Shown here: positions 1 to 64,000 of the stretch, one piece after another
Layout: each line of letters starts with the position of its first letter
How positions within the stretch are numbered: position 1 is the first letter of the stretch
Assembly: GCA_025920705.1 (NCBI GenBank)
Contig: JAPDLJ010000001.1
Location: 1 to 64,000, forward strand
Direction: 5' to 3'
DNA length: 64,000 nt
DNA from: Candidatus Jingweiarchaeum tengchongense
GTDB lineage: Archaea > Nanobdellota > Nanobdellia > Jingweiarchaeales > Jingweiarchaeaceae
Made by a program: the position numbers and the translations under genes
The notes under the pieces: generated by a model
Told to the model about the DNA's origin: nothing
Databases searched by the model: none
What the model saw: only the letters and a program-made list of their open reading frames with translations

Positions 1-2515
1 ACCAACCAGTATTAGGATTATATAACCAGATACTCATTGCAGTGTAATAAATGGAATTGTTCCTTGGACAGAAATTGATTACATTACCAGCTCTCCAACC
101 ATTACTACCACAACTTACCGAATAATAGCAATTAACATTGTTACTGTTGTAATAGTAACCATTACTGCAGTTGTATTCAATTGAATTGTAATTGCAGTTA
201 CCTATGAAAGTTCCATTGTAAAGATATAGCTGGTTATCAGTGTAGTAATTGCCATTGTTACAATAACTACAATTGCTACCTGTTATTATACCAAAGTTAT
301 CATTGATTCCATCATCACCACAACAAGAACCGGTGGTAGAATTTGATATCCACACGAATCCCGATAACTCACATACAGCCTGGGAATTATCCATCTCGAT
401 CCATCTACCATTACTACAATATGCCTTTCCGAATGGTAGATTGTGTACCTTATTACTTTCATAACAAACCCCATTGTACACACACTTGTCACTCGAATTA
501 CAGCAAGCTTTATCACTAGTATCATTGTTACAACCACTACCAGGATCACAAATTCTATATTTGTTATACTCATTAGTGTCATCGCCACAGCAGTAAGTGT
601 AATAGGAATCTCCTGATACATTCCAATATCCACCAATAGCACTGCAATACATCTCAGCATCATCTATCTCATGCCAGGTTGATTCCCAACATATCGCATC
701 CTTATTTGGATATCTGGTACCATTCGGATAACAATTCGGTATTTGCTCGTTTTCATAGCTACATGAATAGGGCTGAGCACAGCAGCTTGTGAAGCTGGGT
801 ATTCTAAAGCTCTCGAAGTTTGTATTATTAGAAACCAATGTTATGGGATACTCTCCTTCATCATCACCACAGCAGTAAGGATATCTGACATTTGGCATGT
901 TCCAGTATGTTGGAATTCCCCTTATTTGACCATACAGTGAACATGCCCATTCATAGTCATCTGGACTTACCCAGTAGTTTATGTATTGGTACCTATTCTC
1001 TGATGAACCGTCAATAATTACACTTCCCATCAACACACTGGTCCCATTGCTATAACATATGGCATCCCAGTTTTCAGGTGTGGTTCCATTCTCATACCAC
1101 CTGTTTTCATACACACAATAAGTAGTCTTATTACCACATCCATAGGTATCTGAAGGTTGAATGAACCTTTGAAAGGACTCATCAAACGCTCTACTTTGAT
1201 TTCTTAAGATAGTTGTGTTAAGTATGTATTCATTCGGATCATCAATGCAACAATATTGATTACATCCATATGCGCTGTATTGCACATCTCCTGAGGAAGC
1301 ACATCTTGGTCCTGTATAACTCAAGTTAAAACAATTTTTTCCAAATATCCCACCACATACACCCCAATAAGGAAGGCAGCGATATACACCAATAAGTGCA
1401 TCTGCATCGTAAGCTGAGCAATCACTTGCGCAATAGTATGTGGAATTGTATGGAATAATGGTGGGTTCTCCTTTTGTATTACTACAACCACTTGGACTTG
1501 TACATCTATACGCTTGATTTGGTGCTTTCCCTAGACATGCCGCACTTGCCCCACATGCTGAGCTGCACGAAGAAGGATCACAATTCATAGTGGTGTTCAC
1601 AGTTATTATTGGTTCTGGTAGTGAAAACTTTCTCATCCTAACTGAGAATATATCGATAAAGTTACTGCCACCACCAAGTTGTAGTTGAAATTCTATTACA
1701 CTAGTGGTGGATACGCTGCAACTCACACTAGTTAAGAGATTATAATCTTTGTATAGATACAAAGTATTACCAACTCTAACTATTCCCCATGTTCTTTTAC
1801 TACTATCATAGCTGATAGATACCCAGTTTGTTGGATCGCAGTATAAATTCATTGTTGTTGTTTTGTAAATATAAATAAGTTGATAAATTCTAAATCCTTG
1901 ATAAACCCAATTATTTAAGGTCCCAGAAATTTCAAACTCTGATTCGAATTCCAACATATTAGTTGTTGGAAATGAACTCGTAGAATTAATTACGCGTGTG
2001 CCACCACTTCCCCAAAGTTCTACACTCCCGCCAGAAACACTAAGGTAAGGAGAAGAATAATCATTCCATTTACTCGTATTTAAACTACTTCCATCAAAGT
2101 CATCAAAGAATATGAATACGTTATCTCCGTTGCTTATGCTACTAACAGAGCTGTTTCCGAAGTACATGTATATCGTCTTATTAGAATTGGCTGGTATGTT
2201 TGGGACCTTTACCCATATCTCTGTATTCGGTGTGTTACAGGTTTCTTGCTTTATCCAATAACTGAAATTTGTGGTAACATCAAAGTTATCAACATCCGAG
2301 AATCTTATGTCACCACAATTGCTTCGCATGTATCCACTGGATATTAGAGACTGTGTATTTACATTGATCCTGATCTGATAATCGGTCAAAGTGTTTGAAT
2401 TTTGGGTGTTGTCTATTGTTATCGTGTATCTATAATTAAACTTCACAGCATGTGAAATGTTGAAAATAATAAATAAACATAAAAGAACTAATAAAATCTT
2501 GATTAAGCATTTCAT
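1..2515 (-). CDS. Large secreted Cys-rich protein with N-terminal DUF2341 domain, 3' end outside window
   Basis: The frame is open from ATG at 2515 to the left edge (about 838 codons) with no stop, so the gene is 3'-truncated by the window. It starts with a hydrophobic signal sequence (MKCLIKILLVLLCLFIIF, then SHA). Residues about 22-130 read as a DUF2341 domain (YTITIDN, LTDYQIRINV, DIRFSD, YWI, YMYFGN), followed by a concanavalin/LamG-like stretch beginning FDDFDG. From about residue 300 it becomes rich in Cys, Asn and Tyr, with four repeats marked CC(G/I)DD at about nt 1243, 865, 583 and 315. The DUF2341 assignment is family knowledge; surface location is inferred from the signal and many N-x-S/T sites. 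A TATA-like AAATTTATA lies about 25 nt before the ATG, suggesting a leaderless transcript. Ligand unknown. Confidence 0.85.
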   Translation of the reverse strand, partial: MKCLIKILLVLLCLFIIFNISHAVKFNYRYTITIDNTQNSNTLTDYQIRINVNTQSLISSGYMRSNCGDIRFSDVDNFDVTTNFSYWIKQETCNTPNTEIWVKVPNIPANSNKTIYMYFGNSSVSSISNGDNVFIFFDDFDGSSLNTSKWNDYSSPYLSVSGGSVELWGSGGTRVINSTSSFPTTNMLEFESEFEISGTLNNWVYQGFRIYQLIYIYKTTTMNLYCDPTNWVSISYDSSKRTWGIVRVGNTLYLYKDYNLLTSVSCSVSTTSVIEFQLQLGGGSNFIDIFSVRMRKFSLPEPIITVNTTMNCDPSSCSSACGASAACLGKAPNQAYRCTSPSGCSNTKGEPTIIPYNSTYYCASDCSAYDADALIGVYRCLPYWGVCGGIFGKNCFNLSYTGPRCASSGDVQYSAYGCNQYCCIDDPNEYILNTTILRNQSRAFDESFQRFIQPSDTYGCGNKTTYCVYENRWYENGTTPENWDAICYSNGTSVLMGSVIIDGSSENRYQYINYWVSPDDYEWACSLYGQIRGIPTYWNMPNVRYPYCCGDDEGEYPITLVSNNTNFESFRIPSFTSCCAQPYSCSYENEQIPNCYPNGTRYPNKDAICWESTWHEIDDAEMYCSAIGGYWNVSGDSYYTYCCGDDTNEYNKYRICDPGSGCNNDTSDKACCNSSDKCVYNGVCYESNKVHNLPFGKAYCSNGRWIEMDNSQAVCELSGFVWISNSTTGSCCGDDGINDNFGIITGSNCSYCNNGNYYTDNQLYLYNGTFIGNCNYNSIEYNCSNGYYYNSNNVNCYYSVSCGSNGWRAGNVINFCPRNNSIYYTAMSIWLYNPNTGW

Positions 2516-2629
2516 ATACTTATTGAATAGTAATTTTTGGTATAAATTTTTTAGTATAGCAATAAACTTGATTTTGGTAATAATAAAAAAATATATATCA
2601 AAAAATCTTCTCATTAACAGGGATGCAAA

Positions 2630-2854
2630 ATGGTAAATCCAATCAAAAGCGATTACATACCATTGGGTGAGGGTAAGGGGATAACCATCACATTATTTCC
2701 GAACTACTTGGTAATAGAAAGGAAGGAGAAGAAAGGAAATACATGGGTTGTTACAGAAAAAGTCACGCTTGCGCAAAAAATTTTGGAATATTTATTTGCA
2801 AGAATACCTGGATACATAGCAGTCATGGATAGTGAGAACAAGGGCAAGAGATAA
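2630..2854 (+). CDS. Small hypothetical protein upstream of PIN nuclease
   Basis: This 74-residue protein is unrecognised. The sequence is mixed hydrophobic/charged with a probable beta-rich first half (GITITLFPNYLVIER, WVVTEKVTL) and a helical second half (AQKILEYLFARI). It has no signal peptide or membrane segment. Its TAA is immediately followed by the ATG of the PIN-domain gene, so the two are almost certainly co-transcribed and translationally coupled. Such small-gene/PIN pairs are often toxin-antitoxin modules. Here there is no visible DNA-binding motif (AbrB, RHH) in the small protein, and the PIN domain resembles a housekeeping type, so an antitoxin role is only a possibility. Confidence 0.6.
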   Translation: MVNPIKSDYIPLGEGKGITITLFPNYLVIERKEKKGNTWVVTEKVTLAQKILEYLFARIPGYIAVMDSENKGKR

Positions 2855-3226
2855 ATGGAGCATGTATTGTTAGATACAAACTTCCTTTTAGTACCATTCA
2901 GATTTAAAGTTGATATTTTTTCAGAATTTGAAAGGATAATTGACAAGGAATTTGATTTATGGATCCTTGACGTTTGCTTGAAAGAATTGAAAAAGATCAC
3001 AAAAGAGATAGAATTCAAGTCAATAATGGAACTAATAAAGAAAAAAGGTGTGAAAATAAAGGAAACGAAGGAAAAAATCAGAAATATCGATGATTTGATA
3101 ATCAAATTTGCAAGAGAGAATAATTGTATTATCGCGACGAATGATAAGTCGTTAAGAAAAACAGCGATGGGTGAAGGTTTGCACGTGATTTATCTCAGGA
3201 AGAAAAAGTTTCTAGAAATCCTATGA
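2855..3226 (+). CDS. PIN-domain ribonuclease, Fcf1/VapC-like
   Basis: This 123-residue single-domain PIN protein begins with the hallmark LLDTNFLLVPF, where the Asp is the first metal ligand. A middle acidic residue follows (LDVCLKELKKI), then IDDLIIKFARENNCIIATND, carrying the C-terminal acidic pair (DD and ND) of the Mg2+ site. PIN domains cleave RNA. This N-terminus resembles the archaeal Fcf1/Utp24-type PIN proteins often found near Rpo7/eIF2-gamma genes and thought to act in rRNA maturation, rather than a typical VapC; that subdivision is inference. It is coupled to the 74-residue gene upstream and its last 6 bases overlap the convergent gene that follows. Confidence 0.8.
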   Translation: MEHVLLDTNFLLVPFRFKVDIFSEFERIIDKEFDLWILDVCLKELKKITKEIEFKSIMELIKKKGVKIKETKEKIRNIDDLIIKFARENNCIIATNDKSLRKTAMGEGLHVIYLRKKKFLEIL

Positions 3227-4355
3227 ATAAATTTTATGCGTACGTGTGAGTTTTAGGTGAACATTGTCATTCTCAACGATTAATTTAAGACGATTTCCTG
3301 GTTCCTCCTTGAACCTTACTGATGGGTGATTAGCAGCTTTGAGAAGTTCGATTGTTTCCTTGAACAAGTTTTTATTTTGCTCACCTTCCTTCTCTTTAAT
3401 TATTTTTATGATCTCCAATAAATCTGGTATTAAATTGTTGAATACTTCACACATAGATCCATTCATCATTTCTTTTGCTGAATTTACCGCACGTTCCCGA
3501 TTTACCAAAAGCTCCTCCAGGTCAACAAAATGACATATGCCTTTCTCGTCAACCACGACATCAGCCCACGGAGAAGTGTCTGTGTAATAACTCAACACAT
3601 ATAAATTTGAATATTTTGAATTTTTAGCTGAAGTTATTGGAAGTAAAAATTGGGAAAGTGAAGTATCTAAAAAATTTTTCATAAACCTGTCTATCTCATT
3701 TAAAGGTTTTCTTTTTATCCTCTCAAAAAATTTTGGACTGCTTGCCCTGATTGTACTTGGTAAAAGCCTTTTCTCTTGTGCAATGCTTGTGATATCATCA
3801 TCAAGCGCGTGCTCCAGATCCTCCCGATCTCTCCAGTAATTAGGTCTATCATTCTTCAATTTAAGTCTGAATATTCTTCTCAAGTAATTTTTTGGCAGAT
3901 ATGTAACTAAGATAGTTGGTGCAATATAAAATTTGTAAAAGTTGTGTAACCTGAAACCATCACCATCAAATTCACAATCAAGCGAATTGTGAAGCGCATC
4001 AATTGCATTCATTGGATGCTGTCCACCAATTGGCTTACCATGTATGACATTGTTATAGATGAGTCCTTCCTTTGCTCCAACGTATTCAGCTCCGCTGACA
4101 ATACCCACACCTTTAACATCAAGTATGTATTTCTTATTTCCAACTAGATATGAATACCTTGGGAAAGTGGCACTCCTTCCACCGCTGGGGGTACCATCAA
4201 GCTTACGGATGTACGGACCACCAACAAGCTCTGCAAGTGCTTCATGCACAATGCAAGTCGTAGGCAACTTTTGATCTATTTCATTCAAATGTACATCCTT
4301 AGCTCTCCCATTTATTCTCTTGTAGTTCATCGATTCTATTTCCACGAATTTCATA
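3221..4355 (-). CDS. Conserved-looking hypothetical protein, 377 aa
   Basis: A soluble protein with no signal or membrane helix, and not recognised. Visible features are a Gly-rich stretch (LVGGPYIRKLDGTPSGGRS), a segment KKYILDVKGVGIVSG, a His/Gln/Asn-containing loop (KPIGGQHPMNAIDALHNS), and a later CHFVDLEELLVNRE. The alternation of possible nucleotide-binding and acidic loops could suggest a kinase-like or ligase-like fold, but no family signature is clear. I chose ATG at 4355 (MKFVEIES). The frame is open for 13 more codons to 4393, but an AT-rich TATA-like element at 4373-4384 on this strand sits about 25 nt before 4355, which fits a leaderless start there. Confidence 0.6.
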
Positions 4356-4423
4356 GTTACTATATAGTAGTAAATATTTAAATAATTTCCCATTTAAGAG
4401 TATTTAATAATCAATCTATGGAA

Positions 4424-4433
4424 AAATTTAAAA
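4424..4433 (+). promoter_or_regulatory. Putative TATA box for hppA operon
   Basis: The sequence aatttaaaaa lies 51-60 nt before the hppA ATG. Transcription from it would begin near 4450, leaving a short leader that contains a strong ribosome site, aagaggtga (4471-4479), 4 nt before the ATG. The call is positional and based on composition only. Confidence 0.4.
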
Positions 4434-4483
4434 ACAATCAAAATTTAAAGAAATGAAGTTATATCTATCTAAGAGGTGAAAAT

Positions 4484-6457
4484 ATGGATCCGTTGCTGCT
4501 TTCACTATTGGCTGCCTTAGTTTCAATATTCGTAGGGTTGTATTTTTACAAGCGTGTAAATGATCACGATCCTGGAACTCCAAGGATGGTGGAAATTGCG
4601 GGTGCAATAAGTGAAGGAGCTAGGGCTTTCTTGAAAAGACAATATATGACGCTTGCCATTTTTGTGGTTGTGGTTGGTATCATTCTCACATTTTTCATCG
4701 ATGTCAATATGGCGATTGCCTATGTGATTGGGGCGGTCTGCTCAGGATTGGCCGGTCTTCTGGGTATGGATGTGGCAATAAAAGCAAACGTAAGAACAGC
4801 AAATGCAAGTAGGAAAGGTATTAACCAGGCATTCAAAGTTGCTTTTTATGGTGGCGCAGTAATGGGTCTAGCTGTGGTTGGATTGGCTCTATTGGGCATA
4901 ACGGTCCTCTACTGGATCTATAAAGATGTGAACATAGTTCTTGGATTTAGTTTTGGTGCGAGCAGCATTGCACTATTCGCAAAGGCTGGTGGTGGTATTT
5001 ATACAAAGACAGCTGATATAGGTGCTGATTTGGTTGGTAAGGTGGAAATGAATATTCCAGAAGACGATCCAAGAAATCCGGCTGTAATTGCGGATAATGT
5101 TGGAGATAATGTAGGTGATGTTGCTGGTATGGGTGCTGATATATTTGATTCTTATGTTGCAAGTATCATTGCTGCAATGATACTTGGTGTAGAAATCATG
5201 GAAATAAAAGGTGCACTTTTCCCGCTCCTCTTAGCAGCAGCTGGAATACTTGCTTCTGTGATTGGAATGTACTTTGTTAAAATAAGAAAGAAGGAACATC
5301 CGGGTGCTGCGTTGAACAGGGGAACTTTCTCAACTTGTATTGTCTTCGCAATTCTAGCATATCTTGTATCTATCTTCCTGGGTGTCGATATAAACATTTA
5401 CCTTGCTACGATTGCTGGTTTGGTGGCTGGTGTTGTGATTGGAATTACTACGGATTACTTTACATCGATTGACAGACCATTAGTGAAAAACATTGCTGAA
5501 TCAGCAAAAACTGGTGCAGCGATAAACATTCTATCTGGTTTTTCTTTTGGTCTTATTAGCGTTGCACCTCCTGTAATCGGTATATGTATTGCGATGGTAA
5601 TTGCATGGAATCTAGCTGGAATTTATGGTATCTCAATCGCCGCTATAGGTATGTTATCAATCACTGGAATGATAGTTTCTTCGGATGCTTATGGTCCGAT
5701 CGTAGACAATGCAAAGGGAATTGCAGAGCAGTCACACTTAGGAGAGAAAATAATTGCAATCGCAGATCAATTGGATGCAGCTGGCAATACTGCAAAAGCA
5801 GTAACAAAGGGATTTGCGATTGGTGCAGCAGCGCTTACTGTACTAGCACTATTCGCTGCGTATGCTGAGATCACTGAAATAAGTAGTATTGATTTAATGA
5901 ATCCATATGTAATAACGGGTGCATTCATTGGTGCGATGATGCCTCCACTATTGTGCGCTTTACTCATCCTTGGTGTTGGAAAAAATGCATTTAAAATGGT
6001 GGAAGAGATAAGGAGGCAATTCAAGGAAATTCCTGGATTAATGAAGGGAAAAGCGAAGCCTGATTATGCAAGGTGTGTTGATATTGCAACAAAAGGTGCT
6101 TTAAAAGAGCTTATACTCCCAAGCATATTATCGCTAGTCGTCCCAGTCGCAACTGGATTTTTATTGGGTAAATATGCGCTTGGTGGTTTTTTAGCTGGAA
6201 GTATACTTACAGGTATCATATTCGCCTTACTTATGGCAAATGCTGGTGGCGCATGGGATAATGCAAAGAAGTACATAGAGGAAGGAAACTTTGGTGGAAA
6301 AGGCTCAGAAGCACACAAAGCAGCGGTTGTTGGTGATACTGTTGGAGATCCTTTCAAGGATACTGCTGGACCATCCATTAACACATTGATCACGGTAATG
6401 TCATTGTCAGCATCTGTATTCGCACCATTGATTCTCAAGTACATGTTAATCCGATAA
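4484..6457 (+). CDS. hppA: Membrane-bound H+-translocating pyrophosphatase
   Basis: Hydrolyses PPi and pumps protons across the membrane. At 657 residues it has the usual length, with about 16 hydrophobic helices. The substrate-site signature is intact: DIGADLVGKVE, then DDPRNPAVIADNVGDNVGD, GMGADIFDSY (residues about 178-225), and the late acidic motifs NAGGAWDNAKKYIE and GDTVGDPFKDTAGPS. At about residue 434 it reads GNTAKAVTKG. The Lys after GNTA/T is what K+-independent H+-pumping enzymes have where K+-dependent ones have Ala, so K+-independence is predicted from established family knowledge. The P-type ATPase gene follows after 14 nt, so the pair forms an ion-transport operon. Confidence 0.97.
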   Translation: MDPLLLSLLAALVSIFVGLYFYKRVNDHDPGTPRMVEIAGAISEGARAFLKRQYMTLAIFVVVVGIILTFFIDVNMAIAYVIGAVCSGLAGLLGMDVAIKANVRTANASRKGINQAFKVAFYGGAVMGLAVVGLALLGITVLYWIYKDVNIVLGFSFGASSIALFAKAGGGIYTKTADIGADLVGKVEMNIPEDDPRNPAVIADNVGDNVGDVAGMGADIFDSYVASIIAAMILGVEIMEIKGALFPLLLAAAGILASVIGMYFVKIRKKEHPGAALNRGTFSTCIVFAILAYLVSIFLGVDINIYLATIAGLVAGVVIGITTDYFTSIDRPLVKNIAESAKTGAAINILSGFSFGLISVAPPVIGICIAMVIAWNLAGIYGISIAAIGMLSITGMIVSSDAYGPIVDNAKGIAEQSHLGEKIIAIADQLDAAGNTAKAVTKGFAIGAAALTVLALFAAYAEITEISSIDLMNPYVITGAFIGAMMPPLLCALLILGVGKNAFKMVEEIRRQFKEIPGLMKGKAKPDYARCVDIATKGALKELILPSILSLVVPVATGFLLGKYALGGFLAGSILTGIIFALLMANAGGAWDNAKKYIEEGNFGGKGSEAHKAAVVGDTVGDPFKDTAGPSINTLITVMSLSASVFAPLILKYMLIR

Positions 6458-6471
6458 AATTGTGATAAAAA

Positions 6472-9189
6472 ATGGGGTCAGAAGAAACTAGGAATGAATG
6501 GCATTCGATGAATGCTGAAGAAGTAATAAAAAAATTATCAACGAGTTTAAAGGGATTAAGCGAGGAAGAGGCAAGAAGAAGACTTGAAAAGTTTGGACCT
6601 AATGAATTAAAAGAAAGAAAAAGAGTAACTGTGATTGAAATATTTCTGAATCAATTCAAAGACATATTCGTTCTGATGCTCTTGGCTGCCACTGTAATTT
6701 CTTTTTTAATTGGTGAGACAGTTGATGCGATTGTAATCGCTGCAATTGTGATTTTAAATGCAATTGTTGGTTTTATCCAAGAATACAGGTCTGAAAAGGC
6801 AATGGAAGCAATGCGAAAATTGACGAGTCCAAAAGCAAGAGTGATAAGGAATGGGAAGGAAGTTCTAATAGATGCAAGGGAAGTAGTTCCTGGTGATATA
6901 CTATTACTGGAAGCAGGCGATAGAATAGCTGCTGATGCAAGAATAATCGAAGCGATAGATTTAAAATTGGATGAGGCTGTGTTAACGGGAGAATCAACTC
7001 CAGTTAATAAAACTATTGAAAAGATACCCAAAGAAACAAAGATTTCTGATCGAAAAAATTGCGTCTTCATGGCAACACATGTGATTTATGGAAGAGGTAA
7101 GGCTGTTGTAACAGCAACTGGAATGAATACTGAATTCGGTAAGATTGCCGAGATGGTGCAGGAAATCGAAGAGGAAGAAACGCCTCTTAAAAGGAAATTG
7201 GAAGACTTTGCAAAAAAACTTGCTAAGCTTATCATCGTGATATGTATTATTATATTTGCGCTTGAAGTTTATGAGTTGGTTTTTATTGAAAAAATAACAG
7301 GGGGTCCATCTTTAATAAAAGGTTTAGTCGAAGAGTTTATGACTGCTGTGGCATTAGCTGTTTCTGCAGTTCCAGAGGGATTGCCAGCGGTCGTGACAGT
7401 TAGTCTTGCGCTTGGTGCTAGGGAATTGGCAAAGAAAAATGCGATAATTAGGAAGTTATCATCTGCTGAAACATTGGGTTCAACAACAGTAATATGTTCA
7501 GATAAGACTGGAACATTAACGAAGGGTGAAATGACTGTACGCAAGATATTTGTGAATGGCGAAATAATCAATGTCTCTGGTGTTGGTTATGATTCAAAAG
7601 GTGAATTCTTGAAAGGAAATAAACAAATCAATCCTGAGAAAGATGAACATTTATTGACACTTCTAAGAATTGGCGTACTTTGCAACAATGCAAGCTATGC
7701 CGAAGGAAAAATAACTGGAGATCCAACTGAAGGTGCGCTTTTAGTTGCTGCGTACAAGGCAAAGATAACGAAAGAAGAACTGGAGAAAGAATTTCCAAGA
7801 TTACATGAAATACCATTCAGTTCAGAAAGGAAGAGGATGACGACGATCCACCAAGTCGGAAAGAAGAAGGTAGCATATGTGAAAGGGGCTCCTGAGATCA
7901 TATTAGCAAGGTGTACACACATTTATGAAAAGGATATGATAAGAAGATTAAGTGAAAAAGACAAGAAAGAGATTTTGAAGACAAATGAAGAGATGGCAAG
8001 TGAGGCATTGCGTGTGCTGGCAATGGCTTATAGAGAAGTACCTGAAAAATTTAAAGAAGATGAAGTCGAGGACAAATTAATCTTTGTTGGTTTGATGGGT
8101 ATGATTGATCCACCACGGGAAGAAGCAAAAGAAGCGAATCGTGTATGTGTGGAAGCTGGTATAAAGACAGTAATGATCACGGGTGATCACAAACTTACTG
8201 CCATTGCTATTGCGAAAGAGATTGGTATGTTAAAGGAAGGAGATAAGGTTCTAACAGGTGAAGAACTGGATAAAATGAGTGATGAAGAATTTGAAAAGAT
8301 TGTTGAAAATGTCAGAGTTTATGCGAGAGTTTCTCCTGAGCATAAGATGAAAATTGTGAAAGCGCTAAAGAAAAGGGGACACATCGTTGCTATGACTGGT
8401 GATGGTGTGAATGATGCTCCTGCGTTGAAACAGGCAGATATTGGAATTGCGATGGGTATAACTGGAACTGACGTGAGTAAAGAAGCAGCTGATATGGTAC
8501 TTGCAGATGACAATTTTGCTACGATCGTAAATGCAGTTAAGGGTGGAAGAGTGATCTACGATAACATTAGAAAATTCGTATTTTTCCTATTGCGATGCAA
8601 TTTTGATGAACTGGGTATAATTGGTATATTCGCACTTTTAGGTCTACCATTACCATTGAGTGCGCCAATGATACTTTGGATAAATCTTGTTACCGATGGT
8701 GGACCTGCAATTGCATTGAGTATGGAGCCACCAGAAGAAGACGTAATGAAGAGACCACCAAGAGATCCAAAACAAGGCGTGTTGTATGGTAGATTTGCTT
8801 CGATACTTGCATCATTCTTCACACAATTTTTTGGAACAGCAGGCATCTTTTGCTTATCCTATTACATTTGGAAAGAGCCATTGCAGGAGGCAATGACAAT
8901 GGCATTCATACAAGCAACATTTCAAGAGTTGGCAACGGTATGGAATTGTAGGTCTGAAAAGAAATCTGTGTTTAGAATGAATCCATTCACAAACAAATTC
9001 CTAGTAATTGCTGTCTTAGCTTCCTTGGTTTTAACTGCATCTCTAACGATCGTTCCAGTATTCCAGCAAATGTTTGGTACTGTTGCATTAAGTCTCACTG
9101 ATTGGATCATAGTAATTGCAATTGGCAGTGTCGGATTTTTAATCGTACCTGAAGTATTTTATGGTAGAAAAATTTGGAAATGGGTTTAA
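6472..9189 (+). CDS. P-type Ca2+-type cation-transporting ATPase (P2A)
   Basis: This 905-residue P-type ATPase has a complete catalytic set: actuator-domain LTGES (about residue 173), phosphorylation site SDKTGTLTKGE (Asp about 344), nucleotide-domain KGAPE, and hinge MTGDGVNDAPALKQADIG. Transmembrane helix 4 carries VPEGLP (about 300) and helix 6 carries NLVTDGGPA (about 737), the Ca2+-binding pattern of SERCA/PMR1-like pumps (P2A). It has the usual N-terminal cation-ATPase domain beginning WHSMNAEEVIKKL. It probably exports Ca2+, or possibly Mn2+. The start follows 14 nt after hppA; an internal ATG (MNAEEV) is less likely because residues before it match the usual N-terminus. Confidence 0.94.
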   Translation: MGSEETRNEWHSMNAEEVIKKLSTSLKGLSEEEARRRLEKFGPNELKERKRVTVIEIFLNQFKDIFVLMLLAATVISFLIGETVDAIVIAAIVILNAIVGFIQEYRSEKAMEAMRKLTSPKARVIRNGKEVLIDAREVVPGDILLLEAGDRIAADARIIEAIDLKLDEAVLTGESTPVNKTIEKIPKETKISDRKNCVFMATHVIYGRGKAVVTATGMNTEFGKIAEMVQEIEEEETPLKRKLEDFAKKLAKLIIVICIIIFALEVYELVFIEKITGGPSLIKGLVEEFMTAVALAVSAVPEGLPAVVTVSLALGARELAKKNAIIRKLSSAETLGSTTVICSDKTGTLTKGEMTVRKIFVNGEIINVSGVGYDSKGEFLKGNKQINPEKDEHLLTLLRIGVLCNNASYAEGKITGDPTEGALLVAAYKAKITKEELEKEFPRLHEIPFSSERKRMTTIHQVGKKKVAYVKGAPEIILARCTHIYEKDMIRRLSEKDKKEILKTNEEMASEALRVLAMAYREVPEKFKEDEVEDKLIFVGLMGMIDPPREEAKEANRVCVEAGIKTVMITGDHKLTAIAIAKEIGMLKEGDKVLTGEELDKMSDEEFEKIVENVRVYARVSPEHKMKIVKALKKRGHIVAMTGDGVNDAPALKQADIGIAMGITGTDVSKEAADMVLADDNFATIVNAVKGGRVIYDNIRKFVFFLLRCNFDELGIIGIFALLGLPLPLSAPMILWINLVTDGGPAIALSMEPPEEDVMKRPPRDPKQGVLYGRFASILASFFTQFFGTAGIFCLSYYIWKEPLQEAMTMAFIQATFQELATVWNCRSEKKSVFRMNPFTNKFLVIAVLASLVLTASLTIVPVFQQMFGTVALSLTDWIIVIAIGSVGFLIVPEVFYGRKIWKWV

Positions 9190-9225
9190 GTAAAATATTT
9201 AATGTTATGAAGGTAAGTGATTAAT

Positions 9226-9774
9226 ATGTATAAAATCTTAACAATAAGAGACAGGATAAGAGTACCACCAGAATTATTTAGTAAAGATATAGAAGAAGCT
9301 GTGGGTGAATCGATTAAGAAAAGTTATGAAGGTGTATTGGATAAAACACATGGGCTTTTTCTTGCACTCACAAAAATAAATGAAATAGGTGAAGGGGTAA
9401 TAATTCCGGGTGACGGTGCTGTTTATTACAATGTAACGTTTGAAGTGTTAGTTTATAAGCCAGAATTGCATGAGGTTGTTGAAGGTAAAGTGAATGAGAT
9501 AGCGGAATATGGTGCCTTCATAAAGATTGGGCCATTGGATGGACTCGTTCACGTATCGCAAGTAATGGATGATTACGTGAGTTATAGCAAATCACAAAGT
9601 TTGTCTGGAAAACAGACAAAGAGAACGCTAAAAGTGGGTGATGTCGTGCTTGCAAGAGTAATCGCAATAAGTTTAAGAAGTTTGCAGGATGCAAAGATAG
9701 GATTAACGATGAGGCAAGAAGGACTTGGAAAAGCAGAGTGGTATGAAGAAAAGAAAAAGGGTGTGAAGAAATGA
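9226..9774 (+). CDS. rpo7: RNA polymerase subunit Rpo7 (RpoE1)
   Basis: The 182-residue subunit starts with the typical MYKILTIRDRIRVPPELF. It forms the Rpo4/Rpo7 stalk of archaeal RNA polymerase and binds emerging RNA. The N-terminal RNP-like domain occupies residues 1-80. The S1/OB domain starts at about 82 (VEGKVNEIAEYGAFIKIGPLDG) and runs to the GLTMRQEGLG end. A GTG 9 nt upstream is in frame but only 2 nt from the ribosome site aaggt (9210-9214), so ATG at 9226 is preferred. It overlaps spt4 by 4 nt and begins the conserved archaeal set rpo7-spt4-eS24-eS31, with kae1 close behind. Confidence 0.96.
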   Translation: MYKILTIRDRIRVPPELFSKDIEEAVGESIKKSYEGVLDKTHGLFLALTKINEIGEGVIIPGDGAVYYNVTFEVLVYKPELHEVVEGKVNEIAEYGAFIKIGPLDGLVHVSQVMDDYVSYSKSQSLSGKQTKRTLKVGDVVLARVIAISLRSLQDAKIGLTMRQEGLGKAEWYEEKKKGVKK

Positions 9775-9962
9775 AGGAAGTTGCATGTAAAAGATGTTTA
9801 CGCATTGTACCAAAAGGAAAAGATTGCCCAATATGTAAAGGGAAGGACATGAGTGAAAATTGGAAAGGTTTTGTTGTAATTATAAATCCTGAGAAAAGTA
9901 AAATTGCGAACATACTTAAAAGGGATTTGCCTGGCGAGTATGCACTAAAGGTGAGTAAGTGA
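9771..9962 (+). CDS. spt4: Transcription elongation factor Spt4 (RpoE2)
   Basis: This 63-residue zinc protein is the partner of Spt5 (NusG-like) and together they keep RNA polymerase processive. Two Cys pairs are seen: ACKRCLRI (CxxC) and DCPICKGK (CxxC), followed by WKGFVVIINPEKSKIA, the beta-sheet segment that contacts Spt5. Length matches archaeal Spt4. It overlaps the stop of rpo7 by ATGA, so translation is coupled, and eS24 starts on the base after its stop. No odd features. Confidence 0.95.
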   Translation: MKEVACKRCLRIVPKGKDCPICKGKDMSENWKGFVVIINPEKSKIANILKRDLPGEYALKVSK

Positions 9963-10283
9963 ATGGATATCGAGATTAAAGGAAGAAATGAGAATAAACT
10001 CTTCAATCGCGAAGAGATAAGTTTTTCTGTTGAATTTGATAAGATTCCAAAAAGGAGTGAGATAAAAGAGAAGTTATGTGAGAAGTTAAATCTACAAAAA
10101 GATTTGTGTGTTTTAAGGAGATTGAAAGGTGGTTTTGGTTCAAGGAGATTAATCGGAGAGATTTTTGTTTACAAAAACAAGGAAGAACTGATGAAATACG
10201 AACCAAAGTTTTTTTTGATAAGAGATGGTTTTCTAAAGAAAGAGGAGAAGGTAAAGAAGGAGGAGAGTAAAGAAGAGAAGTGA
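9963..10283 (+). CDS. rps24e: Small-subunit ribosomal protein eS24
   Basis: The 106-residue protein matches archaeal eS24: an N-terminal strand ([19 protein letters not shown]), then the core signature [21 protein letters not shown], which includes the conserved Gly-rich turn. The last 16 residues are a Lys/Glu tail ([15 protein letters not shown]), a style shared with the acidic extension of the next protein, eS31. It is co-transcribed with spt4 upstream (no gap) and overlaps or abuts eS31 downstream. Confidence 0.95.
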
Positions 10284-10288
10284 TTCAG

Positions 10289-10561
10289 ATGGTAAAAGAA
10301 GATGAAGAAGCAAAAGAAGAAAAGAAAGAGGAAAGCTTAGAGAAAGAAGGGGAGGAAAAGGTAAAAAAGGTCGAGAAGAAGGGTAAGAAAAAAAGAAAAA
10401 ATAGAAAGCCGAGTGAAAAGTGGAGGATGTACAGTATTTCTGGTGAGAAAGGTATTAAAAGGAAAAACAAGTCTTGTCCGAAGTGTGGCGAAGGTGTTTT
10501 CTTGGCAGAGCATAAGGACAGGTTCTCTTGTGGAAAATGTGGATACACAATTTTTAAGTAG
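10289..10561 (+). CDS. rps27ae: Small-subunit ribosomal protein eS31 (S27ae) with charged N-terminal extension
   Basis: The last 50 residues are the eS31 zinc ribbon: [17 protein letters not shown], then [13 protein letters not shown] and [11 protein letters not shown] with four Cys ligands. Archaeal eS31 is usually only about 50-65 residues. Here about 40 extra residues of almost pure Glu/Lys precede it ([15 protein letters not shown] and onward to KKRKNRKP), at the position where the eukaryotic protein carries ubiquitin. There is no ubiquitin fold here. The alternative start is GTG at 10280, overlapping the eS24 stop; ATG at 10289 is chosen as more usual, though the spacing does not decide it. 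Confidence 0.9.
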
Positions 10562-10585
10562 TTTTCTATTCGTTTGATATCATTA

Positions 10586-10594
10586 ATTTATAAA
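10586..10594 (+). promoter_or_regulatory. TATA box for kae1
   Basis: The sequence atttataaa is centred about 25 nt before ATG 10615/10618, matching a leaderless archaeal promoter. This separates kae1 as its own transcription unit, although it follows the eS31 stop by only about 50 nt. Confidence 0.5.
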
Positions 10595-10614
10595 AAATGA
10601 AATACTAAAAATTG

Positions 10615-11595
10615 ATGATGATATGTCTTGGGATTGAAGGAACGGCACATACATTTGGTATAGGGATTTTAAGTGAAGATGGTAAAGTGCTAGCAAACGC
10701 TAAAAAGGTATATTCGCCGCAAGAAGGATTTGGAATCAAGCCAGTCGAAGCAGCTGAGCATCATAAAAAATTTTCGGAAGATGTGTTGAATGAAGCATTG
10801 GAAAGGGCAAAGATAAAATTGAGTGATGTTGATCTGATTGCATTCTCGCAGGGTCCTGGTTTACCTCCTTGCTTGAGCGTTACATTAAAAAAGGCAATAG
10901 AGATAGCAAAGAGAATAAAAAAACCAATTGTTGGTGTGAATCACTGTATCGCACATTTAGAGATTGGTAGGTTAATTTGTAAATGTAGTGATCCTGTAAT
11001 GTTATATGTTTCTGGAGGTAATACACAAGTAATCGCATTTAGCGAAGGTAAGTATCGTGTTTTTGGTGAGACATTGGACATCACAATAGGAAACCTGCTC
11101 GATTGTTTTGCAAGGGCAGCAAATCTACCTTTTCCTGGTGGACCAAAAATAGAAGAACTTGCAAAAAGAGGGACAAAATACATACAATTACCATACAGGG
11201 TTAAAGGTATGGATGTGAGTTTTACAGGTATCCTAACACTCTTGGAAAAAAAATTGAAAGAAAATAAAATAGAAGACCTTTGTTATTCACTGCAAGAAAC
11301 TACATTCGCAATGTTAGTTGAAGTGAGTGAAAGAGCGATTGCTCATTTAAGAAAAAATGAGTTGTTGCTTACTGGTGGAGTTGCAGCAAACAAAAGACTA
11401 CAAGAGATGTGTGAAGTAATGTGTAGAGAAAGGGGGGCTGGGTTTTATGTTGTTCCTCATGAATATGCTGGTGATTGTGGCGCTAATATAGCCTGGACTG
11501 GTATACTGGCAAAAAATAATTCAACAAGGAATTTTGGAAAGATTAAGATAAAGCCAAAGTGGAGGACAGATGATGTATCTGTAGACTGGAGATGA
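10615..11595 (+). CDS. kae1: tRNA N6-threonylcarbamoyladenosine synthase subunit Kae1
   Basis: Catalytic subunit of the KEOPS complex. It transfers threonylcarbamoyl to A37 of ANN-reading tRNAs. The ASKHA fold is recognisable from MICLGIEGTAHTFGIGI, the SQGPGLPPCL loop, the metal-binding NHCIAHLE pair (H110 and H114 with this start), YVSGGNTQV, FPGGPKIEELA and LLTGGVAANKRL. Near the end EYAGDCGANIAWTG has Cys where most Kae1 proteins have Asn (GDNG), a mild oddity. The start could be ATG 10615 or 10618; TTG 10612 is unlikely. Kae1 is often fused to the kinase Bud32 in archaea, but here Bud32 is separate, about 28 kb away (39112). Confidence 0.96.
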   Translation: MMICLGIEGTAHTFGIGILSEDGKVLANAKKVYSPQEGFGIKPVEAAEHHKKFSEDVLNEALERAKIKLSDVDLIAFSQGPGLPPCLSVTLKKAIEIAKRIKKPIVGVNHCIAHLEIGRLICKCSDPVMLYVSGGNTQVIAFSEGKYRVFGETLDITIGNLLDCFARAANLPFPGGPKIEELAKRGTKYIQLPYRVKGMDVSFTGILTLLEKKLKENKIEDLCYSLQETTFAMLVEVSERAIAHLRKNELLLTGGVAANKRLQEMCEVMCRERGAGFYVVPHEYAGDCGANIAWTGILAKNNSTRNFGKIKIKPKWRTDDVSVDWR

Positions 11596-11596
11596 T

Positions 11597-12430
11597 TTAT
11601 TTCCTTTCTCTTCTTCTACTTTTCTTCTTAACCTTTTCTTCCTTTGGTGGTTTTTCTACTTTAACTTCTATTTTTTCTGATGGTACTTTTCTCTTTTTAT
11701 AGAATTCTAGCAGATATGATAAGAGTATAAGCACGATGCCAATGATCAAAAATATTGTAAAATTGTTCATTGTCACGGATAAAATGTTGATCACGATCTG
11801 TGATATCTCAGCTCTTCCTATAAATGGTGATTTTTCTAGATAAGAATTGATACTTGCTACAACAATAAAACCTAAGAATCCAACAACTCCAAAACATATT
11901 CCTATTGTCCTTAATTTCCAGTACTTTTCTGTGAGATAAATCAGTACTAATATGATCAAGAATGATATTAGTACCATATACGAAAAAAAGCTGAATATTG
12001 TTTTGTGTGTTTTTTCTGTGAGAAACGCCAATAAAGCAGTTGTGCCTCCTTCTCTAAGACATTCAAGTATCTCACATTTTGGTTCGGTATAGTATATGGA
12101 ATTAACTATTTTATCAATGATGTGAGAGACGAATCCATCATAATTTAGGGGGAGTATCTCACTGCATTTGATTGTGATGGTAGTTATGCCTGCATTTATG
12201 TTGTCAAACTCCATGTTTGGATCCAATTCACATACTTGTCTCATTGAAGTGTATACTTCGATCGTCGAGTTAGAAACCTCTGGTGATTGTAGAATCACGC
12301 TTTTTAATATGTCTTTAACTGTCTCTACGGATGTAAGCTGATAGCCTGTAAGACTGAAAAGTGATAGAAATAAGAATAAACATAGGAAAATGCCAAGTAC
12401 AAATTCAACAAATTTTTTAATTGTACTCAC
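11597..12430 (-). CDS. Four-helix membrane protein of unknown function
   Basis: Not recognised. Of 277 residues, helix 1 is about 10-30 (VLGIFLCLFLFLSLFSL). It is followed by a roughly 110-residue domain, probably outside the cell, containing four or more Cys (VCEL, IKCSE, KCEILECL) that could form disulfides. Helices 2-4 lie at about 145-165, 172-193 and 222-243. The C-terminal 35 residues are strongly basic/charged (KKRKVPSEKIEVKVEKPPK and on), presumably cytoplasmic. Its stop lies 1 nt from the kae1 stop, so the two genes converge. It is upstream of no obvious partner; the SIS gene on the same strand ends 39 nt before its start. Confidence 0.65.
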   Translation of the reverse strand: MSTIKKFVEFVLGIFLCLFLFLSLFSLTGYQLTSVETVKDILKSVILQSPEVSNSTIEVYTSMRQVCELDPNMEFDNINAGITTITIKCSEILPLNYDGFVSHIIDKIVNSIYYTEPKCEILECLREGGTTALLAFLTEKTHKTIFSFFSYMVLISFLIILVLIYLTEKYWKLRTIGICFGVVGFLGFIVVASINSYLEKSPFIGRAEISQIVINILSVTMNNFTIFLIIGIVLILLSYLLEFYKKRKVPSEKIEVKVEKPPKEEKVKKKSRRRERK

Positions 12431-12469
12431 ATTATTTATACAAAATTCTTAAATTATAAATTTATCTCA

Positions 12470-13645
12470 TTAAGTAAAAATTGGATGTCTATCTTGTACT
12501 TCTTTGTGTGTTATACCCTCTAAATTTAAGAAATAATGGATGAACACATCATCAGCGATCAATGTTCTTATTTCAAAAACTAATTTTTCTAATGAAGATG
12601 GTACTGCAGTTTCACCGAGTTCTTTTTCTCTTTCGATTATCCTACCAGGGATTTGTATCAACAGGTCATTTGCATTTAATTTCATTGCTGCTAATGAAGT
12701 TTTATATGACGTAATTAAATTAATGTTGGCTCCTGAACTGTGAATTAAATCGATCTTTTCAGCCCAATATTTTCTTCCAGATCCAGAAATTATTTCAATT
12801 AAATCGTCTTTTTTTATCGTGGACAAGCCAGCATCTGATTTATGGTACACGTGTATGTCATCGTCTTTTTTTGCGCAATGTGCCAATCTTTTTGCATAGA
12901 ATTTTGCAACGACATTACTCATACCCACACCAACGGTAACAATTTTTTTGTTGTTTTCCTTAGTTTTATGAATCCTTAATGCTCTTTTTAAAAATTGATT
13001 TGAATCAAGCTTTATATTTTTTATATAATCGATGAACTCGCTTTTTCTTTGATTGATGTTTTTATCTGAATTGAGTATATCAATTAAACATAATCCAGTC
13101 AAAAGGGCTGAGTGCTCAAATTCTGAACCGAGAATGTCCAATGGATTGTTGATTAGTTGTCTCGTATCTAAATCACGTTCATCAATCTTTGTTCTACCAG
13201 GTATGTGTATTTTATAATCGGAGAGCTCACCTATTTTTTGTTGCGGATATGAAGTAAAACAGATTAATTTTGAACCTGCTTCTCTTGCTTCACTTGCATA
13301 ACCTACTGTTTCTGGTGTTGTGCCTGTACCTGTAATCAACAATAATGTGTGGTCTTTGTTAAACTCGGGTGATAAAGTGGATTCCTCGGTGATCCAACCT
13401 GAGTTAAAACCATTTATCCTTGCATATGCAGACAGGATAACACCAACCAAACCTGACCTACCAACTCCAACAAACCAAATTGGTTTTTTTTCATCCTTAA
13501 CTTTTCTCAGATGAGACTTGACTTCATCAATCGGACCACTTATTTGATTCATCTTTAAACGTTCACAAGCAAATTGAAAGGAATCATTGAAGTAATCAAA
13601 AATTTTGATTTTTTCTGAAAGTTTATCATCAAGTGTCATGTTCAT
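12470..13645 (-). CDS. Tandem SIS-domain sugar-phosphate isomerase/regulator-like protein
   Basis: The 391 residues contain two SIS (sugar isomerase) domains. The first, about 35-195, has IWFVGVGRSGLVGVILSAYA and LLLITGTGTTPETVGYASEA. The second, about 215-370, has IVTVGVGMSNVVAKFYAKRL and LIEIISGSGRKYWAEKI. Single SIS domains bind phosphosugars; the closest familiar archaeal relatives are 6-phospho-3-hexuloisomerases, which are single-domain proteins of about 180 residues. In this protein an internal duplication has diverged: the first copy keeps the S/T-rich phosphate loop (TGTGTTPE), the second has SGSGR. It may bind a sugar phosphate in pentose synthesis or act as a sensor; the exact substrate cannot be read from the sequence. 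A second ATG at 13639 is possible. Confidence 0.85.
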   Translation of the reverse strand: MNMTLDDKLSEKIKIFDYFNDSFQFACERLKMNQISGPIDEVKSHLRKVKDEKKPIWFVGVGRSGLVGVILSAYARINGFNSGWITEESTLSPEFNKDHTLLLITGTGTTPETVGYASEAREAGSKLICFTSYPQQKIGELSDYKIHIPGRTKIDERDLDTRQLINNPLDILGSEFEHSALLTGLCLIDILNSDKNINQRKSEFIDYIKNIKLDSNQFLKRALRIHKTKENNKKIVTVGVGMSNVVAKFYAKRLAHCAKKDDDIHVYHKSDAGLSTIKKDDLIEIISGSGRKYWAEKIDLIHSSGANINLITSYKTSLAAMKLNANDLLIQIPGRIIEREKELGETAVPSSLEKLVFEIRTLIADDVFIHYFLNLEGITHKEVQDRHPIFT

Positions 13646-13679
13646 TTAAGAAATGTTTGATTATTTAAAAAACTTTTTA

Positions 13680-14165
13680 CTATAATTTTAATTTCTGGAA
13701 TTCTAATAGGTTGTGAATCGTTGCATTTGCATGACTTGTACCTAATGAGATGCACGGTATATAAACTGAAAGCTTCCTAAAAATATATGGTACTTTTCCG
13801 TATTTTTTATTGAATGATTTATCTATTATTCTTGATGTGGTGTAACCAAATGCAAATGTGCCTGCAAATTCTAGTGCAGCAAATAATGTCAACCCTGCAT
13901 GGAAGCCAAAATTTTGGATAAAGAAATTCACAAAGGGATTGAGCTCTTTAAATTCTCTTGAAAGCGCATGACCCATGTAAGTGGTTACATAGTCACTGGT
14001 CAAGTTAAATGTATAATAGCATGTGGAAATCGCCTCAAGAATTTCTTCTAAAAACTTTGCTTTTTTGTTACTTAATTTATCAACGAGGCATCTGTTGAGT
14101 TTGTCTTCTAAATTATTTAGCTTTTCCTTTGTTCTTCTACTAATTTTATTTATGCTATCAAACAT
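13680..14165 (-). CDS. Small membrane protein, DUF5658-like
   Basis: The 161-residue protein has a charged, helical N-terminal third (SRRTKEKLNNLEDKLNRCL) and two or three hydrophobic helices later. The region TSDYVTTYMGHALSREFKE followed by LNPFVNFFIQNFG resembles the D...TT...G...E.NP pattern of DUF5658-type membrane proteins; this is pattern recognition only. The ending LGTSHANATIHNLLEF fits the same family, which often finishes with an N-rich helix. Function unknown. It lies between the SIS gene and the AAA+ ATPase gene on the same strand with gaps of 34 and 50 nt, so co-transcription is possible. Confidence 0.6.
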   Translation of the reverse strand: MFDSINKISRRTKEKLNNLEDKLNRCLVDKLSNKKAKFLEEILEAISTCYYTFNLTSDYVTTYMGHALSREFKELNPFVNFFIQNFGFHAGLTLFAALEFAGTFAFGYTTSRIIDKSFNKKYGKVPYIFRKLSVYIPCISLGTSHANATIHNLLEFQKLKL

Positions 14166-14215
14166 AGAATCTGTGAGGTAATATACAATTATATTTTTTA
14201 CTAAATAGTGATAAA

Positions 14216-15040
14216 TTAACCTAAATATGACATTTTCACGTAAAAAGTTCTCGGAACTCTTTTTAGCACATGCTCAACCATTTTGTCATCGATTGGTCTT
14301 ATACCCTCATTTGCATAGAATCTACAAACTCGCTCGCAATTGACAAGTATCTCTCTTGGAATATATGAAGACAGGTGAAAAATCTTATTCAATGCTTCTT
14401 CGCTGAATGGGTTACTCTCTTCTTTGCTTTGCATTGAGTTTAAAATTCTCAGTTGGATCATTCTCGTTGCTTCATCACTCTGCATCGGTCTCAATGCATT
14501 TTCCCAAACAATTCTATTTCTAAACGCATCTTTAAAAGGTTTATGTGATTTTATCCGCTTCGTTGAAGCCATTATGATACTTGCACCTAGATGATCATGG
14601 AATGCTCTTAAAAAATGATAAACATTTTGATTGTTTACCAAATGTGCTTCATCAAGAAAAATGATTGGTCTTCTGTCGCCAAGCTTCATTTTTAAAAAAT
14701 TTAAGAATCCAATCCTCTCTGGTGTTCTTCTTAGAATAATATCTAGGATGTTTTGCTTACCGATCGTATTTGCAAACTCATATACTAGAGAATTCTCAGT
14801 ACTTATAACAGGATCAATGAATATCGTCGCATACTTTTTCTTGTCTAAAAGTTTTTGGAAATGTAAGAGTAATGAGCTCTTACCGCTACCAGGTGGTCCA
14901 AAAATGTTCATTGAATCTCCAGAAATTATAATTTCGTGAAGGTCTCTCTTTATGTCATCAAATCCAACAAAGATTTGAGGGTCAGCACTAATAATGAATG
15001 GATTGGATTTCCATCCATATCTAACGAACCATGTGTCCAT
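14216..15040 (-). CDS. AAA+ ATPase, ExeA/Orc-like
   Basis: This 274-residue ATPase opens with YGWKSNPFIISADPQIFVGF, the start typical of ExeA/GspA-like and Orc/Cdc6-related AAA+ proteins. Walker A is FGPPGSGKSSLL (about 47-56), Walker B is PIIFLDEAHL (about 125-132), sensor 1 is ASIIMASTKR, and a lid domain with IPREILVNCERVC follows. There is no C-terminal winged helix of normal Orc1/Cdc6 size, so an origin-binding role is doubtful. ExeA-type ATPases can energise assembly of envelope complexes. The gene is transcribed away from the giant surface-protein operon across a 176-bp intergenic region, so it may serve that locus; this is inference from position. Confidence 0.85.
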   Translation of the reverse strand: MDTWFVRYGWKSNPFIISADPQIFVGFDDIKRDLHEIIISGDSMNIFGPPGSGKSSLLLHFQKLLDKKKYATIFIDPVISTENSLVYEFANTIGKQNILDIILRRTPERIGFLNFLKMKLGDRRPIIFLDEAHLVNNQNVYHFLRAFHDHLGASIIMASTKRIKSHKPFKDAFRNRIVWENALRPMQSDEATRMIQLRILNSMQSKEESNPFSEEALNKIFHLSSYIPREILVNCERVCRFYANEGIRPIDDKMVEHVLKRVPRTFYVKMSYLG

Positions 15041-15216
15041 TTTTTTGCTTTTTAAACATAACTCTCATCTAATCATCCATTTGTCCTATCCAGTTATGAT
15101 TTTATATGCGATGTTAGTTTTTAACTTTGTCGGATGATGTTCTATATACAATGAATCATACAAAGTCCTTTATCGATAACTTTTTTATTTCTGAGTAGTA
15201 TTATAATGCTTATTAA
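15041..15216. promoter_or_regulatory. Divergent promoter region between AAA+ ATPase and giant surface-protein operon
   Basis: This 176-bp gene-free stretch is AT-rich and holds the start regions of both divergent units. Candidate TATA elements are gattttatatg around 15100-15110 (usable by either strand) and tattataatg about 12-20 nt before the giant gene, which is too close to be the TATA for that ATG. No clear inverted repeat or riboswitch was recognised. Shared control of both units is possible. Confidence 0.35.
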
Positions 15217-18200
15217 ATGGTCAACATGAAGAGAGATAAAGCTTTTTATGTAGTGTTAGTCTTAGTTCTTTTTATATTTCTTTCCATCTCATTCACTAAT
15301 CAAATGATAGCTCAAATTCTACTTCTATTGGTTTTATCTAGTTTTATCTTCATCAGAGTCAATGTTATTCCAAACAAAAAAGCAATTTCAAGAGTGGTGC
15401 TCTATTTAATTGTGATCATTTTTTTCGTTTTCTATCAGTTTTACTTCTCAAGGCTCATTGACGTTGTTTTTGCTGCCACTGTATGGAATTTTGTTTCTCC
15501 AACACCCACAAATAATACTTGCACCACGCAAGGACCAATAAATGCAACTGTGATCGATGGAAGTCCAAGTCTATGTAAGTTGTACGTAAGCCAAAATCCA
15601 GGTTCCGGCTGGAGTATACATGAAATGAGCTTGACACTAGGCTCACCAAACTATTGTTATAACGGCACTTGGTGGCAGAGTGTTAGTAATGGGAGATGGT
15701 ATTACAAGGTCAACATGACGGATGTAAATGGAGTCTCAAGCTTTTCTAACGGTGATTATGAAAGGACATTCGTTTTAGATACTGCAAATCCATCTGTGAC
15801 AGCGAATCCAACCAAATATCCACCTGGGCAAACAAGAGCCAAGAATGGTGATAATGTCACGTTCAATGTAACTGTTATTGATTCTACGATTGCTCCTTGT
15901 GGTGTAAAAAATGTAACCGTACACTTGAGTCTTGGATTTAATTGTACTCAAGGTGAAATTTTGAATTTAATAAAATATGGTGCAACGGATTATTACGTTG
16001 GGAATTGTACTGTAGATGCAACAAATGAGGGTACATATTACCTTCCTGTATATGCATATGATAATGTTGATCACTTGAATGATAGCGTACAGGTGACAGT
16101 CTCAGTAGATTATACGCCACCAACTGTAACAATAACATCTCCCACGAACACACAATACAATACGAGTAGTATAAACCTAACATTCACTGCTAATGATAAC
16201 ATAGCGTCAACGATGACTTGTCAGAGGACTTTGGACGGAGTAACAACATTGATTGGTGCAGTAAACAATAATACTGAAAATACGACAATAATGAACCTAG
16301 AACCTGGAGTACATCAAGTAAATGTAACTTGTTGGGATGATGCTTACAACAATGGAACTTCTTCAACGATCACATTTGGGGTATGGCGTTATATTTACGC
16401 GAATGTGACGCGGAATCCGGAAGCGCCTGCAAATTTATCAAGAGTTCCTGGTTGCTCAATACCAACTTCAATTACGTGGAATGTGACAGATATAAAAGAT
16501 GAGTTTGATAACCCAATTAATGGAACTCTCTTGAATGTAACATGGCGTGGAAACACGGTATGGAATGGGAACATTTACACGTGGTGGAACAAAAGTTGGC
16601 AGAGAAGGAAACCAATCACAATTTCAAATGTTAACACCTCGGATCTAATCGATTATCAAGTCGTAATGAACATTACATATGATAATGATATGCAAAGCGA
16701 TTTTTCAGACATCAGATTTACTTGGTATAATAAAACAAGTGGTGTAGAAGTAGAAATACCATATTGGATTGAAAACAAATCTGATTCTAATTGGGTTTAT
16801 GTTTGGGTCAAAATACCTATCATTTATGCTAGTTCAAATACCACAATTTATGTTTATTATAAAAATACCACTCTCGTAAGTTCAAAAAGTAACGGTAGAG
16901 ATACATTTGATTTATTTGATGATTGGGAAAGCGGGATTGTAAACACAAGTTATTGGACTACTGGTGGTAGTGTTTCACCATATTGGATCACTCACACATC
17001 AACAAAATACCAGGGAAGCTATTCTTCTGGTAATAATGATATTGGAGATTTACAGATATCATGGATTAAAAAAAGTATTAATCTTTTGATGCCTGGAAAA
17101 TTGGAATTCTATTGGTCAGTTTCTTCAGAATCTTGCTGTGACTTCCTTTATTATTGTATAGACAATGATGGTTGTACGAGAACTTCTGGTTATATAAGTA
17201 GAATTGCTGGTACGGTGGGCTGGACATTTGTGAATTATAACTTGACAGCTGGCACCCACAGTATAAAGTTCGCGTATGAGAAAGATATAAGCGTATCCTA
17301 TGGTTCGGATACTGGGTGGATTGATTTTGTGAAAGTCAGGAAATATGTTTATCCTGAACCGACTAGTTCCATTGGGACAGAAGAGCAAATAGAAAATTTA
17401 AATCTTTTACCACTAAGTGGGGTGTTTGATATTCCCAATGATAACGTTCTTGGAGAAAGTGATGATTTCTTAAACATTACGATCACAAAACCATATTACT
17501 TTGCTTACACAAACAATTCTTCTGATTATCATATACAGGGCGTCCTGAATCAAAGTGGTTCGTTGATCTCATGGACACCAAGTGGAAGTGCAATAGATAA
17601 TTTTGAACCTTCTATTGAAGGAGGACCATCAGTCAGTGCTAGTTATTTGATAAGGGATGATTTGAGTGTAACCTTAACAGAAAATACACATTATATAAAA
17701 ACAAATTATGGAGATTGGAATGCAAGTGATAATAATGCTGGTGATACAATTATACCGAATACCACATTTACTGGTATAAATAATTACTGTGGTACTGTCA
17801 CGTTCTCAAAGAGCTATCTCGTGCATGGAAAGATAAGTGATATATCCAGCATTATCTGGTCTCCTTCTGGGAATAATATAGATAGATTTTATGGTGGAAG
17901 TTATGGTGGTCCAGATGTAAGCTATGGTAGCTTGGTAGTGATTGACAATAAAGGTAATGTGGTAGCACCAACGAATTACTCAGAAAATAAAATTGGAGAT
18001 TGGAATGCAAGTGATAATAATGCTGGTGATGTGATAATATCAAATTTAAATATCACATCAAAGCTCGATGCTGGTAGTTGTGGTACATTAAATTGTTATT
18101 GGCACGGTTATGTGAATCAAACAAAGAGCTATACTGTCTGGGCAAATTTAACAATTAAGAGTGTGGCACCGCCAAATGCTACAATTGTCTATAGATCAAA

Positions 18201-21200
18201 TTGTAATACGCCTTATAATGTAACTTTAAGAGTAAACTTAACTGATGATAAGGGTAACTTGGTTTCGGGAGCGAATACAATTATATATCATCCAAGTGGT
18301 ACATGCAGCGTGAATGATGAGAATAATGGATATTATAATTGTACCTATGATCCAAGCGATACGATAGTGCCTGGGCTCTATACATGGACAGCAGAGGCAA
18401 GTAAAAATTATTATTATAATACTGGTAATGCAACACTTTTGTATTTGGAAATCAGAGGTTGTTCTAACATTAACATTACCCAGCCATTAAATACTTCTTC
18501 CTTTAATCGATCACAAACAATGGATATTAAGGTTAACATAACGGATGAATTCAATCAACCAGTAAGCGATGTAGGCGTTACTTGTGAGCTCACAAAAGCA
18601 AATGGGGTGAAAGTTTATCCAAATTGTATTTACAATCTTTCATCATATCTTTGGGAAGCTAATTACACATTTGCAAATGATGATCCGGTTGGAATTTGGT
18701 ATTTGAAAGTGAATGTAAGTGGAAGTTATTCTTACGCTGAGAAAATATACGAAATCACTTTGTTCGGAAAGTTGAATGTTACAAGTGTCTTAACAAAAGA
18801 TAAAGTAGATAGGGGTTCTGATTGGGGGTATGGTACGATAGCATTGTTGAATGCAAGTATCAATGATGAGAGTGGCCCAGTAAGTGATGTATATGTAAAA
18901 TTTTATGCAAATGATAATTTCATTGGTGAAAACACGACAGATAGTAGTGGAATTGCAAGATTGTACTGGGATCCAGATGATAATTTAAATGTGGGTGCAT
19001 ACAAGATCGAGGTGGAAGCGTACAAGACTTATTATTATAATGATACAAGTAAAAGTTTGAACAATTATACAGATGTTTATGGCAAGTTATTTGTCAGAAA
19101 TGTTTCATCACCGGTAAATGTTGATAGAAAAAATAATTATGGTTATGGTACAATTGCGATTCTTGAGGTAAATGTGAGTGATGATTTATATGTTCCAATA
19201 AATGCATCAACAGTAGAATTTTACATTAATACTAGTGTTGTGGGAACAAACACAAGTGGTGTGAATGGATATTATAAATATAACTGGGATCCAGATAACA
19301 ATCTAAATCCTGGAATTTATGTTTTCTATGCAAATGCAAGAGATGTGCAATACTATCACAATTATACAGATACTGTACCTAATAGTACAATTACTGTTTG
19401 GGGTAAATTAAACATTACTTCTTTCGGATTTACTGATAAAGAAATTTACAGGATTGGAGAATCAACAGTTCTAAGCGTAAATGTGAGTGATGAAAATGAT
19501 GTTGCTGTAAATAATGCAATAGTTTCATTCGTAAGAGATTCAAGTATCATAAATGTGACCAACACTACAAATGGTTATGCAAGTTACACTTATGATCCAA
19601 GCGATACGATAACGCCAAACAACTATACTATGTATGTAAATGTGAGCAAGCAGTACTATTACAATGATTCAAAGCAAGATTGGCTTTTAATAAAAGGCAA
19701 GATAAATTTAACTATCATTTCGCCAAACACAGGTCAGAAGTTCTATAGAAATAATACAGTACAATTAAATTCAAATGTGACAGATGAAAATAATGTTGAA
19801 GTCTCTCCTGATTGGTCTGAATGGAAGAAGATATTTCCCACGCAAGAAGTGATTTCAAATCAACCCGATTATGATTGGAATATTCCATACAACTATCCAA
19901 AAGGATTGCTTTCAATACAATTTAATGCAACTAAAATGTACTATGATATTGTAGGTGCAATTCCAAGTGTTGACATTACAATATGGTCTAAAGCAAATGT
20001 CACAATATTAAACTCTCCTCAAGATTTGAATAGGGGAAACAATATAACAATTGTTGCAAGGGTTTCAGATCATTTCACGAATGAGAACTTGGGTGGTTAC
20101 GATATTGGTTGGTTTGTGAATGATGTTAATATAGCAAATTACACAACTGCCCCTGATGGAACTTCTTCTTATTATTGGATAACGAATTGTTCATATGATG
20201 TTGGTGTGAATTGGATAAATGCTACGATTGGAAATGATACAAGTAATTACATTGATGCTAACATAGCAAACAGTAAAATAGATATCCACTTAATTGGAAA
20301 CCTATCCACATCAATCATTTCACCTCATCTGGATTCACTCTACCATATAAATGATGTAATACAATTAAATTCAAGTACAATTGATGATTGTAACAATTAT
20401 GTCATACCAGTTGTTACATGGAGAAATGAAACAGATGTCATTCAAAGTGGTATAAATGCGACATGGACGATTCCGTTGACCTACAATAAGGGACCAACAA
20501 ATATCACTATTTATGCGAATAAAAGTTATTATTATAATGCAACAAATTCGACACGGATAATCATATATCGCTGGGTAAACATCACGGACTTAAACCCAAT
20601 AAATGTTACTTATCCTGTTGGAACAATCATAAACTTTACATGTTTTGTTAGAGATGCAAATCTTTCACTAGGAATCGAGAATTATCCTGTAAACTTCTAT
20701 AAAAATGGAGTACTTCAGAATGTTAGTTATACAAATACAAGTGGTCTCGCACTTTGGATATGGAACACAACGAATGAACTAAGTAACAATTACACAATAA
20801 AATGTAATATTACGGACAATGCAACGCTTTATTTAAATAAGAGCCACCCATATGAGCAGCAAGGTAATATCACGATTGAAAGAAGATTGTGGATTATAAA
20901 CATCTCAGTTGATAACAGAACGATTTATAGAAATGATACTTGGGCAATATTAAACAATCTACCATATGCCACAAATATTACGGTCGAGGTCTGGGATGCG
21001 GCAATAAATCCTGCTTCAAATGTAATCGTACATTTCTTCAATTCGACAAATGAAATGGGTAATTGTACTACAAATTCAGATGGTAAGTGCAGTGTCATAT
21101 TTAATCCACCTGATACAATCATTGTACAAAATTACACAATTTTAATTAATGCAACAAAGATAGGTAATGATCCATCTTTCACTGAAAATACAACAATTGA

Positions 21201-24200
21201 AATATTGGGTGTCTTAAGGATAAATGCGAGTAATTACCCAACAGGGTTGGATGTAAATTATGAAAATGAGACGATAGAGGCAACGATAGAGCATGATATT
21301 TTAATTACAGATGTGATTTTGAACATTACACTCCCAAATAGTACTGTTATCTCTTCCCAAATGCAATCAATGGGAAATAATAATTATGTATTAAATTATA
21401 CACCTAAAATAAATGGTACGCATTCTTACTTTGTTTATGCGATTGACGCATCTAACTTTTTGAATCAAAGTTCAACCGCTTATTTCACTGCTTATAGAAA
21501 TACAACACTTTCGACAAAGCATGCACCACAATTGATCACGATCACGAACATGACATACTTTAATACTCAGCAATTACAAGTAAGTTTGAATGTAACTAAC
21601 CTGGGCCCATCAAGTGCTTATTACACAAACCTAAGTGTACAAACACCAAGTGGTTGGATCTCTAATTACAATGGTAATTGTGGTTTAATAAAAGATGGAG
21701 AATCATGCCTAAGAACTGTTGATATTACAGTACCTTCAAATACTTCACCCGGTATTTATTATCTAAATTCAAATACAACATGGATGAATCCTGATAATAC
21801 ATATAGTTACATTACGAATGTTACAACAGTGAATGTAACTTCAAATCCATTGTTAAACATCTCACAGAATAGTATTGGGGTTGTTGTCCAGCACAATTCT
21901 TATAATATAACAATATTCACAGTTCAATCAATAGGCAATGACAATTTAAGTAACATTCAGTTTGATTGTTATACTGGAATTGTTTGTACAAATTTTAGTG
22001 TCTCTTTCTCACCTTCAAGTATTAGCTTTCTAGGAAGAGGAAATTCACAAGATGTAAATGTAAATGTAAGTGTGCCGCTTGGATTTGCAATGGGTAATTA
22101 TACTGGAATTATAAGGGCGAATGCGACAAGTAGTGTTTGTAATCCAAGTAGTAATTGTTGGGATGAAGTGGAGATAAATATAGAAGTACCACCATCATCG
22201 ACTTGGTATGCTGAAGAGAAGAACTTTTCATTAGCAAGAGTAAATACATCATCTACTGGATTTATTGGTAATATAACAATAAACAATACTGGAAACACAC
22301 CAATACAATTCACATGGGAAGCTTATGGAAACATTTCTTACATGCTCATCGGTGAAAATATCACAGTAGAAAATCAAACTGTAAAAAACATGACAATTAG
22401 TTATTCCATACCCCATACCCTAAACGATACAAACAATACACCAGCATTCTACGCTGGTGGAATAAGGATCATTGCAATAAATGGAGTTCCACAATCGATG
22501 AATTTCTCTGTTAACTTTAGCGTTTATGATACGTTTGCACCAAACATAAACAACTTTAGCTTAGATTCAAATTTCATTGATATAAATTATGGTGTACTTG
22601 GCATTACAGCAAATGTGACAGATAACGTTAAAGTACAATCTGTGTACGTGGAATTTAGTAGACCTGGGAAAAAGTTTAGCAATTTGATGACAAATGTATA
22701 CGATGACATTTATTACTATTCTTGTAAAGCAGATGGAAGTTGTATCGATGCACTTGGAATATGGAACATAAAAATTTCGACATTTGATACTGCAAATAAT
22801 CCTGAAAATCCACCCCCAGGCTATAATGTGAACAGTAGTGGGTATTTACAAGTAGAAGTTGTTGGAAATACAAGTGTAGATATCCTAACAATCCCTGTAA
22901 TAAATGTATCAAATATAACACAAGGTTACGTTTATGAGTTTAATATAACTCCAATATTCAACAACACATTCAAGGGAACTGCATTTTATTCAAATTTGTC
23001 ATTGAATATTAGTTACCCACTCACAATTGATAATGTAAGTACAAAAACAATTAATTTTGGTAATGTTTCAAGATACAGTGCAGTAAATCAGACACTTCTA
23101 GTAAAAATACCGTCTGGAACAGTACCTGGAACTTATCTAATTAACTACAACGCTAGTTGGATGAATGCAGATAATACTCATAATTCAAACATAAACCAAA
23201 CAACAATAAATGTGCTATCAAATCCATTACTGAATATCGTCGAAGATTATATTTTGACTACAATTGCACATGGTTCTTCTAATGCAACGACCTTCAATCT
23301 AAGTTCATATGGTAATGACAATTTAAGTAACATTGAGATAACATGTGTTTCAGGCACTGTATGTACCAATCCTTGCTTTGATGTTCTGTTTGATAAAAAT
23401 TACTTAAACTTGAGCGCTGGAAACAGTTCAATTGTTACAGTAAGTGTGAATGTGGGTTTGGGATGCAGTCCTGGTAATTATACTGGAATTATAAGGGCGA
23501 ATGCGACGAGTAGTGTTTGTAATCCAAGTAGTAATTGTTGGGATGAAGTGGAGATAAATGTAAGTGTCTTAACTTCACCAACATGGGGAATAACACCAAA
23601 TTACCTTTCTCAGATTGTTTATGATAACTCAAGTGGTAATTTAATTGACATATTGGTAAACAATACTGGTAATGTACAAATTAATTTATCAATCACACTT
23701 TCTGGTAATGCAACGACGCCAACACAATTAATTAATGTCACAGAAACAGATGTAAGCGTAGATAAGGTAAGTACAAAAAATGTGACGGTTACTTATGATA
23801 TTCCCAACAATCAAATACCGGGCATATATCAAGCAATTATAACCTTCACAAATACATCTTCTCCAGCAAATCCAACACAAGTAAACGTCACAATTTATAT
23901 TGATGTGAGGGATCCGTATTCTCCTACAATTTCAAATCCGAACCTATCAAAAACAGCACTTGAGGCAAACTTCGAATCTCTTACAATAAATGCAACCATT
24001 ACTGATAATGTTGCAATCTCAGAAGCTTGGGTAAATATCACATTACCAAATATGAGCAATAATATTATTTTTATGAACAATATTGGAGATAATCTATACA
24101 GCACTACATACAAACCACCAATTGGTGGAAGTTACGGTGTAACAATTTATGCAAATGATACATCAAATAACATTGCTTCTATGTATGCAGGCTCGTTTAA

Positions 24201-27200
24201 TGTAATTGGTAAAACAACTGGTAATTTGAAACAAACACCAACGAGTATTAGTTTTAACAACATCACGTACTTACAAGGAGCTCAATTTGATGTTCACTTG
24301 AATATCACGAATGTTGGGAATACAACAATGCGCTACTTGAACCTGACAGTTTTGGTACCTCAAGATGAATATGACTGTGAGAATGGGAAATGCAAGTGGA
24401 ACTTCACATGTAGTGGTCTTAATTGTAATGGCAGTGGAATAAGCTGTGGTAATTTAACGATAAATGAAAGTTGTGATGGTAATTTTACAATATTTGTACC
24501 AAAAGGTACAAGCGGTGGTACTACAAATAATATATTCGGAGCCGCATTTTGGCTCGATCCAGATCTTACAATTGGAAACACAACCAATTATACATCTGTG
24601 ACAGTTGCATCGAATCCTGTTATCAATGTCACCCCATTGGTGGTTAGTAACAGTATTGAACAAGGAAAAATAAGTGTGCTTGGTTCAATTAATATTAGCT
24701 CATATGGTAATTCACCACTTTATACAATGAATTATACAAGTGTTGGGGGAAATTTACCTTATGCTTGGTTATCATTCGCACCAGAGATCGTAAATATACC
24801 TGTTGGTGTAAGAAGAAATTTAGACATAAGTGTAAGTGTTCCCTTTGGTCAAAATCCTGGTATCTACAACACGACACTCATTGTAAACGCAACTGGTTCC
24901 GCCCCATTCTGTGATCCAAGTTCAAGTTATTACAATCCTAATAGTAAGTGTTGGGAATTTGTGAATTTGAGTTTAAATGTACCTGAAAATTGGTCCTGGA
25001 GCAGGTATCCAAGCTCAGATTACATCATTGTTCCAATCACCACGAGTGGACAAATAAACATCACGGTAAACAATACTGGAAACATGGATATTAACTTTGA
25101 AGTTCAATACAGTGGTGATACTTCAATACTTGATCCATTCAGACCAACTTCTTTATTTTCACCGAAGCAAAGCAGTAACTTATTACAAGTGGGTTACAAT
25201 GGTACGATTTCAGGACTTTATAATGTGTTAATAAAATTGGTGAATCTATCCATCCCTTCACCATATCCAAAAGAGCAAACAACAAATATCACATTGAATG
25301 TAACAAATGTTCCTCCTAATATCCAAAATGTGAGTATTGCACCTAGTATCTTGGATGTGAATTATCAAAAAGTGAACATAAGTGCTGTGGTGACGCACCC
25401 AGCATCAAGTGTATATGTCTGGGCTAATATAACAAAACCAGACAATTCAATCACAACAATTCCAATGTCTGGTGTTGGAAATACTTACAGTGCTACCTAC
25501 ACACCGGAACAGGAAGGGATGTATGGTGTTACAATTTATGCGAATGAAAGTAGGGATGGTCTAATGAGTTCTTCTGGAATATATAATTTCTTAGCGTTTG
25601 CGACCACATCACTTGAACTCATTTCGATTCCAAACGAAACAGCAGTTTACAAGATAACACAGTACGATGGAAACATCACAAACTTGAACATTACAGTAAG
25701 AAATACGGGTATGGCAACTGCATACAATACTGTAGTCTCATTACAAGCTCCTCAAGGTTGGACTTTAATTCCAACAATGATAAATTACGGAAATATCACA
25801 AGAAATTCTGCAAATTCAACAATTGTAACAATTACGATACCTAAAGGTACACCACCCGGTAATTATTATGTGAATTTAAATTTGAGCTGGATGAATCCAA
25901 ATAATGTTGTTTCAACTGTCACTTCAAATGTAAGATTTGAAGTTGCACAAAATCCGTTCGCTAACTTTACAACAAAGGAAGCGAGTTCAGTAACATTGGA
26001 TGGGTACTCGAATTATACTATATTAACCTTAAATTCAACGGGTAACATAGATGCAACTGACATTTCAATTTCATGCGTATCTGGACCATGTTCAAATTTG
26101 AGTACCACGATTTCGCCTCCATTTATCTCTTATCTTGCAATTGGAAATACAAGAGATATAAATATAAGCTTCAGCGTTCCAGTTGGATATCCAGCTGGAA
26201 CTCATGTGATTGGTATAAACGCATTCACTCCTATCAACTCAGATGCTGCGAATATCTCGATCACCGTACCACCAAATTACTCATGGAATAGGACACCTAG
26301 TTCTATATTTGCAAGGGTTGGGGTGAGTGAAAACTACACAACGACTGAAATCGGGAGGATAGAGGTAGATAACCTAGGAAACATTGAAATGTTCTTTAAT
26401 ATAACAATCGATAACTCAACATACATCTATCCGAATGTAACGGTCTTGCAAGTACCTAGACAATCAAAGGGTGTTGTTGGTGTGAGGACAGTCGTACCGT
26501 CTGAAAGAGGAACGCACAATGCAACAATTACGATTATAAACAACCTGACAAAAGAGGAAATGAATACAACCGTGAATCTGGAAGTAACAGAACTTAGGGT
26601 GAATGTGATAAGTCCAATTTCAAATGAACTTAGGCCTGTGAAGTTGAATGATACGCTGGAAGTTTTTGCGAATGTAACTTATCAAGGAGTACCATTAACA
26701 GATGGTGTGAATTGGACGATTGAGTTGAGCAATGCAATATATGGTATTACGAAGCAATGTGATGTAAATAACGCAACTTATCAAACAGACCGTTGGAGAA
26801 TTACATGTATAATTCCTGAGACAAGAGATGCAACTTTATATGATTTGGTTGTAAGCGCATATGCATATGATCCATCAATCAACACGATTTCATCAAGTAC
26901 AAGAACAAATGCAATATTTTATGAAGATATCACACCACCCAAATTTGTTGGCGTAAACATCAGTTCTGTGCAACCAAATGAAATTGCTGTTATTAAAGTG
27001 AATGTAACTGATAACGTTGCTGTTTCAGATGCTTGGGTAGAAATAATGTATCCAAATTACAGTACTACAAGTGCAAATCTCACTTATATTGAAAATTTGT
27101 GGCAAATGAGTTTTAATGACACATCACAGATAGGAGATTATGAACTAAAAATCTACGCAAAAGATAATTCGAATAATCTGAATCAAACATATAGTTGGTT

Positions 27201-29805
27201 TGGTTCGTACTACCCGATGAGATTTTATGGGGAAGCGAAGGATGTCGCTGGCAATCCTTATTACATCGAATTTAATTTCTACAGACCTGGAAAAACAGAT
27301 CTACTTTTCAATGTCACAAGCAATCAAACAGGAATCTATGATAAGAACATTAGTGCTAGATTGTATGATATTGAAGTAAAAGCATTTGGAAATAAAATTA
27401 AGTTATATGGTACCAATCTGACAAAGTTCAACAATAGTGGTCTATACTCACCTTTAATATTGGATGATATTGCTGGTGCTTATATTGGCTATGGTGCACT
27501 TAGAGGATTATATGTTGATATAATAAACACAATTTATTACGTTAGTGGTAGTTTAATGATCGATTTTGCTGGAATACCCATCCATTCAATAAATTGGGTT
27601 GGAGTGTATAAGTGTAATAGCTTTGATAGATACAACAAAAAATGTAATCCTAGCGGTAATATTACAAATCCTTGGAATAGGATTGGTGGAGCAATCATTG
27701 GATATACAGCAAATATAAACTTGAGCTCATTTTCAGCATACGCTGCTGCTGAATATATTTGTGGAAATGGAATTTGTGAAAGTGGTACTGGTGAGAGTAG
27801 TGCAAATTGTCCAATTGATTGTCCAACCGAAGTTCCAACACCACCAGGTGGTGGTCCTGGAGCACCGGTGATACCAACACCAACAGTAAATCTAACAAAC
27901 ATCACAGAGGCACTTGTCAATATCACAGAGAAGATTGAGGAACTTATACCAATTCCATCAATGACTGTGATCACAAAATCAATATATGTTGTTTTGTATC
28001 CTGGTGAATATAAAATAGAGTCGATTGATATCACAAACAATTTGAATAGGAAGATAAAAGTAAATATTTCAGTCGAAGGTGCTGCATGGGAATTTGTACA
28101 ATTCGAGAAAACTGAATTCGAAATTGATCCGAGAAGAATTGAGACGATTAATATAAAATTGTATGCATTACCAACTGCACTACCTGGCATTTACACAGGT
28201 AAACTAATTGTTAAAACTGAAAACTTGACAAGCATCATTCCAATTACAATAAAAGTTGAGCTCGCAAGGGAAGCACTTCTTGATATCAAAATTGAGACAA
28301 TAACAAAGGTAATTAAACCAGACGAGCCACTACAATACCGTGTATCATTGTATAATATGGGTACTACAAAGAAGGTGGATGTAACGATAAATTACTCGAT
28401 TAGAAGTATTGAATTTAATAGAACAATATTGAGTCAGCAGGAAACACTAGCGATAGAGACTTCGCTCTCATTCAGAAGATCAATAAAACTACCAAACGAC
28501 ACAAAGCCTGGCAAATTCATCATAGAAGCAGTCGCGTATTATGACAATAGAACTGCAAGTTCCATCGACACATTTGATATTGCTGTAACTCCGTTCGTCG
28601 TTAATATATTCTGGCAGATTTTCACATCACCCTTCACTTATGCAATCATTGCAATTGTCATTGCGATTTATTATGGCAGAAAGTACTATTTGATGTGGCT
28701 CGCAAAGAAGAAGGCAGCAGCTAGATACATCTTCCCTGTTAGCTTCAATAAATTACCAAAGGCAGGTAGAAGATCCATACTCGTTGGTAAAATTGCTGAA
28801 ACAGAATATCCTGCTTATTTTGACATAGACAACCTGACAATGCACGTTGTAGATGCTGGAGGTACTGGTGCTGGAAAATCAGTTTCAGGAATGATAATTG
28901 CTGAAGAACTGTTGAAGAAGGGCATTCCTGTAATCGTATTTGATCCAACACTGCAATGGACTGGTTTTATAAAACCTTGTAGAGATAAGAAGATGCTGGA
29001 GAAATATCCAAAATTTGGATTAAAAACGAGTGATGCGAGGGCATTTCCAACGAACATAATTGTAGTCACAGACCCTGAGATGGATATTAACATAAAGGAA
29101 ATTGCAGCCAGGAAAGGTGAAATAACGGTGTTTTGTTTGAGTAAGCTCACGCCTGAGCAGTTGGATAAATTTGTAAGAAGGACGATAGATGCAATATTTG
29201 ATGTTAGTTGGAGTGAATCAAAGGAATTGAGATTATTAGTTGTTTACGATGAGGTGCATAGATTACTGCCGAAATACGGTGGAAAGGGTGGTTACACCGC
29301 GCTTGAGAGGGGATGTAGAGAATTTAGGAAATGGGGAATTGGATTGTTCATGATATCGCAGGTATTGATGGACTTTAGAGGAGCGATAAGGGCAAACATT
29401 GGGACGGAGATACAGCTAAGGACGAAATACGAAGGTGATATTGGAAGAGTGAAACAGAAATATGGTCCAGAGTATTCAGCAACACTTCCAAAATTAAGAA
29501 TAGGTAGTGCAATGGTGCAGAATCCGGATTACAACGATGGTAAACCTTATTTCATTGAATTTAGACCATTATTACATGATACATTCAGGATAACAAATGA
29601 AGAATTAGAAACGTATAAGAAATTACAAGAATCAATTAGTGAAATAGAGAAAAAAATTAAAGATTTGAAGGATAAAAAGATAGATACATATGATATAGAG
29701 ATAGAATTGGGACTTGCAAAAGAAAAATTGAAACAAGGTTTGACACATATGGCCGAAACTTATATTGAATCGATGAAAGAAAAATTAAAGCGTTTGGAGA
29801 AGTGA
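15217..29805 (+). CDS. Giant surface protein (4862 aa) fused to cytoplasmic HerA/VirB4-like ATPase
   Basis: One uninterrupted frame of 14.6 kb. Residues 9-78 hold three hydrophobic helices. Outside: Ig-like domains; a DUF2341 domain (about 454-565, WWNKSWQRRKPITISN) with a concanavalin-like part to 727; about nine Ig-like repeats of 95-100 residues (about 980-2095) ending in YYYN; four supermodules of 430-470 residues (2095-3998) of NEW3/CARDB-like beta-domains; CGNGICESG (about 4182); a Pro-rich hinge; two more beta-domains. One helix (about 4463-4490) crosses the membrane. The last 370 residues are an ATPase: Walker A DAGGTGAGKSVSG (about 4547), Walker B LLVVYDEVHRLLP (about 4676), motor-type FMISQVL, then a coiled tail. 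N-x-S/T sites are very dense. Domain families are recognised; the role (contact, transfer or anchoring) is inferred. GTGA overlap couples the next gene. Confidence 0.93.
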   Translation: MVNMKRDKAFYVVLVLVLFIFLSISFTNQMIAQILLLLVLSSFIFIRVNVIPNKKAISRVVLYLIVIIFFVFYQFYFSRLIDVVFAATVWNFVSPTPTNNTCTTQGPINATVIDGSPSLCKLYVSQNPGSGWSIHEMSLTLGSPNYCYNGTWWQSVSNGRWYYKVNMTDVNGVSSFSNGDYERTFVLDTANPSVTANPTKYPPGQTRAKNGDNVTFNVTVIDSTIAPCGVKNVTVHLSLGFNCTQGEILNLIKYGATDYYVGNCTVDATNEGTYYLPVYAYDNVDHLNDSVQVTVSVDYTPPTVTITSPTNTQYNTSSINLTFTANDNIASTMTCQRTLDGVTTLIGAVNNNTENTTIMNLEPGVHQVNVTCWDDAYNNGTSSTITFGVWRYIYANVTRNPEAPANLSRVPGCSIPTSITWNVTDIKDEFDNPINGTLLNVTWRGNTVWNGNIYTWWNKSWQRRKPITISNVNTSDLIDYQVVMNITYDNDMQSDFSDIRFTWYNKTSGVEVEIPYWIENKSDSNWVYVWVKIPIIYASSNTTIYVYYKNTTLVSSKSNGRDTFDLFDDWESGIVNTSYWTTGGSVSPYWITHTSTKYQGSYSSGNNDIGDLQISWIKKSINLLMPGKLEFYWSVSSESCCDFLYYCIDNDGCTRTSGYISRIAGTVGWTFVNYNLTAGTHSIKFAYEKDISVSYGSDTGWIDFVKVRKYVYPEPTSSIGTEEQIENLNLLPLSGVFDIPNDNVLGESDDFLNITITKPYYFAYTNNSSDYHIQGVLNQSGSLISWTPSGSAIDNFEPSIEGGPSVSASYLIRDDLSVTLTENTHYIKTNYGDWNASDNNAGDTIIPNTTFTGINNYCGTVTFSKSYLVHGKISDISSIIWSPSGNNIDRFYGGSYGGPDVSYGSLVVIDNKGNVVAPTNYSENKIGDWNASDNNAGDVIISNLNITSKLDAGSCGTLNCYWHGYVNQTKSYTVWANLTIKSVAPPNATIVYRSNCNTPYNVTLRVNLTDDKGNLVSGANTIIYHPSGTCSVNDENNGYYNCTYDPSDTIVPGLYTWTAEASKNYYYNTGNATLLYLEIRGCSNINITQPLNTSSFNRSQTMDIKVNITDEFNQPVSDVGVTCELTKANGVKVYPNCIYNLSSYLWEANYTFANDDPVGIWYLKVNVSGSYSYAEKIYEITLFGKLNVTSVLTKDKVDRGSDWGYGTIALLNASINDESGPVSDVYVKFYANDNFIGENTTDSSGIARLYWDPDDNLNVGAYKIEVEAYKTYYYNDTSKSLNNYTDVYGKLFVRNVSSPVNVDRKNNYGYGTIAILEVNVSDDLYVPINASTVEFYINTSVVGTNTSGVNGYYKYNWDPDNNLNPGIYVFYANARDVQYYHNYTDTVPNSTITVWGKLNITSFGFTDKEIYRIGESTVLSVNVSDENDVAVNNAIVSFVRDSSIINVTNTTNGYASYTYDPSDTITPNNYTMYVNVSKQYYYNDSKQDWLLIKGKINLTIISPNTGQKFYRNNTVQLNSNVTDENNVEVSPDWSEWKKIFPTQEVISNQPDYDWNIPYNYPKGLLSIQFNATKMYYDIVGAIPSVDITIWSKANVTILNSPQDLNRGNNITIVARVSDHFTNENLGGYDIGWFVNDVNIANYTTAPDGTSSYYWITNCSYDVGVNWINATIGNDTSNYIDANIANSKIDIHLIGNLSTSIISPHLDSLYHINDVIQLNSSTIDDCNNYVIPVVTWRNETDVIQSGINATWTIPLTYNKGPTNITIYANKSYYYNATNSTRIIIYRWVNITDLNPINVTYPVGTIINFTCFVRDANLSLGIENYPVNFYKNGVLQNVSYTNTSGLALWIWNTTNELSNNYTIKCNITDNATLYLNKSHPYEQQGNITIERRLWIINISVDNRTIYRNDTWAILNNLPYATNITVEVWDAAINPASNVIVHFFNSTNEMGNCTTNSDGKCSVIFNPPDTIIVQNYTILINATKIGNDPSFTENTTIEILGVLRINASNYPTGLDVNYENETIEATIEHDILITDVILNITLPNSTVISSQMQSMGNNNYVLNYTPKINGTHSYFVYAIDASNFLNQSSTAYFTAYRNTTLSTKHAPQLITITNMTYFNTQQLQVSLNVTNLGPSSAYYTNLSVQTPSGWISNYNGNCGLIKDGESCLRTVDITVPSNTSPGIYYLNSNTTWMNPDNTYSYITNVTTVNVTSNPLLNISQNSIGVVVQHNSYNITIFTVQSIGNDNLSNIQFDCYTGIVCTNFSVSFSPSSISFLGRGNSQDVNVNVSVPLGFAMGNYTGIIRANATSSVCNPSSNCWDEVEINIEVPPSSTWYAEEKNFSLARVNTSSTGFIGNITINNTGNTPIQFTWEAYGNISYMLIGENITVENQTVKNMTISYSIPHTLNDTNNTPAFYAGGIRIIAINGVPQSMNFSVNFSVYDTFAPNINNFSLDSNFIDINYGVLGITANVTDNVKVQSVYVEFSRPGKKFSNLMTNVYDDIYYYSCKADGSCIDALGIWNIKISTFDTANNPENPPPGYNVNSSGYLQVEVVGNTSVDILTIPVINVSNITQGYVYEFNITPIFNNTFKGTAFYSNLSLNISYPLTIDNVSTKTINFGNVSRYSAVNQTLLVKIPSGTVPGTYLINYNASWMNADNTHNSNINQTTINVLSNPLLNIVEDYILTTIAHGSSNATTFNLSSYGNDNLSNIEITCVSGTVCTNPCFDVLFDKNYLNLSAGNSSIVTVSVNVGLGCSPGNYTGIIRANATSSVCNPSSNCWDEVEINVSVLTSPTWGITPNYLSQIVYDNSSGNLIDILVNNTGNVQINLSITLSGNATTPTQLINVTETDVSVDKVSTKNVTVTYDIPNNQIPGIYQAIITFTNTSSPANPTQVNVTIYIDVRDPYSPTISNPNLSKTALEANFESLTINATITDNVAISEAWVNITLPNMSNNIIFMNNIGDNLYSTTYKPPIGGSYGVTIYANDTSNNIASMYAGSFNVIGKTTGNLKQTPTSISFNNITYLQGAQFDVHLNITNVGNTTMRYLNLTVLVPQDEYDCENGKCKWNFTCSGLNCNGSGISCGNLTINESCDGNFTIFVPKGTSGGTTNNIFGAAFWLDPDLTIGNTTNYTSVTVASNPVINVTPLVVSNSIEQGKISVLGSINISSYGNSPLYTMNYTSVGGNLPYAWLSFAPEIVNIPVGVRRNLDISVSVPFGQNPGIYNTTLIVNATGSAPFCDPSSSYYNPNSKCWEFVNLSLNVPENWSWSRYPSSDYIIVPITTSGQINITVNNTGNMDINFEVQYSGDTSILDPFRPTSLFSPKQSSNLLQVGYNGTISGLYNVLIKLVNLSIPSPYPKEQTTNITLNVTNVPPNIQNVSIAPSILDVNYQKVNISAVVTHPASSVYVWANITKPDNSITTIPMSGVGNTYSATYTPEQEGMYGVTIYANESRDGLMSSSGIYNFLAFATTSLELISIPNETAVYKITQYDGNITNLNITVRNTGMATAYNTVVSLQAPQGWTLIPTMINYGNITRNSANSTIVTITIPKGTPPGNYYVNLNLSWMNPNNVVSTVTSNVRFEVAQNPFANFTTKEASSVTLDGYSNYTILTLNSTGNIDATDISISCVSGPCSNLSTTISPPFISYLAIGNTRDINISFSVPVGYPAGTHVIGINAFTPINSDAANISITVPPNYSWNRTPSSIFARVGVSENYTTTEIGRIEVDNLGNIEMFFNITIDNSTYIYPNVTVLQVPRQSKGVVGVRTVVPSERGTHNATITIINNLTKEEMNTTVNLEVTELRVNVISPISNELRPVKLNDTLEVFANVTYQGVPLTDGVNWTIELSNAIYGITKQCDVNNATYQTDRWRITCIIPETRDATLYDLVVSAYAYDPSINTISSSTRTNAIFYEDITPPKFVGVNISSVQPNEIAVIKVNVTDNVAVSDAWVEIMYPNYSTTSANLTYIENLWQMSFNDTSQIGDYELKIYAKDNSNNLNQTYSWFGSYYPMRFYGEAKDVAGNPYYIEFNFYRPGKTDLLFNVTSNQTGIYDKNISARLYDIEVKAFGNKIKLYGTNLTKFNNSGLYSPLILDDIAGAYIGYGALRGLYVDIINTIYYVSGSLMIDFAGIPIHSINWVGVYKCNSFDRYNKKCNPSGNITNPWNRIGGAIIGYTANINLSSFSAYAAAEYICGNGICESGTGESSANCPIDCPTEVPTPPGGGPGAPVIPTPTVNLTNITEALVNITEKIEELIPIPSMTVITKSIYVVLYPGEYKIESIDITNNLNRKIKVNISVEGAAWEFVQFEKTEFEIDPRRIETINIKLYALPTALPGIYTGKLIVKTENLTSIIPITIKVELAREALLDIKIETITKVIKPDEPLQYRVSLYNMGTTKKVDVTINYSIRSIEFNRTILSQQETLAIETSLSFRRSIKLPNDTKPGKFIIEAVAYYDNRTASSIDTFDIAVTPFVVNIFWQIFTSPFTYAIIAIVIAIYYGRKYYLMWLAKKKAAARYIFPVSFNKLPKAGRRSILVGKIAETEYPAYFDIDNLTMHVVDAGGTGAGKSVSGMIIAEELLKKGIPVIVFDPTLQWTGFIKPCRDKKMLEKYPKFGLKTSDARAFPTNIIVVTDPEMDINIKEIAARKGEITVFCLSKLTPEQLDKFVRRTIDAIFDVSWSESKELRLLVVYDEVHRLLPKYGGKGGYTALERGCREFRKWGIGLFMISQVLMDFRGAIRANIGTEIQLRTKYEGDIGRVKQKYGPEYSATLPKLRIGSAMVQNPDYNDGKPYFIEFRPLLHDTFRITNEELETYKKLQESISEIEKKIKDLKDKKIDTYDIEIELGLAKEKLKQGLTHMAETYIESMKEKLKRLEK
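17710..17745 (+). repeat. 36-bp exact direct repeat, copy 1 (inside giant gene)
   Basis: Identical to 17995-18030, 285 bp (95 codons) downstream in the same frame. Encodes GDWNASDNNAGD in two neighbouring similar domains, consistent with a domain duplication. Confidence 0.9.
17995..18030 (+). repeat. 36-bp exact direct repeat, copy 2 (inside giant gene)
   Basis: Second copy of the repeat at 17710-17745. The flanks of both copies also encode similar protein (SISTW-like strands then FYGGSYGGPD versus FEPSIEGGPS), so the repeat unit is a whole domain. Confidence 0.9.
22093..22179 (+). repeat. 87-bp near-identical direct repeat, copy 1 (inside giant gene)
   Basis: Matches 23473-23559 at 86 of 87 bases (A/G difference in gacaag versus gacgag). 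Encodes GNYTGIIRANATSSVCNPSS and the following NCWDEVEIN. Flanking protein is only moderately similar, so this short DNA identity stands out. Confidence 0.92.
23473..23559 (+). repeat. 87-bp near-identical direct repeat, copy 2 (inside giant gene)
   Basis: Second copy, 1380 bp (460 codons) after the first, which gives the period of the supermodule. Recent gene conversion or strong constraint on this segment could explain the identity. Confidence 0.92.
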
Positions 29806-29810
29806 TAAGG

Positions 29811-31232
29811 ATGGAATTAAATTTACCTTTTTTGAAGAGGGAGGAAAAGGGAGAAAGCGAAGAGGAGAAAAGGAAAGATAGGGATAATAATAAAAAGGAG
29901 GAGGAAAAGAAGAAGAAATTGACTGAAGCAAAGACTGTGGGTGAGATGGCTGCAATCTTGCAGGAAATTCCAGTGGAAGATGAGGAAGTGAAAGAGGAAG
30001 AGAAAAGGGAAGAAAAAGCTGGCATAGAAATTGATCCAAAGCAATTGTTTATAGAAATTGAAAAAATGAAGGTTGAGATTGATGGAATAAAAGAAGATAA
30101 GACAAGAATTGAGGAAAAAATTGATAGATTCGTTGAGAGTATTGGTGAGCTTAGAAGTCTGTTATCACAAAGGGAAGTGTCATTCAAGGAACAGGAAATA
30201 AAGCTCAATAAATTAGTTGAAATTGTGGGTGAAATAGACCCAACAAAGTATGGCGTAGAGCTAAAAAAAATTGAAAAGGATGTTTCTATTCTACAAGCAA
30301 GAATAGAAAAATTGGAAAGAATAAGTGTTGATTTAGTTAAAGACTTACAATCGCTACGGGATATCTTGGATAAAGTGAAGGACATCTCTACTATAATGGG
30401 AATGAATAGGGAATTAAGTGAAAAATTAGCGAAGATTGAGGATATTGGAAGTAAAGTGGAAAGAGATACAAATAAAGTTGAAAAAATGTACGCTGAAATT
30501 GATAAAAAAATTATGGATATACCGATGCTAAAAGAAAAAAATGAGAAGTTGGATGGACTTTTAAAGGAGCTTTTGATGAGTGTTGATGAAATTAAAATCA
30601 GATTAGATGCTTGTATAAGTAAAGATGACCTTGATTCATTAAGAGAAAGTATGAGGGAAGAAACGAGAGTACAAGTCGAAGATTTAAGGAAAGAGATTGA
30701 GGAAATGAAAATATCAAAACCTGTCGAAGAAAAAATCGAAGAGATTAAGAAATTTCCAAGTGAAAGTGAGATCGAGGAATTAAAGAGGGAGAGGGAAGAA
30801 ATAATCAGGTTTTTGAGCGCGCTTGAAGATGAATACAGGGAAGCCACAATCTCTGAGAAGAGTTATCAAGAAGCAAAAGAAAAAAACACGGTAAGATTGC
30901 ATCAAATTGAAAAGAGATTGAAGGAAATAAAGGAGATGGAAGAACAGATGGAAATTGAGAAGCAAATATTTACTGCGAAAAAAGCAATTGATGAGATAAA
31001 TCGGGTGAGTGAAGAGTTAAATAAGAAACTTACTGATATTGAGAAAAAATTAACAAGTGTTGATTTACTTGTATCTGACATCCAGAACATTAAAAATAAA
31101 TTAACGCAGTTGGAGGAAAGCGATAAAAAAATTATAAGTGATAGCACAGCATTATCAAATCAATTTAATCAAATAAAATCGATCTTTGAAAAAAGACTAA
31201 AAGAAATGTCAAAAATTGTGGAAGAGTTATAG
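29811..31232 (+). CDS. Long coiled-coil protein of giant-surface-protein operon
   Basis: The protein of about 473 residues is almost wholly helical and charged, with no membrane segment, and so is cytoplasmic. A Glu/Lys-rich head (about 1-75) is followed by heptad-repeat coiled coil from about 85 to the end, with a few breaks (EIDPTKYG, KFPSESE). A segment near residues 330-370 (ALEDEYREATISEKSYQEAK, then IEKRLKEI) resembles the C-terminus of the next gene's product. The start is ATG 29811; GTG 29802 overlapping the upstream stop, with GGAG just before it, is an equal alternative. Likely a partner or scaffold for the cytoplasmic parts of the two surface proteins; FlaD/SMC-like resemblance is only structural. 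Exact function unknown. Confidence 0.85.
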   Translation: MELNLPFLKREEKGESEEEKRKDRDNNKKEEEKKKKLTEAKTVGEMAAILQEIPVEDEEVKEEEKREEKAGIEIDPKQLFIEIEKMKVEIDGIKEDKTRIEEKIDRFVESIGELRSLLSQREVSFKEQEIKLNKLVEIVGEIDPTKYGVELKKIEKDVSILQARIEKLERISVDLVKDLQSLRDILDKVKDISTIMGMNRELSEKLAKIEDIGSKVERDTNKVEKMYAEIDKKIMDIPMLKEKNEKLDGLLKELLMSVDEIKIRLDACISKDDLDSLRESMREETRVQVEDLRKEIEEMKISKPVEEKIEEIKKFPSESEIEELKREREEIIRFLSALEDEYREATISEKSYQEAKEKNTVRLHQIEKRLKEIKEMEEQMEIEKQIFTAKKAIDEINRVSEELNKKLTDIEKKLTSVDLLVSDIQNIKNKLTQLEESDKKIISDSTALSNQFNQIKSIFEKRLKEMSKIVEEL

Positions 31233-31241
31233 TGATTTTTA

Positions 31242-34200
31242 ATGCTAAGATCATGGAAAAGATTGGTTATATTAGCGATATGGTGCTTATTCTTAATTAG
31301 TTTTTCAAAGGCTGAATGGTGGAATACTTCATTTCATTACAGAGTACCAGTTAATATAAGTACTGGAAACTATAACAGGACTGAATGGCCGATTGAGATA
31401 AGAATAAACTTTACACAATTAATTTATGATCTAAAGGGTAGATATGAGATATTTGATAATAATTCTATTCGTGTCATAGAATATGATTCAGATGGTTATG
31501 TAATAAATGATAACAACGGACTTGGAATCGTCTCACAATTTGACGAAGATGAAGATTACGATGCAACTTATAATGCTGTTGGTGAATTGGTCTTTCTATT
31601 AAATGGAACAACACCTGCTAATACCACCAGGTACTTTTACATTTATTTTGATACAATGGAAAATCAAAAACAACCTCCAAGCTACCAGACAAATTTGACA
31701 TATGTGTGGGATGATGAAGAATTTAATGTGAATAACTCAATTTACAGACTTTGGATTGATACGCTTAGAAACGATAATACATCCGGAATATATAAAGTAA
31801 ATTTTACAGATGGTAGACTGCTCACCGAAATTGCGCCAAGCGGAAGAACGCTTGAGTATGTTAGTTATTGGAATTCAACAAACCAATTCATGTATAACCT
31901 TTCCCACCAAATGAAAATTTTGTATGCAGGACCGGTAAGAATTGTTGTAGAACAGTTGGGAAATGAATCACTTTGGAACTCTAATGTTCAAACAAACCAA
32001 ACAAAATTAAGGAAGAAGTATGTCTTCTATGAGAAAAATCAGTGGATAAGGATAAATGAAACATTAAGTAATGTGCATACGACAGATATAGATAGGTGTT
32101 CGAACGATCCAACATATATACCTGGTGCTCCTGGAACAAGTGATTATATATACGCACTTGCGATTGACGCGAGGAGAGGAAATTTCTATGGAAATGCATA
32201 CGTAATAAATGATTGGGTATCTGTCTTTAATTCAAGTACTGCTGTTGGTATGGGTGTAATACTTTTATATAATTCAACACCAAACTATTTTGTAGACTAT
32301 AGTGACACTTGGGGTAGGATTGGAGTACAGTTGGACAATACAACAATTCCAATTAATGAAAGCATTTCTTTCTCTGCTATTTTGTATTTTAATAACATTT
32401 CTTCGCATAGCCCAATTGAAGAATTGAGGAATAGAGTATTTGCTCCTGTTTCCATTTCAATGGGCAATGCAAGCGCATGGTATATAAACATCACAACGAT
32501 AACTAATCACGACGTTTACAATCGAAAAGAAATGGTAAGTATAATTGCAAATGTCACTTCTGATCCTTGGAACCTTGTAAACTATGTAAATGCTACGCTT
32601 GATTTAAATTCTCTTTTAATGCAACTTACTTATGCTGGATTTAAGTATTATACTGGTAATTACACGTTTGCAAACAACGATACGACGGGTGTTTGGAACA
32701 TTACAACAATTGCTTACGATTCATCTTGGCAATTTTTAAATCAATCTTCAAAATTGATAAACCTAACAGATATTTACAACATGAACTTGACGATAAGAAA
32801 CAAGTATGGACCGATCTCAAGAAAGTTGATTACTGATGTGGGTATAAAAAATTATAGAAATGATACAAACATTGTTGGTATTCCGCAGTCAAATTTCAGT
32901 TGTAATTTAACAATTTTAGAATTTTCTGAAATCGGAAATGGCTTATACAACCTAAATTTTACTGCTCCAATTGAAATCGGTAATTATACATTATTCTGTA
33001 ATATAAATTTCAACGGAAACGTTGGCAATTCAACTGACAGCTATATTACAGAAGAAAATAAGACGCAAGTGAGTATTGAACTTTTACCAGACAATATCAC
33101 AGCCACAAATATCACTTCAACGAATTCACAGATTTTTGAGATGAATTTAACAGCAATTAACCTCAGAAATGGTACGGCATACAAAGCTAACATCACGATT
33201 TCTCTACCAACAAATTGGAGTGCAACGCAAACATTTTTCAATTGTGGTGATATTGCACCGAGTAACAATTGCACTATATATTTCAATGTGACGATTCCAA
33301 GTAAGACCCATTCTGGAAATTATGTAGTAAATGCGACGATTGCTTGGATGAATCCTGATGGATCAATAAATCAAACGAGTGACTTTTCGAATGTAAATGT
33401 TACATCGAACATTACTCTCTATATTCCTGAAAATGAACTAATTGCAGTGGTTGAGCATGGGAGAAATATGCAGATTGGAAACTTTACCTTAAATTCGCTT
33501 GGCAATGATCCTGTATCAAATATTAGTTTTTCATATCAAATTGCTGAAAACATATCCATCATCTTCACACCAAGTGATATTTCTTATTTGGATTCTGGAG
33601 AATCTATTGTTGTATTTGTAAACGTTTCTGTTCCGGCTGGCTACGCACCTGGAAATTACATAGGAAACATCACAATAGATACCGAAAACGATGGAAGCAA
33701 AACATTGTTATTGAACATAGATGTGCCATTGAACAGAACTTGGACAAGGATCCCAAGCGCATGTTATAAATATATAGCTGCACCTGTGGGTTTTGCATGC
33801 AATATCACAATAAATAACACAGGAAACGCTGAATTAAATTTTACCATACATCCAAATGCGACTTCCGATTCAATGGTAAATCAAACATGGCCGAATGTGA
33901 CGAGCATCTTCTTAGAAAAACAGACTTCTTATGTGCTGCCAATCTTTTATAATATCACTGGATTAAACAATGGAACATTTCAAACGACATATACAATAAC
34001 AGCAAACCAATCGGATGCAATTCCACAAAATTTAACAACGATCGTTAATATCACAATTTCACTTGGTCCTGAAATAAACATCACAATTTATCCAAGTTTA
34101 ACAGAACAGATGAGTGATATCGTAATAAATGCGAGTTTATATGATAGGTCTTATACTGGGATATCTTGGGTAAAAATAAATGTGACGAGACCCAATGGAA

Positions 34201-36380
34201 CGATAGATACAACAGAAATGATCCTTGTGAATTCAAGTGGTGATTTCTCAAACTGGACGATCACATATCCCCATAACTGGGGTTCTACATTGTTGAGGGG
34301 AAGATATGATGTGATAGTATACTCAATGGACAACACGGGTGCAATTAACAATGTGACTGGAAACTTCACAATACATGCAAACTTATCGATAATAATGAGG
34401 ACTGGAGCTAGTTCATATTTCCAAGGCGAAAATGGCATTATAAGATACAATGTATACGACTCAAATCAAATACCACTACAAAATGTGAGTGTTTGGATAA
34501 ATATTACAGATCCTGAAGGTAATCGATTGCAAATAATACCTTCCTCTCCATATATCACAAATTCAAACGGTACACTGGATTATTTGCCTCAATTTGAAAT
34601 CACTTCGGATGCGAAGCCTGGAAATTATACTTTAAGTTCATATTCCTCATTCTTTGACCCCATCACAAACACAAGTACAAACAAGATGAATTCAACAATC
34701 TTCTTCGTTTATCCGGTGCTTAGTGCTGATTTCATCACTGTGATCAATTGGTTTCCCAACAATTTGATGCGTTTTATAATATCTACCTATGAAAGAGGCA
34801 TACCCGCTGATCCTGAACAAATGAATTTGGTTGTTTATGACCCAAATTTGGTTGTATATATAAATGCTTCTTCGCTCAATAACTTTACAAGAAGGAGTGT
34901 TGGGTCTTACATTTTTGCGTACATGATGCCATCAAGTCCACCATTGGGACAATACACTGCCTTTCTGAATGTATCAAAAGATGGATTCAGGATTGAGAAA
35001 ACAATTGTCTTCAACGTGGTTCAGGGTCCCCAGTTGATTTTGTATGATATCATATTGATGCTCTTAAAGTCAGAGGTAAATCAAAGTGAAAATCTACCCT
35101 TTGAACTCACGATCATAAACAAAGGTAATGTAAATCAAGATGTTTATGTTGATTATTGGATAAGTACGAGCCCTCTTGGGATACCTTGTAGCAATTGCTG
35201 GGTTGCAAAAAATGCAGATGTTGTATTTGTACCGGTAAATTCGAGTGTCACGTTAAGTAGAAGTGCACCAATTTATTCAACACAAGCTCCAGGTACTTAT
35301 TATTTAAACACAAATGTGACTTATGGAATCAATTTTACTGATTCAAAGACGATCCAACAATCAAAGAGTTTTATTGTTAGAGGAGCCCAGCCAACGAATG
35401 TAACACCAATTACGAACATTACACCTCTCTTGATCATTCCAAATCCAAGAATAAGCATCATTGGTTATCCATCAGTTATTGATATTGAGAAAGGATGGAC
35501 AAAATATGTAAGTGTTGAAATTAAGAATGTTGGTAATACAAATCTAAATAATATTTCACTTCAGATTGCCGGAATTCCTTTTTCATGGTTTGAAATAACA
35601 CCAAGCTTAATTGGCATCTTGTATCCAGAAAATTCAACCACATTTTTGATAAAAATTTCTCCTCCAAGTGATACTGAAACGGCTGAATTCAACGTTACAT
35701 TGATAGTCACATCTGACTTGGCAAGTGATAGTAAAAGATTTGTTTTGGGTGTTTTTTCCACTTTACAAGAGATGTTAAAGAGACAGATAAGTAGATTATG
35801 GGAACAATATAATCTGGTGAGGGGAAAAGCGGGTGTTGCTTCAAGCGAAGGAAAAAATGTTACTGCTGTACTTGATCTATTAAACCAGGCAAAGATGGCG
35901 CTTGAGAATGCTGAGAACTATTTGAACATGAAGATGTACGATGAATGCATCGCTTCGATTGGAAGAGCTAGAGATTTGATAGATAAGGCTGAGCAAGCAC
36001 TTTTAATTGCTCCTGTCATACGTGTCATTCCGGAGAAACCAGTTGAAGTATTACCAAACTGGATTCCATACATATTTTCGTTCTTGTCACTACTCATTTT
36101 AATTATTGTTTTAACGATGATCATATTTTATTTATTAAAGAGAAAAAGAGAGGAAGAGATAAGACCTAGCATTGAAGAGATAAAAAGGGTTAAGGAAGTG
36201 ATTGAAAGGGAACCAAAAGATATACTTGAGAGAAAAAGGGATGCGATCAAAGAAGCATTAAAAGTGATTGAAAGGGAGCATAGGATGGGTCTATTATCAA
36301 CTGAGAGTTATGGTGAATTGAAAAGAAAGAATGAGGAGAAGCTAGCAATTATTGAAAGAAAACTTAAAGGTGAATATTGA
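31242..36380 (+). CDS. Large surface protein with C-terminal anchor and cytoplasmic coiled tail (1712 aa)
   Basis: A signal peptide (residues 1-24, ending FSKA) is followed by EWWNTSFHYRVPVNIS, the start of a DUF2341-like or related beta-sandwich domain. Then come many Ig/NEW3-like domains with dense N-x-S/T sites. Residues about 620-1030 match the supermodule of the giant protein (IAWMNPDG, GNDPVSNISF, NVSVPAGYAPGNYIGNI, NITINNTGN). A NEW3 domain is at about 1400-1497, a helical stalk at 1508-1592 (LLNQAKMALENAENYLNMKM), a membrane helix at about 1607-1635, and a 75-residue charged cytoplasmic tail ending in EHRMGLLSTESYGELKRKNE. Downstream of the coiled-coil gene by 9 nt and 13 nt before minD. 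Probably an archaeal envelope protein that works with the giant ATPase fusion. Confidence 0.9.
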   Translation: MLRSWKRLVILAIWCLFLISFSKAEWWNTSFHYRVPVNISTGNYNRTEWPIEIRINFTQLIYDLKGRYEIFDNNSIRVIEYDSDGYVINDNNGLGIVSQFDEDEDYDATYNAVGELVFLLNGTTPANTTRYFYIYFDTMENQKQPPSYQTNLTYVWDDEEFNVNNSIYRLWIDTLRNDNTSGIYKVNFTDGRLLTEIAPSGRTLEYVSYWNSTNQFMYNLSHQMKILYAGPVRIVVEQLGNESLWNSNVQTNQTKLRKKYVFYEKNQWIRINETLSNVHTTDIDRCSNDPTYIPGAPGTSDYIYALAIDARRGNFYGNAYVINDWVSVFNSSTAVGMGVILLYNSTPNYFVDYSDTWGRIGVQLDNTTIPINESISFSAILYFNNISSHSPIEELRNRVFAPVSISMGNASAWYINITTITNHDVYNRKEMVSIIANVTSDPWNLVNYVNATLDLNSLLMQLTYAGFKYYTGNYTFANNDTTGVWNITTIAYDSSWQFLNQSSKLINLTDIYNMNLTIRNKYGPISRKLITDVGIKNYRNDTNIVGIPQSNFSCNLTILEFSEIGNGLYNLNFTAPIEIGNYTLFCNINFNGNVGNSTDSYITEENKTQVSIELLPDNITATNITSTNSQIFEMNLTAINLRNGTAYKANITISLPTNWSATQTFFNCGDIAPSNNCTIYFNVTIPSKTHSGNYVVNATIAWMNPDGSINQTSDFSNVNVTSNITLYIPENELIAVVEHGRNMQIGNFTLNSLGNDPVSNISFSYQIAENISIIFTPSDISYLDSGESIVVFVNVSVPAGYAPGNYIGNITIDTENDGSKTLLLNIDVPLNRTWTRIPSACYKYIAAPVGFACNITINNTGNAELNFTIHPNATSDSMVNQTWPNVTSIFLEKQTSYVLPIFYNITGLNNGTFQTTYTITANQSDAIPQNLTTIVNITISLGPEINITIYPSLTEQMSDIVINASLYDRSYTGISWVKINVTRPNGTIDTTEMILVNSSGDFSNWTITYPHNWGSTLLRGRYDVIVYSMDNTGAINNVTGNFTIHANLSIIMRTGASSYFQGENGIIRYNVYDSNQIPLQNVSVWINITDPEGNRLQIIPSSPYITNSNGTLDYLPQFEITSDAKPGNYTLSSYSSFFDPITNTSTNKMNSTIFFVYPVLSADFITVINWFPNNLMRFIISTYERGIPADPEQMNLVVYDPNLVVYINASSLNNFTRRSVGSYIFAYMMPSSPPLGQYTAFLNVSKDGFRIEKTIVFNVVQGPQLILYDIILMLLKSEVNQSENLPFELTIINKGNVNQDVYVDYWISTSPLGIPCSNCWVAKNADVVFVPVNSSVTLSRSAPIYSTQAPGTYYLNTNVTYGINFTDSKTIQQSKSFIVRGAQPTNVTPITNITPLLIIPNPRISIIGYPSVIDIEKGWTKYVSVEIKNVGNTNLNNISLQIAGIPFSWFEITPSLIGILYPENSTTFLIKISPPSDTETAEFNVTLIVTSDLASDSKRFVLGVFSTLQEMLKRQISRLWEQYNLVRGKAGVASSEGKNVTAVLDLLNQAKMALENAENYLNMKMYDECIASIGRARDLIDKAEQALLIAPVIRVIPEKPVEVLPNWIPYIFSFLSLLILIIVLTMIIFYLLKRKREEEIRPSIEEIKRVKEVIEREPKDILERKRDAIKEALKVIEREHRMGLLSTESYGELKRKNEEKLAIIERKLKGEY

Positions 36381-36383
36381 TTT

Positions 36384-36389
36384 AGGTGA
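36384..36389 (+). promoter_or_regulatory. Ribosome binding site deciding the minD start
   Basis: aggtga just after the stop of the upstream gene lies 4 nt before ATG 36394. It favours this start over TTG at 36352, which would overlap the preceding gene and add residues outside the ParA/MinD family. Confidence 0.75.
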
Positions 36390-36393
36390 GCAA

Positions 36394-37104
36394 ATGGTAA
36401 GGATAATAGGTGTGATATCTGGTAAGGGTGGAGTTGGTAAGACAACGGTCGTTGCTAATCTTGGACTAGCGCTTACTACAAAATTCAATAAAGAAGTGAT
36501 AATCATCGATTGTAACATTACAACATCTCATTTGGGTCTATACTTTGGTTTACATAGCGTGACAACGACATTAAACAATGTATTAAGGGGAGAAGCGATC
36601 ATTGAGGATGCAATTTATATGCATGAAAGTGGATTAAAAATCGTTCCTGCCTCTTTGGCAGCACATGATTTGATTGGTGTTGACATCATCATGCTTGAAA
36701 AAACATTGGAAAGATTATTCGGAAAGGCTGATTTTGTATTATTGGATTCTGCGCCTGGTCTTGGTAGGGAGGCATATGGTACAATAATTGCGAGCAAAGA
36801 AGTAATAATGGTCACGATTCCATATTCACCAGCAATAATTGATTTAATCAGATGTAATCAAGTGATCAAGGAGCTTGGTCCAAGGGCCCTTGGCATCGTA
36901 TTGAACATGGTCACTAGGGACAGATATGAGCTAACGGAGGAGGAAGTAAGTAATATCGTTGGGTTACCTGTGATCGGATCGATACCATATGATAAAAACA
37001 TACTGAAATCCCTTGCATTGAGAACACCTTTACTTAACTATAAACCAAAATCTAGAGCAAGTAAAGAGTTCATAAAACTTGCGAATAGGATTTTAGAACT
37101 ATAA
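36394..37104 (+). CDS. MinD/ParA-family ATPase
   Basis: The 236-residue P-loop ATPase has the deviant Walker A ISGKGGVGKTTVVANLG at its very start (family signature KGGxGKT with the first Lys), followed by VIIIDCNITTSHLGLYFG and Walker B DFVLLDSAPGLGREA. These enzymes dimerise on ATP and position membrane or DNA-bound cargo. The C-terminus (ANRILEL) lacks an obvious long amphipathic membrane helix, so membrane binding is uncertain. It is the last gene of the giant-protein operon and its end overlaps the convergent coiled-coil gene by 6 bp. A role in placing the surface ATPase complex, as MinD homologues place archaella and chemosensory arrays in archaea, is inference. Confidence 0.92.
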   Translation: MVRIIGVISGKGGVGKTTVVANLGLALTTKFNKEVIIIDCNITTSHLGLYFGLHSVTTTLNNVLRGEAIIEDAIYMHESGLKIVPASLAAHDLIGVDIIMLEKTLERLFGKADFVLLDSAPGLGREAYGTIIASKEVIMVTIPYSPAIIDLIRCNQVIKELGPRALGIVLNMVTRDRYELTEEEVSNIVGLPVIGSIPYDKNILKSLALRTPLLNYKPKSRASKEFIKLANRILEL

Positions 37105-38190
37105 TCTCATTAATTCATCTTTTATTTTCTTTGCCTCATCTTCGAACATCTTCTGTAAGTTACTTACCTGTTCTCCTGTCTTTGAAATTTTTGTGTTTAA
37201 TTCATTTATTTTATCTGTGATCAATGTTATCTGCTGATTGAAATTCAAAATTTTCTCTTCATTTGCGGAGATCCTCTTGTTAATTTTGTCTATATCGTTT
37301 CCAAGTCTCTCAATTATTTCAGAAAACTTCTTGCCGTAATCCCTCATTTCGCTTTCCGTCTCCCCAATCTTCTGCACCGAAGCTTTTTGCTTCTCAATCG
37401 CCCCTTTCAATTCATCTATGTCCTTCCTTATGGAATCAAGCTGATCTGACACAAGTGAGAAATTAGATTGAAAATTCTTAAATAAATCTGCAATCTTTGC
37501 TTTACTCACTTCCTCTATGTGTTTTTGTAATTCTGTCTCAAATTTTGATGTCTCACTCTTCATTTCTTCTACTAATTTTTTTGCAATTGAAACTAATTCC
37601 TTCTCCACACGTTCCTTAACTGCATTCTTTATCCTTTCTTCCTTAAATTTGAAAATTTTTTTCAAATCCAATATTTCTTCATTTATTTTTTCAATTGCTC
37701 TTTTAGATTGTTTGGCTTCGTCTTGTAGTGTTGTGAGCGTCTCCTCAACCTTCAAAACTCTGTCCTGAACTTTTCTAATTTCTGTATGGGTATTTTTATA
37801 CTCATCGTCGCTTGCTTTCTTTATTTCGTTTATGAGCTTCTCTATATCTTCAAAACTTTTTTCTGTGGTAATTGCTTCTGGCTTTCTTTCTATTGGTATC
37901 ACTCCTTCTTGTTGTTGGACTTTCCTATTAAGAAGTTTTCTTGATATTGCATCAAGTTGGGAAGAAATTTGATTTATTTTTTCTGACTGCATGTTTGATG
38001 CATTTTTCAATTGTTGAATCTCTGGGAGTGAGGATAATGAATTCTCAATCTTCAATAATCTTTCATTCATCGCTGTTATTTGATTTCTTACTTCATCTAT
38101 CTCCTTCTGCCTCAAAGATTTTAACTTTCTCCTGAACTTCTCTTCTATTTTTTCATATTCCTTGATCCATTCTGGAATTTCTTCTTCCAT
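37099..38190 (-). CDS. Coiled-coil protein, 363 aa
   Basis: The protein starts MEEEIPEWIKEYEKIEEKFR and continues as long helical coiled coil with few breaks (a Pro-containing linker near VIPIERKPEAITTEKSF, about 95-112). There is no signal or membrane segment. Glu/Lys/Ile/Leu heptads run to the last residue (KKIKDELMRL). It is similar in style to the coiled-coil protein of the neighbouring operon (repeated DIDKINKRIS, ITDKINELNTKI elements), but no specific family is recognised. It converges on minD with a 6-bp overlap and diverges from the GTPase gene. A structural partner of the surface-ATPase locus is possible by location. Confidence 0.8.
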   Translation of the reverse strand: MEEEIPEWIKEYEKIEEKFRRKLKSLRQKEIDEVRNQITAMNERLLKIENSLSSLPEIQQLKNASNMQSEKINQISSQLDAISRKLLNRKVQQQEGVIPIERKPEAITTEKSFEDIEKLINEIKKASDDEYKNTHTEIRKVQDRVLKVEETLTTLQDEAKQSKRAIEKINEEILDLKKIFKFKEERIKNAVKERVEKELVSIAKKLVEEMKSETSKFETELQKHIEEVSKAKIADLFKNFQSNFSLVSDQLDSIRKDIDELKGAIEKQKASVQKIGETESEMRDYGKKFSEIIERLGNDIDKINKRISANEEKILNFNQQITLITDKINELNTKISKTGEQVSNLQKMFEDEAKKIKDELMRL

Positions 38191-38276
38191 AATAATTTAT
38201 TGTTTTAAAAACTTAAAACCTTTACTTACTACTCTATTTAGAAAATTTTATTATTGGTAGTAACAAATTAAAAAAT

Positions 38277-39107
38277 ATGCCTGCGAATTTACCACCTGAA
38301 TACTACAAAGCAGAGAAAGAATATAAAAAAATTAAAGGAACCAAGGAAAAGATAGAGTTCCTGAAGAAAATGATATCGTTAATACCGTTGCACAAAGGTA
38401 GCGAGAAGCATGTGGCACAGTTAAAACAGAGATTATCAAAGTTAAGAGAAAAGCTTGAGCGTGAAGAGGAGCAGAAGAAAATAGTCAGTAGAAAAAGTTT
38501 TGGAATAAAGAAAGAGGGTGCTGCCCAGGTTTGCTTGGTGGGATTACCAAACACTGGAAAATCGTTCATTTTGAATAAGTATTGTAATAAAAAGATTGAA
38601 TCGAGCGAAAAACCATTTGAGACAAAAATACCTCAAGTTGGAATGTTAGATTACAATGGGGTAAAAATACAGTTGATAGAAATACCAAGTTTCTTTGAGG
38701 GTTTTGCAGATAAAAATAGAGAAATGATGGCCATCATAAATAATTGTGATCTCGTAGTTGTTCTTGGAAACTATGAACCGATCGAGCGTGAATTTAAAAA
38801 AGCAAATATTAGCAAGAAAGTAATAAGAGCAAGTAGCAATGAAGTGATTGATGAGAAGATATGGAATTCGCTGGATTTAATTAGAGTATTCACAAAACCA
38901 GTTGGTAAGAAACCTGAAGATAAACCAATCACACTTAAAAAAGGATCAAATGTTTTTGATCTTGCGCAAAACATACATAAGGATTTTGTGAATAAATTCA
39001 AGTTTGCAAAGGTCTGGGGAAAGTCTGTAAAGTATGATGGTCAGTTCGTTGGTATGGACCATGTGCTCGAGGATGGTGACATTATAGAGTTCCATCTACA
39101 TAAGTGA
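38277..39107 (+). CDS. Reduced DRG/Rbg-family GTPase with TGS domain
   Basis: 276 residues against about 365 for archaeal DRG proteins. The N-terminal helical part (KHVAQLKQRLSKLREKLE) and G1 loop VCLVGLPNTGKSFILNK are clear, and the C-terminal TGS domain is typical (LIRVFTKPVGKKPEDKP, KVWGKSVKYDGQFVGMDHVL). Normal DRG proteins have DLPGLIEGA as G3, but here it is IEIPSFFEGF. A G4 NKxD motif is not found; the corresponding strand is VIRASSNEV. The S5D2L insert is mostly missing. DRG GTPases bind ribosomes and help translation. This protein may bind but not hydrolyse GTP, or be specialised; that is inference. Bud32 follows after 4 nt. Confidence 0.85.
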   Translation: MPANLPPEYYKAEKEYKKIKGTKEKIEFLKKMISLIPLHKGSEKHVAQLKQRLSKLREKLEREEEQKKIVSRKSFGIKKEGAAQVCLVGLPNTGKSFILNKYCNKKIESSEKPFETKIPQVGMLDYNGVKIQLIEIPSFFEGFADKNREMMAIINNCDLVVVLGNYEPIEREFKKANISKKVIRASSNEVIDEKIWNSLDLIRVFTKPVGKKPEDKPITLKKGSNVFDLAQNIHKDFVNKFKFAKVWGKSVKYDGQFVGMDHVLEDGDIIEFHLHK

Positions 39108-39111
39108 GAAT

Positions 39112-39714
39112 ATGGAAATTGGAAGAGGAGCTGAGGCGATATTGTTAAGAGAAGGTAATAAATTAGTCAAGCATCGCATAAAGAAAAGCTATAGGATTAG
39201 GGAGATAGATGAAGAATTAAGAAAAAGAAGAACAAAAAATGAGATGAAGCTCTTAAACGAAGCAAGAAGAATTGGTGTGAATGTACCAATGGTCGTGGGT
39301 GTCGATGAAAAAGAAATGAAGATAGAAATGGAGTTTTTGGAAGGAAAAGTGCTGAAAGAATGGTTGGATAAATTGGGGAAGGATAGGGAAAGCATTTGCA
39401 GAGAGATAGGGAGACAAATCGCATTGCTCCATAAGGCAAATATTATTCATGGAGATTTAACAACAAGTAACATGATTTTGAGTGATGGAAAAGTTTATTT
39501 TATTGATTTCGGGCTTGGTTTTTTTTCAAATAAAATTGAAGATAAAGCGTGTGACTTGCATCTCTTAAAAGAGGCATTGATAAGTGCGCATCACAATATT
39601 TGGAAAAAATGTTTTAATCTCATATTGAAGGCATACAAGAAAGAGCTTGGTAGCGAAGCTGATGACATATTCTTGAGACTTAAAGAAATTGGTAGTAGGG
39701 GTAGATATTTCTAA
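39112..39714 (+). CDS. bud32: Bud32 (KEOPS kinase/ATPase)
   Basis: The 200-residue small atypical kinase of the KEOPS complex stimulates Kae1 in tRNA t6A synthesis. It starts IGRGAEAILLR, keeps the ATP-site Lys (KLVKHR), catalytic HGDLTTSNMIL, metal-binding FIDFGLGFFS, and the family's C-terminal ending LKEIGSRGRYF (R/K-rich, GRxR-like). It is not fused to Kae1, which lies near 10.6 kb. The gene starts 4 nt after the reduced DRG GTPase, so the two form an operon. Cgi121 and Pcc1 subunits were not found in this window. Confidence 0.95.
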   Translation: MEIGRGAEAILLREGNKLVKHRIKKSYRIREIDEELRKRRTKNEMKLLNEARRIGVNVPMVVGVDEKEMKIEMEFLEGKVLKEWLDKLGKDRESICREIGRQIALLHKANIIHGDLTTSNMILSDGKVYFIDFGLGFFSNKIEDKACDLHLLKEALISAHHNIWKKCFNLILKAYKKELGSEADDIFLRLKEIGSRGRYF

Positions 39715-39814
39715 GTGTTTATAGGACAATGTTTATAAAATTGGATAATATCAAATGAAAAGCTGTAGATAAAATAAATAAAATATTTAAATATGTAAGT
39801 ATTGGAGTGATAGC

Positions 39815-40273
39815 ATGGCAAGAATACATACAGCAAGACATGGTAAACATGGATCAAAAAAACCGATAAAGAAGATACCGCCAAGCTGGCTTAGATACAA
39901 ACCTTTTGAAGTTGAAAAGTTGGTGGTTAAACTAGCAAAGGAAGGATATCAAAGTGCGCAGATAGGTAGTATTTTAAGAGACAAATATGGAATTCCAAGT
40001 GTTAAAAACATCACAAACAAAAAGATTACAAAGATAATGAAGGAAAATGAATGCTATTCAAAACTTCCTGAAGACCTAATAAATTTAATTAAAAAAGCTG
40101 TTAGGGTAAGAACGCATATTGAAAGGAATAAGAAAGACAAGGTTTCAAAGAGAAATCTAGTTCTAATTGAATCAAAGGTAAAGAGGCTTGAGAAATATTA
40201 TAAGAGAAAAGGTGTAATTCCAAGAACATGGACTTATGATCCGGAGAAAGCGAGATTGTTAGTTAGTGAATAA
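39815..40273 (+). CDS. rps15: Small-subunit ribosomal protein uS15
   Basis: The 152-residue archaeal-type uS15 begins [17 protein letters not shown] and contains [20 protein letters not shown] and the rRNA-binding helices ([37 protein letters not shown]) and the C-terminal [15 protein letters not shown]. The length matches archaeal S15. A ggagtgat ribosome site lies just before the ATG. It starts a run uS15-RecJ-like-eS1-CysS, overlapping or closely spaced, a common archaeal arrangement. Confidence 0.97.
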
Positions 40274-40274
40274 A

Positions 40275-41675
40275 ATGTCTATTTCTGATTTTAAATTAAG
40301 AATTAATGAAATTGCAAGGGAAGTGAATAAGTACTTAGAAAATGTTGAGACTGTGCGAGTCATATCTCACTACGATACAGATGGTATTTGTGCGGCAAGC
40401 ATCATTTGTAAGATGTTGCTCAGAAAAAACAAAAAATTTCATATCTCACTAATAAAGCAACTTGAAAAAGAAAAAATAGCTGAACTTGAGAAAGAAACCT
40501 ACAGTTTCTTTATTTTTACTGATTTGGGTGCTGGACAAATTGAAAATCTGATAAATCTATCAAAGTCAAGTAAAATACTCATACTCGATCACCATCAATT
40601 AAAAGATTCTATCAACAATGAAAACATAATCCATATAAACCCACATTTATTTAACATCGATGGTTCAGAAATATCTGGTGCAGGCGTATCTTATCTGTTT
40701 ACTAAAGAAATTGATGAAAAAAATTCAGATTTGGTCCATCTTGCAATAATTGGAGCTATAGGTGACAGACAGGAAAAAGATGGTAAATTCTTTGGAATCA
40801 ATGAGATGTTATTAAGCGAAGCAGTCAATTCAAATATAATGGAAGTGAAAAAAGGACTGAGAATTTTTGGTAGAGTATCCAGACCCATACACATTGTTTT
40901 ACAGTATTCAACAGATCCATTTATCCCTGGCGTTTCTGGAAATGAATCTGGTGCTGTACGTTTCCTCTCAGACATTGGGATAAAGATAAAGGATGAAAGT
41001 GGACGCTGGAGAAGAATGTGTGATTTGAGTGAAGAGGAAGAAAGAAAGTTAGTCACTGCTGTTATAATGCGCAGGTTGGATACTTCGGAAAAACCTGAAG
41101 ATGTGCTTGGAAATGTTTATACGATTAAGGGTGCATCTGACATTCTTTCTGATGCACATGAATTTTCATCTCTGCTAAATGCTTGCGGCAGGATGAACTC
41201 AGCAAGTATTGGGGTAATGCTCTGTATTGGAAGCAATGGAAATTTGATTGAGAATGTGAGAGAAATAATGCAACAATATAAAATCAAGATACTAAACGCA
41301 TTGAATTGGGTATTGGAGAATTTGAATAACAAAGAAAGGATAATCACAACAGATAAATGTTTTTATATCATTGGTAAAGGAGACATAGACGATAACATTA
41401 TCGGTACAGTCTGTTCAATCATACTTGAATCTGGAACAATAACAACAAAAAGGATAATCGTGGGTTTTGCAAACAGGGAAAATAAAGTTAAAGTTTCTAT
41501 AAGATCTAAGGATGAATATGTGAACATTGGAAAAATATGTGGCCAAATTGCAAAAAAATTAAACTTTGAAGGTGGAGGTCATAAACATGCCGGTGGAGCT
41601 AGAATAAATTTAAATAGTGAGAAAGAGTTTATAAATGAGTTTGAAAAGTATTTAAATGAAGATTTACAGAAATAA
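40275..41675 (+). CDS. RecJ-like DHH-family phosphoesterase
   Basis: The 466-residue protein has DHH-DHHA1 motifs in order: HYDTDGICAASIICKM, FIFTDLGAG (DxG), ILDHHQLKD, IGAIGDRQE, and the C-terminal GGGHKHAGGARIN. Archaeal RecJ-like proteins of this type act as GINS-associated single-strand nucleases or as RNA exonucleases. Its position between uS15 and eS1, common in archaea, is consistent with this group but does not settle DNA versus RNA. The GTG at 40266 inside the uS15 gene is an alternative start; ATG 40275, 1 nt past the uS15 stop, is preferred. Its 3' end overlaps eS1 by 20 nt. Confidence 0.9.
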   Translation: MSISDFKLRINEIAREVNKYLENVETVRVISHYDTDGICAASIICKMLLRKNKKFHISLIKQLEKEKIAELEKETYSFFIFTDLGAGQIENLINLSKSSKILILDHHQLKDSINNENIIHINPHLFNIDGSEISGAGVSYLFTKEIDEKNSDLVHLAIIGAIGDRQEKDGKFFGINEMLLSEAVNSNIMEVKKGLRIFGRVSRPIHIVLQYSTDPFIPGVSGNESGAVRFLSDIGIKIKDESGRWRRMCDLSEEEERKLVTAVIMRRLDTSEKPEDVLGNVYTIKGASDILSDAHEFSSLLNACGRMNSASIGVMLCIGSNGNLIENVREIMQQYKIKILNALNWVLENLNNKERIITTDKCFYIIGKGDIDDNIIGTVCSIILESGTITTKRIIVGFANRENKVKVSIRSKDEYVNIGKICGQIAKKLNFEGGGHKHAGGARINLNSEKEFINEFEKYLNEDLQK

Positions 41676-42246
41676 AGTGAAGAAAATGGTAAAGGCACTG
41701 AAGACAAAGAAAAAAGAATGGTATACCATACATGCACCAAAAGTATTTAATGAGATAGAGATAGGTGAAACGCTTGCTGATGATCCAAACAAAATAATTG
41801 GTAGGAGTATATACACAAACATTAGCAATTTGATTGGTGATTTCACAAAGGATTACATGAAGCTCCGATTGAAGATAAATGAAATTAAGGACCATGATGC
41901 TTATACAATCATTGACTCATTCATGCTCGCAACCCCATATCTGTTAAGATTAATTAGGCGAAGAACTTCTAAACTTGATATCGTTGAAAAGGTGGAGACT
42001 AAAGACAATAAGAAACTTGTGGTCAAGACATGGCTCATCACGTTCAGAAAAACACAAGCACCAAAGAGAACAAAATTAAGAAAGTTTTTTGTGACTGAGA
42101 TAAAAAAGATTGCAAAAGAGAATACATACGATGCGCTGATTCTTAACATTATAACAGGTAAAATACAGAAGGACTTGATGAATAAAATGAAAGTAATATA
42201 TCCATTAAGACATTTGGAAATTAGGAACACCAAATTATTAAAATGA
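41656..42246 (+). CDS. rps3ae: Small-subunit ribosomal protein eS1 (S3ae)
   Basis: This 196-residue protein reads as archaeal eS1: [38 protein letters not shown], then the core [20 protein letters not shown] and [13 protein letters not shown] at the end. It starts 20 nt before the RecJ-like stop. A downstream start at [10 protein letters not shown] (41686) would avoid that overlap and is also possible. It overlaps cysS by ATGA. Confidence 0.93.
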
Positions 42247-43658
42247 TAAAACTTTTTGATACTTTTACTCGAAAAAAAAGAAAATTTGTTCCAATAGAGA
42301 AGGGCAAAGTGCGCATGTATTGTTGTGGATTAACGGTTTACAATTATGCGCACATTGGAAATTTGAGGACATATATTTTCGAAGATGTGCTTAGAAGAAT
42401 GTTTGAATATAATGGTTTCCAAGTGATACATGTAATGAATGTGACCGATGTCGGTCACCTAACTTCTGATGCTGACACTGGTGAAGATAAGGTAGAGATG
42501 GGTGCAAAAAGGGAGGGAAAGACTGCCTGGGAAATTGCTGAATTTTACACGAAGGCTTTTCTTCTTGATATGGAGCGATTGAATATCTTGAAACCAACAA
42601 TCTTGTGTAAAGCAACTGACCACATAAAAGAAATGATTGAATTAATAAAAAAACTTGAAGAGAAAGGATACACTTACTTGACGGATGATGGTCTTTATTA
42701 TGACACATCAAAATTCAAGGAATATGGAAAGTTAACTGGAATGACATTCAAGGAATTAAATGAGAAATTGAAGGCTGGAGCAAGAGTTGAATTCAATCCA
42801 CAAAAAAGAAATATAACTGATTTTGCGCTCTGGAAATTTTCACCAAAGGACAAAAAAAGACAGATGGAGTGGGATTCTCCCTGGGGTGTAGGATTCCCTG
42901 GATGGCACATTGAGTGTACCGCGATGAGCATGAAATACCTTGGCGAGCACTTTGATATACATTGTGGTGGTATAGACCACATTCCGATACATCATACAAA
43001 TGAAATAGCACAAGCAGAAGCAGCGACTGGAAAAAAATTTGTTAATTACTGGCTACATGGTGCTTTTCTCGTATTGGGTCCAGGAATCAAAATGGCAAAA
43101 TCTGCCGGGAATTTCATTACATTGCAGACATTGATTGACAATGGGTACGATCCACTAGCATACCGTTATTTGTGCTTAACAGCACATTATCGCTCGGAAC
43201 TCAAGTTTGAGTTTGAAAATATGAAAGCTGCGATGAATTCACTTTCCACATTGCGCGAGAATGTAAGGATAATGAAAGGCAATCTAGAGAGTAAAGTAAA
43301 CAAGAGGAAAATAGCAAAATACAAGAAAGAATTCTTAAATGCGATTAATGACGATCTAAACATGCCACTTGCGCTTTCAATTCTGTGGAAAGTAGTAAGA
43401 AGCAAAGAATTGAATAATCAAGAAAAATATGAATTAGTATTGGACTTTGATAGGGTGCTCGGATTAAATTTGGATGTTGAAGTAAAGGTTGAATTAACAG
43501 AAGAGCAAAAAAGATTGATAGAGGAAAGAGAAAAAGCAAGAAAAGAAAAAGATTGGAAAACAGCAGATGAAATAAGGGAAAAGCTGCGAAAGCAAGGTAT
43601 AATCTTAGAAGACACAGATAAAGGTGTTGTGTGGAAGAAAATTCATTCTTCTTCGTAA
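42243..43658 (+). CDS. cysS: Cysteinyl-tRNA synthetase
   Basis: Class I aminoacyl-tRNA synthetase of 471 residues, charging tRNA-Cys. The HIGH-like motif is NYAHIGNLR, preceded by the zinc Cys pair in MYCCGLTVY; the second zinc site is HIECTAMSM and [17 protein letters not shown]. The KMSKS motif reads [11 protein letters not shown]. The DALR-type helical domain and a C-terminal Lys-rich helical region ([19 protein letters not shown]) complete the standard length. The start is coupled (ATGA) to eS1; its end overlaps the convergent nucleotidyltransferase-like gene by 16 bp. Confidence 0.97.
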
Positions 43659-44392
43659 ATTTCATTCAATATATTCAGAAGATTTCTATCATTTCTTGAA
43701 AGTGAATAATTTGAAGATGGTACACTTGAAACTCTATCTATGAATCTACTTAAGAGTCTAAATTTACCGCTTTTCTCCTTGACTACACCTTTCTTTAACA
43801 ATTTTTCCAATGCATTTTTGTACATAATTACTCCTCTTTCAATTGGAATGAAGGAAAAGCTCCGATAATACGTTTCTGGAAGCGGTTTTTCGTTTGCTTG
43901 CAATAAGAAACCTTTACTTCTTATTTTATCAAATATCTCTTCAATTGTTTTTGCTCCGTCTTTAAGTGCAAAGTAAACATTGAAACAACTTACGTACTCT
44001 TGGTATTTTTTTATTCTACCCTCATCGTCCTTTAGTACATTAACTGGGAATGACATCATATTCCTTAGTTGGATTAATCTTTCATCGTATGGCATCGGTG
44101 GTCCATCAAAGACATCAAAGCTTATCGTCACAATTGGTCTACTTGGTAAACTCCAGAAATCTAATGATAAATCTACCTTATCCTGCAATTCATTTATTTC
44201 TTCTTCTCTAATTTTTTTTGTGAGGATAATGTCCAAATCTGGTGCTCTTTTTCCCAATTCCCTTGCAAGTCTAAATTGAATTTCTCTGTCATCAAAGTAG
44301 GCCCAAGAACCTGAAATTGCAGCATCATATCCTCTCACTAGTAACATCTCCTTTACAAGATTGACATCTTGCTCTGCCTTTTTAATTTTCAT
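43643..44392 (-). CDS. Nucleotidyltransferase-like protein of unknown role
   Basis: About 249 residues from ATG 44392, which follows the IPK stop by 5 nt and has GTGAT just before it. The frame also opens at 44410 but that would overlap IPK. A GSWAYF then PDLDIILT pattern (about residues 28-57) resembles the GS...DxD metal site of the polymerase-beta nucleotidyltransferase fold. A possible third acidic strand is [11 protein letters not shown]. The C-terminal half looks helical and may hold a winged helix ([20 protein letters not shown]). Not recognised as a characterised family, but co-oriented with IPK and Taw1, which suggests a conserved archaeal housekeeping gene. Confidence 0.65.
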
Positions 44393-44397
44393 AAAAA

Positions 44398-45213
44398 TCA
44401 CGATTTGCATATGGTCGTTCCAATTACTTTCTCGCCTAGAAGTGCTTTTTTTATCCTGTCTTTTTTCCTCGCATTCACGATCAATGATTCTATGCCAATT
44501 TCACTTAACTTAAGCAATTCTTCGATCTTTCTCCTCATACCACCGGTAACATCGATTTTCATTGAACCTCTTATTCCCTTTTCTATCGATTTGAAGTTCT
44601 TTGGCGTAATTTTTTCAATTAGCTTTGCATCTGGATTAATTTTAGGATCAGAAGTGAAAACACCATCTACATCCGTACCATGTATGATTTTCTTGGCATT
44701 CAAATACTTAGCAAGAAAAGGAACGATATCATCCCCAGATAATATTGAACACCCGCGTTTCTCATCGTATGCTGGAACTCCATATAGTGTTGGCACTAAA
44801 CCAAGTTCAACTAGTCCTTTTTCCACTTCAATGAACATCTTTTTTATTTTACCGTCTGACATAATCGCAGAAGCACTTGCTTGGCAAGGTATCGCTGGCA
44901 CACCCAAATCAATTAATTCCTTTGTCACGATTGAATTCAAATCATTTTGAAGTCTTTGCGTTTCAGCGAATGCCACTAATTGTTTTTTATTTTTAATTCC
45001 TTTATCAATTTTTGTTCTCTTCACGATTGGATGTCCGTATGATCCTGCCCCATGCACAAGAATTAATTTTACTCCTCTTTTATATGCGACTGCGATCTCC
45101 CTAGCTATCCTTCTCAGCACATCCAAATCAACACGTGGTACCTTGCTTTCTTTGCATGCAAATACGCTCCCACCGATTTTTAAAATTATTAATTGTTTGA
45201 TCACAATCACCAT
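44398..45213 (-). CDS. ipk: Isopentenyl phosphate kinase
   Basis: Phosphorylates isopentenyl phosphate to isopentenyl diphosphate in the archaeal modified mevalonate pathway. At 271 residues it is an amino-acid-kinase-fold protein: ILKIGGSVFA (ATP-binding Lys/Gly loop), LVHGAGSYGHP carrying the substrate-phosphate His (about H61, equivalent to His60 of the M. jannaschii enzyme), PTLYGVPAYDEKRGCSILSG, HGTDVDGVFTSDP and DVTGGMRRKIEELL. It sits 3-4 kb from the prenyl diphosphate, GGGP and reductase genes, so the window covers several steps of ether-lipid precursor synthesis. Confidence 0.94.
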   Translation of the reverse strand: MVIVIKQLIILKIGGSVFACKESKVPRVDLDVLRRIAREIAVAYKRGVKLILVHGAGSYGHPIVKRTKIDKGIKNKKQLVAFAETQRLQNDLNSIVTKELIDLGVPAIPCQASASAIMSDGKIKKMFIEVEKGLVELGLVPTLYGVPAYDEKRGCSILSGDDIVPFLAKYLNAKKIIHGTDVDGVFTSDPKINPDAKLIEKITPKNFKSIEKGIRGSMKIDVTGGMRRKIEELLKLSEIGIESLIVNARKKDRIKKALLGEKVIGTTICKS

Positions 45214-45249
45214 TAATTTTTAATCTAACTTTAATTTAAAAACTTATTT

Positions 45250-46179
45250 TCAAGTCAAGTTTAAAAACCTATTTTCATTTCCTGCGCTCAGTAAAACAAC
45301 CCTACTATCTTTTTTATCATCGATGATTTTATACCCTGAATAATCTGAAAGTTTATCAGCAAAACTTTTTATTTCTTCGAATCTTGGCATCGATTCTTCT
45401 CCTAACCTTTCTCTTGAAAAACCAACCCTCATATACGCCTTAACCTCAACAAAATTGGGAGAAGCTTTCTTTATCAGTTCAGCATAACCTTTAACACCAG
45501 TCATGTTAAGACCTTTCACAAGCGTTAATCTAATCACCTTCCTTGTTTTTATAGAGGGTAAAATCTCGAGGGTTTTGTTTAATCTATCCCAATTTCCTGG
45601 AACCAGTGGTTGACATGTTTTCTTGTATATGTTTTCATTTGGTGCAGCTAGAGTAATATAGAGCTGTGTTGGTGGTTCCATTTTTAGGAGCGCATCTGGA
45701 TTCGTACCATTAGAAACTAAAAAAGTGGTCATCTTCCTTTGATGGAAATATTTGATCAATTCCGATATCTTCGGATAAAGTGTAGGTTCTCCTGCCAGCG
45801 AAATTGCAACATGTTTTGGTTCAAATGCTTCTTCAACCTTTTTTTTATCCGCTTTCTCATCTCCTTTATAACCAATCAGCAAACTTCTCTGGGCTTCAAT
45901 TGATTTTTCAACAATTTCTTGTGGCTCATCAAAATCCCTCATTTTTATTTCTGTTCCTTGAAAACTCCTCCAACAAAAAATGCAGCTTTGCGTGCAGTAA
46001 GTAAGATTTGGTGTCATTTGCAAGCAACGGTGTGATTGGATACCATAAAATTGCTGTTTATAACAAAAACCGCGGTTCAGAATACTTTTCTTTGTCCATA
46101 AACAAAGCTTTACAGCACCATATTTGCCAATTATTTTATACCCTTGTCTTTGATACAATTTTATGAGTGCTTCATCCAT
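45250..46179 (-). CDS. taw1: 4-demethylwyosine synthase Taw1 (TYW1)
   Basis: Radical-SAM enzyme that builds the tricyclic wyosine base of tRNA-Phe from m1G37 and pyruvate. Of 309 residues, the SAM cluster CxxxCxxC is TYCTQSCIFCWR (C62, C66, C69), and the second cluster Cys are C26, C39 and C52, the same spacing as in Pyrococcus Taw1. It also has SLAGEPTLYP, FLVSNGTNP and the C-terminal domain FVEVKAYMRVG. Length is normal. It is divergent from the tRNA-Gly gene with an 80-bp AT-rich gap. Confidence 0.95.
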   Translation of the reverse strand: MDEALIKLYQRQGYKIIGKYGAVKLCLWTKKSILNRGFCYKQQFYGIQSHRCLQMTPNLTYCTQSCIFCWRSFQGTEIKMRDFDEPQEIVEKSIEAQRSLLIGYKGDEKADKKKVEEAFEPKHVAISLAGEPTLYPKISELIKYFHQRKMTTFLVSNGTNPDALLKMEPPTQLYITLAAPNENIYKKTCQPLVPGNWDRLNKTLEILPSIKTRKVIRLTLVKGLNMTGVKGYAELIKKASPNFVEVKAYMRVGFSRERLGEESMPRFEEIKSFADKLSDYSGYKIIDDKKDSRVVLLSAGNENRFLNLT

Positions 46180-46261
46180 ACAGTTTTAAAATCAAATTAC
46201 ATTATTAATATTTTTGAAAGTATAGAAAAATTTAATAGAATTTATTTCATTATTAAATCGT

Positions 46262-46333
46262 GCGGTTGTAGTCTAGCGGTTAGGACTTGTCCCTGCCACG
46301 GACAGAACCCGGGTTCAAATCCCGGCAACCGCA
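46262..46333 (+). tRNA. tRNA-Gly (GCC)
   Basis: A cloverleaf can be folded: acceptor GCGGTTG pairs with CAACCGC (46326-46332) with discriminator A46333; D-arm GTCTAGCGGTTAGGAC; anticodon stem TGTCC/GGACA with loop CTGCCAC, anticodon GCC; T-arm CCGGGTTCAAATCCCGG. No intron is seen and CCA is not encoded. A TATA-like run ttaata lies about 28 nt upstream (46232). The HAD gene ATG is only 11 nt after the discriminator, so the two are probably co-transcribed. Confidence 0.97.
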
Positions 46334-46344
46334 TTGTTGAGAAT

Positions 46345-46989
46345 ATGGGTGAAATTGAAGGTATTATTTTTGATATCGATGGTGTAATAATAGATTCTGA
46401 AGAAGCGCTTTATAGATACTATCGTGATTTGTTCTTACAATTTGGTTTCAAAGAGATTAAAAGAGAAAGAATAATGAAATTCAATGGTTATGCTGATAGA
46501 GATTGGATTACTGCACTTCTTCCAAAAAGTGAAAGGAAGAACAAGAACTTAGTAAATGAGATGGTGAAAATTGGTGTGAGGATATATGGTCCTTACTATT
46601 TGGCTAAATATGCTAAATTGTTTAATGGTGCAAAGCAGATACTTAAAGAATTGAAGAAGAGATATGAATTGGCAATTGTTACAAACAACACGAGAGGAGA
46701 TGTACGAATCATAATAAAGAAATTTGGGCTTGGTGGAATCTTCGATGCCATAGTCACAATTAATGATGTGAAAAATCCAAAGCCATCACCAGAACCTCTC
46801 ATCCTAGCATCTAAAAAACTAGGAATTCCGAGGCAAAATTTGCTTTATATTGGGGATACTAAAGTAGACAGAGAAACAGGTAGAAGGGCAAAGATAAAAA
46901 CAATCATTATAAACAAGAATGGTAAACCAGATTACAGCTTATTGAGAAAGTATTTACCCAAATATTTGGCACCTAAGTACAATAAGTAA
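46345..46989 (+). CDS. HAD-superfamily phosphatase (phosphoglycolate phosphatase-like)
   Basis: The 214-residue HAD hydrolase shows motif I IIFDIDGVIIDSEEA, motif II LAIVTNNTRG, the Lys of motif III in VKNPKPSPEP, and motif IV IGDTKVDRETG. An alpha-helical cap follows motif I (residues about 20-85), as in phosphoglycolate phosphatase/beta-phosphoglucomutase relatives. The substrate is not readable. Frame-open sequence extends back through the tRNA gene, but the true start must be ATG 46345 right after it. The 3' end overlaps the convergent reductase gene by 58 bp. Confidence 0.9.
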   Translation: MGEIEGIIFDIDGVIIDSEEALYRYYRDLFLQFGFKEIKRERIMKFNGYADRDWITALLPKSERKNKNLVNEMVKIGVRIYGPYYLAKYAKLFNGAKQILKELKKRYELAIVTNNTRGDVRIIIKKFGLGGIFDAIVTINDVKNPKPSPEPLILASKKLGIPRQNLLYIGDTKVDRETGRRAKIKTIIINKNGKPDYSLLRKYLPKYLAPKYNK

Positions 46990-47981
46990 TCGTTCTTTTC
47001 GAATACCTTATACAACAAAAGTGCGATTCTTCTTGTTTTTTTGAGTTGTGGTAGTATTAATTGATTAACCCTCTCCTCATATTCATGTAAGTTCGCAATT
47101 GTGTAGTCTAAATGCTTCTTTGATGTTTTTATGATTGCTTCGCTTGCCATTTTAGCGCAGGCAGTTGAGATATTAATGCCTCCGCCTGTCAAACAATCAA
47201 TCTGGGAGGCTGCATCTCCGACCAGAATCCCATGGTTAAAAACACACCTCATGGGCAAACTTGCAGGTAAATATGCACCCCTCAGCTCCTTAGCACCAAA
47301 TTCTTTTTTTATAAATTCCATCCTTTCTCTAACCTCTTCTGCTGTAAGAGCTCCTGTTCCTATATTATATTCATTCTTTTTTGGGAATTTCCATGCATAT
47401 CCACTACTTGAGTATTTTTTACCAAAGTAAAATTTAATCTCGTGATCATCAACTTTTTTCTTTGCTTTACCTTCTACGGCAAAACCCAACATTGGATCTG
47501 GCATTCCAAAAAATTTCCTGACAATTGAAAGTGCACCATCACAACCAACAATAAGTTTGCATTTTATGTTCTGGGGCTCAACGACAATACCATCACTTTC
47601 CTTTCTAATCCGATTAACCCTTTGCCCCATCCTTATTTCTCCTCCTTTTTTTCTTACTTGCTTCGCTATCTCGGCTTCAACTTTTTCTTTATCAAGCATC
47701 CAATATTCATGATCAATTTCTGCTCCGATTTCAAATTTATTTGGGAAGAACAATCTGAATTTTGTTATTATGTTCTCAATTCCTTTTTTTGATTCGTAGA
47801 GTGATGGGAAGGAATAACCAAATCTACTTGTAGTACTTACGCATTCACCGCATGCTTTTTGAAAAAATTTTTTATGCTCTTCAAGTAAAACAAAATCCCT
47901 TTTTTCCTCGGCTAGGAACTTTGCTAGGATGAGCCCAGCTGGTCCACCTCCAACAACCACTATTTCCCGTTTCTCCATCAT
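46932..47981 (-). CDS. Geranylgeranyl reductase (FAD-dependent)
   Basis: Saturates the geranylgeranyl chains of archaeal ether lipids. The 349 residues contain the FAD-binding VVVGGGPAGLILAKFLAEE, the family motif ACGECVST (the substrate-site CxxE region), FAVEGKAKK, and GILVGDAASQIDCLTGGGIN. The start ATG 47981 overlaps the GGGPS stop in an ATGATGG arrangement; ATG 47978 or 47990 are alternatives. Paired with GGGP synthase upstream, it gives the middle steps of lipid synthesis. Confidence 0.92.
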   Translation of the reverse strand: MMEKREIVVVGGGPAGLILAKFLAEEKRDFVLLEEHKKFFQKACGECVSTTSRFGYSFPSLYESKKGIENIITKFRLFFPNKFEIGAEIDHEYWMLDKEKVEAEIAKQVRKKGGEIRMGQRVNRIRKESDGIVVEPQNIKCKLIVGCDGALSIVRKFFGMPDPMLGFAVEGKAKKKVDDHEIKFYFGKKYSSSGYAWKFPKKNEYNIGTGALTAEEVRERMEFIKKEFGAKELRGAYLPASLPMRCVFNHGILVGDAASQIDCLTGGGINISTACAKMASEAIIKTSKKHLDYTIANLHEYEERVNQLILPQLKKTRRIALLLYKVFEKNDYLLYLGAKYLGKYFLNKL

Positions 47982-48703
47982 TCCACGCATTTTATAAATT
48001 TCTTCATTAGTTTTAAAATTTTCGTTGGCTCTTTTTTCTCGAGAACGGTGCTGAGAACTACTTTATCACTACCGCATTTGAAAAACTTTCTTACCTGAGA
48101 AGGATTTCTAATTCCTCCGCCAACAATCAATACACATCTTTTTAGCATTCTCCTTGCCCTCTTTACAATGTTATAATCAACCGGTTTTTTTGCTCCTGAT
48201 CCTGCCTCTAAATATAACACATTTGAATCTTTTCTTAGCCTAAATTTTTTGATTATCTCGAGTACCTTTTCCTTGCTTATCTTTTTAGCACCAACTTTTT
48301 TACCAACCCTACTGAATGGTCCAAATATTAGATATCCAAAATTTATTGTCTTCTCACTACTTTTAACGATGAATCTACCAATTAAACTACGAATGTATGT
48401 AAAATTAAATGAATAATTGAGGAGAATCGGTGCCATTATTTTGTCTACATAATCATAAGCCAGTATACCTTGCATTATCCTACCTGGAAAGAGTATGATT
48501 GGAGAAAGACGCTCCTCTTTCAGCTTCCTTGCCCACTTCATCACTTCAAAACCACTTTCTTTTGTGCAACCAATCCAAAATTCAACGTGTTTTTTTAAAA
48601 AGTTCTTATTATATTCATTCTTCAACATACGACACGCTTTAAAAAAATTTCCAATTTCTTTTTTACTTGGATCCAACAAAAAACATATTTTTTTTGTTCT
48701 CAT
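47978..48703 (-). CDS. gggps: Geranylgeranylglyceryl phosphate synthase
   Basis: Makes the first archaeal ether bond, joining geranylgeranyl diphosphate to sn-glycerol-1-phosphate. The 241-residue PcrB/GGGPS-type TIM barrel has CFLLDPSKKE (phosphate/metal site), LFPGRIMQG, VLYLEAGSGAKKPV, VLIVGGGIRNPSQVRKFFKC and GSDKVVLSTVLE. It is translationally coupled to the reductase and divergent from the GGPP synthase gene, which makes its substrate. Confidence 0.95.
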   Translation of the reverse strand: MRTKKICFLLDPSKKEIGNFFKACRMLKNEYNKNFLKKHVEFWIGCTKESGFEVMKWARKLKEERLSPIILFPGRIMQGILAYDYVDKIMAPILLNYSFNFTYIRSLIGRFIVKSSEKTINFGYLIFGPFSRVGKKVGAKKISKEKVLEIIKKFRLRKDSNVLYLEAGSGAKKPVDYNIVKRARRMLKRCVLIVGGGIRNPSQVRKFFKCGSDKVVLSTVLEKKEPTKILKLMKKFIKCVE

Positions 48704-48792
48704 AATATTTATAAGTAGCCCGGACTTTTTTTATTTTATGTATTTAAAAAAATATCGCCCAGTTTCTTTTATTAAATTTAAATTTATATAAA
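48704..48792. promoter_or_regulatory. Divergent promoter region of GGGP synthase and GGPP synthase
   Basis: An 89-bp AT-rich region. For the plus strand, ttaaatttaaatttatataaa (48773-48792) contains TATA-like sequence. With the box at about 48778, transcription would begin near ATG 48805 (MGKKID), suggesting that start over 48793. For the minus strand, ttataaata lies just next to the GGGPS ATG, so its TATA assignment is unclear. Confidence 0.35.
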
Positions 48793-49887
48793 ATGGTGAG
48801 TAGGATGGGTAAAAAGATAGATATTCAAAAAATTTTGAAGCAAAAGACACCTTTAATAGACAAGAAAATTGAGGAGTTTATCCCAAGAAAATTTAATGAA
48901 GCTAAGCTTGAATTCATCGCTGGAAAGCCATCTTATAAATATGATGTCGATGCAATTACGAAGGCAATCTCGCTCCCTGTTTGGGATTTTCTAGATAGGG
49001 GTGGAAAAAGATGGAGACCCACGCTTTTCCTACTATTTCTAGAAGCGCTGGGTAAAAATCCAGAGAAATACATTGATTTCGTTTTGATACCTGAACTTCT
49101 ACATAATGGAAGTATAATAATAGATGATATTGAGGACATGAGCGAGGAGAGGAGGGGTAAACCTGCACTTCATAAGATATTCGGTGAGGACATCGCAATA
49201 AATGCAGGTAATTGCCTCTATTATCTATCACTATTGCCTTTATTAAAAAATAGGGCAAAGCTTGACCAAAAAACACTTTTGAAGATTTATGAGATGTATG
49301 CGCAAGAGATGATAAGAATACATCTTGGGCAAGCAACGGACATTGCTTGGCACCGAGGTCTTGCAAGTGCAAATGAAATATCTGAAGAAGAGTACTTGGA
49401 GATGTGTTCAAATAAGACAGGTTGCATTTCCCGAGTTGCAGCTAAGCTTGCAGCAATTATTGCTGGAAAAAGCGACGAAGAAATTGAAAAAATTGGAAAA
49501 TTTGCGGAAATGATTGGAATTGCGTTTCAAATCCAAGATGATATACTAAATCTCGTGGGTGAAGAATTCGCAAGGGGGAAGGGTGGGCTAGGAGAAGACA
49601 TAACGGAGGGGAAAAGGAGTTTATTAGTAATTCACACGCTAAAAAAAGCGAATGAAAGGGATAGAAATAGGCTCATAGAAATATTGGAAATGCACACAAC
49701 AGACCAAAGAATTAGGAATGAGGCAATAGATATCATAAAAAAATACCATTCAATTGAATATGCAAAAGAAAGAGCGAGGGAACTGGTAATGAAGGCATGG
49801 AATGACATTGACAAGATTCTGCCTGCATCAAAAGCAAAAGAAGAGCTGAGAGCTTTTGCGTATTACTTAATTGAAAGAAAGATATAG
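48793..49887 (+). CDS. idsA: Geranylgeranyl/polyprenyl diphosphate synthase
   Basis: Trans-prenyltransferase of about 364 residues. The first Asp motif is IIDDIEDMSEERRGKPALHK, with GGKRWRP before it. The second reads QIQDDILNLVGE, with Asn where most enzymes have Asp (DDxxD), followed by EDITEGKRSLLVIHTL. The chain-length region before the first motif is LLHNGSIII (His at -5 rather than a bulky residue), compatible with C20 or longer products. It probably supplies geranylgeranyl diphosphate to GGGP synthase. The start may be ATG 48805 (four residues shorter). A small nucleotidyltransferase-like gene abuts its stop. Confidence 0.94.
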   Translation: MVSRMGKKIDIQKILKQKTPLIDKKIEEFIPRKFNEAKLEFIAGKPSYKYDVDAITKAISLPVWDFLDRGGKRWRPTLFLLFLEALGKNPEKYIDFVLIPELLHNGSIIIDDIEDMSEERRGKPALHKIFGEDIAINAGNCLYYLSLLPLLKNRAKLDQKTLLKIYEMYAQEMIRIHLGQATDIAWHRGLASANEISEEEYLEMCSNKTGCISRVAAKLAAIIAGKSDEEIEKIGKFAEMIGIAFQIQDDILNLVGEEFARGKGGLGEDITEGKRSLLVIHTLKKANERDRNRLIEILEMHTTDQRIRNEAIDIIKKYHSIEYAKERARELVMKAWNDIDKILPASKAKEELRAFAYYLIERKI

Positions 49888-49896
49888 GTGTTCATA

Positions 49897-50190
49897 GTGG
49901 AAGAGGAAGCAAGAGAATACGTAAATTCAATCAATAAAAATGGGTTGAAAGCAGCTTTTACTTATGGTGATCCTGCTGGAAAGGACATAGATTTGTGTAT
50001 TGTCTCTGAAAAACCAGAACTCATTACAAAACCTCCTGAAGGTATAGACTTAAAGGTTCTAAAACCAAAAGAATTTGAAGAAAAGCTAAATCACTTCGGT
50101 AAACAAGCAGTCGAATTCAGAACTATCATAGGTAAAGAGTATCTCGCTGACATTATAAAAAAACTCAGTTTAAAGATATCTCTGAAGTAG
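49897..50190 (+). CDS. Small nucleotidyltransferase-like protein
   Basis: A 97-residue protein starting at GTG 49897 with aggtg 6 nt upstream; GTG 49888 is the alternative. AAFTYGDPAGKDIDLCIVSE resembles the minimal nucleotidyltransferase (MNT) active-site strand, with GD in place of the usual GS, then two acidic residues (DID). A later strand IDLKVLKP and a helix-rich end (KQAVEFRTIIGKEYLADII) fit the same fold. The missing Ser and short length suggest a specialised or inactive version. It is directly adjacent to the GGPP synthase stop (same strand). Its role is not known. Confidence 0.55.
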   Translation: MEEEAREYVNSINKNGLKAAFTYGDPAGKDIDLCIVSEKPELITKPPEGIDLKVLKPKEFEEKLNHFGKQAVEFRTIIGKEYLADIIKKLSLKISLK

Positions 50191-50195
50191 CTCAC

Positions 50196-50606
50196 TCATC
50201 TCTTCAAAGCTTCCTTAACATCTTTTTTTATTCCTTCATGAATTTTATATTTTCCTATATCCTCTGGTTTTATCCATTTATAATCATCATGCTCTTTACT
50301 TAGTTTTATTTTTCCCCCACTATATCTGCAGAGGAGCGTTATACCAATTACTTGTGTTTTTCTGTTTTCTTTAAAAAATGTCCAGATCCTAACTGGTCTA
50401 ATAATCTTAACTTTTATTCCAGTTTCTTCCTTTATTTCTCTTTGTAGTGCTTTCTCAGGCTCTTCACCGAATTTAATTTTACCACCAGGTATATCCCATT
50501 CCTCTTTAAAAACATCTTCGGTGCTACTTCGCCTAAGTATTAGAATCCTCCTACCTTTGAAAATGACTGCTTTTAAAGCAAGATAAATTTTTTGCAATTG
50601 AATCAA
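50196..50606 (-). CDS. Nudix hydrolase
   Basis: The 136-residue protein has a full Nudix box, GGKIKFGEEPEKALQREI followed by KEETGI, preceded by RRSSTEDVFKEEWDIPGG. It likely hydrolyses a nucleotide or nucleotide-sugar pyrophosphate; whether it is 8-oxo-dGTPase (MutT-like) or other is not shown. The ATG overlaps the stop of the thymidylate-kinase-like gene by 4 nt (ATGA). This coupling suggests a nucleotide-pool function. Confidence 0.9.
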   Translation of the reverse strand: MIQLQKIYLALKAVIFKGRRILILRRSSTEDVFKEEWDIPGGKIKFGEEPEKALQREIKEETGIKVKIIRPVRIWTFFKENRKTQVIGITLLCRYSGGKIKLSKEHDDYKWIKPEDIGKYKIHEGIKKDVKEALKR

Positions 50607-51229
50607 CTTTCAATCTCTTCTAATATCCTTTCAATAATTTCCTGGTCAACTTCTTCAATTTCTTTATTAGTCGTGTCTATCTTAATAACCTTACGATGTC
50701 TCTTTAATTTTTCCTCCAATTTTTCCTCCATCTTGTTCATCAATTTTTCATTTTTCAAATCGGTGATGTCTATTTTTGTTAGATCTTTTTTCTTGAGCAT
50801 TCTATCTTTTTTTTCCTCATTGCTACATACCAAGTAAATTACAATGTCCGGTTTAGATGAAAGTCTTTGTAGTTTTTCGGCAATTTTTTTATCGATTTCT
50901 CTAATCACGTTTCCCCTGTGTACATCACTAAAAACCTCTAATGATGGTAGGTACCTATCAGCAACGACGATGTAATTATTTGATACTTCTTTTCTTATGT
51001 TTAAATCATTTAGATAAAAATCAGTAAAGTAAAGAACATCATGTAGTAATTCTGGGGTAGGAGTCCTAACAACTTGCCTAACCAAACTACCAAACTTACT
51101 GTTGGAAAGTGCATTTTTTTTATAAACGGCATTGTAACCTAATTTATTGAGTGCTTCCACTAAATTCTTTGCGTGTGTTGTTTTTCCCGCACAAGTAACT
51201 CCTTCAAACACGATGTATTTACCTCGCAT
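50603..51229 (-). CDS. tmk: Thymidylate kinase-like P-loop kinase
   Basis: Of 208 residues, the P-loop is IVFEGVTCAGKTTHAKNLVE, the DRY/Arg motif VVADRYLPSLEVFSD, and the lid-like region EEKKDRMLKKKDLTKID. This is the thymidylate kinase (dTMP to dTDP) pattern, although CAG in the P-loop (usually GSG/GAG) and a long Lys/Glu-rich C-terminal helix are atypical, so a different nucleoside monophosphate substrate remains possible. Coupled to the Nudix gene downstream and preceded by the radical-SAM gene by 15 nt. Confidence 0.8.
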   Translation of the reverse strand: MRGKYIVFEGVTCAGKTTHAKNLVEALNKLGYNAVYKKNALSNSKFGSLVRQVVRTPTPELLHDVLYFTDFYLNDLNIRKEVSNNYIVVADRYLPSLEVFSDVHRGNVIREIDKKIAEKLQRLSSKPDIVIYLVCSNEEKKDRMLKKKDLTKIDITDLKNEKLMNKMEEKLEEKLKRHRKVIKIDTTNKEIEEVDQEIIERILEEIES

Positions 51230-51244
51230 TTTTCATCACTTTTA

Positions 51245-52903
51245 CTACCAATAAATAGTATAATTTATATTTTTAGCTTTTTCGTATTCTGAAATAAGGT
51301 CTTTTTTACTCACCTCTGTTTTTATGATGTTCCACGGAAGTACTTCAGCAAATTCTCTTTTTCTGAGATAGAACCTTAAGCTCCTCTTGTTCAATTTGAG
51401 TGCTTTATACCATGCGTCCAAATCATTCCCAAGTTTGTATGCATCATAAAGAATTTTACCTGCGATTCTGTCACCCCTAACCAGAATACCCTCAATGACA
51501 AGTTGTTCTTTTGTCATTAGTTCCACTTTTGTATTTTTCATTTTTCCTACTTTACTTTTTATAAAATTGATTTTTTTCATGTATTCGTTGTAACTTAATT
51601 GTCTATCCCATTGAAAGGGAGTAAATGGTTTTTTAATGTGGCAATTTATGTGAAGGATTAATTTTATTCCTTTTCCACCATACTCATCCAATTTCTTTCT
51701 AACTTTTTTTATGAGATCTGCTAATTCTTCTAGGTCTTTTTTTGTTTCGAATGGAAATCCTATAATTAGGAATAATTGTAATTTTGGAATTCCCATTTTA
51801 ACAAACATTTTAATTGAGTTAAACAGTTGATCATCGCTAATCATCTTATTTATCTTATACCTCAATCTTAAACTTGTCTCCGGAGCAATCGTGAATATGT
51901 CATTGTCTATAAGCTCCAAAAATGATGCTGAAAGCATATCCGCACGTTGTGATCCAACAATTATCTTATATCCCATTCCCTTAAGCTTTTTCAATACATA
52001 CAAAATGTCTGGATGTGCATCTTCTGATGGAGCAATCAATCTTATTTTATCTGTGTAATTTCTCAATTTTCTTGCTATTTTTATGATGATCTCTTTCTTT
52101 CTGAAACGTTGAGGTCTGAACATATAACTCAACATACAAAATCTACACCCTCGATTACAACCTCTTGCGATTTCAATCGAACAAAGATTTGATTCAAGAG
52201 AAAAAGGAGAAACAATGAAATGTTGGAAATAGTTTATGTTGTTTGTATATCTTTTTTCTACTTTACTTGCAGCTGGCGCTATAGTTACTATTCTACTTAT
52301 TTTATTGTCGTTTGAATATTTGATCTTGTATAAGGATGGTACATAAACACCTTTTATTTTTGCGAACTCTCTCAAAATTTCACTTTTCTTTTTGTTTCTA
52401 TACTTTTTATACACTTTCAATAATTCTTTAATTGTATCTTCGGCCTCTCCTATTACAAATACATCAAAAAAAAGTGAAAGTGGTTCAGGGTTATATGATG
52501 CACATGTACCTCCGCCAATTATGATTGGTCTCTCTCTTTCACTTGCAAAGACCGGTATTCCGGTGTTTTCTAGTATTTTTAATATATTTGGATATAACAA
52601 TTCATAATGCAGCGTGAAACTGATAACTTCAAATTCTTTGAGTTTCGTCTGTGTTTCTATGGTTAATACTTCCTTCTCTTTTTTCTGTAAGAAGAATCGT
52701 TCACAAAAAGTATCTTTATCTCTGTTCAACAGAAAATAAATCAGCTGAAATCCAACACATAACATCCCATACTTGTATTCATCTGGATAACCATGGGCCC
52801 ATCTAATCAAATTTTTTCTTTTCAAAAGTGCAATCTTATTTTTAATATTAACTGGGTTACCTTTTTCTGATCTCAATAATTTCTTTAAATATTCCCTATA
52901 CAT
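51245..52903 (-). CDS. Radical-SAM protein with cobalamin-binding-like N-terminal domain
   Basis: 552 residues. The N-terminal half (about 35-160) resembles the B12-binding domain of BATS/TIGR03960-type radical SAM proteins: VISFTLHYELLYPNILKILE and PIIIGGGTCASYNPEPLSLF with VIGEAEDT. The cluster motif is EIARGCNRGCRFCMLSY (CxxxCxxC, about 245-255). Downstream are LIAPSEDAHPDI and FTIAPETSLRLRYKIN, typical of the barrel. It lacks the conserved B12 His of the DxHxxG motif as far as can be seen, so cobalamin binding is uncertain. The gene overlaps the amidohydrolase by 19 nt. Substrate unknown. Confidence 0.85.
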   Translation of the reverse strand: MYREYLKKLLRSEKGNPVNIKNKIALLKRKNLIRWAHGYPDEYKYGMLCVGFQLIYFLLNRDKDTFCERFFLQKKEKEVLTIETQTKLKEFEVISFTLHYELLYPNILKILENTGIPVFASERERPIIIGGGTCASYNPEPLSLFFDVFVIGEAEDTIKELLKVYKKYRNKKKSEILREFAKIKGVYVPSLYKIKYSNDNKISRIVTIAPAASKVEKRYTNNINYFQHFIVSPFSLESNLCSIEIARGCNRGCRFCMLSYMFRPQRFRKKEIIIKIARKLRNYTDKIRLIAPSEDAHPDILYVLKKLKGMGYKIIVGSQRADMLSASFLELIDNDIFTIAPETSLRLRYKINKMISDDQLFNSIKMFVKMGIPKLQLFLIIGFPFETKKDLEELADLIKKVRKKLDEYGGKGIKLILHINCHIKKPFTPFQWDRQLSYNEYMKKINFIKSKVGKMKNTKVELMTKEQLVIEGILVRGDRIAGKILYDAYKLGNDLDAWYKALKLNKRSLRFYLRKREFAEVLPWNIIKTEVSKKDLISEYEKAKNINYTIYW

Positions 52904-54129
52904 ATCTGCTCCCTTGCTTTTTTAAAATCTGAGATTATCCTTTTCTCATTTAGAAAAACTTTTTTATTTTTCATCAAAAATTTACCATTTACTAAAAGGT
53001 CTTCTGGTGCTGGTGACAATGAAATTATTTTTTTAATTAAAGATTGTTTTGAAAAAACATGGAATTTATTATTAAAAAATACAAAATCGGCACTCTTACC
53101 CACTTCAATGCTCCCGACTTCTTTCTCTACACCCAAACATTTTGCAGCATCTATTGTTATCAAATCTAATAGTTTTTGGTGATCTAAATTGTAATGTTCA
53201 TATGAGAAATTAGCGATGCTAAGTAAATTACATGTTTTTCCAGTTGCTAAACCATCACTAGCCAAAGAAATTTTTATTCCCTTCTCTAAAAATTTTTTAA
53301 TAGGTGGTAATTTGTTTTTTAGAAAAACATTTGAAATTGGACAAAACGAAACATTTGCGTTATTCTTTTTAATGATCTGAATTTCATTCTCGTCAACGTG
53401 AACACAATGGACAAGTAGAGTCCTGGATGAAATAAGTTTGTAAGATTCCATCACTTCGATTGGGTATTCACCATAAACTTCTTTTACTTTTTTTCTTTCA
53501 TCAAGTGTCTCATTTATGTGAATGGTTAGGAAGATGTTGTCATATTCATAAAATTTTTCCGAAATCATCTCTAAAATTTTTTCGTTTAAGAAGGGTAAAG
53601 AATGGAGCCAAATGCCAACTTTTATATTATTTGAATTGAATTCTTCAAATGTTTTATCAAATTTCTCTGGAAAATCTTTTAAATAAGTGCTTAATTTGTC
53701 AGAAAGCATTATTGGATATCCAAGAAAAGCCTTAAGATTCGATTTTTTCACATTTTCCCAGTTTCTTGCTGCTACAAAGAGAGATGTACCTGATTTTATT
53801 AACTCAAGCAATGAGTAATTAACTGTGGAGTTTTGAACAAATTTTTTATTTTTCACCTTCTTCCACATTTCCTCAGTTTTTTTGATGTAGTCATCCAACT
53901 TCATCTTTTTAATTAATCCTTTATATATCGTTTCACCAAGATGGAAATGTGTGTTTATGAAACTCGGAAGGACAATTTTTTTATTAAGATCAATGACAAT
54001 CTTTGCTTCTGATTCAGAATAATTACCAACTTTTTTTATTTTACCATCTTCTATCAAAATATCTCCTTCTATTACTTCCCTCTTTTTGTTCTGTGTAACA
54101 ATAATTCCATTCTTTAATATGAAGTCCAT
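52885..54129 (-). CDS. Amidohydrolase, nucleoside/adenosylhomocysteine deaminase-like
   Basis: The 414-residue amidohydrolase-fold protein has the metal ligands NTHFHLGETIYKG (HxH), TIHINET (His), LVHCVHVDENE (His) and LASDGLATGKTCNLL (Asp). This layout, with the N-terminal DFILKNGIIVTQ strand, matches MtaD/SsnA/TrzN-type deaminases that act on methylthioadenosine, S-adenosylhomocysteine or guanine. The exact substrate is not decided. The gene lies between two radical-SAM genes, with overlap to one and 3 nt to the other, and near a dTMP kinase and Nudix hydrolase, so a purine- or SAM-derived substrate is attractive. Inference only. Confidence 0.88.
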   Translation of the reverse strand: MDFILKNGIIVTQNKKREVIEGDILIEDGKIKKVGNYSESEAKIVIDLNKKIVLPSFINTHFHLGETIYKGLIKKMKLDDYIKKTEEMWKKVKNKKFVQNSTVNYSLLELIKSGTSLFVAARNWENVKKSNLKAFLGYPIMLSDKLSTYLKDFPEKFDKTFEEFNSNNIKVGIWLHSLPFLNEKILEMISEKFYEYDNIFLTIHINETLDERKKVKEVYGEYPIEVMESYKLISSRTLLVHCVHVDENEIQIIKKNNANVSFCPISNVFLKNKLPPIKKFLEKGIKISLASDGLATGKTCNLLSIANFSYEHYNLDHQKLLDLITIDAAKCLGVEKEVGSIEVGKSADFVFFNNKFHVFSKQSLIKKIISLSPAPEDLLVNGKFLMKNKKVFLNEKRIISDFKKAREQICIGNI

Positions 54130-54132
54130 AAT

Positions 54133-55188
54133 TCACCTATGGATTGGCACGTATACAGTACACAAATACAATTCATGCACATTCCATTTTTTTGGTACAA
54201 AAATTTCAGTACTTTTAACTTCATCTGTCTGGAGAAAACAAAGTGGATCTGGCCCGTCAAAATGACCATATTCTAAATAAGAAGAACCAGCGCATCCTCC
54301 TTTACATTGTTGATAGATACTGCAGTTTATACATTTACCCCTTGGATTTCTTTCTCTAATTCTCTTGAAGATTTCCGAGTTCATTATTTCATCGATTGCT
54401 TTTTCTTTGATATTCCCACCACTTTCTTTGAGATATATACATGGACTTACCTCACCATCTGGTTGGATCCTAAAAGAGTAAGTGCCACAAGGGCAGCCAG
54501 CGAATGCCCCCTTGATTCCTGCATATGCTCTGAAAATTGGGTCAGATATACTTACTGTATCCATGCTAAGGGAAGCAAGGAATTGGTAAACTTTTTTTAA
54601 TGTTTCCTTATCCAACCTTAATTTTTCTATCATCTCTTCTCTACCAGTTGGTCTATATCTATTTATCCTCCAAGAATCAACTCTGAGTTTCTTACAAAGT
54701 TCATACATTTTTTCTAATGTTTTGATGTCAGAGTTCAATTTTGTTATGCAGGTAACTATCTCTACCTTTACACCATTTTCAACGAGTTTTTTAATCGTCT
54801 CTGTTGCTTTTTTGAAAGTCCCATTTACTCCTCTAAACCAATCATGTCTCCTCGCATCTGGAAAATCTAAGGAAACCCCGATGTCGTGAAATAGATTTAA
54901 GTTATGTTTTATTAATGAAAAGGTTGTTCCATTGGTCGTCAATGAAATTTTTATTTTAGAATTTTCAGCAATATATTTGCAAAGAGGAATAAAATCTCTT
55001 CTCAGTGGACATTCACCTCCACCAAAATTAATTGCAACCGTACCTGCACTTTTTAATTTTTTAACCACTTGTTTTGACTCTTCAAACGTGAGCTCATTCC
55101 TTCTAATGATGCCAGAATTGTTATAGCAATGTCTGCATCTAAGATTGCACAAATTAGTGAATGACCATCCGGCTATTAACATGGTCAA
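54133..55188 (-). CDS. Radical-SAM/SPASM-domain maturase
   Basis: 351 residues. The SAM cluster is FTNLCNLRCRHCYNNSG (CxxxCxxC, about 14-21). It also has INFGGGECPLRRDFI and ISLTTNGTTFS. The C-terminal SPASM domain has two extra Cys sets: GCPCGTYSFRIQPDGEVSPC and CINCSIYQQCKGGCAG. Such enzymes modify peptides (thioether or other crosslinks) or make cofactors (heme d1/AhbC group). No obvious small precursor peptide gene is adjacent, so the substrate is open. It heads the minus-strand run that continues to 50196, and is divergent from the CARF-like gene. Confidence 0.9.
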   Translation of the reverse strand: MTMLIAGWSFTNLCNLRCRHCYNNSGIIRRNELTFEESKQVVKKLKSAGTVAINFGGGECPLRRDFIPLCKYIAENSKIKISLTTNGTTFSLIKHNLNLFHDIGVSLDFPDARRHDWFRGVNGTFKKATETIKKLVENGVKVEIVTCITKLNSDIKTLEKMYELCKKLRVDSWRINRYRPTGREEMIEKLRLDKETLKKVYQFLASLSMDTVSISDPIFRAYAGIKGAFAGCPCGTYSFRIQPDGEVSPCIYLKESGGNIKEKAIDEIMNSEIFKRIRERNPRGKCINCSIYQQCKGGCAGSSYLEYGHFDGPDPLCFLQTDEVKSTEIFVPKKWNVHELYLCTVYVPIHR

Positions 55189-55263
55189 AATATTTTTTGT
55201 ACTGTATATTTAAATATTTTACCATTAAATTTTTTATTAAGAAAAAACATATTTTTAGCAGAA

Positions 55264-55995
55264 ATGGAGAACATATTAGCAATATTTGTCAGTGTGGATT
55301 TGAATAGAAATTTGTACGGTATAAGTAAATATATTGGAGAAAAAAAGATAGAGAAGGTTTATCTGCTTTACAATAAATTGAATAACTTCTTTGGAAGAAA
55401 TTCAAGAGAGATCACAGATATTATTCAAGAAAAGTTGAATGGGATTATTGAATGCGAAAAATTTCCAATAAATCCAGAATCATTCGAAGAATGTTTTAAA
55501 GAACTTTATAAATTGATTAAAAAAGAAAGAAACAAAACCATTTATGTTGACGTTTCTTCAACCACTAAATCAGCTACAGTTGCCACATTTTCTCTTGCAT
55601 CAGTATTCAACATCATACCGTACATCGTGATTCCTGAAGAAAATAAAGAGACAAGTGAGGCATATATAAAAGTATTGAAAAAAATGAAGTATAGAAAAGG
55701 TATTGCGCTCTATGAAATACCAATTATCAAGAATGAAAAGATAATGAATGATAAGGAAGCAATGGTCCTAAAAATTTTGAAGAAAAATAAGGGAAAAGTG
55801 GAAGGGATGGGAAAAATATTGCGTCTATTTGGTAAAAAGGTAACAAAAAAAGAATTGACAAAACTTGGATATCTTTTAGAGAAAATGGAGAAAAAGAACT
55901 TGATAATTACAAAAAAAGAGGGAAGGATAGTAATCATCAAAATGACTCATTTTGGTAAACTTATAAGTGAGACGATACTAGAAGCAATGGAATAA
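55264..55995 (+). CDS. CARF-like domain protein with winged-helix C-terminus
   Basis: 243 residues. The N-terminal Rossmann-like domain begins NILAIFVSVDLNRNLYGISK and contains IYVDVSSTTKSATVATFSLA (about 93-112). The D-S-S/T-x-T-K pattern resembles the nucleotide-binding loop of CARF/DUF6293 (HFX_2341-like) regulators; Csa3 has DITGGRK there. The C-terminal 90 residues look like a winged helix (KEAMVLKILKKNKGKVEGMG, then LGYLLEKMEKKNLIITKKEG and TKKEGRIVIIKMTHFG). CARF-wHTH proteins usually sense cyclic oligoadenylates or other nucleotides. No cas gene or CRISPR array is in the window, so a host stress or nucleotide-signal role is inferred. Confidence 0.75.
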   Translation: MENILAIFVSVDLNRNLYGISKYIGEKKIEKVYLLYNKLNNFFGRNSREITDIIQEKLNGIIECEKFPINPESFEECFKELYKLIKKERNKTIYVDVSSTTKSATVATFSLASVFNIIPYIVIPEENKETSEAYIKVLKKMKYRKGIALYEIPIIKNEKIMNDKEAMVLKILKKNKGKVEGMGKILRLFGKKVTKKELTKLGYLLEKMEKKNLIITKKEGRIVIIKMTHFGKLISETILEAME

Positions 55996-56022
55996 ACTTT
56001 ATTATACACGATTTACCGAAAG

Positions 56023-56056
56023 ATATTTAAATAAAAAGTTATTACTTTAAAGTAAT
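56023..56056 (+). promoter_or_regulatory. TATA box and start-site palindrome before surface-protein gene
   Basis: TATA atatttaaat (56023-56032) lies about 28 nt before ATG 56055, indicating a leaderless transcript. Right after it, 56041-56056 is a perfect 16-bp palindrome (attactttaaagtaat) covering the likely transcription start and the first bases of the ATG. It could be an operator for the winged-helix protein encoded just upstream. Confidence 0.45.
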
Positions 56057-57278
56057 GATAAAGAAATGCATTTTTTCAATCGTAATTTTATTACTCTTGA
56101 TTACTCCAGCGTGTGCTGTAAACTTCAAGCTAATTGATATCTCAACTGAAAGTGATGTAGTTCCACCTGGAAAGATATTCCTAACGAAATTGGATATCAA
56201 AAATTTCGACACGAGAAGTGCATATGTGTTCGTGAAATTCAAAGTGAACGATGATGTTTATGAGCAGGGACAGATTCTATACTTGCCTTCACTAGTTGAG
56301 ATTTTTCCAGCATTTTATGTACCCGCACCAAAAGAGCCTGGTTTTTTCAAATTAGAAGCGATTATCTATGATTACCAGAATTCATCGAATGTTTCTAAGA
56401 TGATGATCGTAAAGCCACTCATGTATGACTTCGCAGTAAGCCTTTATCCAATAAAAAATGGTACTTTTTCTGGTGAGAATACCTCATTTGTGCTTGAAAT
56501 GGCGAACATCGGTAATTATAATGATGTGTATACGATTGACCTATACGGTTGGGATAATTTTAAAATTGAAAATAGTAAAGTGAGCTTATATGCGAATTCT
56601 AAAAAAGATATAAGAATAGACGTCTATGTACCTCCTGAGACAAAGAAAGGAATTTACACAATAAGCGCGAAGGTCTGTTCGATAACAACACAAGTTTGTA
56701 AGATTGTGGAATCAAATTTATCTGTTGTGGCTTCAGAAAAAGAACAGAATATCGTGAGACTTGAGCAAACCACAAGTATAATAAAAAAAGATGAGAAAGC
56801 AATTTTTTCTTTCAGCATAAGAAACAAAGGAAATAGCAACAAGAACTACCTTATTCTCGTTGAACCAGCTCTTCCAGAAAATGAAACATGGGATGGGGAA
56901 TTAAAAATTGAACCCAATTCGTTTGTATTAAAGCCAAATGAAGAAATGAAGATTGGAGTTGAAATTGAGCCGAAGAAAATTGGAAATTTCAGCTTTTCTT
57001 ACCAGATATTTTCAAATGGTGTGATGATAGATGATGGAGTGCTTTCATTTGAATCAGTTGAAGTAATACCAATTGGATATGCTATAGCAAATATCTTCAA
57101 GCCATCCCCGACATCAATCTTAATTGCGCTTGTTTTAATCATTGCCATATTATTATACCTAAGATGGAGGGGAGTAATTTTTAAATCAAAGGGAGAATTA
57201 GTGGGTGAGCTTGAACCAATTACTGAGGAAAATGAAAAAACAGAAGAAACACCAATAAATTTCCCGCAAGAAAAATAA
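56055..57278 (+). CDS. Anchored surface protein with NEW3/CARDB-like domains
   Basis: The 407-residue protein has a signal peptide (IFSIVILLLLITPACA), about three beta-sandwich domains of the COG1361/NEW3 type (FKLIDISTESDVVPPG, FVLEMANIGNYNDVYTID, FSFSIRNKGNSNKNYLI), then a C-terminal membrane helix (SILIALVLIIAILLYLRW, about 352-370) and a 35-residue acidic cytoplasmic tail. Topology: outside to inside with a short tail. It resembles a single module of the larger surface proteins at 15-36 kb, but without coiled coil or ATPase. It precedes endA by 34 nt on the same strand. Confidence 0.88.
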   Translation: MIKKCIFSIVILLLLITPACAVNFKLIDISTESDVVPPGKIFLTKLDIKNFDTRSAYVFVKFKVNDDVYEQGQILYLPSLVEIFPAFYVPAPKEPGFFKLEAIIYDYQNSSNVSKMMIVKPLMYDFAVSLYPIKNGTFSGENTSFVLEMANIGNYNDVYTIDLYGWDNFKIENSKVSLYANSKKDIRIDVYVPPETKKGIYTISAKVCSITTQVCKIVESNLSVVASEKEQNIVRLEQTTSIIKKDEKAIFSFSIRNKGNSNKNYLILVEPALPENETWDGELKIEPNSFVLKPNEEMKIGVEIEPKKIGNFSFSYQIFSNGVMIDDGVLSFESVEVIPIGYAIANIFKPSPTSILIALVLIIAILLYLRWRGVIFKSKGELVGELEPITEENEKTEETPINFPQEK

Positions 57279-57312
57279 AGTTTAATAACTACTTCTTCTT
57301 TTTCTTATTAAC

Positions 57313-57831
57313 ATGGTGAAAGGGATACTGGTAGACAAAAAAGTAATCGTTGAAAATGAAGAGGATGCCAACACAATCTATAATAGAGGTAAGTATGGTG
57401 TAATAAAAAACAGAAAGCTTGAACTCTCCTTGGTTGAAGCATTATATCTGATTGAAAAAGGTGATTTGGAAGTTTACGATGAAAATGAGAATAAATTAGA
57501 ATTCAAAGAATTTATGAAAATAGCAAGTGAAAGAATTCCAAGATTTTACACAATATTTTCTGTTTATCGAGACATTAGATCAAGAGGTTACATCACGAAA
57601 ACAGCACTCAAATACGGTGCTGATTTCAGGGTATACGAAAGGGGTGCTGAGCCAGGAAAAGAGCATGCAAAGTGGATTTTATACTGCGTGCATGAAAGTG
57701 AGGAGTTTGATTGGAAGAAATTTAGCAGTATGAACAGAGTTGCGCATAGTGTAAGAAAAACATTATTAATAGGTGTTGTCGATGATGAAGGGGATGTAAC
57801 TTATTGGAACACAACTTGGTTGAAACCGTAG
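57313..57831 (+). CDS. endA: tRNA-splicing endonuclease EndA
   Basis: 172 residues, the size of the homotetrameric (alpha4) archaeal enzyme. Catalytic residues can be seen with spacing as in M. jannaschii EndA: Tyr108 (ADFRVYERG), His118 (GKEHAKWIL) and Lys149 (AHSVRKTLLIGVVD). It cleaves the bulge-helix-bulge motif in intron-containing pre-tRNAs. The fold is N-terminal mini-domain plus catalytic C-terminal domain. The gene's TAG abuts the ribosome site of Ham1. Confidence 0.96.
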   Translation: MVKGILVDKKVIVENEEDANTIYNRGKYGVIKNRKLELSLVEALYLIEKGDLEVYDENENKLEFKEFMKIASERIPRFYTIFSVYRDIRSRGYITKTALKYGADFRVYERGAEPGKEHAKWILYCVHESEEFDWKKFSSMNRVAHSVRKTLLIGVVDDEGDVTYWNTTWLKP

Positions 57832-57836
57832 GTGAT
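57831..57836 (+). promoter_or_regulatory. Ribosome binding site for Ham1 without standard start codon downstream
   Basis: ggtgat is placed 5-6 nt before ATA 57842. An ATG (57835-57837) overlaps the site itself and reads a different frame that stops after 12 codons. The first ordinary in-frame start (TTG 57860) is far and would delete the first strand of the protein. Confidence 0.7.
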
Positions 57837-57841
57837 GAAAA

Positions 57842-58399
57842 ATAAAGAAAATTTATTTTTTGACTGGGAATAAAGAAAAATTTAAGGAAGCAAGTTCAAT
57901 ATTGGAAGCATATGGCGTATGTTTGGAACAAGTTAGTCTAGATATAAGGGAAGTACAGGAAATAGACGTTGAGGTCGTGACAAAGAAGAAAGCAGAGGAA
58001 GCAGTTAAACGACTTAGAAAACCTGTGATCGTTGAAGATACTGCACTTTATTTGAGAGCATTGAATGGATTTCCAGGTGCATTGATTGATTGGATGTTAA
58101 AAAGTATTGGGAACAATGGAATCATCAGGATCGTGAATGAATTTAAAGAAAGGAAAGCGATGGCTGTGACTTGTGTTGCGTTTTGCAAACCAGGAAAAAA
58201 ACCAGTCACTTTTGTCGGGGAGATAAACGGGAAAATAGCAAAGAAAGCAAAGGGTAAAGGTTTTGGCTGGGATCCAATATTCATACCAACTGGTCACAAA
58301 AGGACATTTGGTGAAATGAGTAAAAAGGAGAAGAATAAGATTTCAATGCGCAGAATTGCACTAGAAAAATTTGCCAAGTGGTTTCTAAGAGCCAGGTAA
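57842..58399 (+). CDS. rdgB: XTP/dITP pyrophosphatase (Ham1/RdgB), unusual start
   Basis: Hydrolyses non-canonical purine nucleoside triphosphates (XTP, dITP) to keep them out of nucleic acids. Signature: IYFLTGNKEKFKEA (substrate-binding first strand), VEDTALYLRALNGFPGALI, GWDPIFIPTGHKRTFGEMSK and the terminal NKISMRRIA. The protein needs the KKIYFL strand, which begins right after ATA 57842. No ATG, GTG or TTG in frame lies between an upstream TGA and this point; TTG 57860 would lose the strand. With ATA the length is 185 residues. The alternative is one extra base in the five-A run 57838-57842: removing one A joins ATG 57835 to give MKIKKIYFLTGN. Coordinates use the ATA start. Confidence 0.9.
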   Translation: MKKIYFLTGNKEKFKEASSILEAYGVCLEQVSLDIREVQEIDVEVVTKKKAEEAVKRLRKPVIVEDTALYLRALNGFPGALIDWMLKSIGNNGIIRIVNEFKERKAMAVTCVAFCKPGKKPVTFVGEINGKIAKKAKGKGFGWDPIFIPTGHKRTFGEMSKKEKNKISMRRIALEKFAKWFLRAR

Positions 58400-58404
58400 A
58401 ATGA

Positions 58405-58980
58405 ATGAGGAAAATAATACTTGCGTCCAGTTCTCCAAGAAGAATTGAACTATTGAAAAAGCTCGGTATAAAATTTGATGTGATTCCAAGTAGAATCAGG
58501 GAAGCTGAAATTAAGATTAGAGACCCAATTAAATTTGCGAAGGAGCTAGCAGTCAGAAAGGCAAAAAGTGTTGCAAGGAAAGTTAAGAATGGAATCGTGA
58601 TTGGTGCTGATACTGTTGTTGTTCTTGATAGAGAGATAATTGGTAAACCAAAGAATGAGGAAGATGCAAAACAGATTTTAAAAAAATTGAGTGGTAGGAC
58701 ACACAAAGTTATCACAGCTTTGGCTGTAATTGATGCAAAAACAAAAAGGTTGGTCTGCGATGTTGAAATCACAAAATTGAAGTTCAGAAAAATGAGCGAG
58801 GAGAAGATAAAAGAATACGTAAAAAGTGGGGAAGGAATGGACAAGGCAGGTGCATATGCAATCCAAGGTAAAGGTATCTCTTTTTTAGAAAAAATTGAAG
58901 GCTCCTATTCAAATGTAATTGGACTGCCAATTTCTAAATTAGTTAGGTTACTAAAAAAATTTAATATTGAAGTTAATTAG
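58405..58980 (+). CDS. maf: Maf-family nucleotide pyrophosphatase
   Basis: The 191-residue protein has Maf motifs: IILASSSPRRIELLKKLG (N-terminal substrate loop), GADTVVVLDREIIGKP and GRTHKVITALAVI, then GMDKAGAYAIQGKG and GSYSNVIGLP. Maf proteins remove canonical and modified nucleoside triphosphates (dTTP, UTP or methylated forms). Together with the adjacent Ham1 gene, 5 nt upstream, this forms a nucleotide-pool house-cleaning pair. The exact substrate subgroup is not settled here. Confidence 0.94.
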   Translation: MRKIILASSSPRRIELLKKLGIKFDVIPSRIREAEIKIRDPIKFAKELAVRKAKSVARKVKNGIVIGADTVVVLDREIIGKPKNEEDAKQILKKLSGRTHKVITALAVIDAKTKRLVCDVEITKLKFRKMSEEKIKEYVKSGEGMDKAGAYAIQGKGISFLEKIEGSYSNVIGLPISKLVRLLKKFNIEVN

Positions 58981-58993
58981 TATAAGAGGTAAG

Positions 58994-59344
58994 ATGGTCG
59001 AAATTACAATTGTTATGTTGTCGTTGGTCATTGAAATAATAATTTGGGGTGTCGTCGGTTATTTCTGGTCAAGAGACAAAAAAGAATCAATAATAAATGC
59101 TTTAATAATTGCATTTTTAGGTTCTTTGGGTATTGGATTAATTACAAATTATGTCGTATTAACAACTCAAAACATCATCTTTCTAGTCATCGGTTTTTTC
59201 CTGAGTTTGATTATGGTTCCTTTGATTAGTGGTGTCATTGTCTTTGGTGATCTTAGAATTACAGTCTATTCATGGATAACAGTGATGGTAATCAAGTTCA
59301 TACTTTTTTTCGTAGGTGTGAGTTTATTCATAAGAACAAGTTGA
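58994..59344 (+). CDS. Small four-helix membrane protein
   Basis: Unrecognised 116-residue hydrophobic protein. The start ATG 58994 (MVEITIVMLSLVIEII) is preferred because aagaggt (58984-58990) precedes it. Four helices at about 5-22, 33-52, 58-80 and 92-112 are separated by short loops with few charges. It follows maf by 13 nt on the same strand and converges on htpX with 2 bp between stops. Function unknown; similarity to small EamA/DUF-like or quality-control partners cannot be claimed. Confidence 0.6.
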   Translation: MVEITIVMLSLVIEIIIWGVVGYFWSRDKKESIINALIIAFLGSLGIGLITNYVVLTTQNIIFLVIGFFLSLIMVPLISGVIVFGDLRITVYSWITVMVIKFILFFVGVSLFIRTS

Positions 59345-59346
59345 CT

Positions 59347-60240
59347 TCACATTGCTCTGAGGATTCTTATCCTTTCTTGGATTGGTGGGTGTGTGGCAAA
59401 TAATGCATCTAATGGACTTCTATTTGGATCAACAAAGAAAAGGTGAGAAACCGCCTCACTCACATTCATACTTTTACCCATATTCATCTTCATTATTTTC
59501 TCTAATGCGCTTGCTAGCCCTTCTGGATACCTCGTCAATTTTGCAGCATCTGCATCTGCCAGAAATTCTCTTCTTCTGGATATCGCTGCTTGAACTAATC
59601 TCGTGGCAATTGGTGCAAATATCGCAAGAATAAGACCAATTATCAGGATTAAACCGGCACCTCTTTCTCCCCTTTCCCTTCTAAAACCAAACCTATAAGA
59701 GCGAAGTAACATGTGGCTAACAATTGCAACCAAACCAACTAACACAGCAACGAGTGTGGCGAACCTTATATCATAGTTTTTTATGTGTGAAATCTCATGA
59801 CCTATCACACCCTCTAATTCCATCCGATTCAGATTTTTCAATAGTGCCGTTGTAACTGCAATTGAAGAATGCGCTGGGTCCTTACCTGTTGCGAATGCAT
59901 TCATTTCATCACTTTCGATCACATATACCTTTGGTTTTGGTATCCCAGCAGCGATGCTCAAACCTTCAACAGTATTTATCAGATAAGCGTGTTCCCTTTC
60001 ATTCGCAGGTTTGGCATCTGTGGCAGCGAGCACAATCTCATCTCCGTAGTTGTAAGAAATAAAGATGTATGAAATTGCGATAATAAAAGCAAAGATGATG
60101 AAGATTGCGCTGAGCTCGGGTGCAAATATCAAACTGATCACATAAAAAAGAGCAAGAAGAAATATGAAAACAAGAATTACAAGAAAGATCGAGTCCCTCT
60201 TATTTTTCTCTATTTGTTCATAAAAACTTATTCTTTCCAT
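59347..60240 (-). CDS. htpX: HtpX-like membrane zinc protease
   Basis: M48-family membrane protease of 297 residues. Two N-terminal helices (about 20-60) precede the catalytic domain. The zinc motif is GVIGHEISHIKNYD (HExxH, about 144-148), a further helix pair is at about 165-230, the third zinc ligand Glu is in SRRREFLADADAAKL, and the end is FATHPPIQERIRIL. It degrades or processes membrane proteins. It is 2 nt downstream of lemA, a typical pairing: LemA and HtpX genes are often neighbours. Confidence 0.95.
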   Translation of the reverse strand: MERISFYEQIEKNKRDSIFLVILVFIFLLALFYVISLIFAPELSAIFIIFAFIIAISYIFISYNYGDEIVLAATDAKPANEREHAYLINTVEGLSIAAGIPKPKVYVIESDEMNAFATGKDPAHSSIAVTTALLKNLNRMELEGVIGHEISHIKNYDIRFATLVAVLVGLVAIVSHMLLRSYRFGFRRERGERGAGLILIIGLILAIFAPIATRLVQAAISRRREFLADADAAKLTRYPEGLASALEKIMKMNMGKSMNVSEAVSHLFFVDPNRSPLDALFATHPPIQERIRILRAM

Positions 60241-60242
60241 TT

Positions 60243-60797
60243 CTATTCAAACTTCACTTTCACTGGCTCTCTCTCTTTTTCTTCTATCTCAAAAAACGGT
60301 CTCGTCTTCCTTCCCATCAATGAAGCAAACCAAACCCCAGGTATTGTTGTGACTAGGTTGTTATATTCAAGTGTTGAATCATTGAAAAACTGCCTGGCAT
60401 ATGCAATCTTGCTCTCAATCCCATCCAATTGTTCCTGCAGAAGCTTGAAATTCTCGCTTGCTCTCAATTGTGGATAGTTTTCAGCTATTGCAAATATCGT
60501 TTTTAATGCCCTTGTCAACTCTCCCTCTGCTCTTATTCTTTCACTTATGTTACCTGCCTTCATCATGTTTTCTCTTGCCTTTGTTACCATCTCAATTGCT
60601 TTCTTTTCATGCGCCATGTAACCCTTCACTGTTTCAACTAGATTTGGAACTAGGTCTGCCCTTTTTTTTAACTGCACATCTATCTGTGACCAAGCATTGT
60701 CAATCCTGTTTGAAAGCACAATTATTTTGTTTATGTAGTAAACACATATGAATGCTAGAATGACAACCACGCCAACAATTATCCAAAACAAACTCAT
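60243..60797 (-). CDS. lemA: LemA-family protein
   Basis: 184 residues: one N-terminal membrane helix (about 5-25, WIIVGVVVILAFICVYYI), then a helical LemA domain with NRIDNAWSQIDVQLKKRADL, VPNLVETVKGYMAHEKKAIE and the end YNNLVTTIPGVWFASLMGRK. Function is not fully known; LemA commonly sits with HtpX and DUF2207-type membrane proteins, as in this window, suggesting a shared envelope or stress role. The leader contains an inverted repeat (60803-60820) that includes the ribosome site. Confidence 0.94.
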   Translation of the reverse strand: MSLFWIIVGVVVILAFICVYYINKIIVLSNRIDNAWSQIDVQLKKRADLVPNLVETVKGYMAHEKKAIEMVTKARENMMKAGNISERIRAEGELTRALKTIFAIAENYPQLRASENFKLLQEQLDGIESKIAYARQFFNDSTLEYNNLVTTIPGVWFASLMGRKTRPFFEIEEKEREPVKVKFE

Positions 60798-60802
60798 GCA
60801 AT

Positions 60803-60820
60803 CACCTTTTATTTAAGGTG
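60803..60820. promoter_or_regulatory. Inverted repeat over lemA ribosome site
   Basis: CACCTT (60803-60808) and AAGGTG (60815-60820) form a perfect 6-bp stem with a 6-nt loop. On the lemA strand the 3' arm is the ribosome site aaggtga, 5 nt before the ATG. It could act as an RNA hairpin hiding the site, or as a protein-binding palindrome. A TATA-like tttatataa just upstream would place transcription inside or after the repeat, which argues for the DNA-level option. Confidence 0.45.
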
Positions 60821-60893
60821 TTATATAAACTTAAATATTTTATGCGTACGTTAAACGATAAGTTAAAATTTTCATTTTTACTATTAAATTCAC

Positions 60894-62723
60894 ATGAATA
60901 AGAAACTGATCTTATTCTTAATGATCTCTTTTTCATTTATTTTGATTAATCCAGTTTACGCTGCATCAAAGTCCAAGACCTATTCTTTTCCTTCGATTTA
61001 TATTAACTTGAATTTACAAGAAGATGGTTCTATCATCGTTGCACAAAACAGAACTTATCTTTTCAAAGGAAGTTTTTCCTGGGCATATCTGGATTTTTTA
61101 AAGAAAGGTGCAAAGGACATTGATCTGATCGGTATTTACAATCCATATACGGGTGAGCTATACAGATACAATGTGGAAGAAGATTCAACACACTTGAAGG
61201 TGACTTGGTATTACACTGCAAGCAATGAACTCAAAACGTTTCTCATCGTTTACAAGATCATTGGTGCTGTGAAGAGATATGAGGACGTTGCTGAGTTTTA
61301 TTGGAAAGTGATTGAGGATCAGCATCCATATATTAACAATCTTTACGTGAATGTCACACTTCCAAAATCAAGTTCAAAGTTGTTCAAGATATTTGTGCAT
61401 GGTAAGGGAACACCAGGTGATATCAAATTTTCAAAAGACAACAGTTCAGCAATTGTAAGCTATCGCAACATACCACTGGACACTTTTGTTGAATTTAGAA
61501 TTCTTGCTTCACCAGACATTTTTCCAGACGTCCCATTAATAAATCAGAAGGCATATGAAAAAATCTTGGAGGAAGAAAAAACAAATTTCATTCTTAGCTC
61601 TATTGCCCCGCTACTTTTATTCATCATCCTGCCTTTATGCATGGTTATATTATACATCTATTATTACAAGAAGTATGGTACTGAATACAAGGTTGAGTAT
61701 GATCTCAAATACGATCCTGAGATACCAAGAGACATTCCTCCATTGGCGCTAGTGAACTTTTTTGAGGAAGAAAAAGAAGCACCGATCAGTCTAGCAGCAA
61801 GGGCATTCTTAGCCACAATATTTGATCTTGCAAGGAGAGGGTACATTGAAATAATTGAAGAGAAGAAAGAATCACTTTTTGGTTTAATTAAAAAAACAGA
61901 GCAACGATTTGTATTAACGAACAAAGGTAGAGAAGCTTATTATTCAAGATTGACTCCTCCCCAGCTCCTGCCATTCGAAAAGGATGTACTCCATTTATTA
62001 TTTACAACGATTTCAGAAAATGGAAATGAAGTTACAAGTACTGATATTACAGAATGGTGCAAGAAACACCCCCATCTGATACAGGGTAGGATTAAGAGCT
62101 TAGATGAGAGCGCGAGACATTGGTTCGAGCAAAATTATTTCAAAATATATGAGAGTGTTAGCGAGAAGAAGAGAGAAAAATATATATTATTCTTTACTGT
62201 TAATTTTACGATTCTAACTTTACTTTTCTTCTGGATATTGTTACCTAACATCCGCATACTCATTCAAGGTCTAATACTTGGACCATTTCTGGGTTATTTT
62301 ATTGGTAAGGCAATTACAAGGCCATTATCAAGACATACAAGGGAAGCGATGCTTGATAAAAAGAAGTGGGAAGCATTCAAAAGATACATTTCTGATTTTT
62401 CAGCAATGGAAAGCGCTCCATCTGTATTGATTCATCTCTGGGACAAATACTTGGTCTATGCAATTGTTTTGGGAGTAGCTGAGAAGTTACTTGAAAACAT
62501 AAAGAGATTGAGTGAGGAGAGAAATATCACATTCACACCTGTTGTTTGGTATCGTGGAACAACACCACTACACATAGGAGCCATGTCTCCTCAAGCCTTT
62601 TCCTCCTTCATTAGTAGCATGTCAGGTACAATAAGCTCCCTCAGTTCAGCTTCATCTGTTGGCGGTGGATTTGCTGGTGGGGGCGGTGGAGGTGGAGGTG
62701 GGGGTGGGGGTGGAGCTGGATAG
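60894..62723 (+). CDS. DUF2207 membrane protein with poly-Gly tail
   Basis: The 609-residue DUF2207-type protein starts with a signal sequence (LILFLMISFSFILINPVYA) and an N-terminal beta-rich extracellular domain (IYINLNLQEDGSIIVAQNRT, typical of the family). Helices follow at about 230-252 and 430-475, with a cytoplasmic winged-helix-like region between (PISLAARAFLATIFDLARRG, YIEIIEE). It ends GGGFAGGGGGGGGGGGGG, the Gly-rich tail common in this family (and TPM/LemA-associated proteins). It diverges from LemA-HtpX across about 96 bp; these families are frequent neighbours in other genomes. Confidence 0.92.
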   Translation: MNKKLILFLMISFSFILINPVYAASKSKTYSFPSIYINLNLQEDGSIIVAQNRTYLFKGSFSWAYLDFLKKGAKDIDLIGIYNPYTGELYRYNVEEDSTHLKVTWYYTASNELKTFLIVYKIIGAVKRYEDVAEFYWKVIEDQHPYINNLYVNVTLPKSSSKLFKIFVHGKGTPGDIKFSKDNSSAIVSYRNIPLDTFVEFRILASPDIFPDVPLINQKAYEKILEEEKTNFILSSIAPLLLFIILPLCMVILYIYYYKKYGTEYKVEYDLKYDPEIPRDIPPLALVNFFEEEKEAPISLAARAFLATIFDLARRGYIEIIEEKKESLFGLIKKTEQRFVLTNKGREAYYSRLTPPQLLPFEKDVLHLLFTTISENGNEVTSTDITEWCKKHPHLIQGRIKSLDESARHWFEQNYFKIYESVSEKKREKYILFFTVNFTILTLLFFWILLPNIRILIQGLILGPFLGYFIGKAITRPLSRHTREAMLDKKKWEAFKRYISDFSAMESAPSVLIHLWDKYLVYAIVLGVAEKLLENIKRLSEERNITFTPVVWYRGTTPLHIGAMSPQAFSSFISSMSGTISSLSSASSVGGGFAGGGGGGGGGGGGGAG

Positions 62724-62829
62724 GTAAGTAGATGAACGAGTTGATATAAGTATATTATATTCATTCTAATTCAGCGCTTCTCGTGATCTTCCTTTCAATT
62801 TTAATAACAAATTTAAACAAAGAAAAAGT

Positions 62830-63954
62830 TTATTCTTCTTTCTTCTTCTTGTAGAAGATTAGGTAGATTGCGTACACCACGACCAAGAACAGTACTAATG
62901 CACCTAAATTTGCAGGTTGTAACGCTCCTACGAAAAATCCAGTTGGCGCTACTTCTTCAGATGCTGGTGTGATTACTAACCCAGTTGTTCCTGGAGCACA
63001 GGTACCACAATCTTCCGCGCAGCTATCACAACTTTCCCCATTCTCACATATCCCATTACCACAAACAGCTAAGCAATCATTATCACTTAAAGAATTACAA
63101 TTAACTGGGCAACATCCATCTCCATTTGCACATGTAGTGATGGGTATGTTTGAACATGAAGCTATGCATGTGTTCGGATAATTGCAGACATCTAATGTGC
63201 ATGCATTGTTATCAACACAATCTAAATCCGATGTACAAAGTGGAGTAACACAAATACTGTCACATCTTATTTTCCCCTCCTCACAAGGTGGAATGCATGG
63301 TCTTGTCTCAGTTTCATTCGGTTTGTTCTTGGTTGTGTTGCAATTATTTAAGTCATTACATGTTCTAGTTCTTGTTTGAACATTGTTTATGCAATCTGAC
63401 CAGTCTGACCAACTTGTACATGTCCAATTCTCTTGGCATGGTGGTGGAGGTGGGGGTGGAGGCGGAGGTGGACAAGTTCCACAATCTTGAGGACAAGATG
63501 AGCATGTCTCTGCACCATTACAAGATCCATCTCCACAGTACGGTGTAGGTGGAGGACAAGTTCCACAATCTACTGGACAATTTGAACATGTTTCACCAGA
63601 TTCACATACACAATTACCACATTTATTTGTTGTAACAGTTAGGTTCAAATTCATCAAATTACCTGAATAACAAATTTGTGGTGCTTCATTCACACAGTAT
63701 CCTGCAACTTTAAAAGTAACAGTTTCATTAACCGCATCCACTTGCAATCCGTAATAACCTTGACCATTCCAAGTAATCGTATTAAAACTTGATTTTAATA
63801 CACCGTTCACATATGCTGCTACTAATGTGCCATCAGGAACCGGATTTCCATCAATAGAGGCATAACCTTCAAATGCACAAGGTATTGCAAAAGCACTAGA
63901 AATACTAAAAACCACCAATGCAATCAAAATTGCAATTAAATCCTTTTTTTTCAT
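62830..63954 (-). CDS. Cys-rich anchored surface protein with Pro-rich linkers and TSP1-like domain
   Basis: The 374-residue protein starts at ATG 63954, with gagggt 5-6 nt upstream. A signal sequence (LIAILIALVVFSISSAFA) is followed by a small beta-domain (CAFEGYASIDGNPVPDGTLV, IDG..V..G pattern). Then come three copies of a Cys repeat (CGNCVCESGETCSNCPVDCG, CGDGSCNGAETCSSCPQDCG, CGNGICENGESCDSCAEDCG), a polyproline linker of 11 Pro, a thrombospondin-1-like segment (WTCTSWSDWSDCINNVQTRT), a further Cys-rich part, a C-terminal membrane helix (LGALVLFLVVVYAIYLIFY) and KKKKEE. Exposed and attached by the C-terminal helix. The Cys repeat recurs once in the giant protein (CGNGICESG). Confidence 0.9.
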   Translation of the reverse strand: MKKKDLIAILIALVVFSISSAFAIPCAFEGYASIDGNPVPDGTLVAAYVNGVLKSSFNTITWNGQGYYGLQVDAVNETVTFKVAGYCVNEAPQICYSGNLMNLNLTVTTNKCGNCVCESGETCSNCPVDCGTCPPPTPYCGDGSCNGAETCSSCPQDCGTCPPPPPPPPPPPCQENWTCTSWSDWSDCINNVQTRTRTCNDLNNCNTTKNKPNETETRPCIPPCEEGKIRCDSICVTPLCTSDLDCVDNNACTLDVCNYPNTCIASCSNIPITTCANGDGCCPVNCNSLSDNDCLAVCGNGICENGESCDSCAEDCGTCAPGTTGLVITPASEEVAPTGFFVGALQPANLGALVLFLVVVYAIYLIFYKKKKEE

Positions 63955-64000
63955 TTTGACCCTCATCAACTCAATTATTTTCTTCTTTTTAAATGTTTTT

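Follow-up and report, generated by a model that had tools for sequence, protein, structure and literature searches.

A SPEARE-like giant protein of a DPANN archaeon combines an Ig-like ectodomain and a HerA-type ATPase in one chain and may act as a contact-linked ring motor

Introduction

How host-dependent archaea and their hosts exchange material is an open question, and a locus of Candidatus Jingweiarchaeum tengchongense poses it in a particular form: what could be done by a single protein chain that carries thousands of residues outside the cell and a motor-type ATPase inside it? The organism is presumably host dependent, by analogy with DPANN biology. The locus lies within a stretch of 64,000 nucleotides, analyzed here as a whole (the window), from a metagenome-type genome of 1.12 Mb in 40 contigs that is 92.5% complete. 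An earlier note on this DNA had held it plausible that the chain is part of a previously undescribed trans-envelope machine. That novelty could not be upheld, since SPEARE giants with the same order of parts were published in 2019 (PMC6642349) and 2023 (PMC10266531), and the one-chain ectodomain-helix-ATPase design is already known from these proteins of Nanohaloarchaeota.

Hamm and colleagues described nanohaloarchaeal SPEARE proteins of up to 8,553 residues with a C-terminal helix and a conserved cytoplasmic domain, then taken as a type III restriction enzyme, reported a similar domain in Woesearchaeota, Aenigmarchaeota, Micrarchaeota, and Altiarchaeales, and showed SPEARE synthesis by proteomics in Ca. 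Nha. antarcticus (PMC6642349). Reva and colleagues found giants of 9,409 and 8,880 residues with Ig arrays, a helix, a VirB4/TraG-like ATPase, and a terminal coiled coil, noted that a VirB4 gene adjoins the giant, and proposed that they serve as secretion "straws" (PMC10266531). Cryo-electron tomography of a giant-bearing symbiont revealed 9- to 11-nm bridges and filament-like densities at host contacts, and host DNA showed an elevated level of symbiont-type methylation (PMC11001535). The Nanohaloarchaeota are closely related to the Aenigmatarchaeota (PMC9765267). What is new with respect to this literature is an invariant core of ∼620 residues, an unnamed conserved coiled-coil gene downstream of the ATPase gene together with a MinD-like gene, the occurrence of active and dead copies, and an affinity of the giant's ATPase to HerA/CedD rather than to VirB4.

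Results

Architecture and topology of the giant protein

The giant gene occupies positions 15217 to 29805 on the forward strand, the strand of all window features below unless stated otherwise, as a single ATG-started frame of 4,862 codons with no internal stop, in agreement with the continuous 14.6-kb frame of the earlier note. The approximately 4,400 beta-domain residues that it had placed outside the cell correspond to an ectodomain of 4,389 residues (residues 79 to 4467; positions 15451 to 28617) with Ig-like Pfam domains. Its claim of one late membrane helix stood in part: the helix is present at residues 4468 to 4486 (28618 to 28674), followed by a K/R-rich stretch, but it is not the sole one, as hydropathy and charge bias indicate three more at residues 9 to 27, 30 to 48, and 60 to 78 (15241 to 15450).

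The distribution of K/R residues obeys the positive-inside rule, with three before helix 1, three between helices 2 and 3, six directly after the late helix, and none directly before it. The ectodomain contains 256 N-X-S/T glycosylation sequons, 2.5 times the 101 ± 8.2 of composition-matched shuffles, and the 376 cytoplasmic residues after the late helix contain a single one. Charge bias and sequon excess, together with hydropathy, thus place the long part outside and the ATPase inside, on opposite sides of the membrane.

Pfam matches in the ectodomain comprise DUF2341 (residues 495 to 582; 16699 to 16962; E value, 1.8e-15), NPCBM_assoc (NEW3), Big_7, MG2/MG4-like, and other Ig-like domains, one of the several NEW3 domains spanning residues 3485 to 3558 (25669 to 25890). 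Residues 1 to 4333 gave no laminin-G match in Pfam up to an E value of 1. Two juxtamembrane Ig-like domains (27943 to 28581), delimited by alignment A2 and an AlphaFold model, belong to the core conserved across the family. Directly upstream of the giant gene lies a divergently transcribed gene for an AAA_22/ATPase_2-type ATPase (14216 to 15040, reverse strand).

A recurrent family with an invariant core

The search for relatives among archaeal proteins showed that the last 620 residues of the giant, comprising the two Ig-like domains, the helix, and the ATPase, align across 78 loci, mostly with 33 to 58% identity to the window protein (alignment A2). The 88 extracted frames share a constant plan in which the ATPase follows the helix, except for truncated frames and a small number of unusual copies; wherever helix and ATPase could both be placed, nearly all spacings were 33 to 50 residues. 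With an intact frame and a junction that recurs in 78 loci, the covalent linkage of ectodomain, helix, and ATPase stands. A metagenome-type genome in 40 contigs could in principle hold an assembly chimera or an annotation artifact uniting two genes; since the same fusion is found in many independent genomes with a constant helix-to-ATPase spacing, we regard this explanation as extremely improbable. An origin from a mobile element was also considered and rejected, as a pattern scan of IMG/VR gave no relative and plasmids gave only distant DUF87 proteins with ∼26% identity.

The ectodomains of the family vary in length from ∼220 to more than 11,500 residues. The shortest full members, of ∼690 to 830 residues, have little outside beyond the two core Ig-like domains, and all sequence N-terminal of the core is a variable extension. 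When members with an ATPase starting after residue 1,800 were counted as giants, at least three changes between giant and short forms were needed on a quick, arbitrarily rooted tree of the core.

The ATPase is present in 66 of 371 genomes (57 of 259 genera) of the window's own phylum and in 54 of 156 Aenigmatarchaeota genomes, the latter with frames of up to 11,262 residues. These frequencies were taken from genome searches instead of a narrow peptide-pattern scan of the collection, which returned only 3 loci. The source genome itself holds two further copies, of 12,055 residues (contig 23; ATPase 69% identical) and 1,095 residues (contig 34; 50%). The longer paralog (C23:5724-41891, reverse strand; loci L008 to L010) carries the same C-terminal ATPase, exceeds the 9,409-residue record cited for cultivated archaea (PMC10266531), and has a weak winged-helix match (HTH_24; E value, 5e-4) ahead of its first membrane helix.

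Other genes of this genome deserve mention. Two genes upstream of the 12,055-residue paralog is a gene for a 415-residue exported protein with laminin-G (L010:4215-5459, reverse strand), and near the paralog are small exported or membrane-anchored surface proteins with no clear Pfam identity (L010:7802-14043; C23, ∼47.8 to 54.0 kb). Contig C1 encodes, at ∼64 to 74 kb, a protein of 3,456 residues with Ig-like domains, an N-terminal helix, and few sequons that lacks a motor (L138:26-10396, reverse strand). Contig C6 (L013; 13.8 kb), with a 224-residue P-loop ATPase, an HU-like gene, and unknown genes, is possibly a virus or plasmid.

Affinity and active site of the ATPase

The ATPase covers residues 4528 to 4859 (28798 to 29793), where DUF87/HerA_C score above the Pfam cutoffs, and the chain stops three residues past the end of the match. 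An AlphaFold model of the core, computed from the 78-row alignment, reached a mean pLDDT of 94.3 and shows two beta-sandwich domains followed by a helix of 30 residues, a RecA-like ATPase, and a short C-terminal helical bundle. Foldseek matched this model to Sulfolobus HerA (4d2i; E value, 3.5e-13) and other HerA proteins, and the outer part to Ig/Fn3 tandems. A PDB profile search likewise returned HerA proteins, with FtsK marginally behind, and VirB4 was absent among the listed matches of either search. Among NCBIfam profiles, CedD was the best for the window protein and matched 78 of 78 members, followed by HerA, TraC, and TraD, the last two matching most members; the CedD score of the window protein is 38.9 bits against an equivalog cutoff of 600, and all four profiles remain far below their cutoffs. 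On the strength of the Foldseek, PDB, and NCBIfam matches, the ATPase is best described as a family of its own within the FtsK-HerA superfamily, nearer to HerA/CedD than to VirB4, and the HerA affinity that the earlier note had suggested is borne out. Pfam ResIII is matched by 55 of the 78 members, which would explain why the SPEARE tail was once labeled as type III restriction.

The motifs named in the earlier note were all located: Walker A, GGTGAGKS (residues 4548 to 4555; 28858 to 28881), Walker B, VVYDEVH (residues 4675 to 4681; 29239 to 29259), and an SQ motif (residues 4714 and 4715). Lys4554 is conserved in 78 of 78 members, Asp4678 in 77, and the catalytic Glu4679 in 72. Arg4704 (29326 to 29328), invariant in all 78, aligns with the arginine of the HerA EGRK motif and is probably the trans-acting arginine. 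Walker A, Walker B, and this arginine are intact in 72 of the 78 members and in 59 of 59 Aenigmatarchaeota copies.

Active and dead copies in the same genomes

The six remaining members have lost the catalytic glutamate by E-to-G/S substitution (YDGIH, YDSVH, or similar in place of YDEVH) and form one clade of proteins of 1,418 to 1,702 residues. Every one of the six genomes with a dead copy also holds a short (∼690 to 780 residues) member of the active clade. The two are direct tandem neighbors in G206, G023, and G172 and one gene apart in G293 (tandem or near-tandem loci L060, L077, L126, and L080), and they sit on different contigs in G014 and G279 (L118/L078 and L094/L058). Chance would give this co-occurrence with a probability of 8e-8 if the genomes were independent, and their kinship makes the true figure larger. 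Because dead copies always occur with a short active copy in the same genome, rings of mixed subunits are implied, and the simplest reading would be a multisubunit ring able to accommodate both active and inactive subunits.

Neighboring genes

The giant gene overlaps by 4 bp the gene of a cytoplasmic coiled-coil protein of 476 residues (29802 to 31232), a member of a conserved unnamed family. Nine base pairs past the latter begins the gene for a second Ig/NEW3 surface protein of 1,712 residues with a C-terminal membrane helix and a charged cytoplasmic tail (31242 to 36380), which is in turn overlapped by 29 bp by the gene for a MinD-like ATPase of 250 residues (36352 to 37104; TIGR01969; E value, 6.4e-63). 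From this spacing and these overlaps we infer a four-gene operon.

In the fetched loci, the coiled-coil family counts 56 members, most of them downstream of the ATPase gene at a distance of one or two genes. Its gene was found in the fetched stretch of 50 of 59 Aenigmatarchaeota copies, and four of the nine misses had no downstream DNA. A chance match of charged helices was rejected, as the profile scores 0 on unrelated charged open reading frames and even on the window's own other coiled coil (37099 to 38190). An identity as an archaellum accessory (FlaC-like) or other known protein was also rejected, 30 members giving no consistent Pfam family, and AlphaFold predicted long helices only (pLDDT of 73). 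Coiled-coil genes also follow immediately after the gene of the 12,055-residue paralog, and a MinD gene lies nearby. Members of a ∼1,300-residue subtype usually have a two-helix surface protein of ∼1,000 residues instead, and upstream there is often also a small ribbon-helix-helix-like gene. Homology between the core and the two-helix surface protein frequently found upstream was dismissed, since they share only a weak Ig-level match with a probability of 10%. In several giant loci the coiled-coil gene is followed by a conserved gene of ∼300 residues with a weak Rep3_C match (L008:2653-3600 and L051:5167-6072).

Profile searches of the 92.5% complete genome found neither a VirB6/TrbL channel, a profile that CedA-type archaeal channels may escape, nor the VirB4 N-terminal domain PF03135, and no second VirB4-type gene adjoins the giant gene. 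Seven T2SSE-type ATPase matches in the genome point to the parallel presence of type IV filament machinery.

Discussion

Our preferred reading, which we consider quite possible without rating it as probable, is that this SPEARE-like giant of a DPANN archaeon is a contact-linked ring motor, with arm and HerA-type translocase in one chain. The tandem Ig-like domains would form an arm by which the protein extends to another cell, presumably the host, and attaches to it, and the tail would assemble with five other subunits into a HerA-type, ATP-driven ring beneath the membrane, held by the dedicated cytoplasmic coiled-coil protein and perhaps positioned by the co-encoded MinD. Every arm would be welded to one translocase subunit, so that contact site and motor would be a single object, and the coupling of ATP-driven work to outside contact envisaged in the earlier note would be a plausible idea. 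The motor would most likely thread a polymer across the contact zone; DNA is a first guess by kinship, and the direction of transport is likewise presumed.

In favor of such a ring motor are the intact active site, HerA as the nearest relative in both fold and sequence, CedD as the best NCBIfam profile, and the active/dead pairs, which are as expected of mixed multisubunit rings. The coiled-coil gene family downstream across two phyla, the constant spacing between helix and ATPase, and a core folded at high confidence point the same way, and a nanohaloarchaeal SPEARE protein is made (PMC6642349) and contact bridges occur in a giant-bearing species (PMC11001535). Against it, CedD/HerA scores lie far under the family cutoffs (∼39 of 600 bits), and no pore component was identified, given that VirB6/TrbL and the VirB4 N-domain were both undetected in the genome. 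Proteomics of a SPEARE protein also recovered its ectodomain and its cytoplasmic part from separate gel fractions, which may mean that the chain is cleaved (PMC6642349).

The last point bears on an alternative that is compatible with the other readings, namely cleavage near the membrane after export, which would leave arm and motor separate and let the fusion fix only their stoichiometry. Ectodomain peptides of the Ca. Nha. antarcticus protein came from above 315 kDa, and membrane and cytoplasmic peptides only from below it, but the authors also allow for bead-beating damage (PMC6642349). The two juxtamembrane Ig domains are moreover conserved with the ATPase as a unit, although a cut further out is possible, and we find cleavage somewhat doubtful. 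Secretion of effectors, in which the ring would pass proteins into the host, the role suggested for the nanohaloarchaeal giants, draws on that published proposal and the second VirB4 gene that neighbors the giant in those archaea (PMC10266531), on the host DNA methylation and bridges (PMC11001535), and on the TraC/TraD profiles that match most members. The window gene, however, has no such second gene beside it, PF03135 and a type IV secretion channel were not found in its genome, and the PDB and Foldseek searches relate its ATPase to HerA and do not list any VirB4 match; effector secretion appears unlikely to us.

A nontranslocating ATPase, serving as a base for oligomerization and remodeling by which adhesin arms are clustered, put under tension, retracted, or recycled, would fit the lack of a detected pore partner, and a coiled-coil partner and MinD would suit positioning or clustering. 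One clade without the catalytic glutamate still keeps the architecture, but each of its dead copies is accompanied in its genome by an active relative, and the active site is kept in 72 of 78 and 59 of 59 copies, which leaves this base, like effector secretion, an unlikely alternative.

Returning to the contact-linked ring motor, a broader version, about which we are rather skeptical, would be a DPANN-wide trans-envelope machine defined by the invariant core and the coiled-coil partner, with mixed rings and arms as parts of a contact-coupled translocase. Joined to it, and sharing that doubt, is the idea that long-armed, sometimes catalytically dead subunits could stand beside short active ones within the same mixed-ring machine.

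The published giants, with 6,000 to 9,400 residues, are hard to handle. Members of ∼690 to 830 residues, with a coiled-coil partner and natural dead partners, bring the motor within reach of in vitro work, and with partners so defined, its oligomeric state, stimulation by DNA or protein, and transport direction become testable. The availability of active and dead-motor versions of a widespread two-part module makes the mechanism itself testable, and core and partner together offer markers by which this machine can be recognized in genomes of two archaeal phyla, most of whose members are uncultured.

Among known systems, HerA (4d2i), a DNA end-resection translocase, shares the ATPase fold, the Walker motifs, and the EGRK-type arginine with the window ATPase. 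HerA is soluble, whereas the latter comes after Ig domains and a membrane helix; no HAS barrel is evident before its Walker A, the model having only a few strands between helix and Walker A, and no NurA partner was recognized among the genes adjoining the giant gene. CedD and CedB, the DNA-import ATPases of Sulfolobales, are similarly membrane tethered and HerA/VirB4-like, but CedD has no giant ectodomain and the Ced N-domains are VirB4-like, those of the window protein Ig-like. VirB4, TraG, and TrwB of type IV secretion systems are also membrane-linked motors of the FtsK-HerA superfamily, yet they belong to systems whose VirB6/TrbL and VirB4 N-domain components the genome does not show.

The closest comparison is with the SPEARE giants (NAR1_1133, AOV94740.1, SVXNc_0300, and BNXNv_0298). 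These belong to Nanohaloarchaeota and the window giant to a different phylum; its chain has DUF2341 instead of the laminin-G described in 2019, and compared with the 2023 giants, its coiled coil is encoded by a gene of its own that overlaps the giant gene, instead of forming the tip of the chain, no VirB4 is adjacent, and MinD is part of the gene cluster. Both kinds nevertheless come from reduced DPANN genomes and place thousands of residues of tandem Ig/adhesion domains outside, a helix near the C terminus, and a P-loop motor ATPase in the cytoplasm, and the window giant would work like the SPEARE giants, beside which it is set on the basis of their published descriptions.
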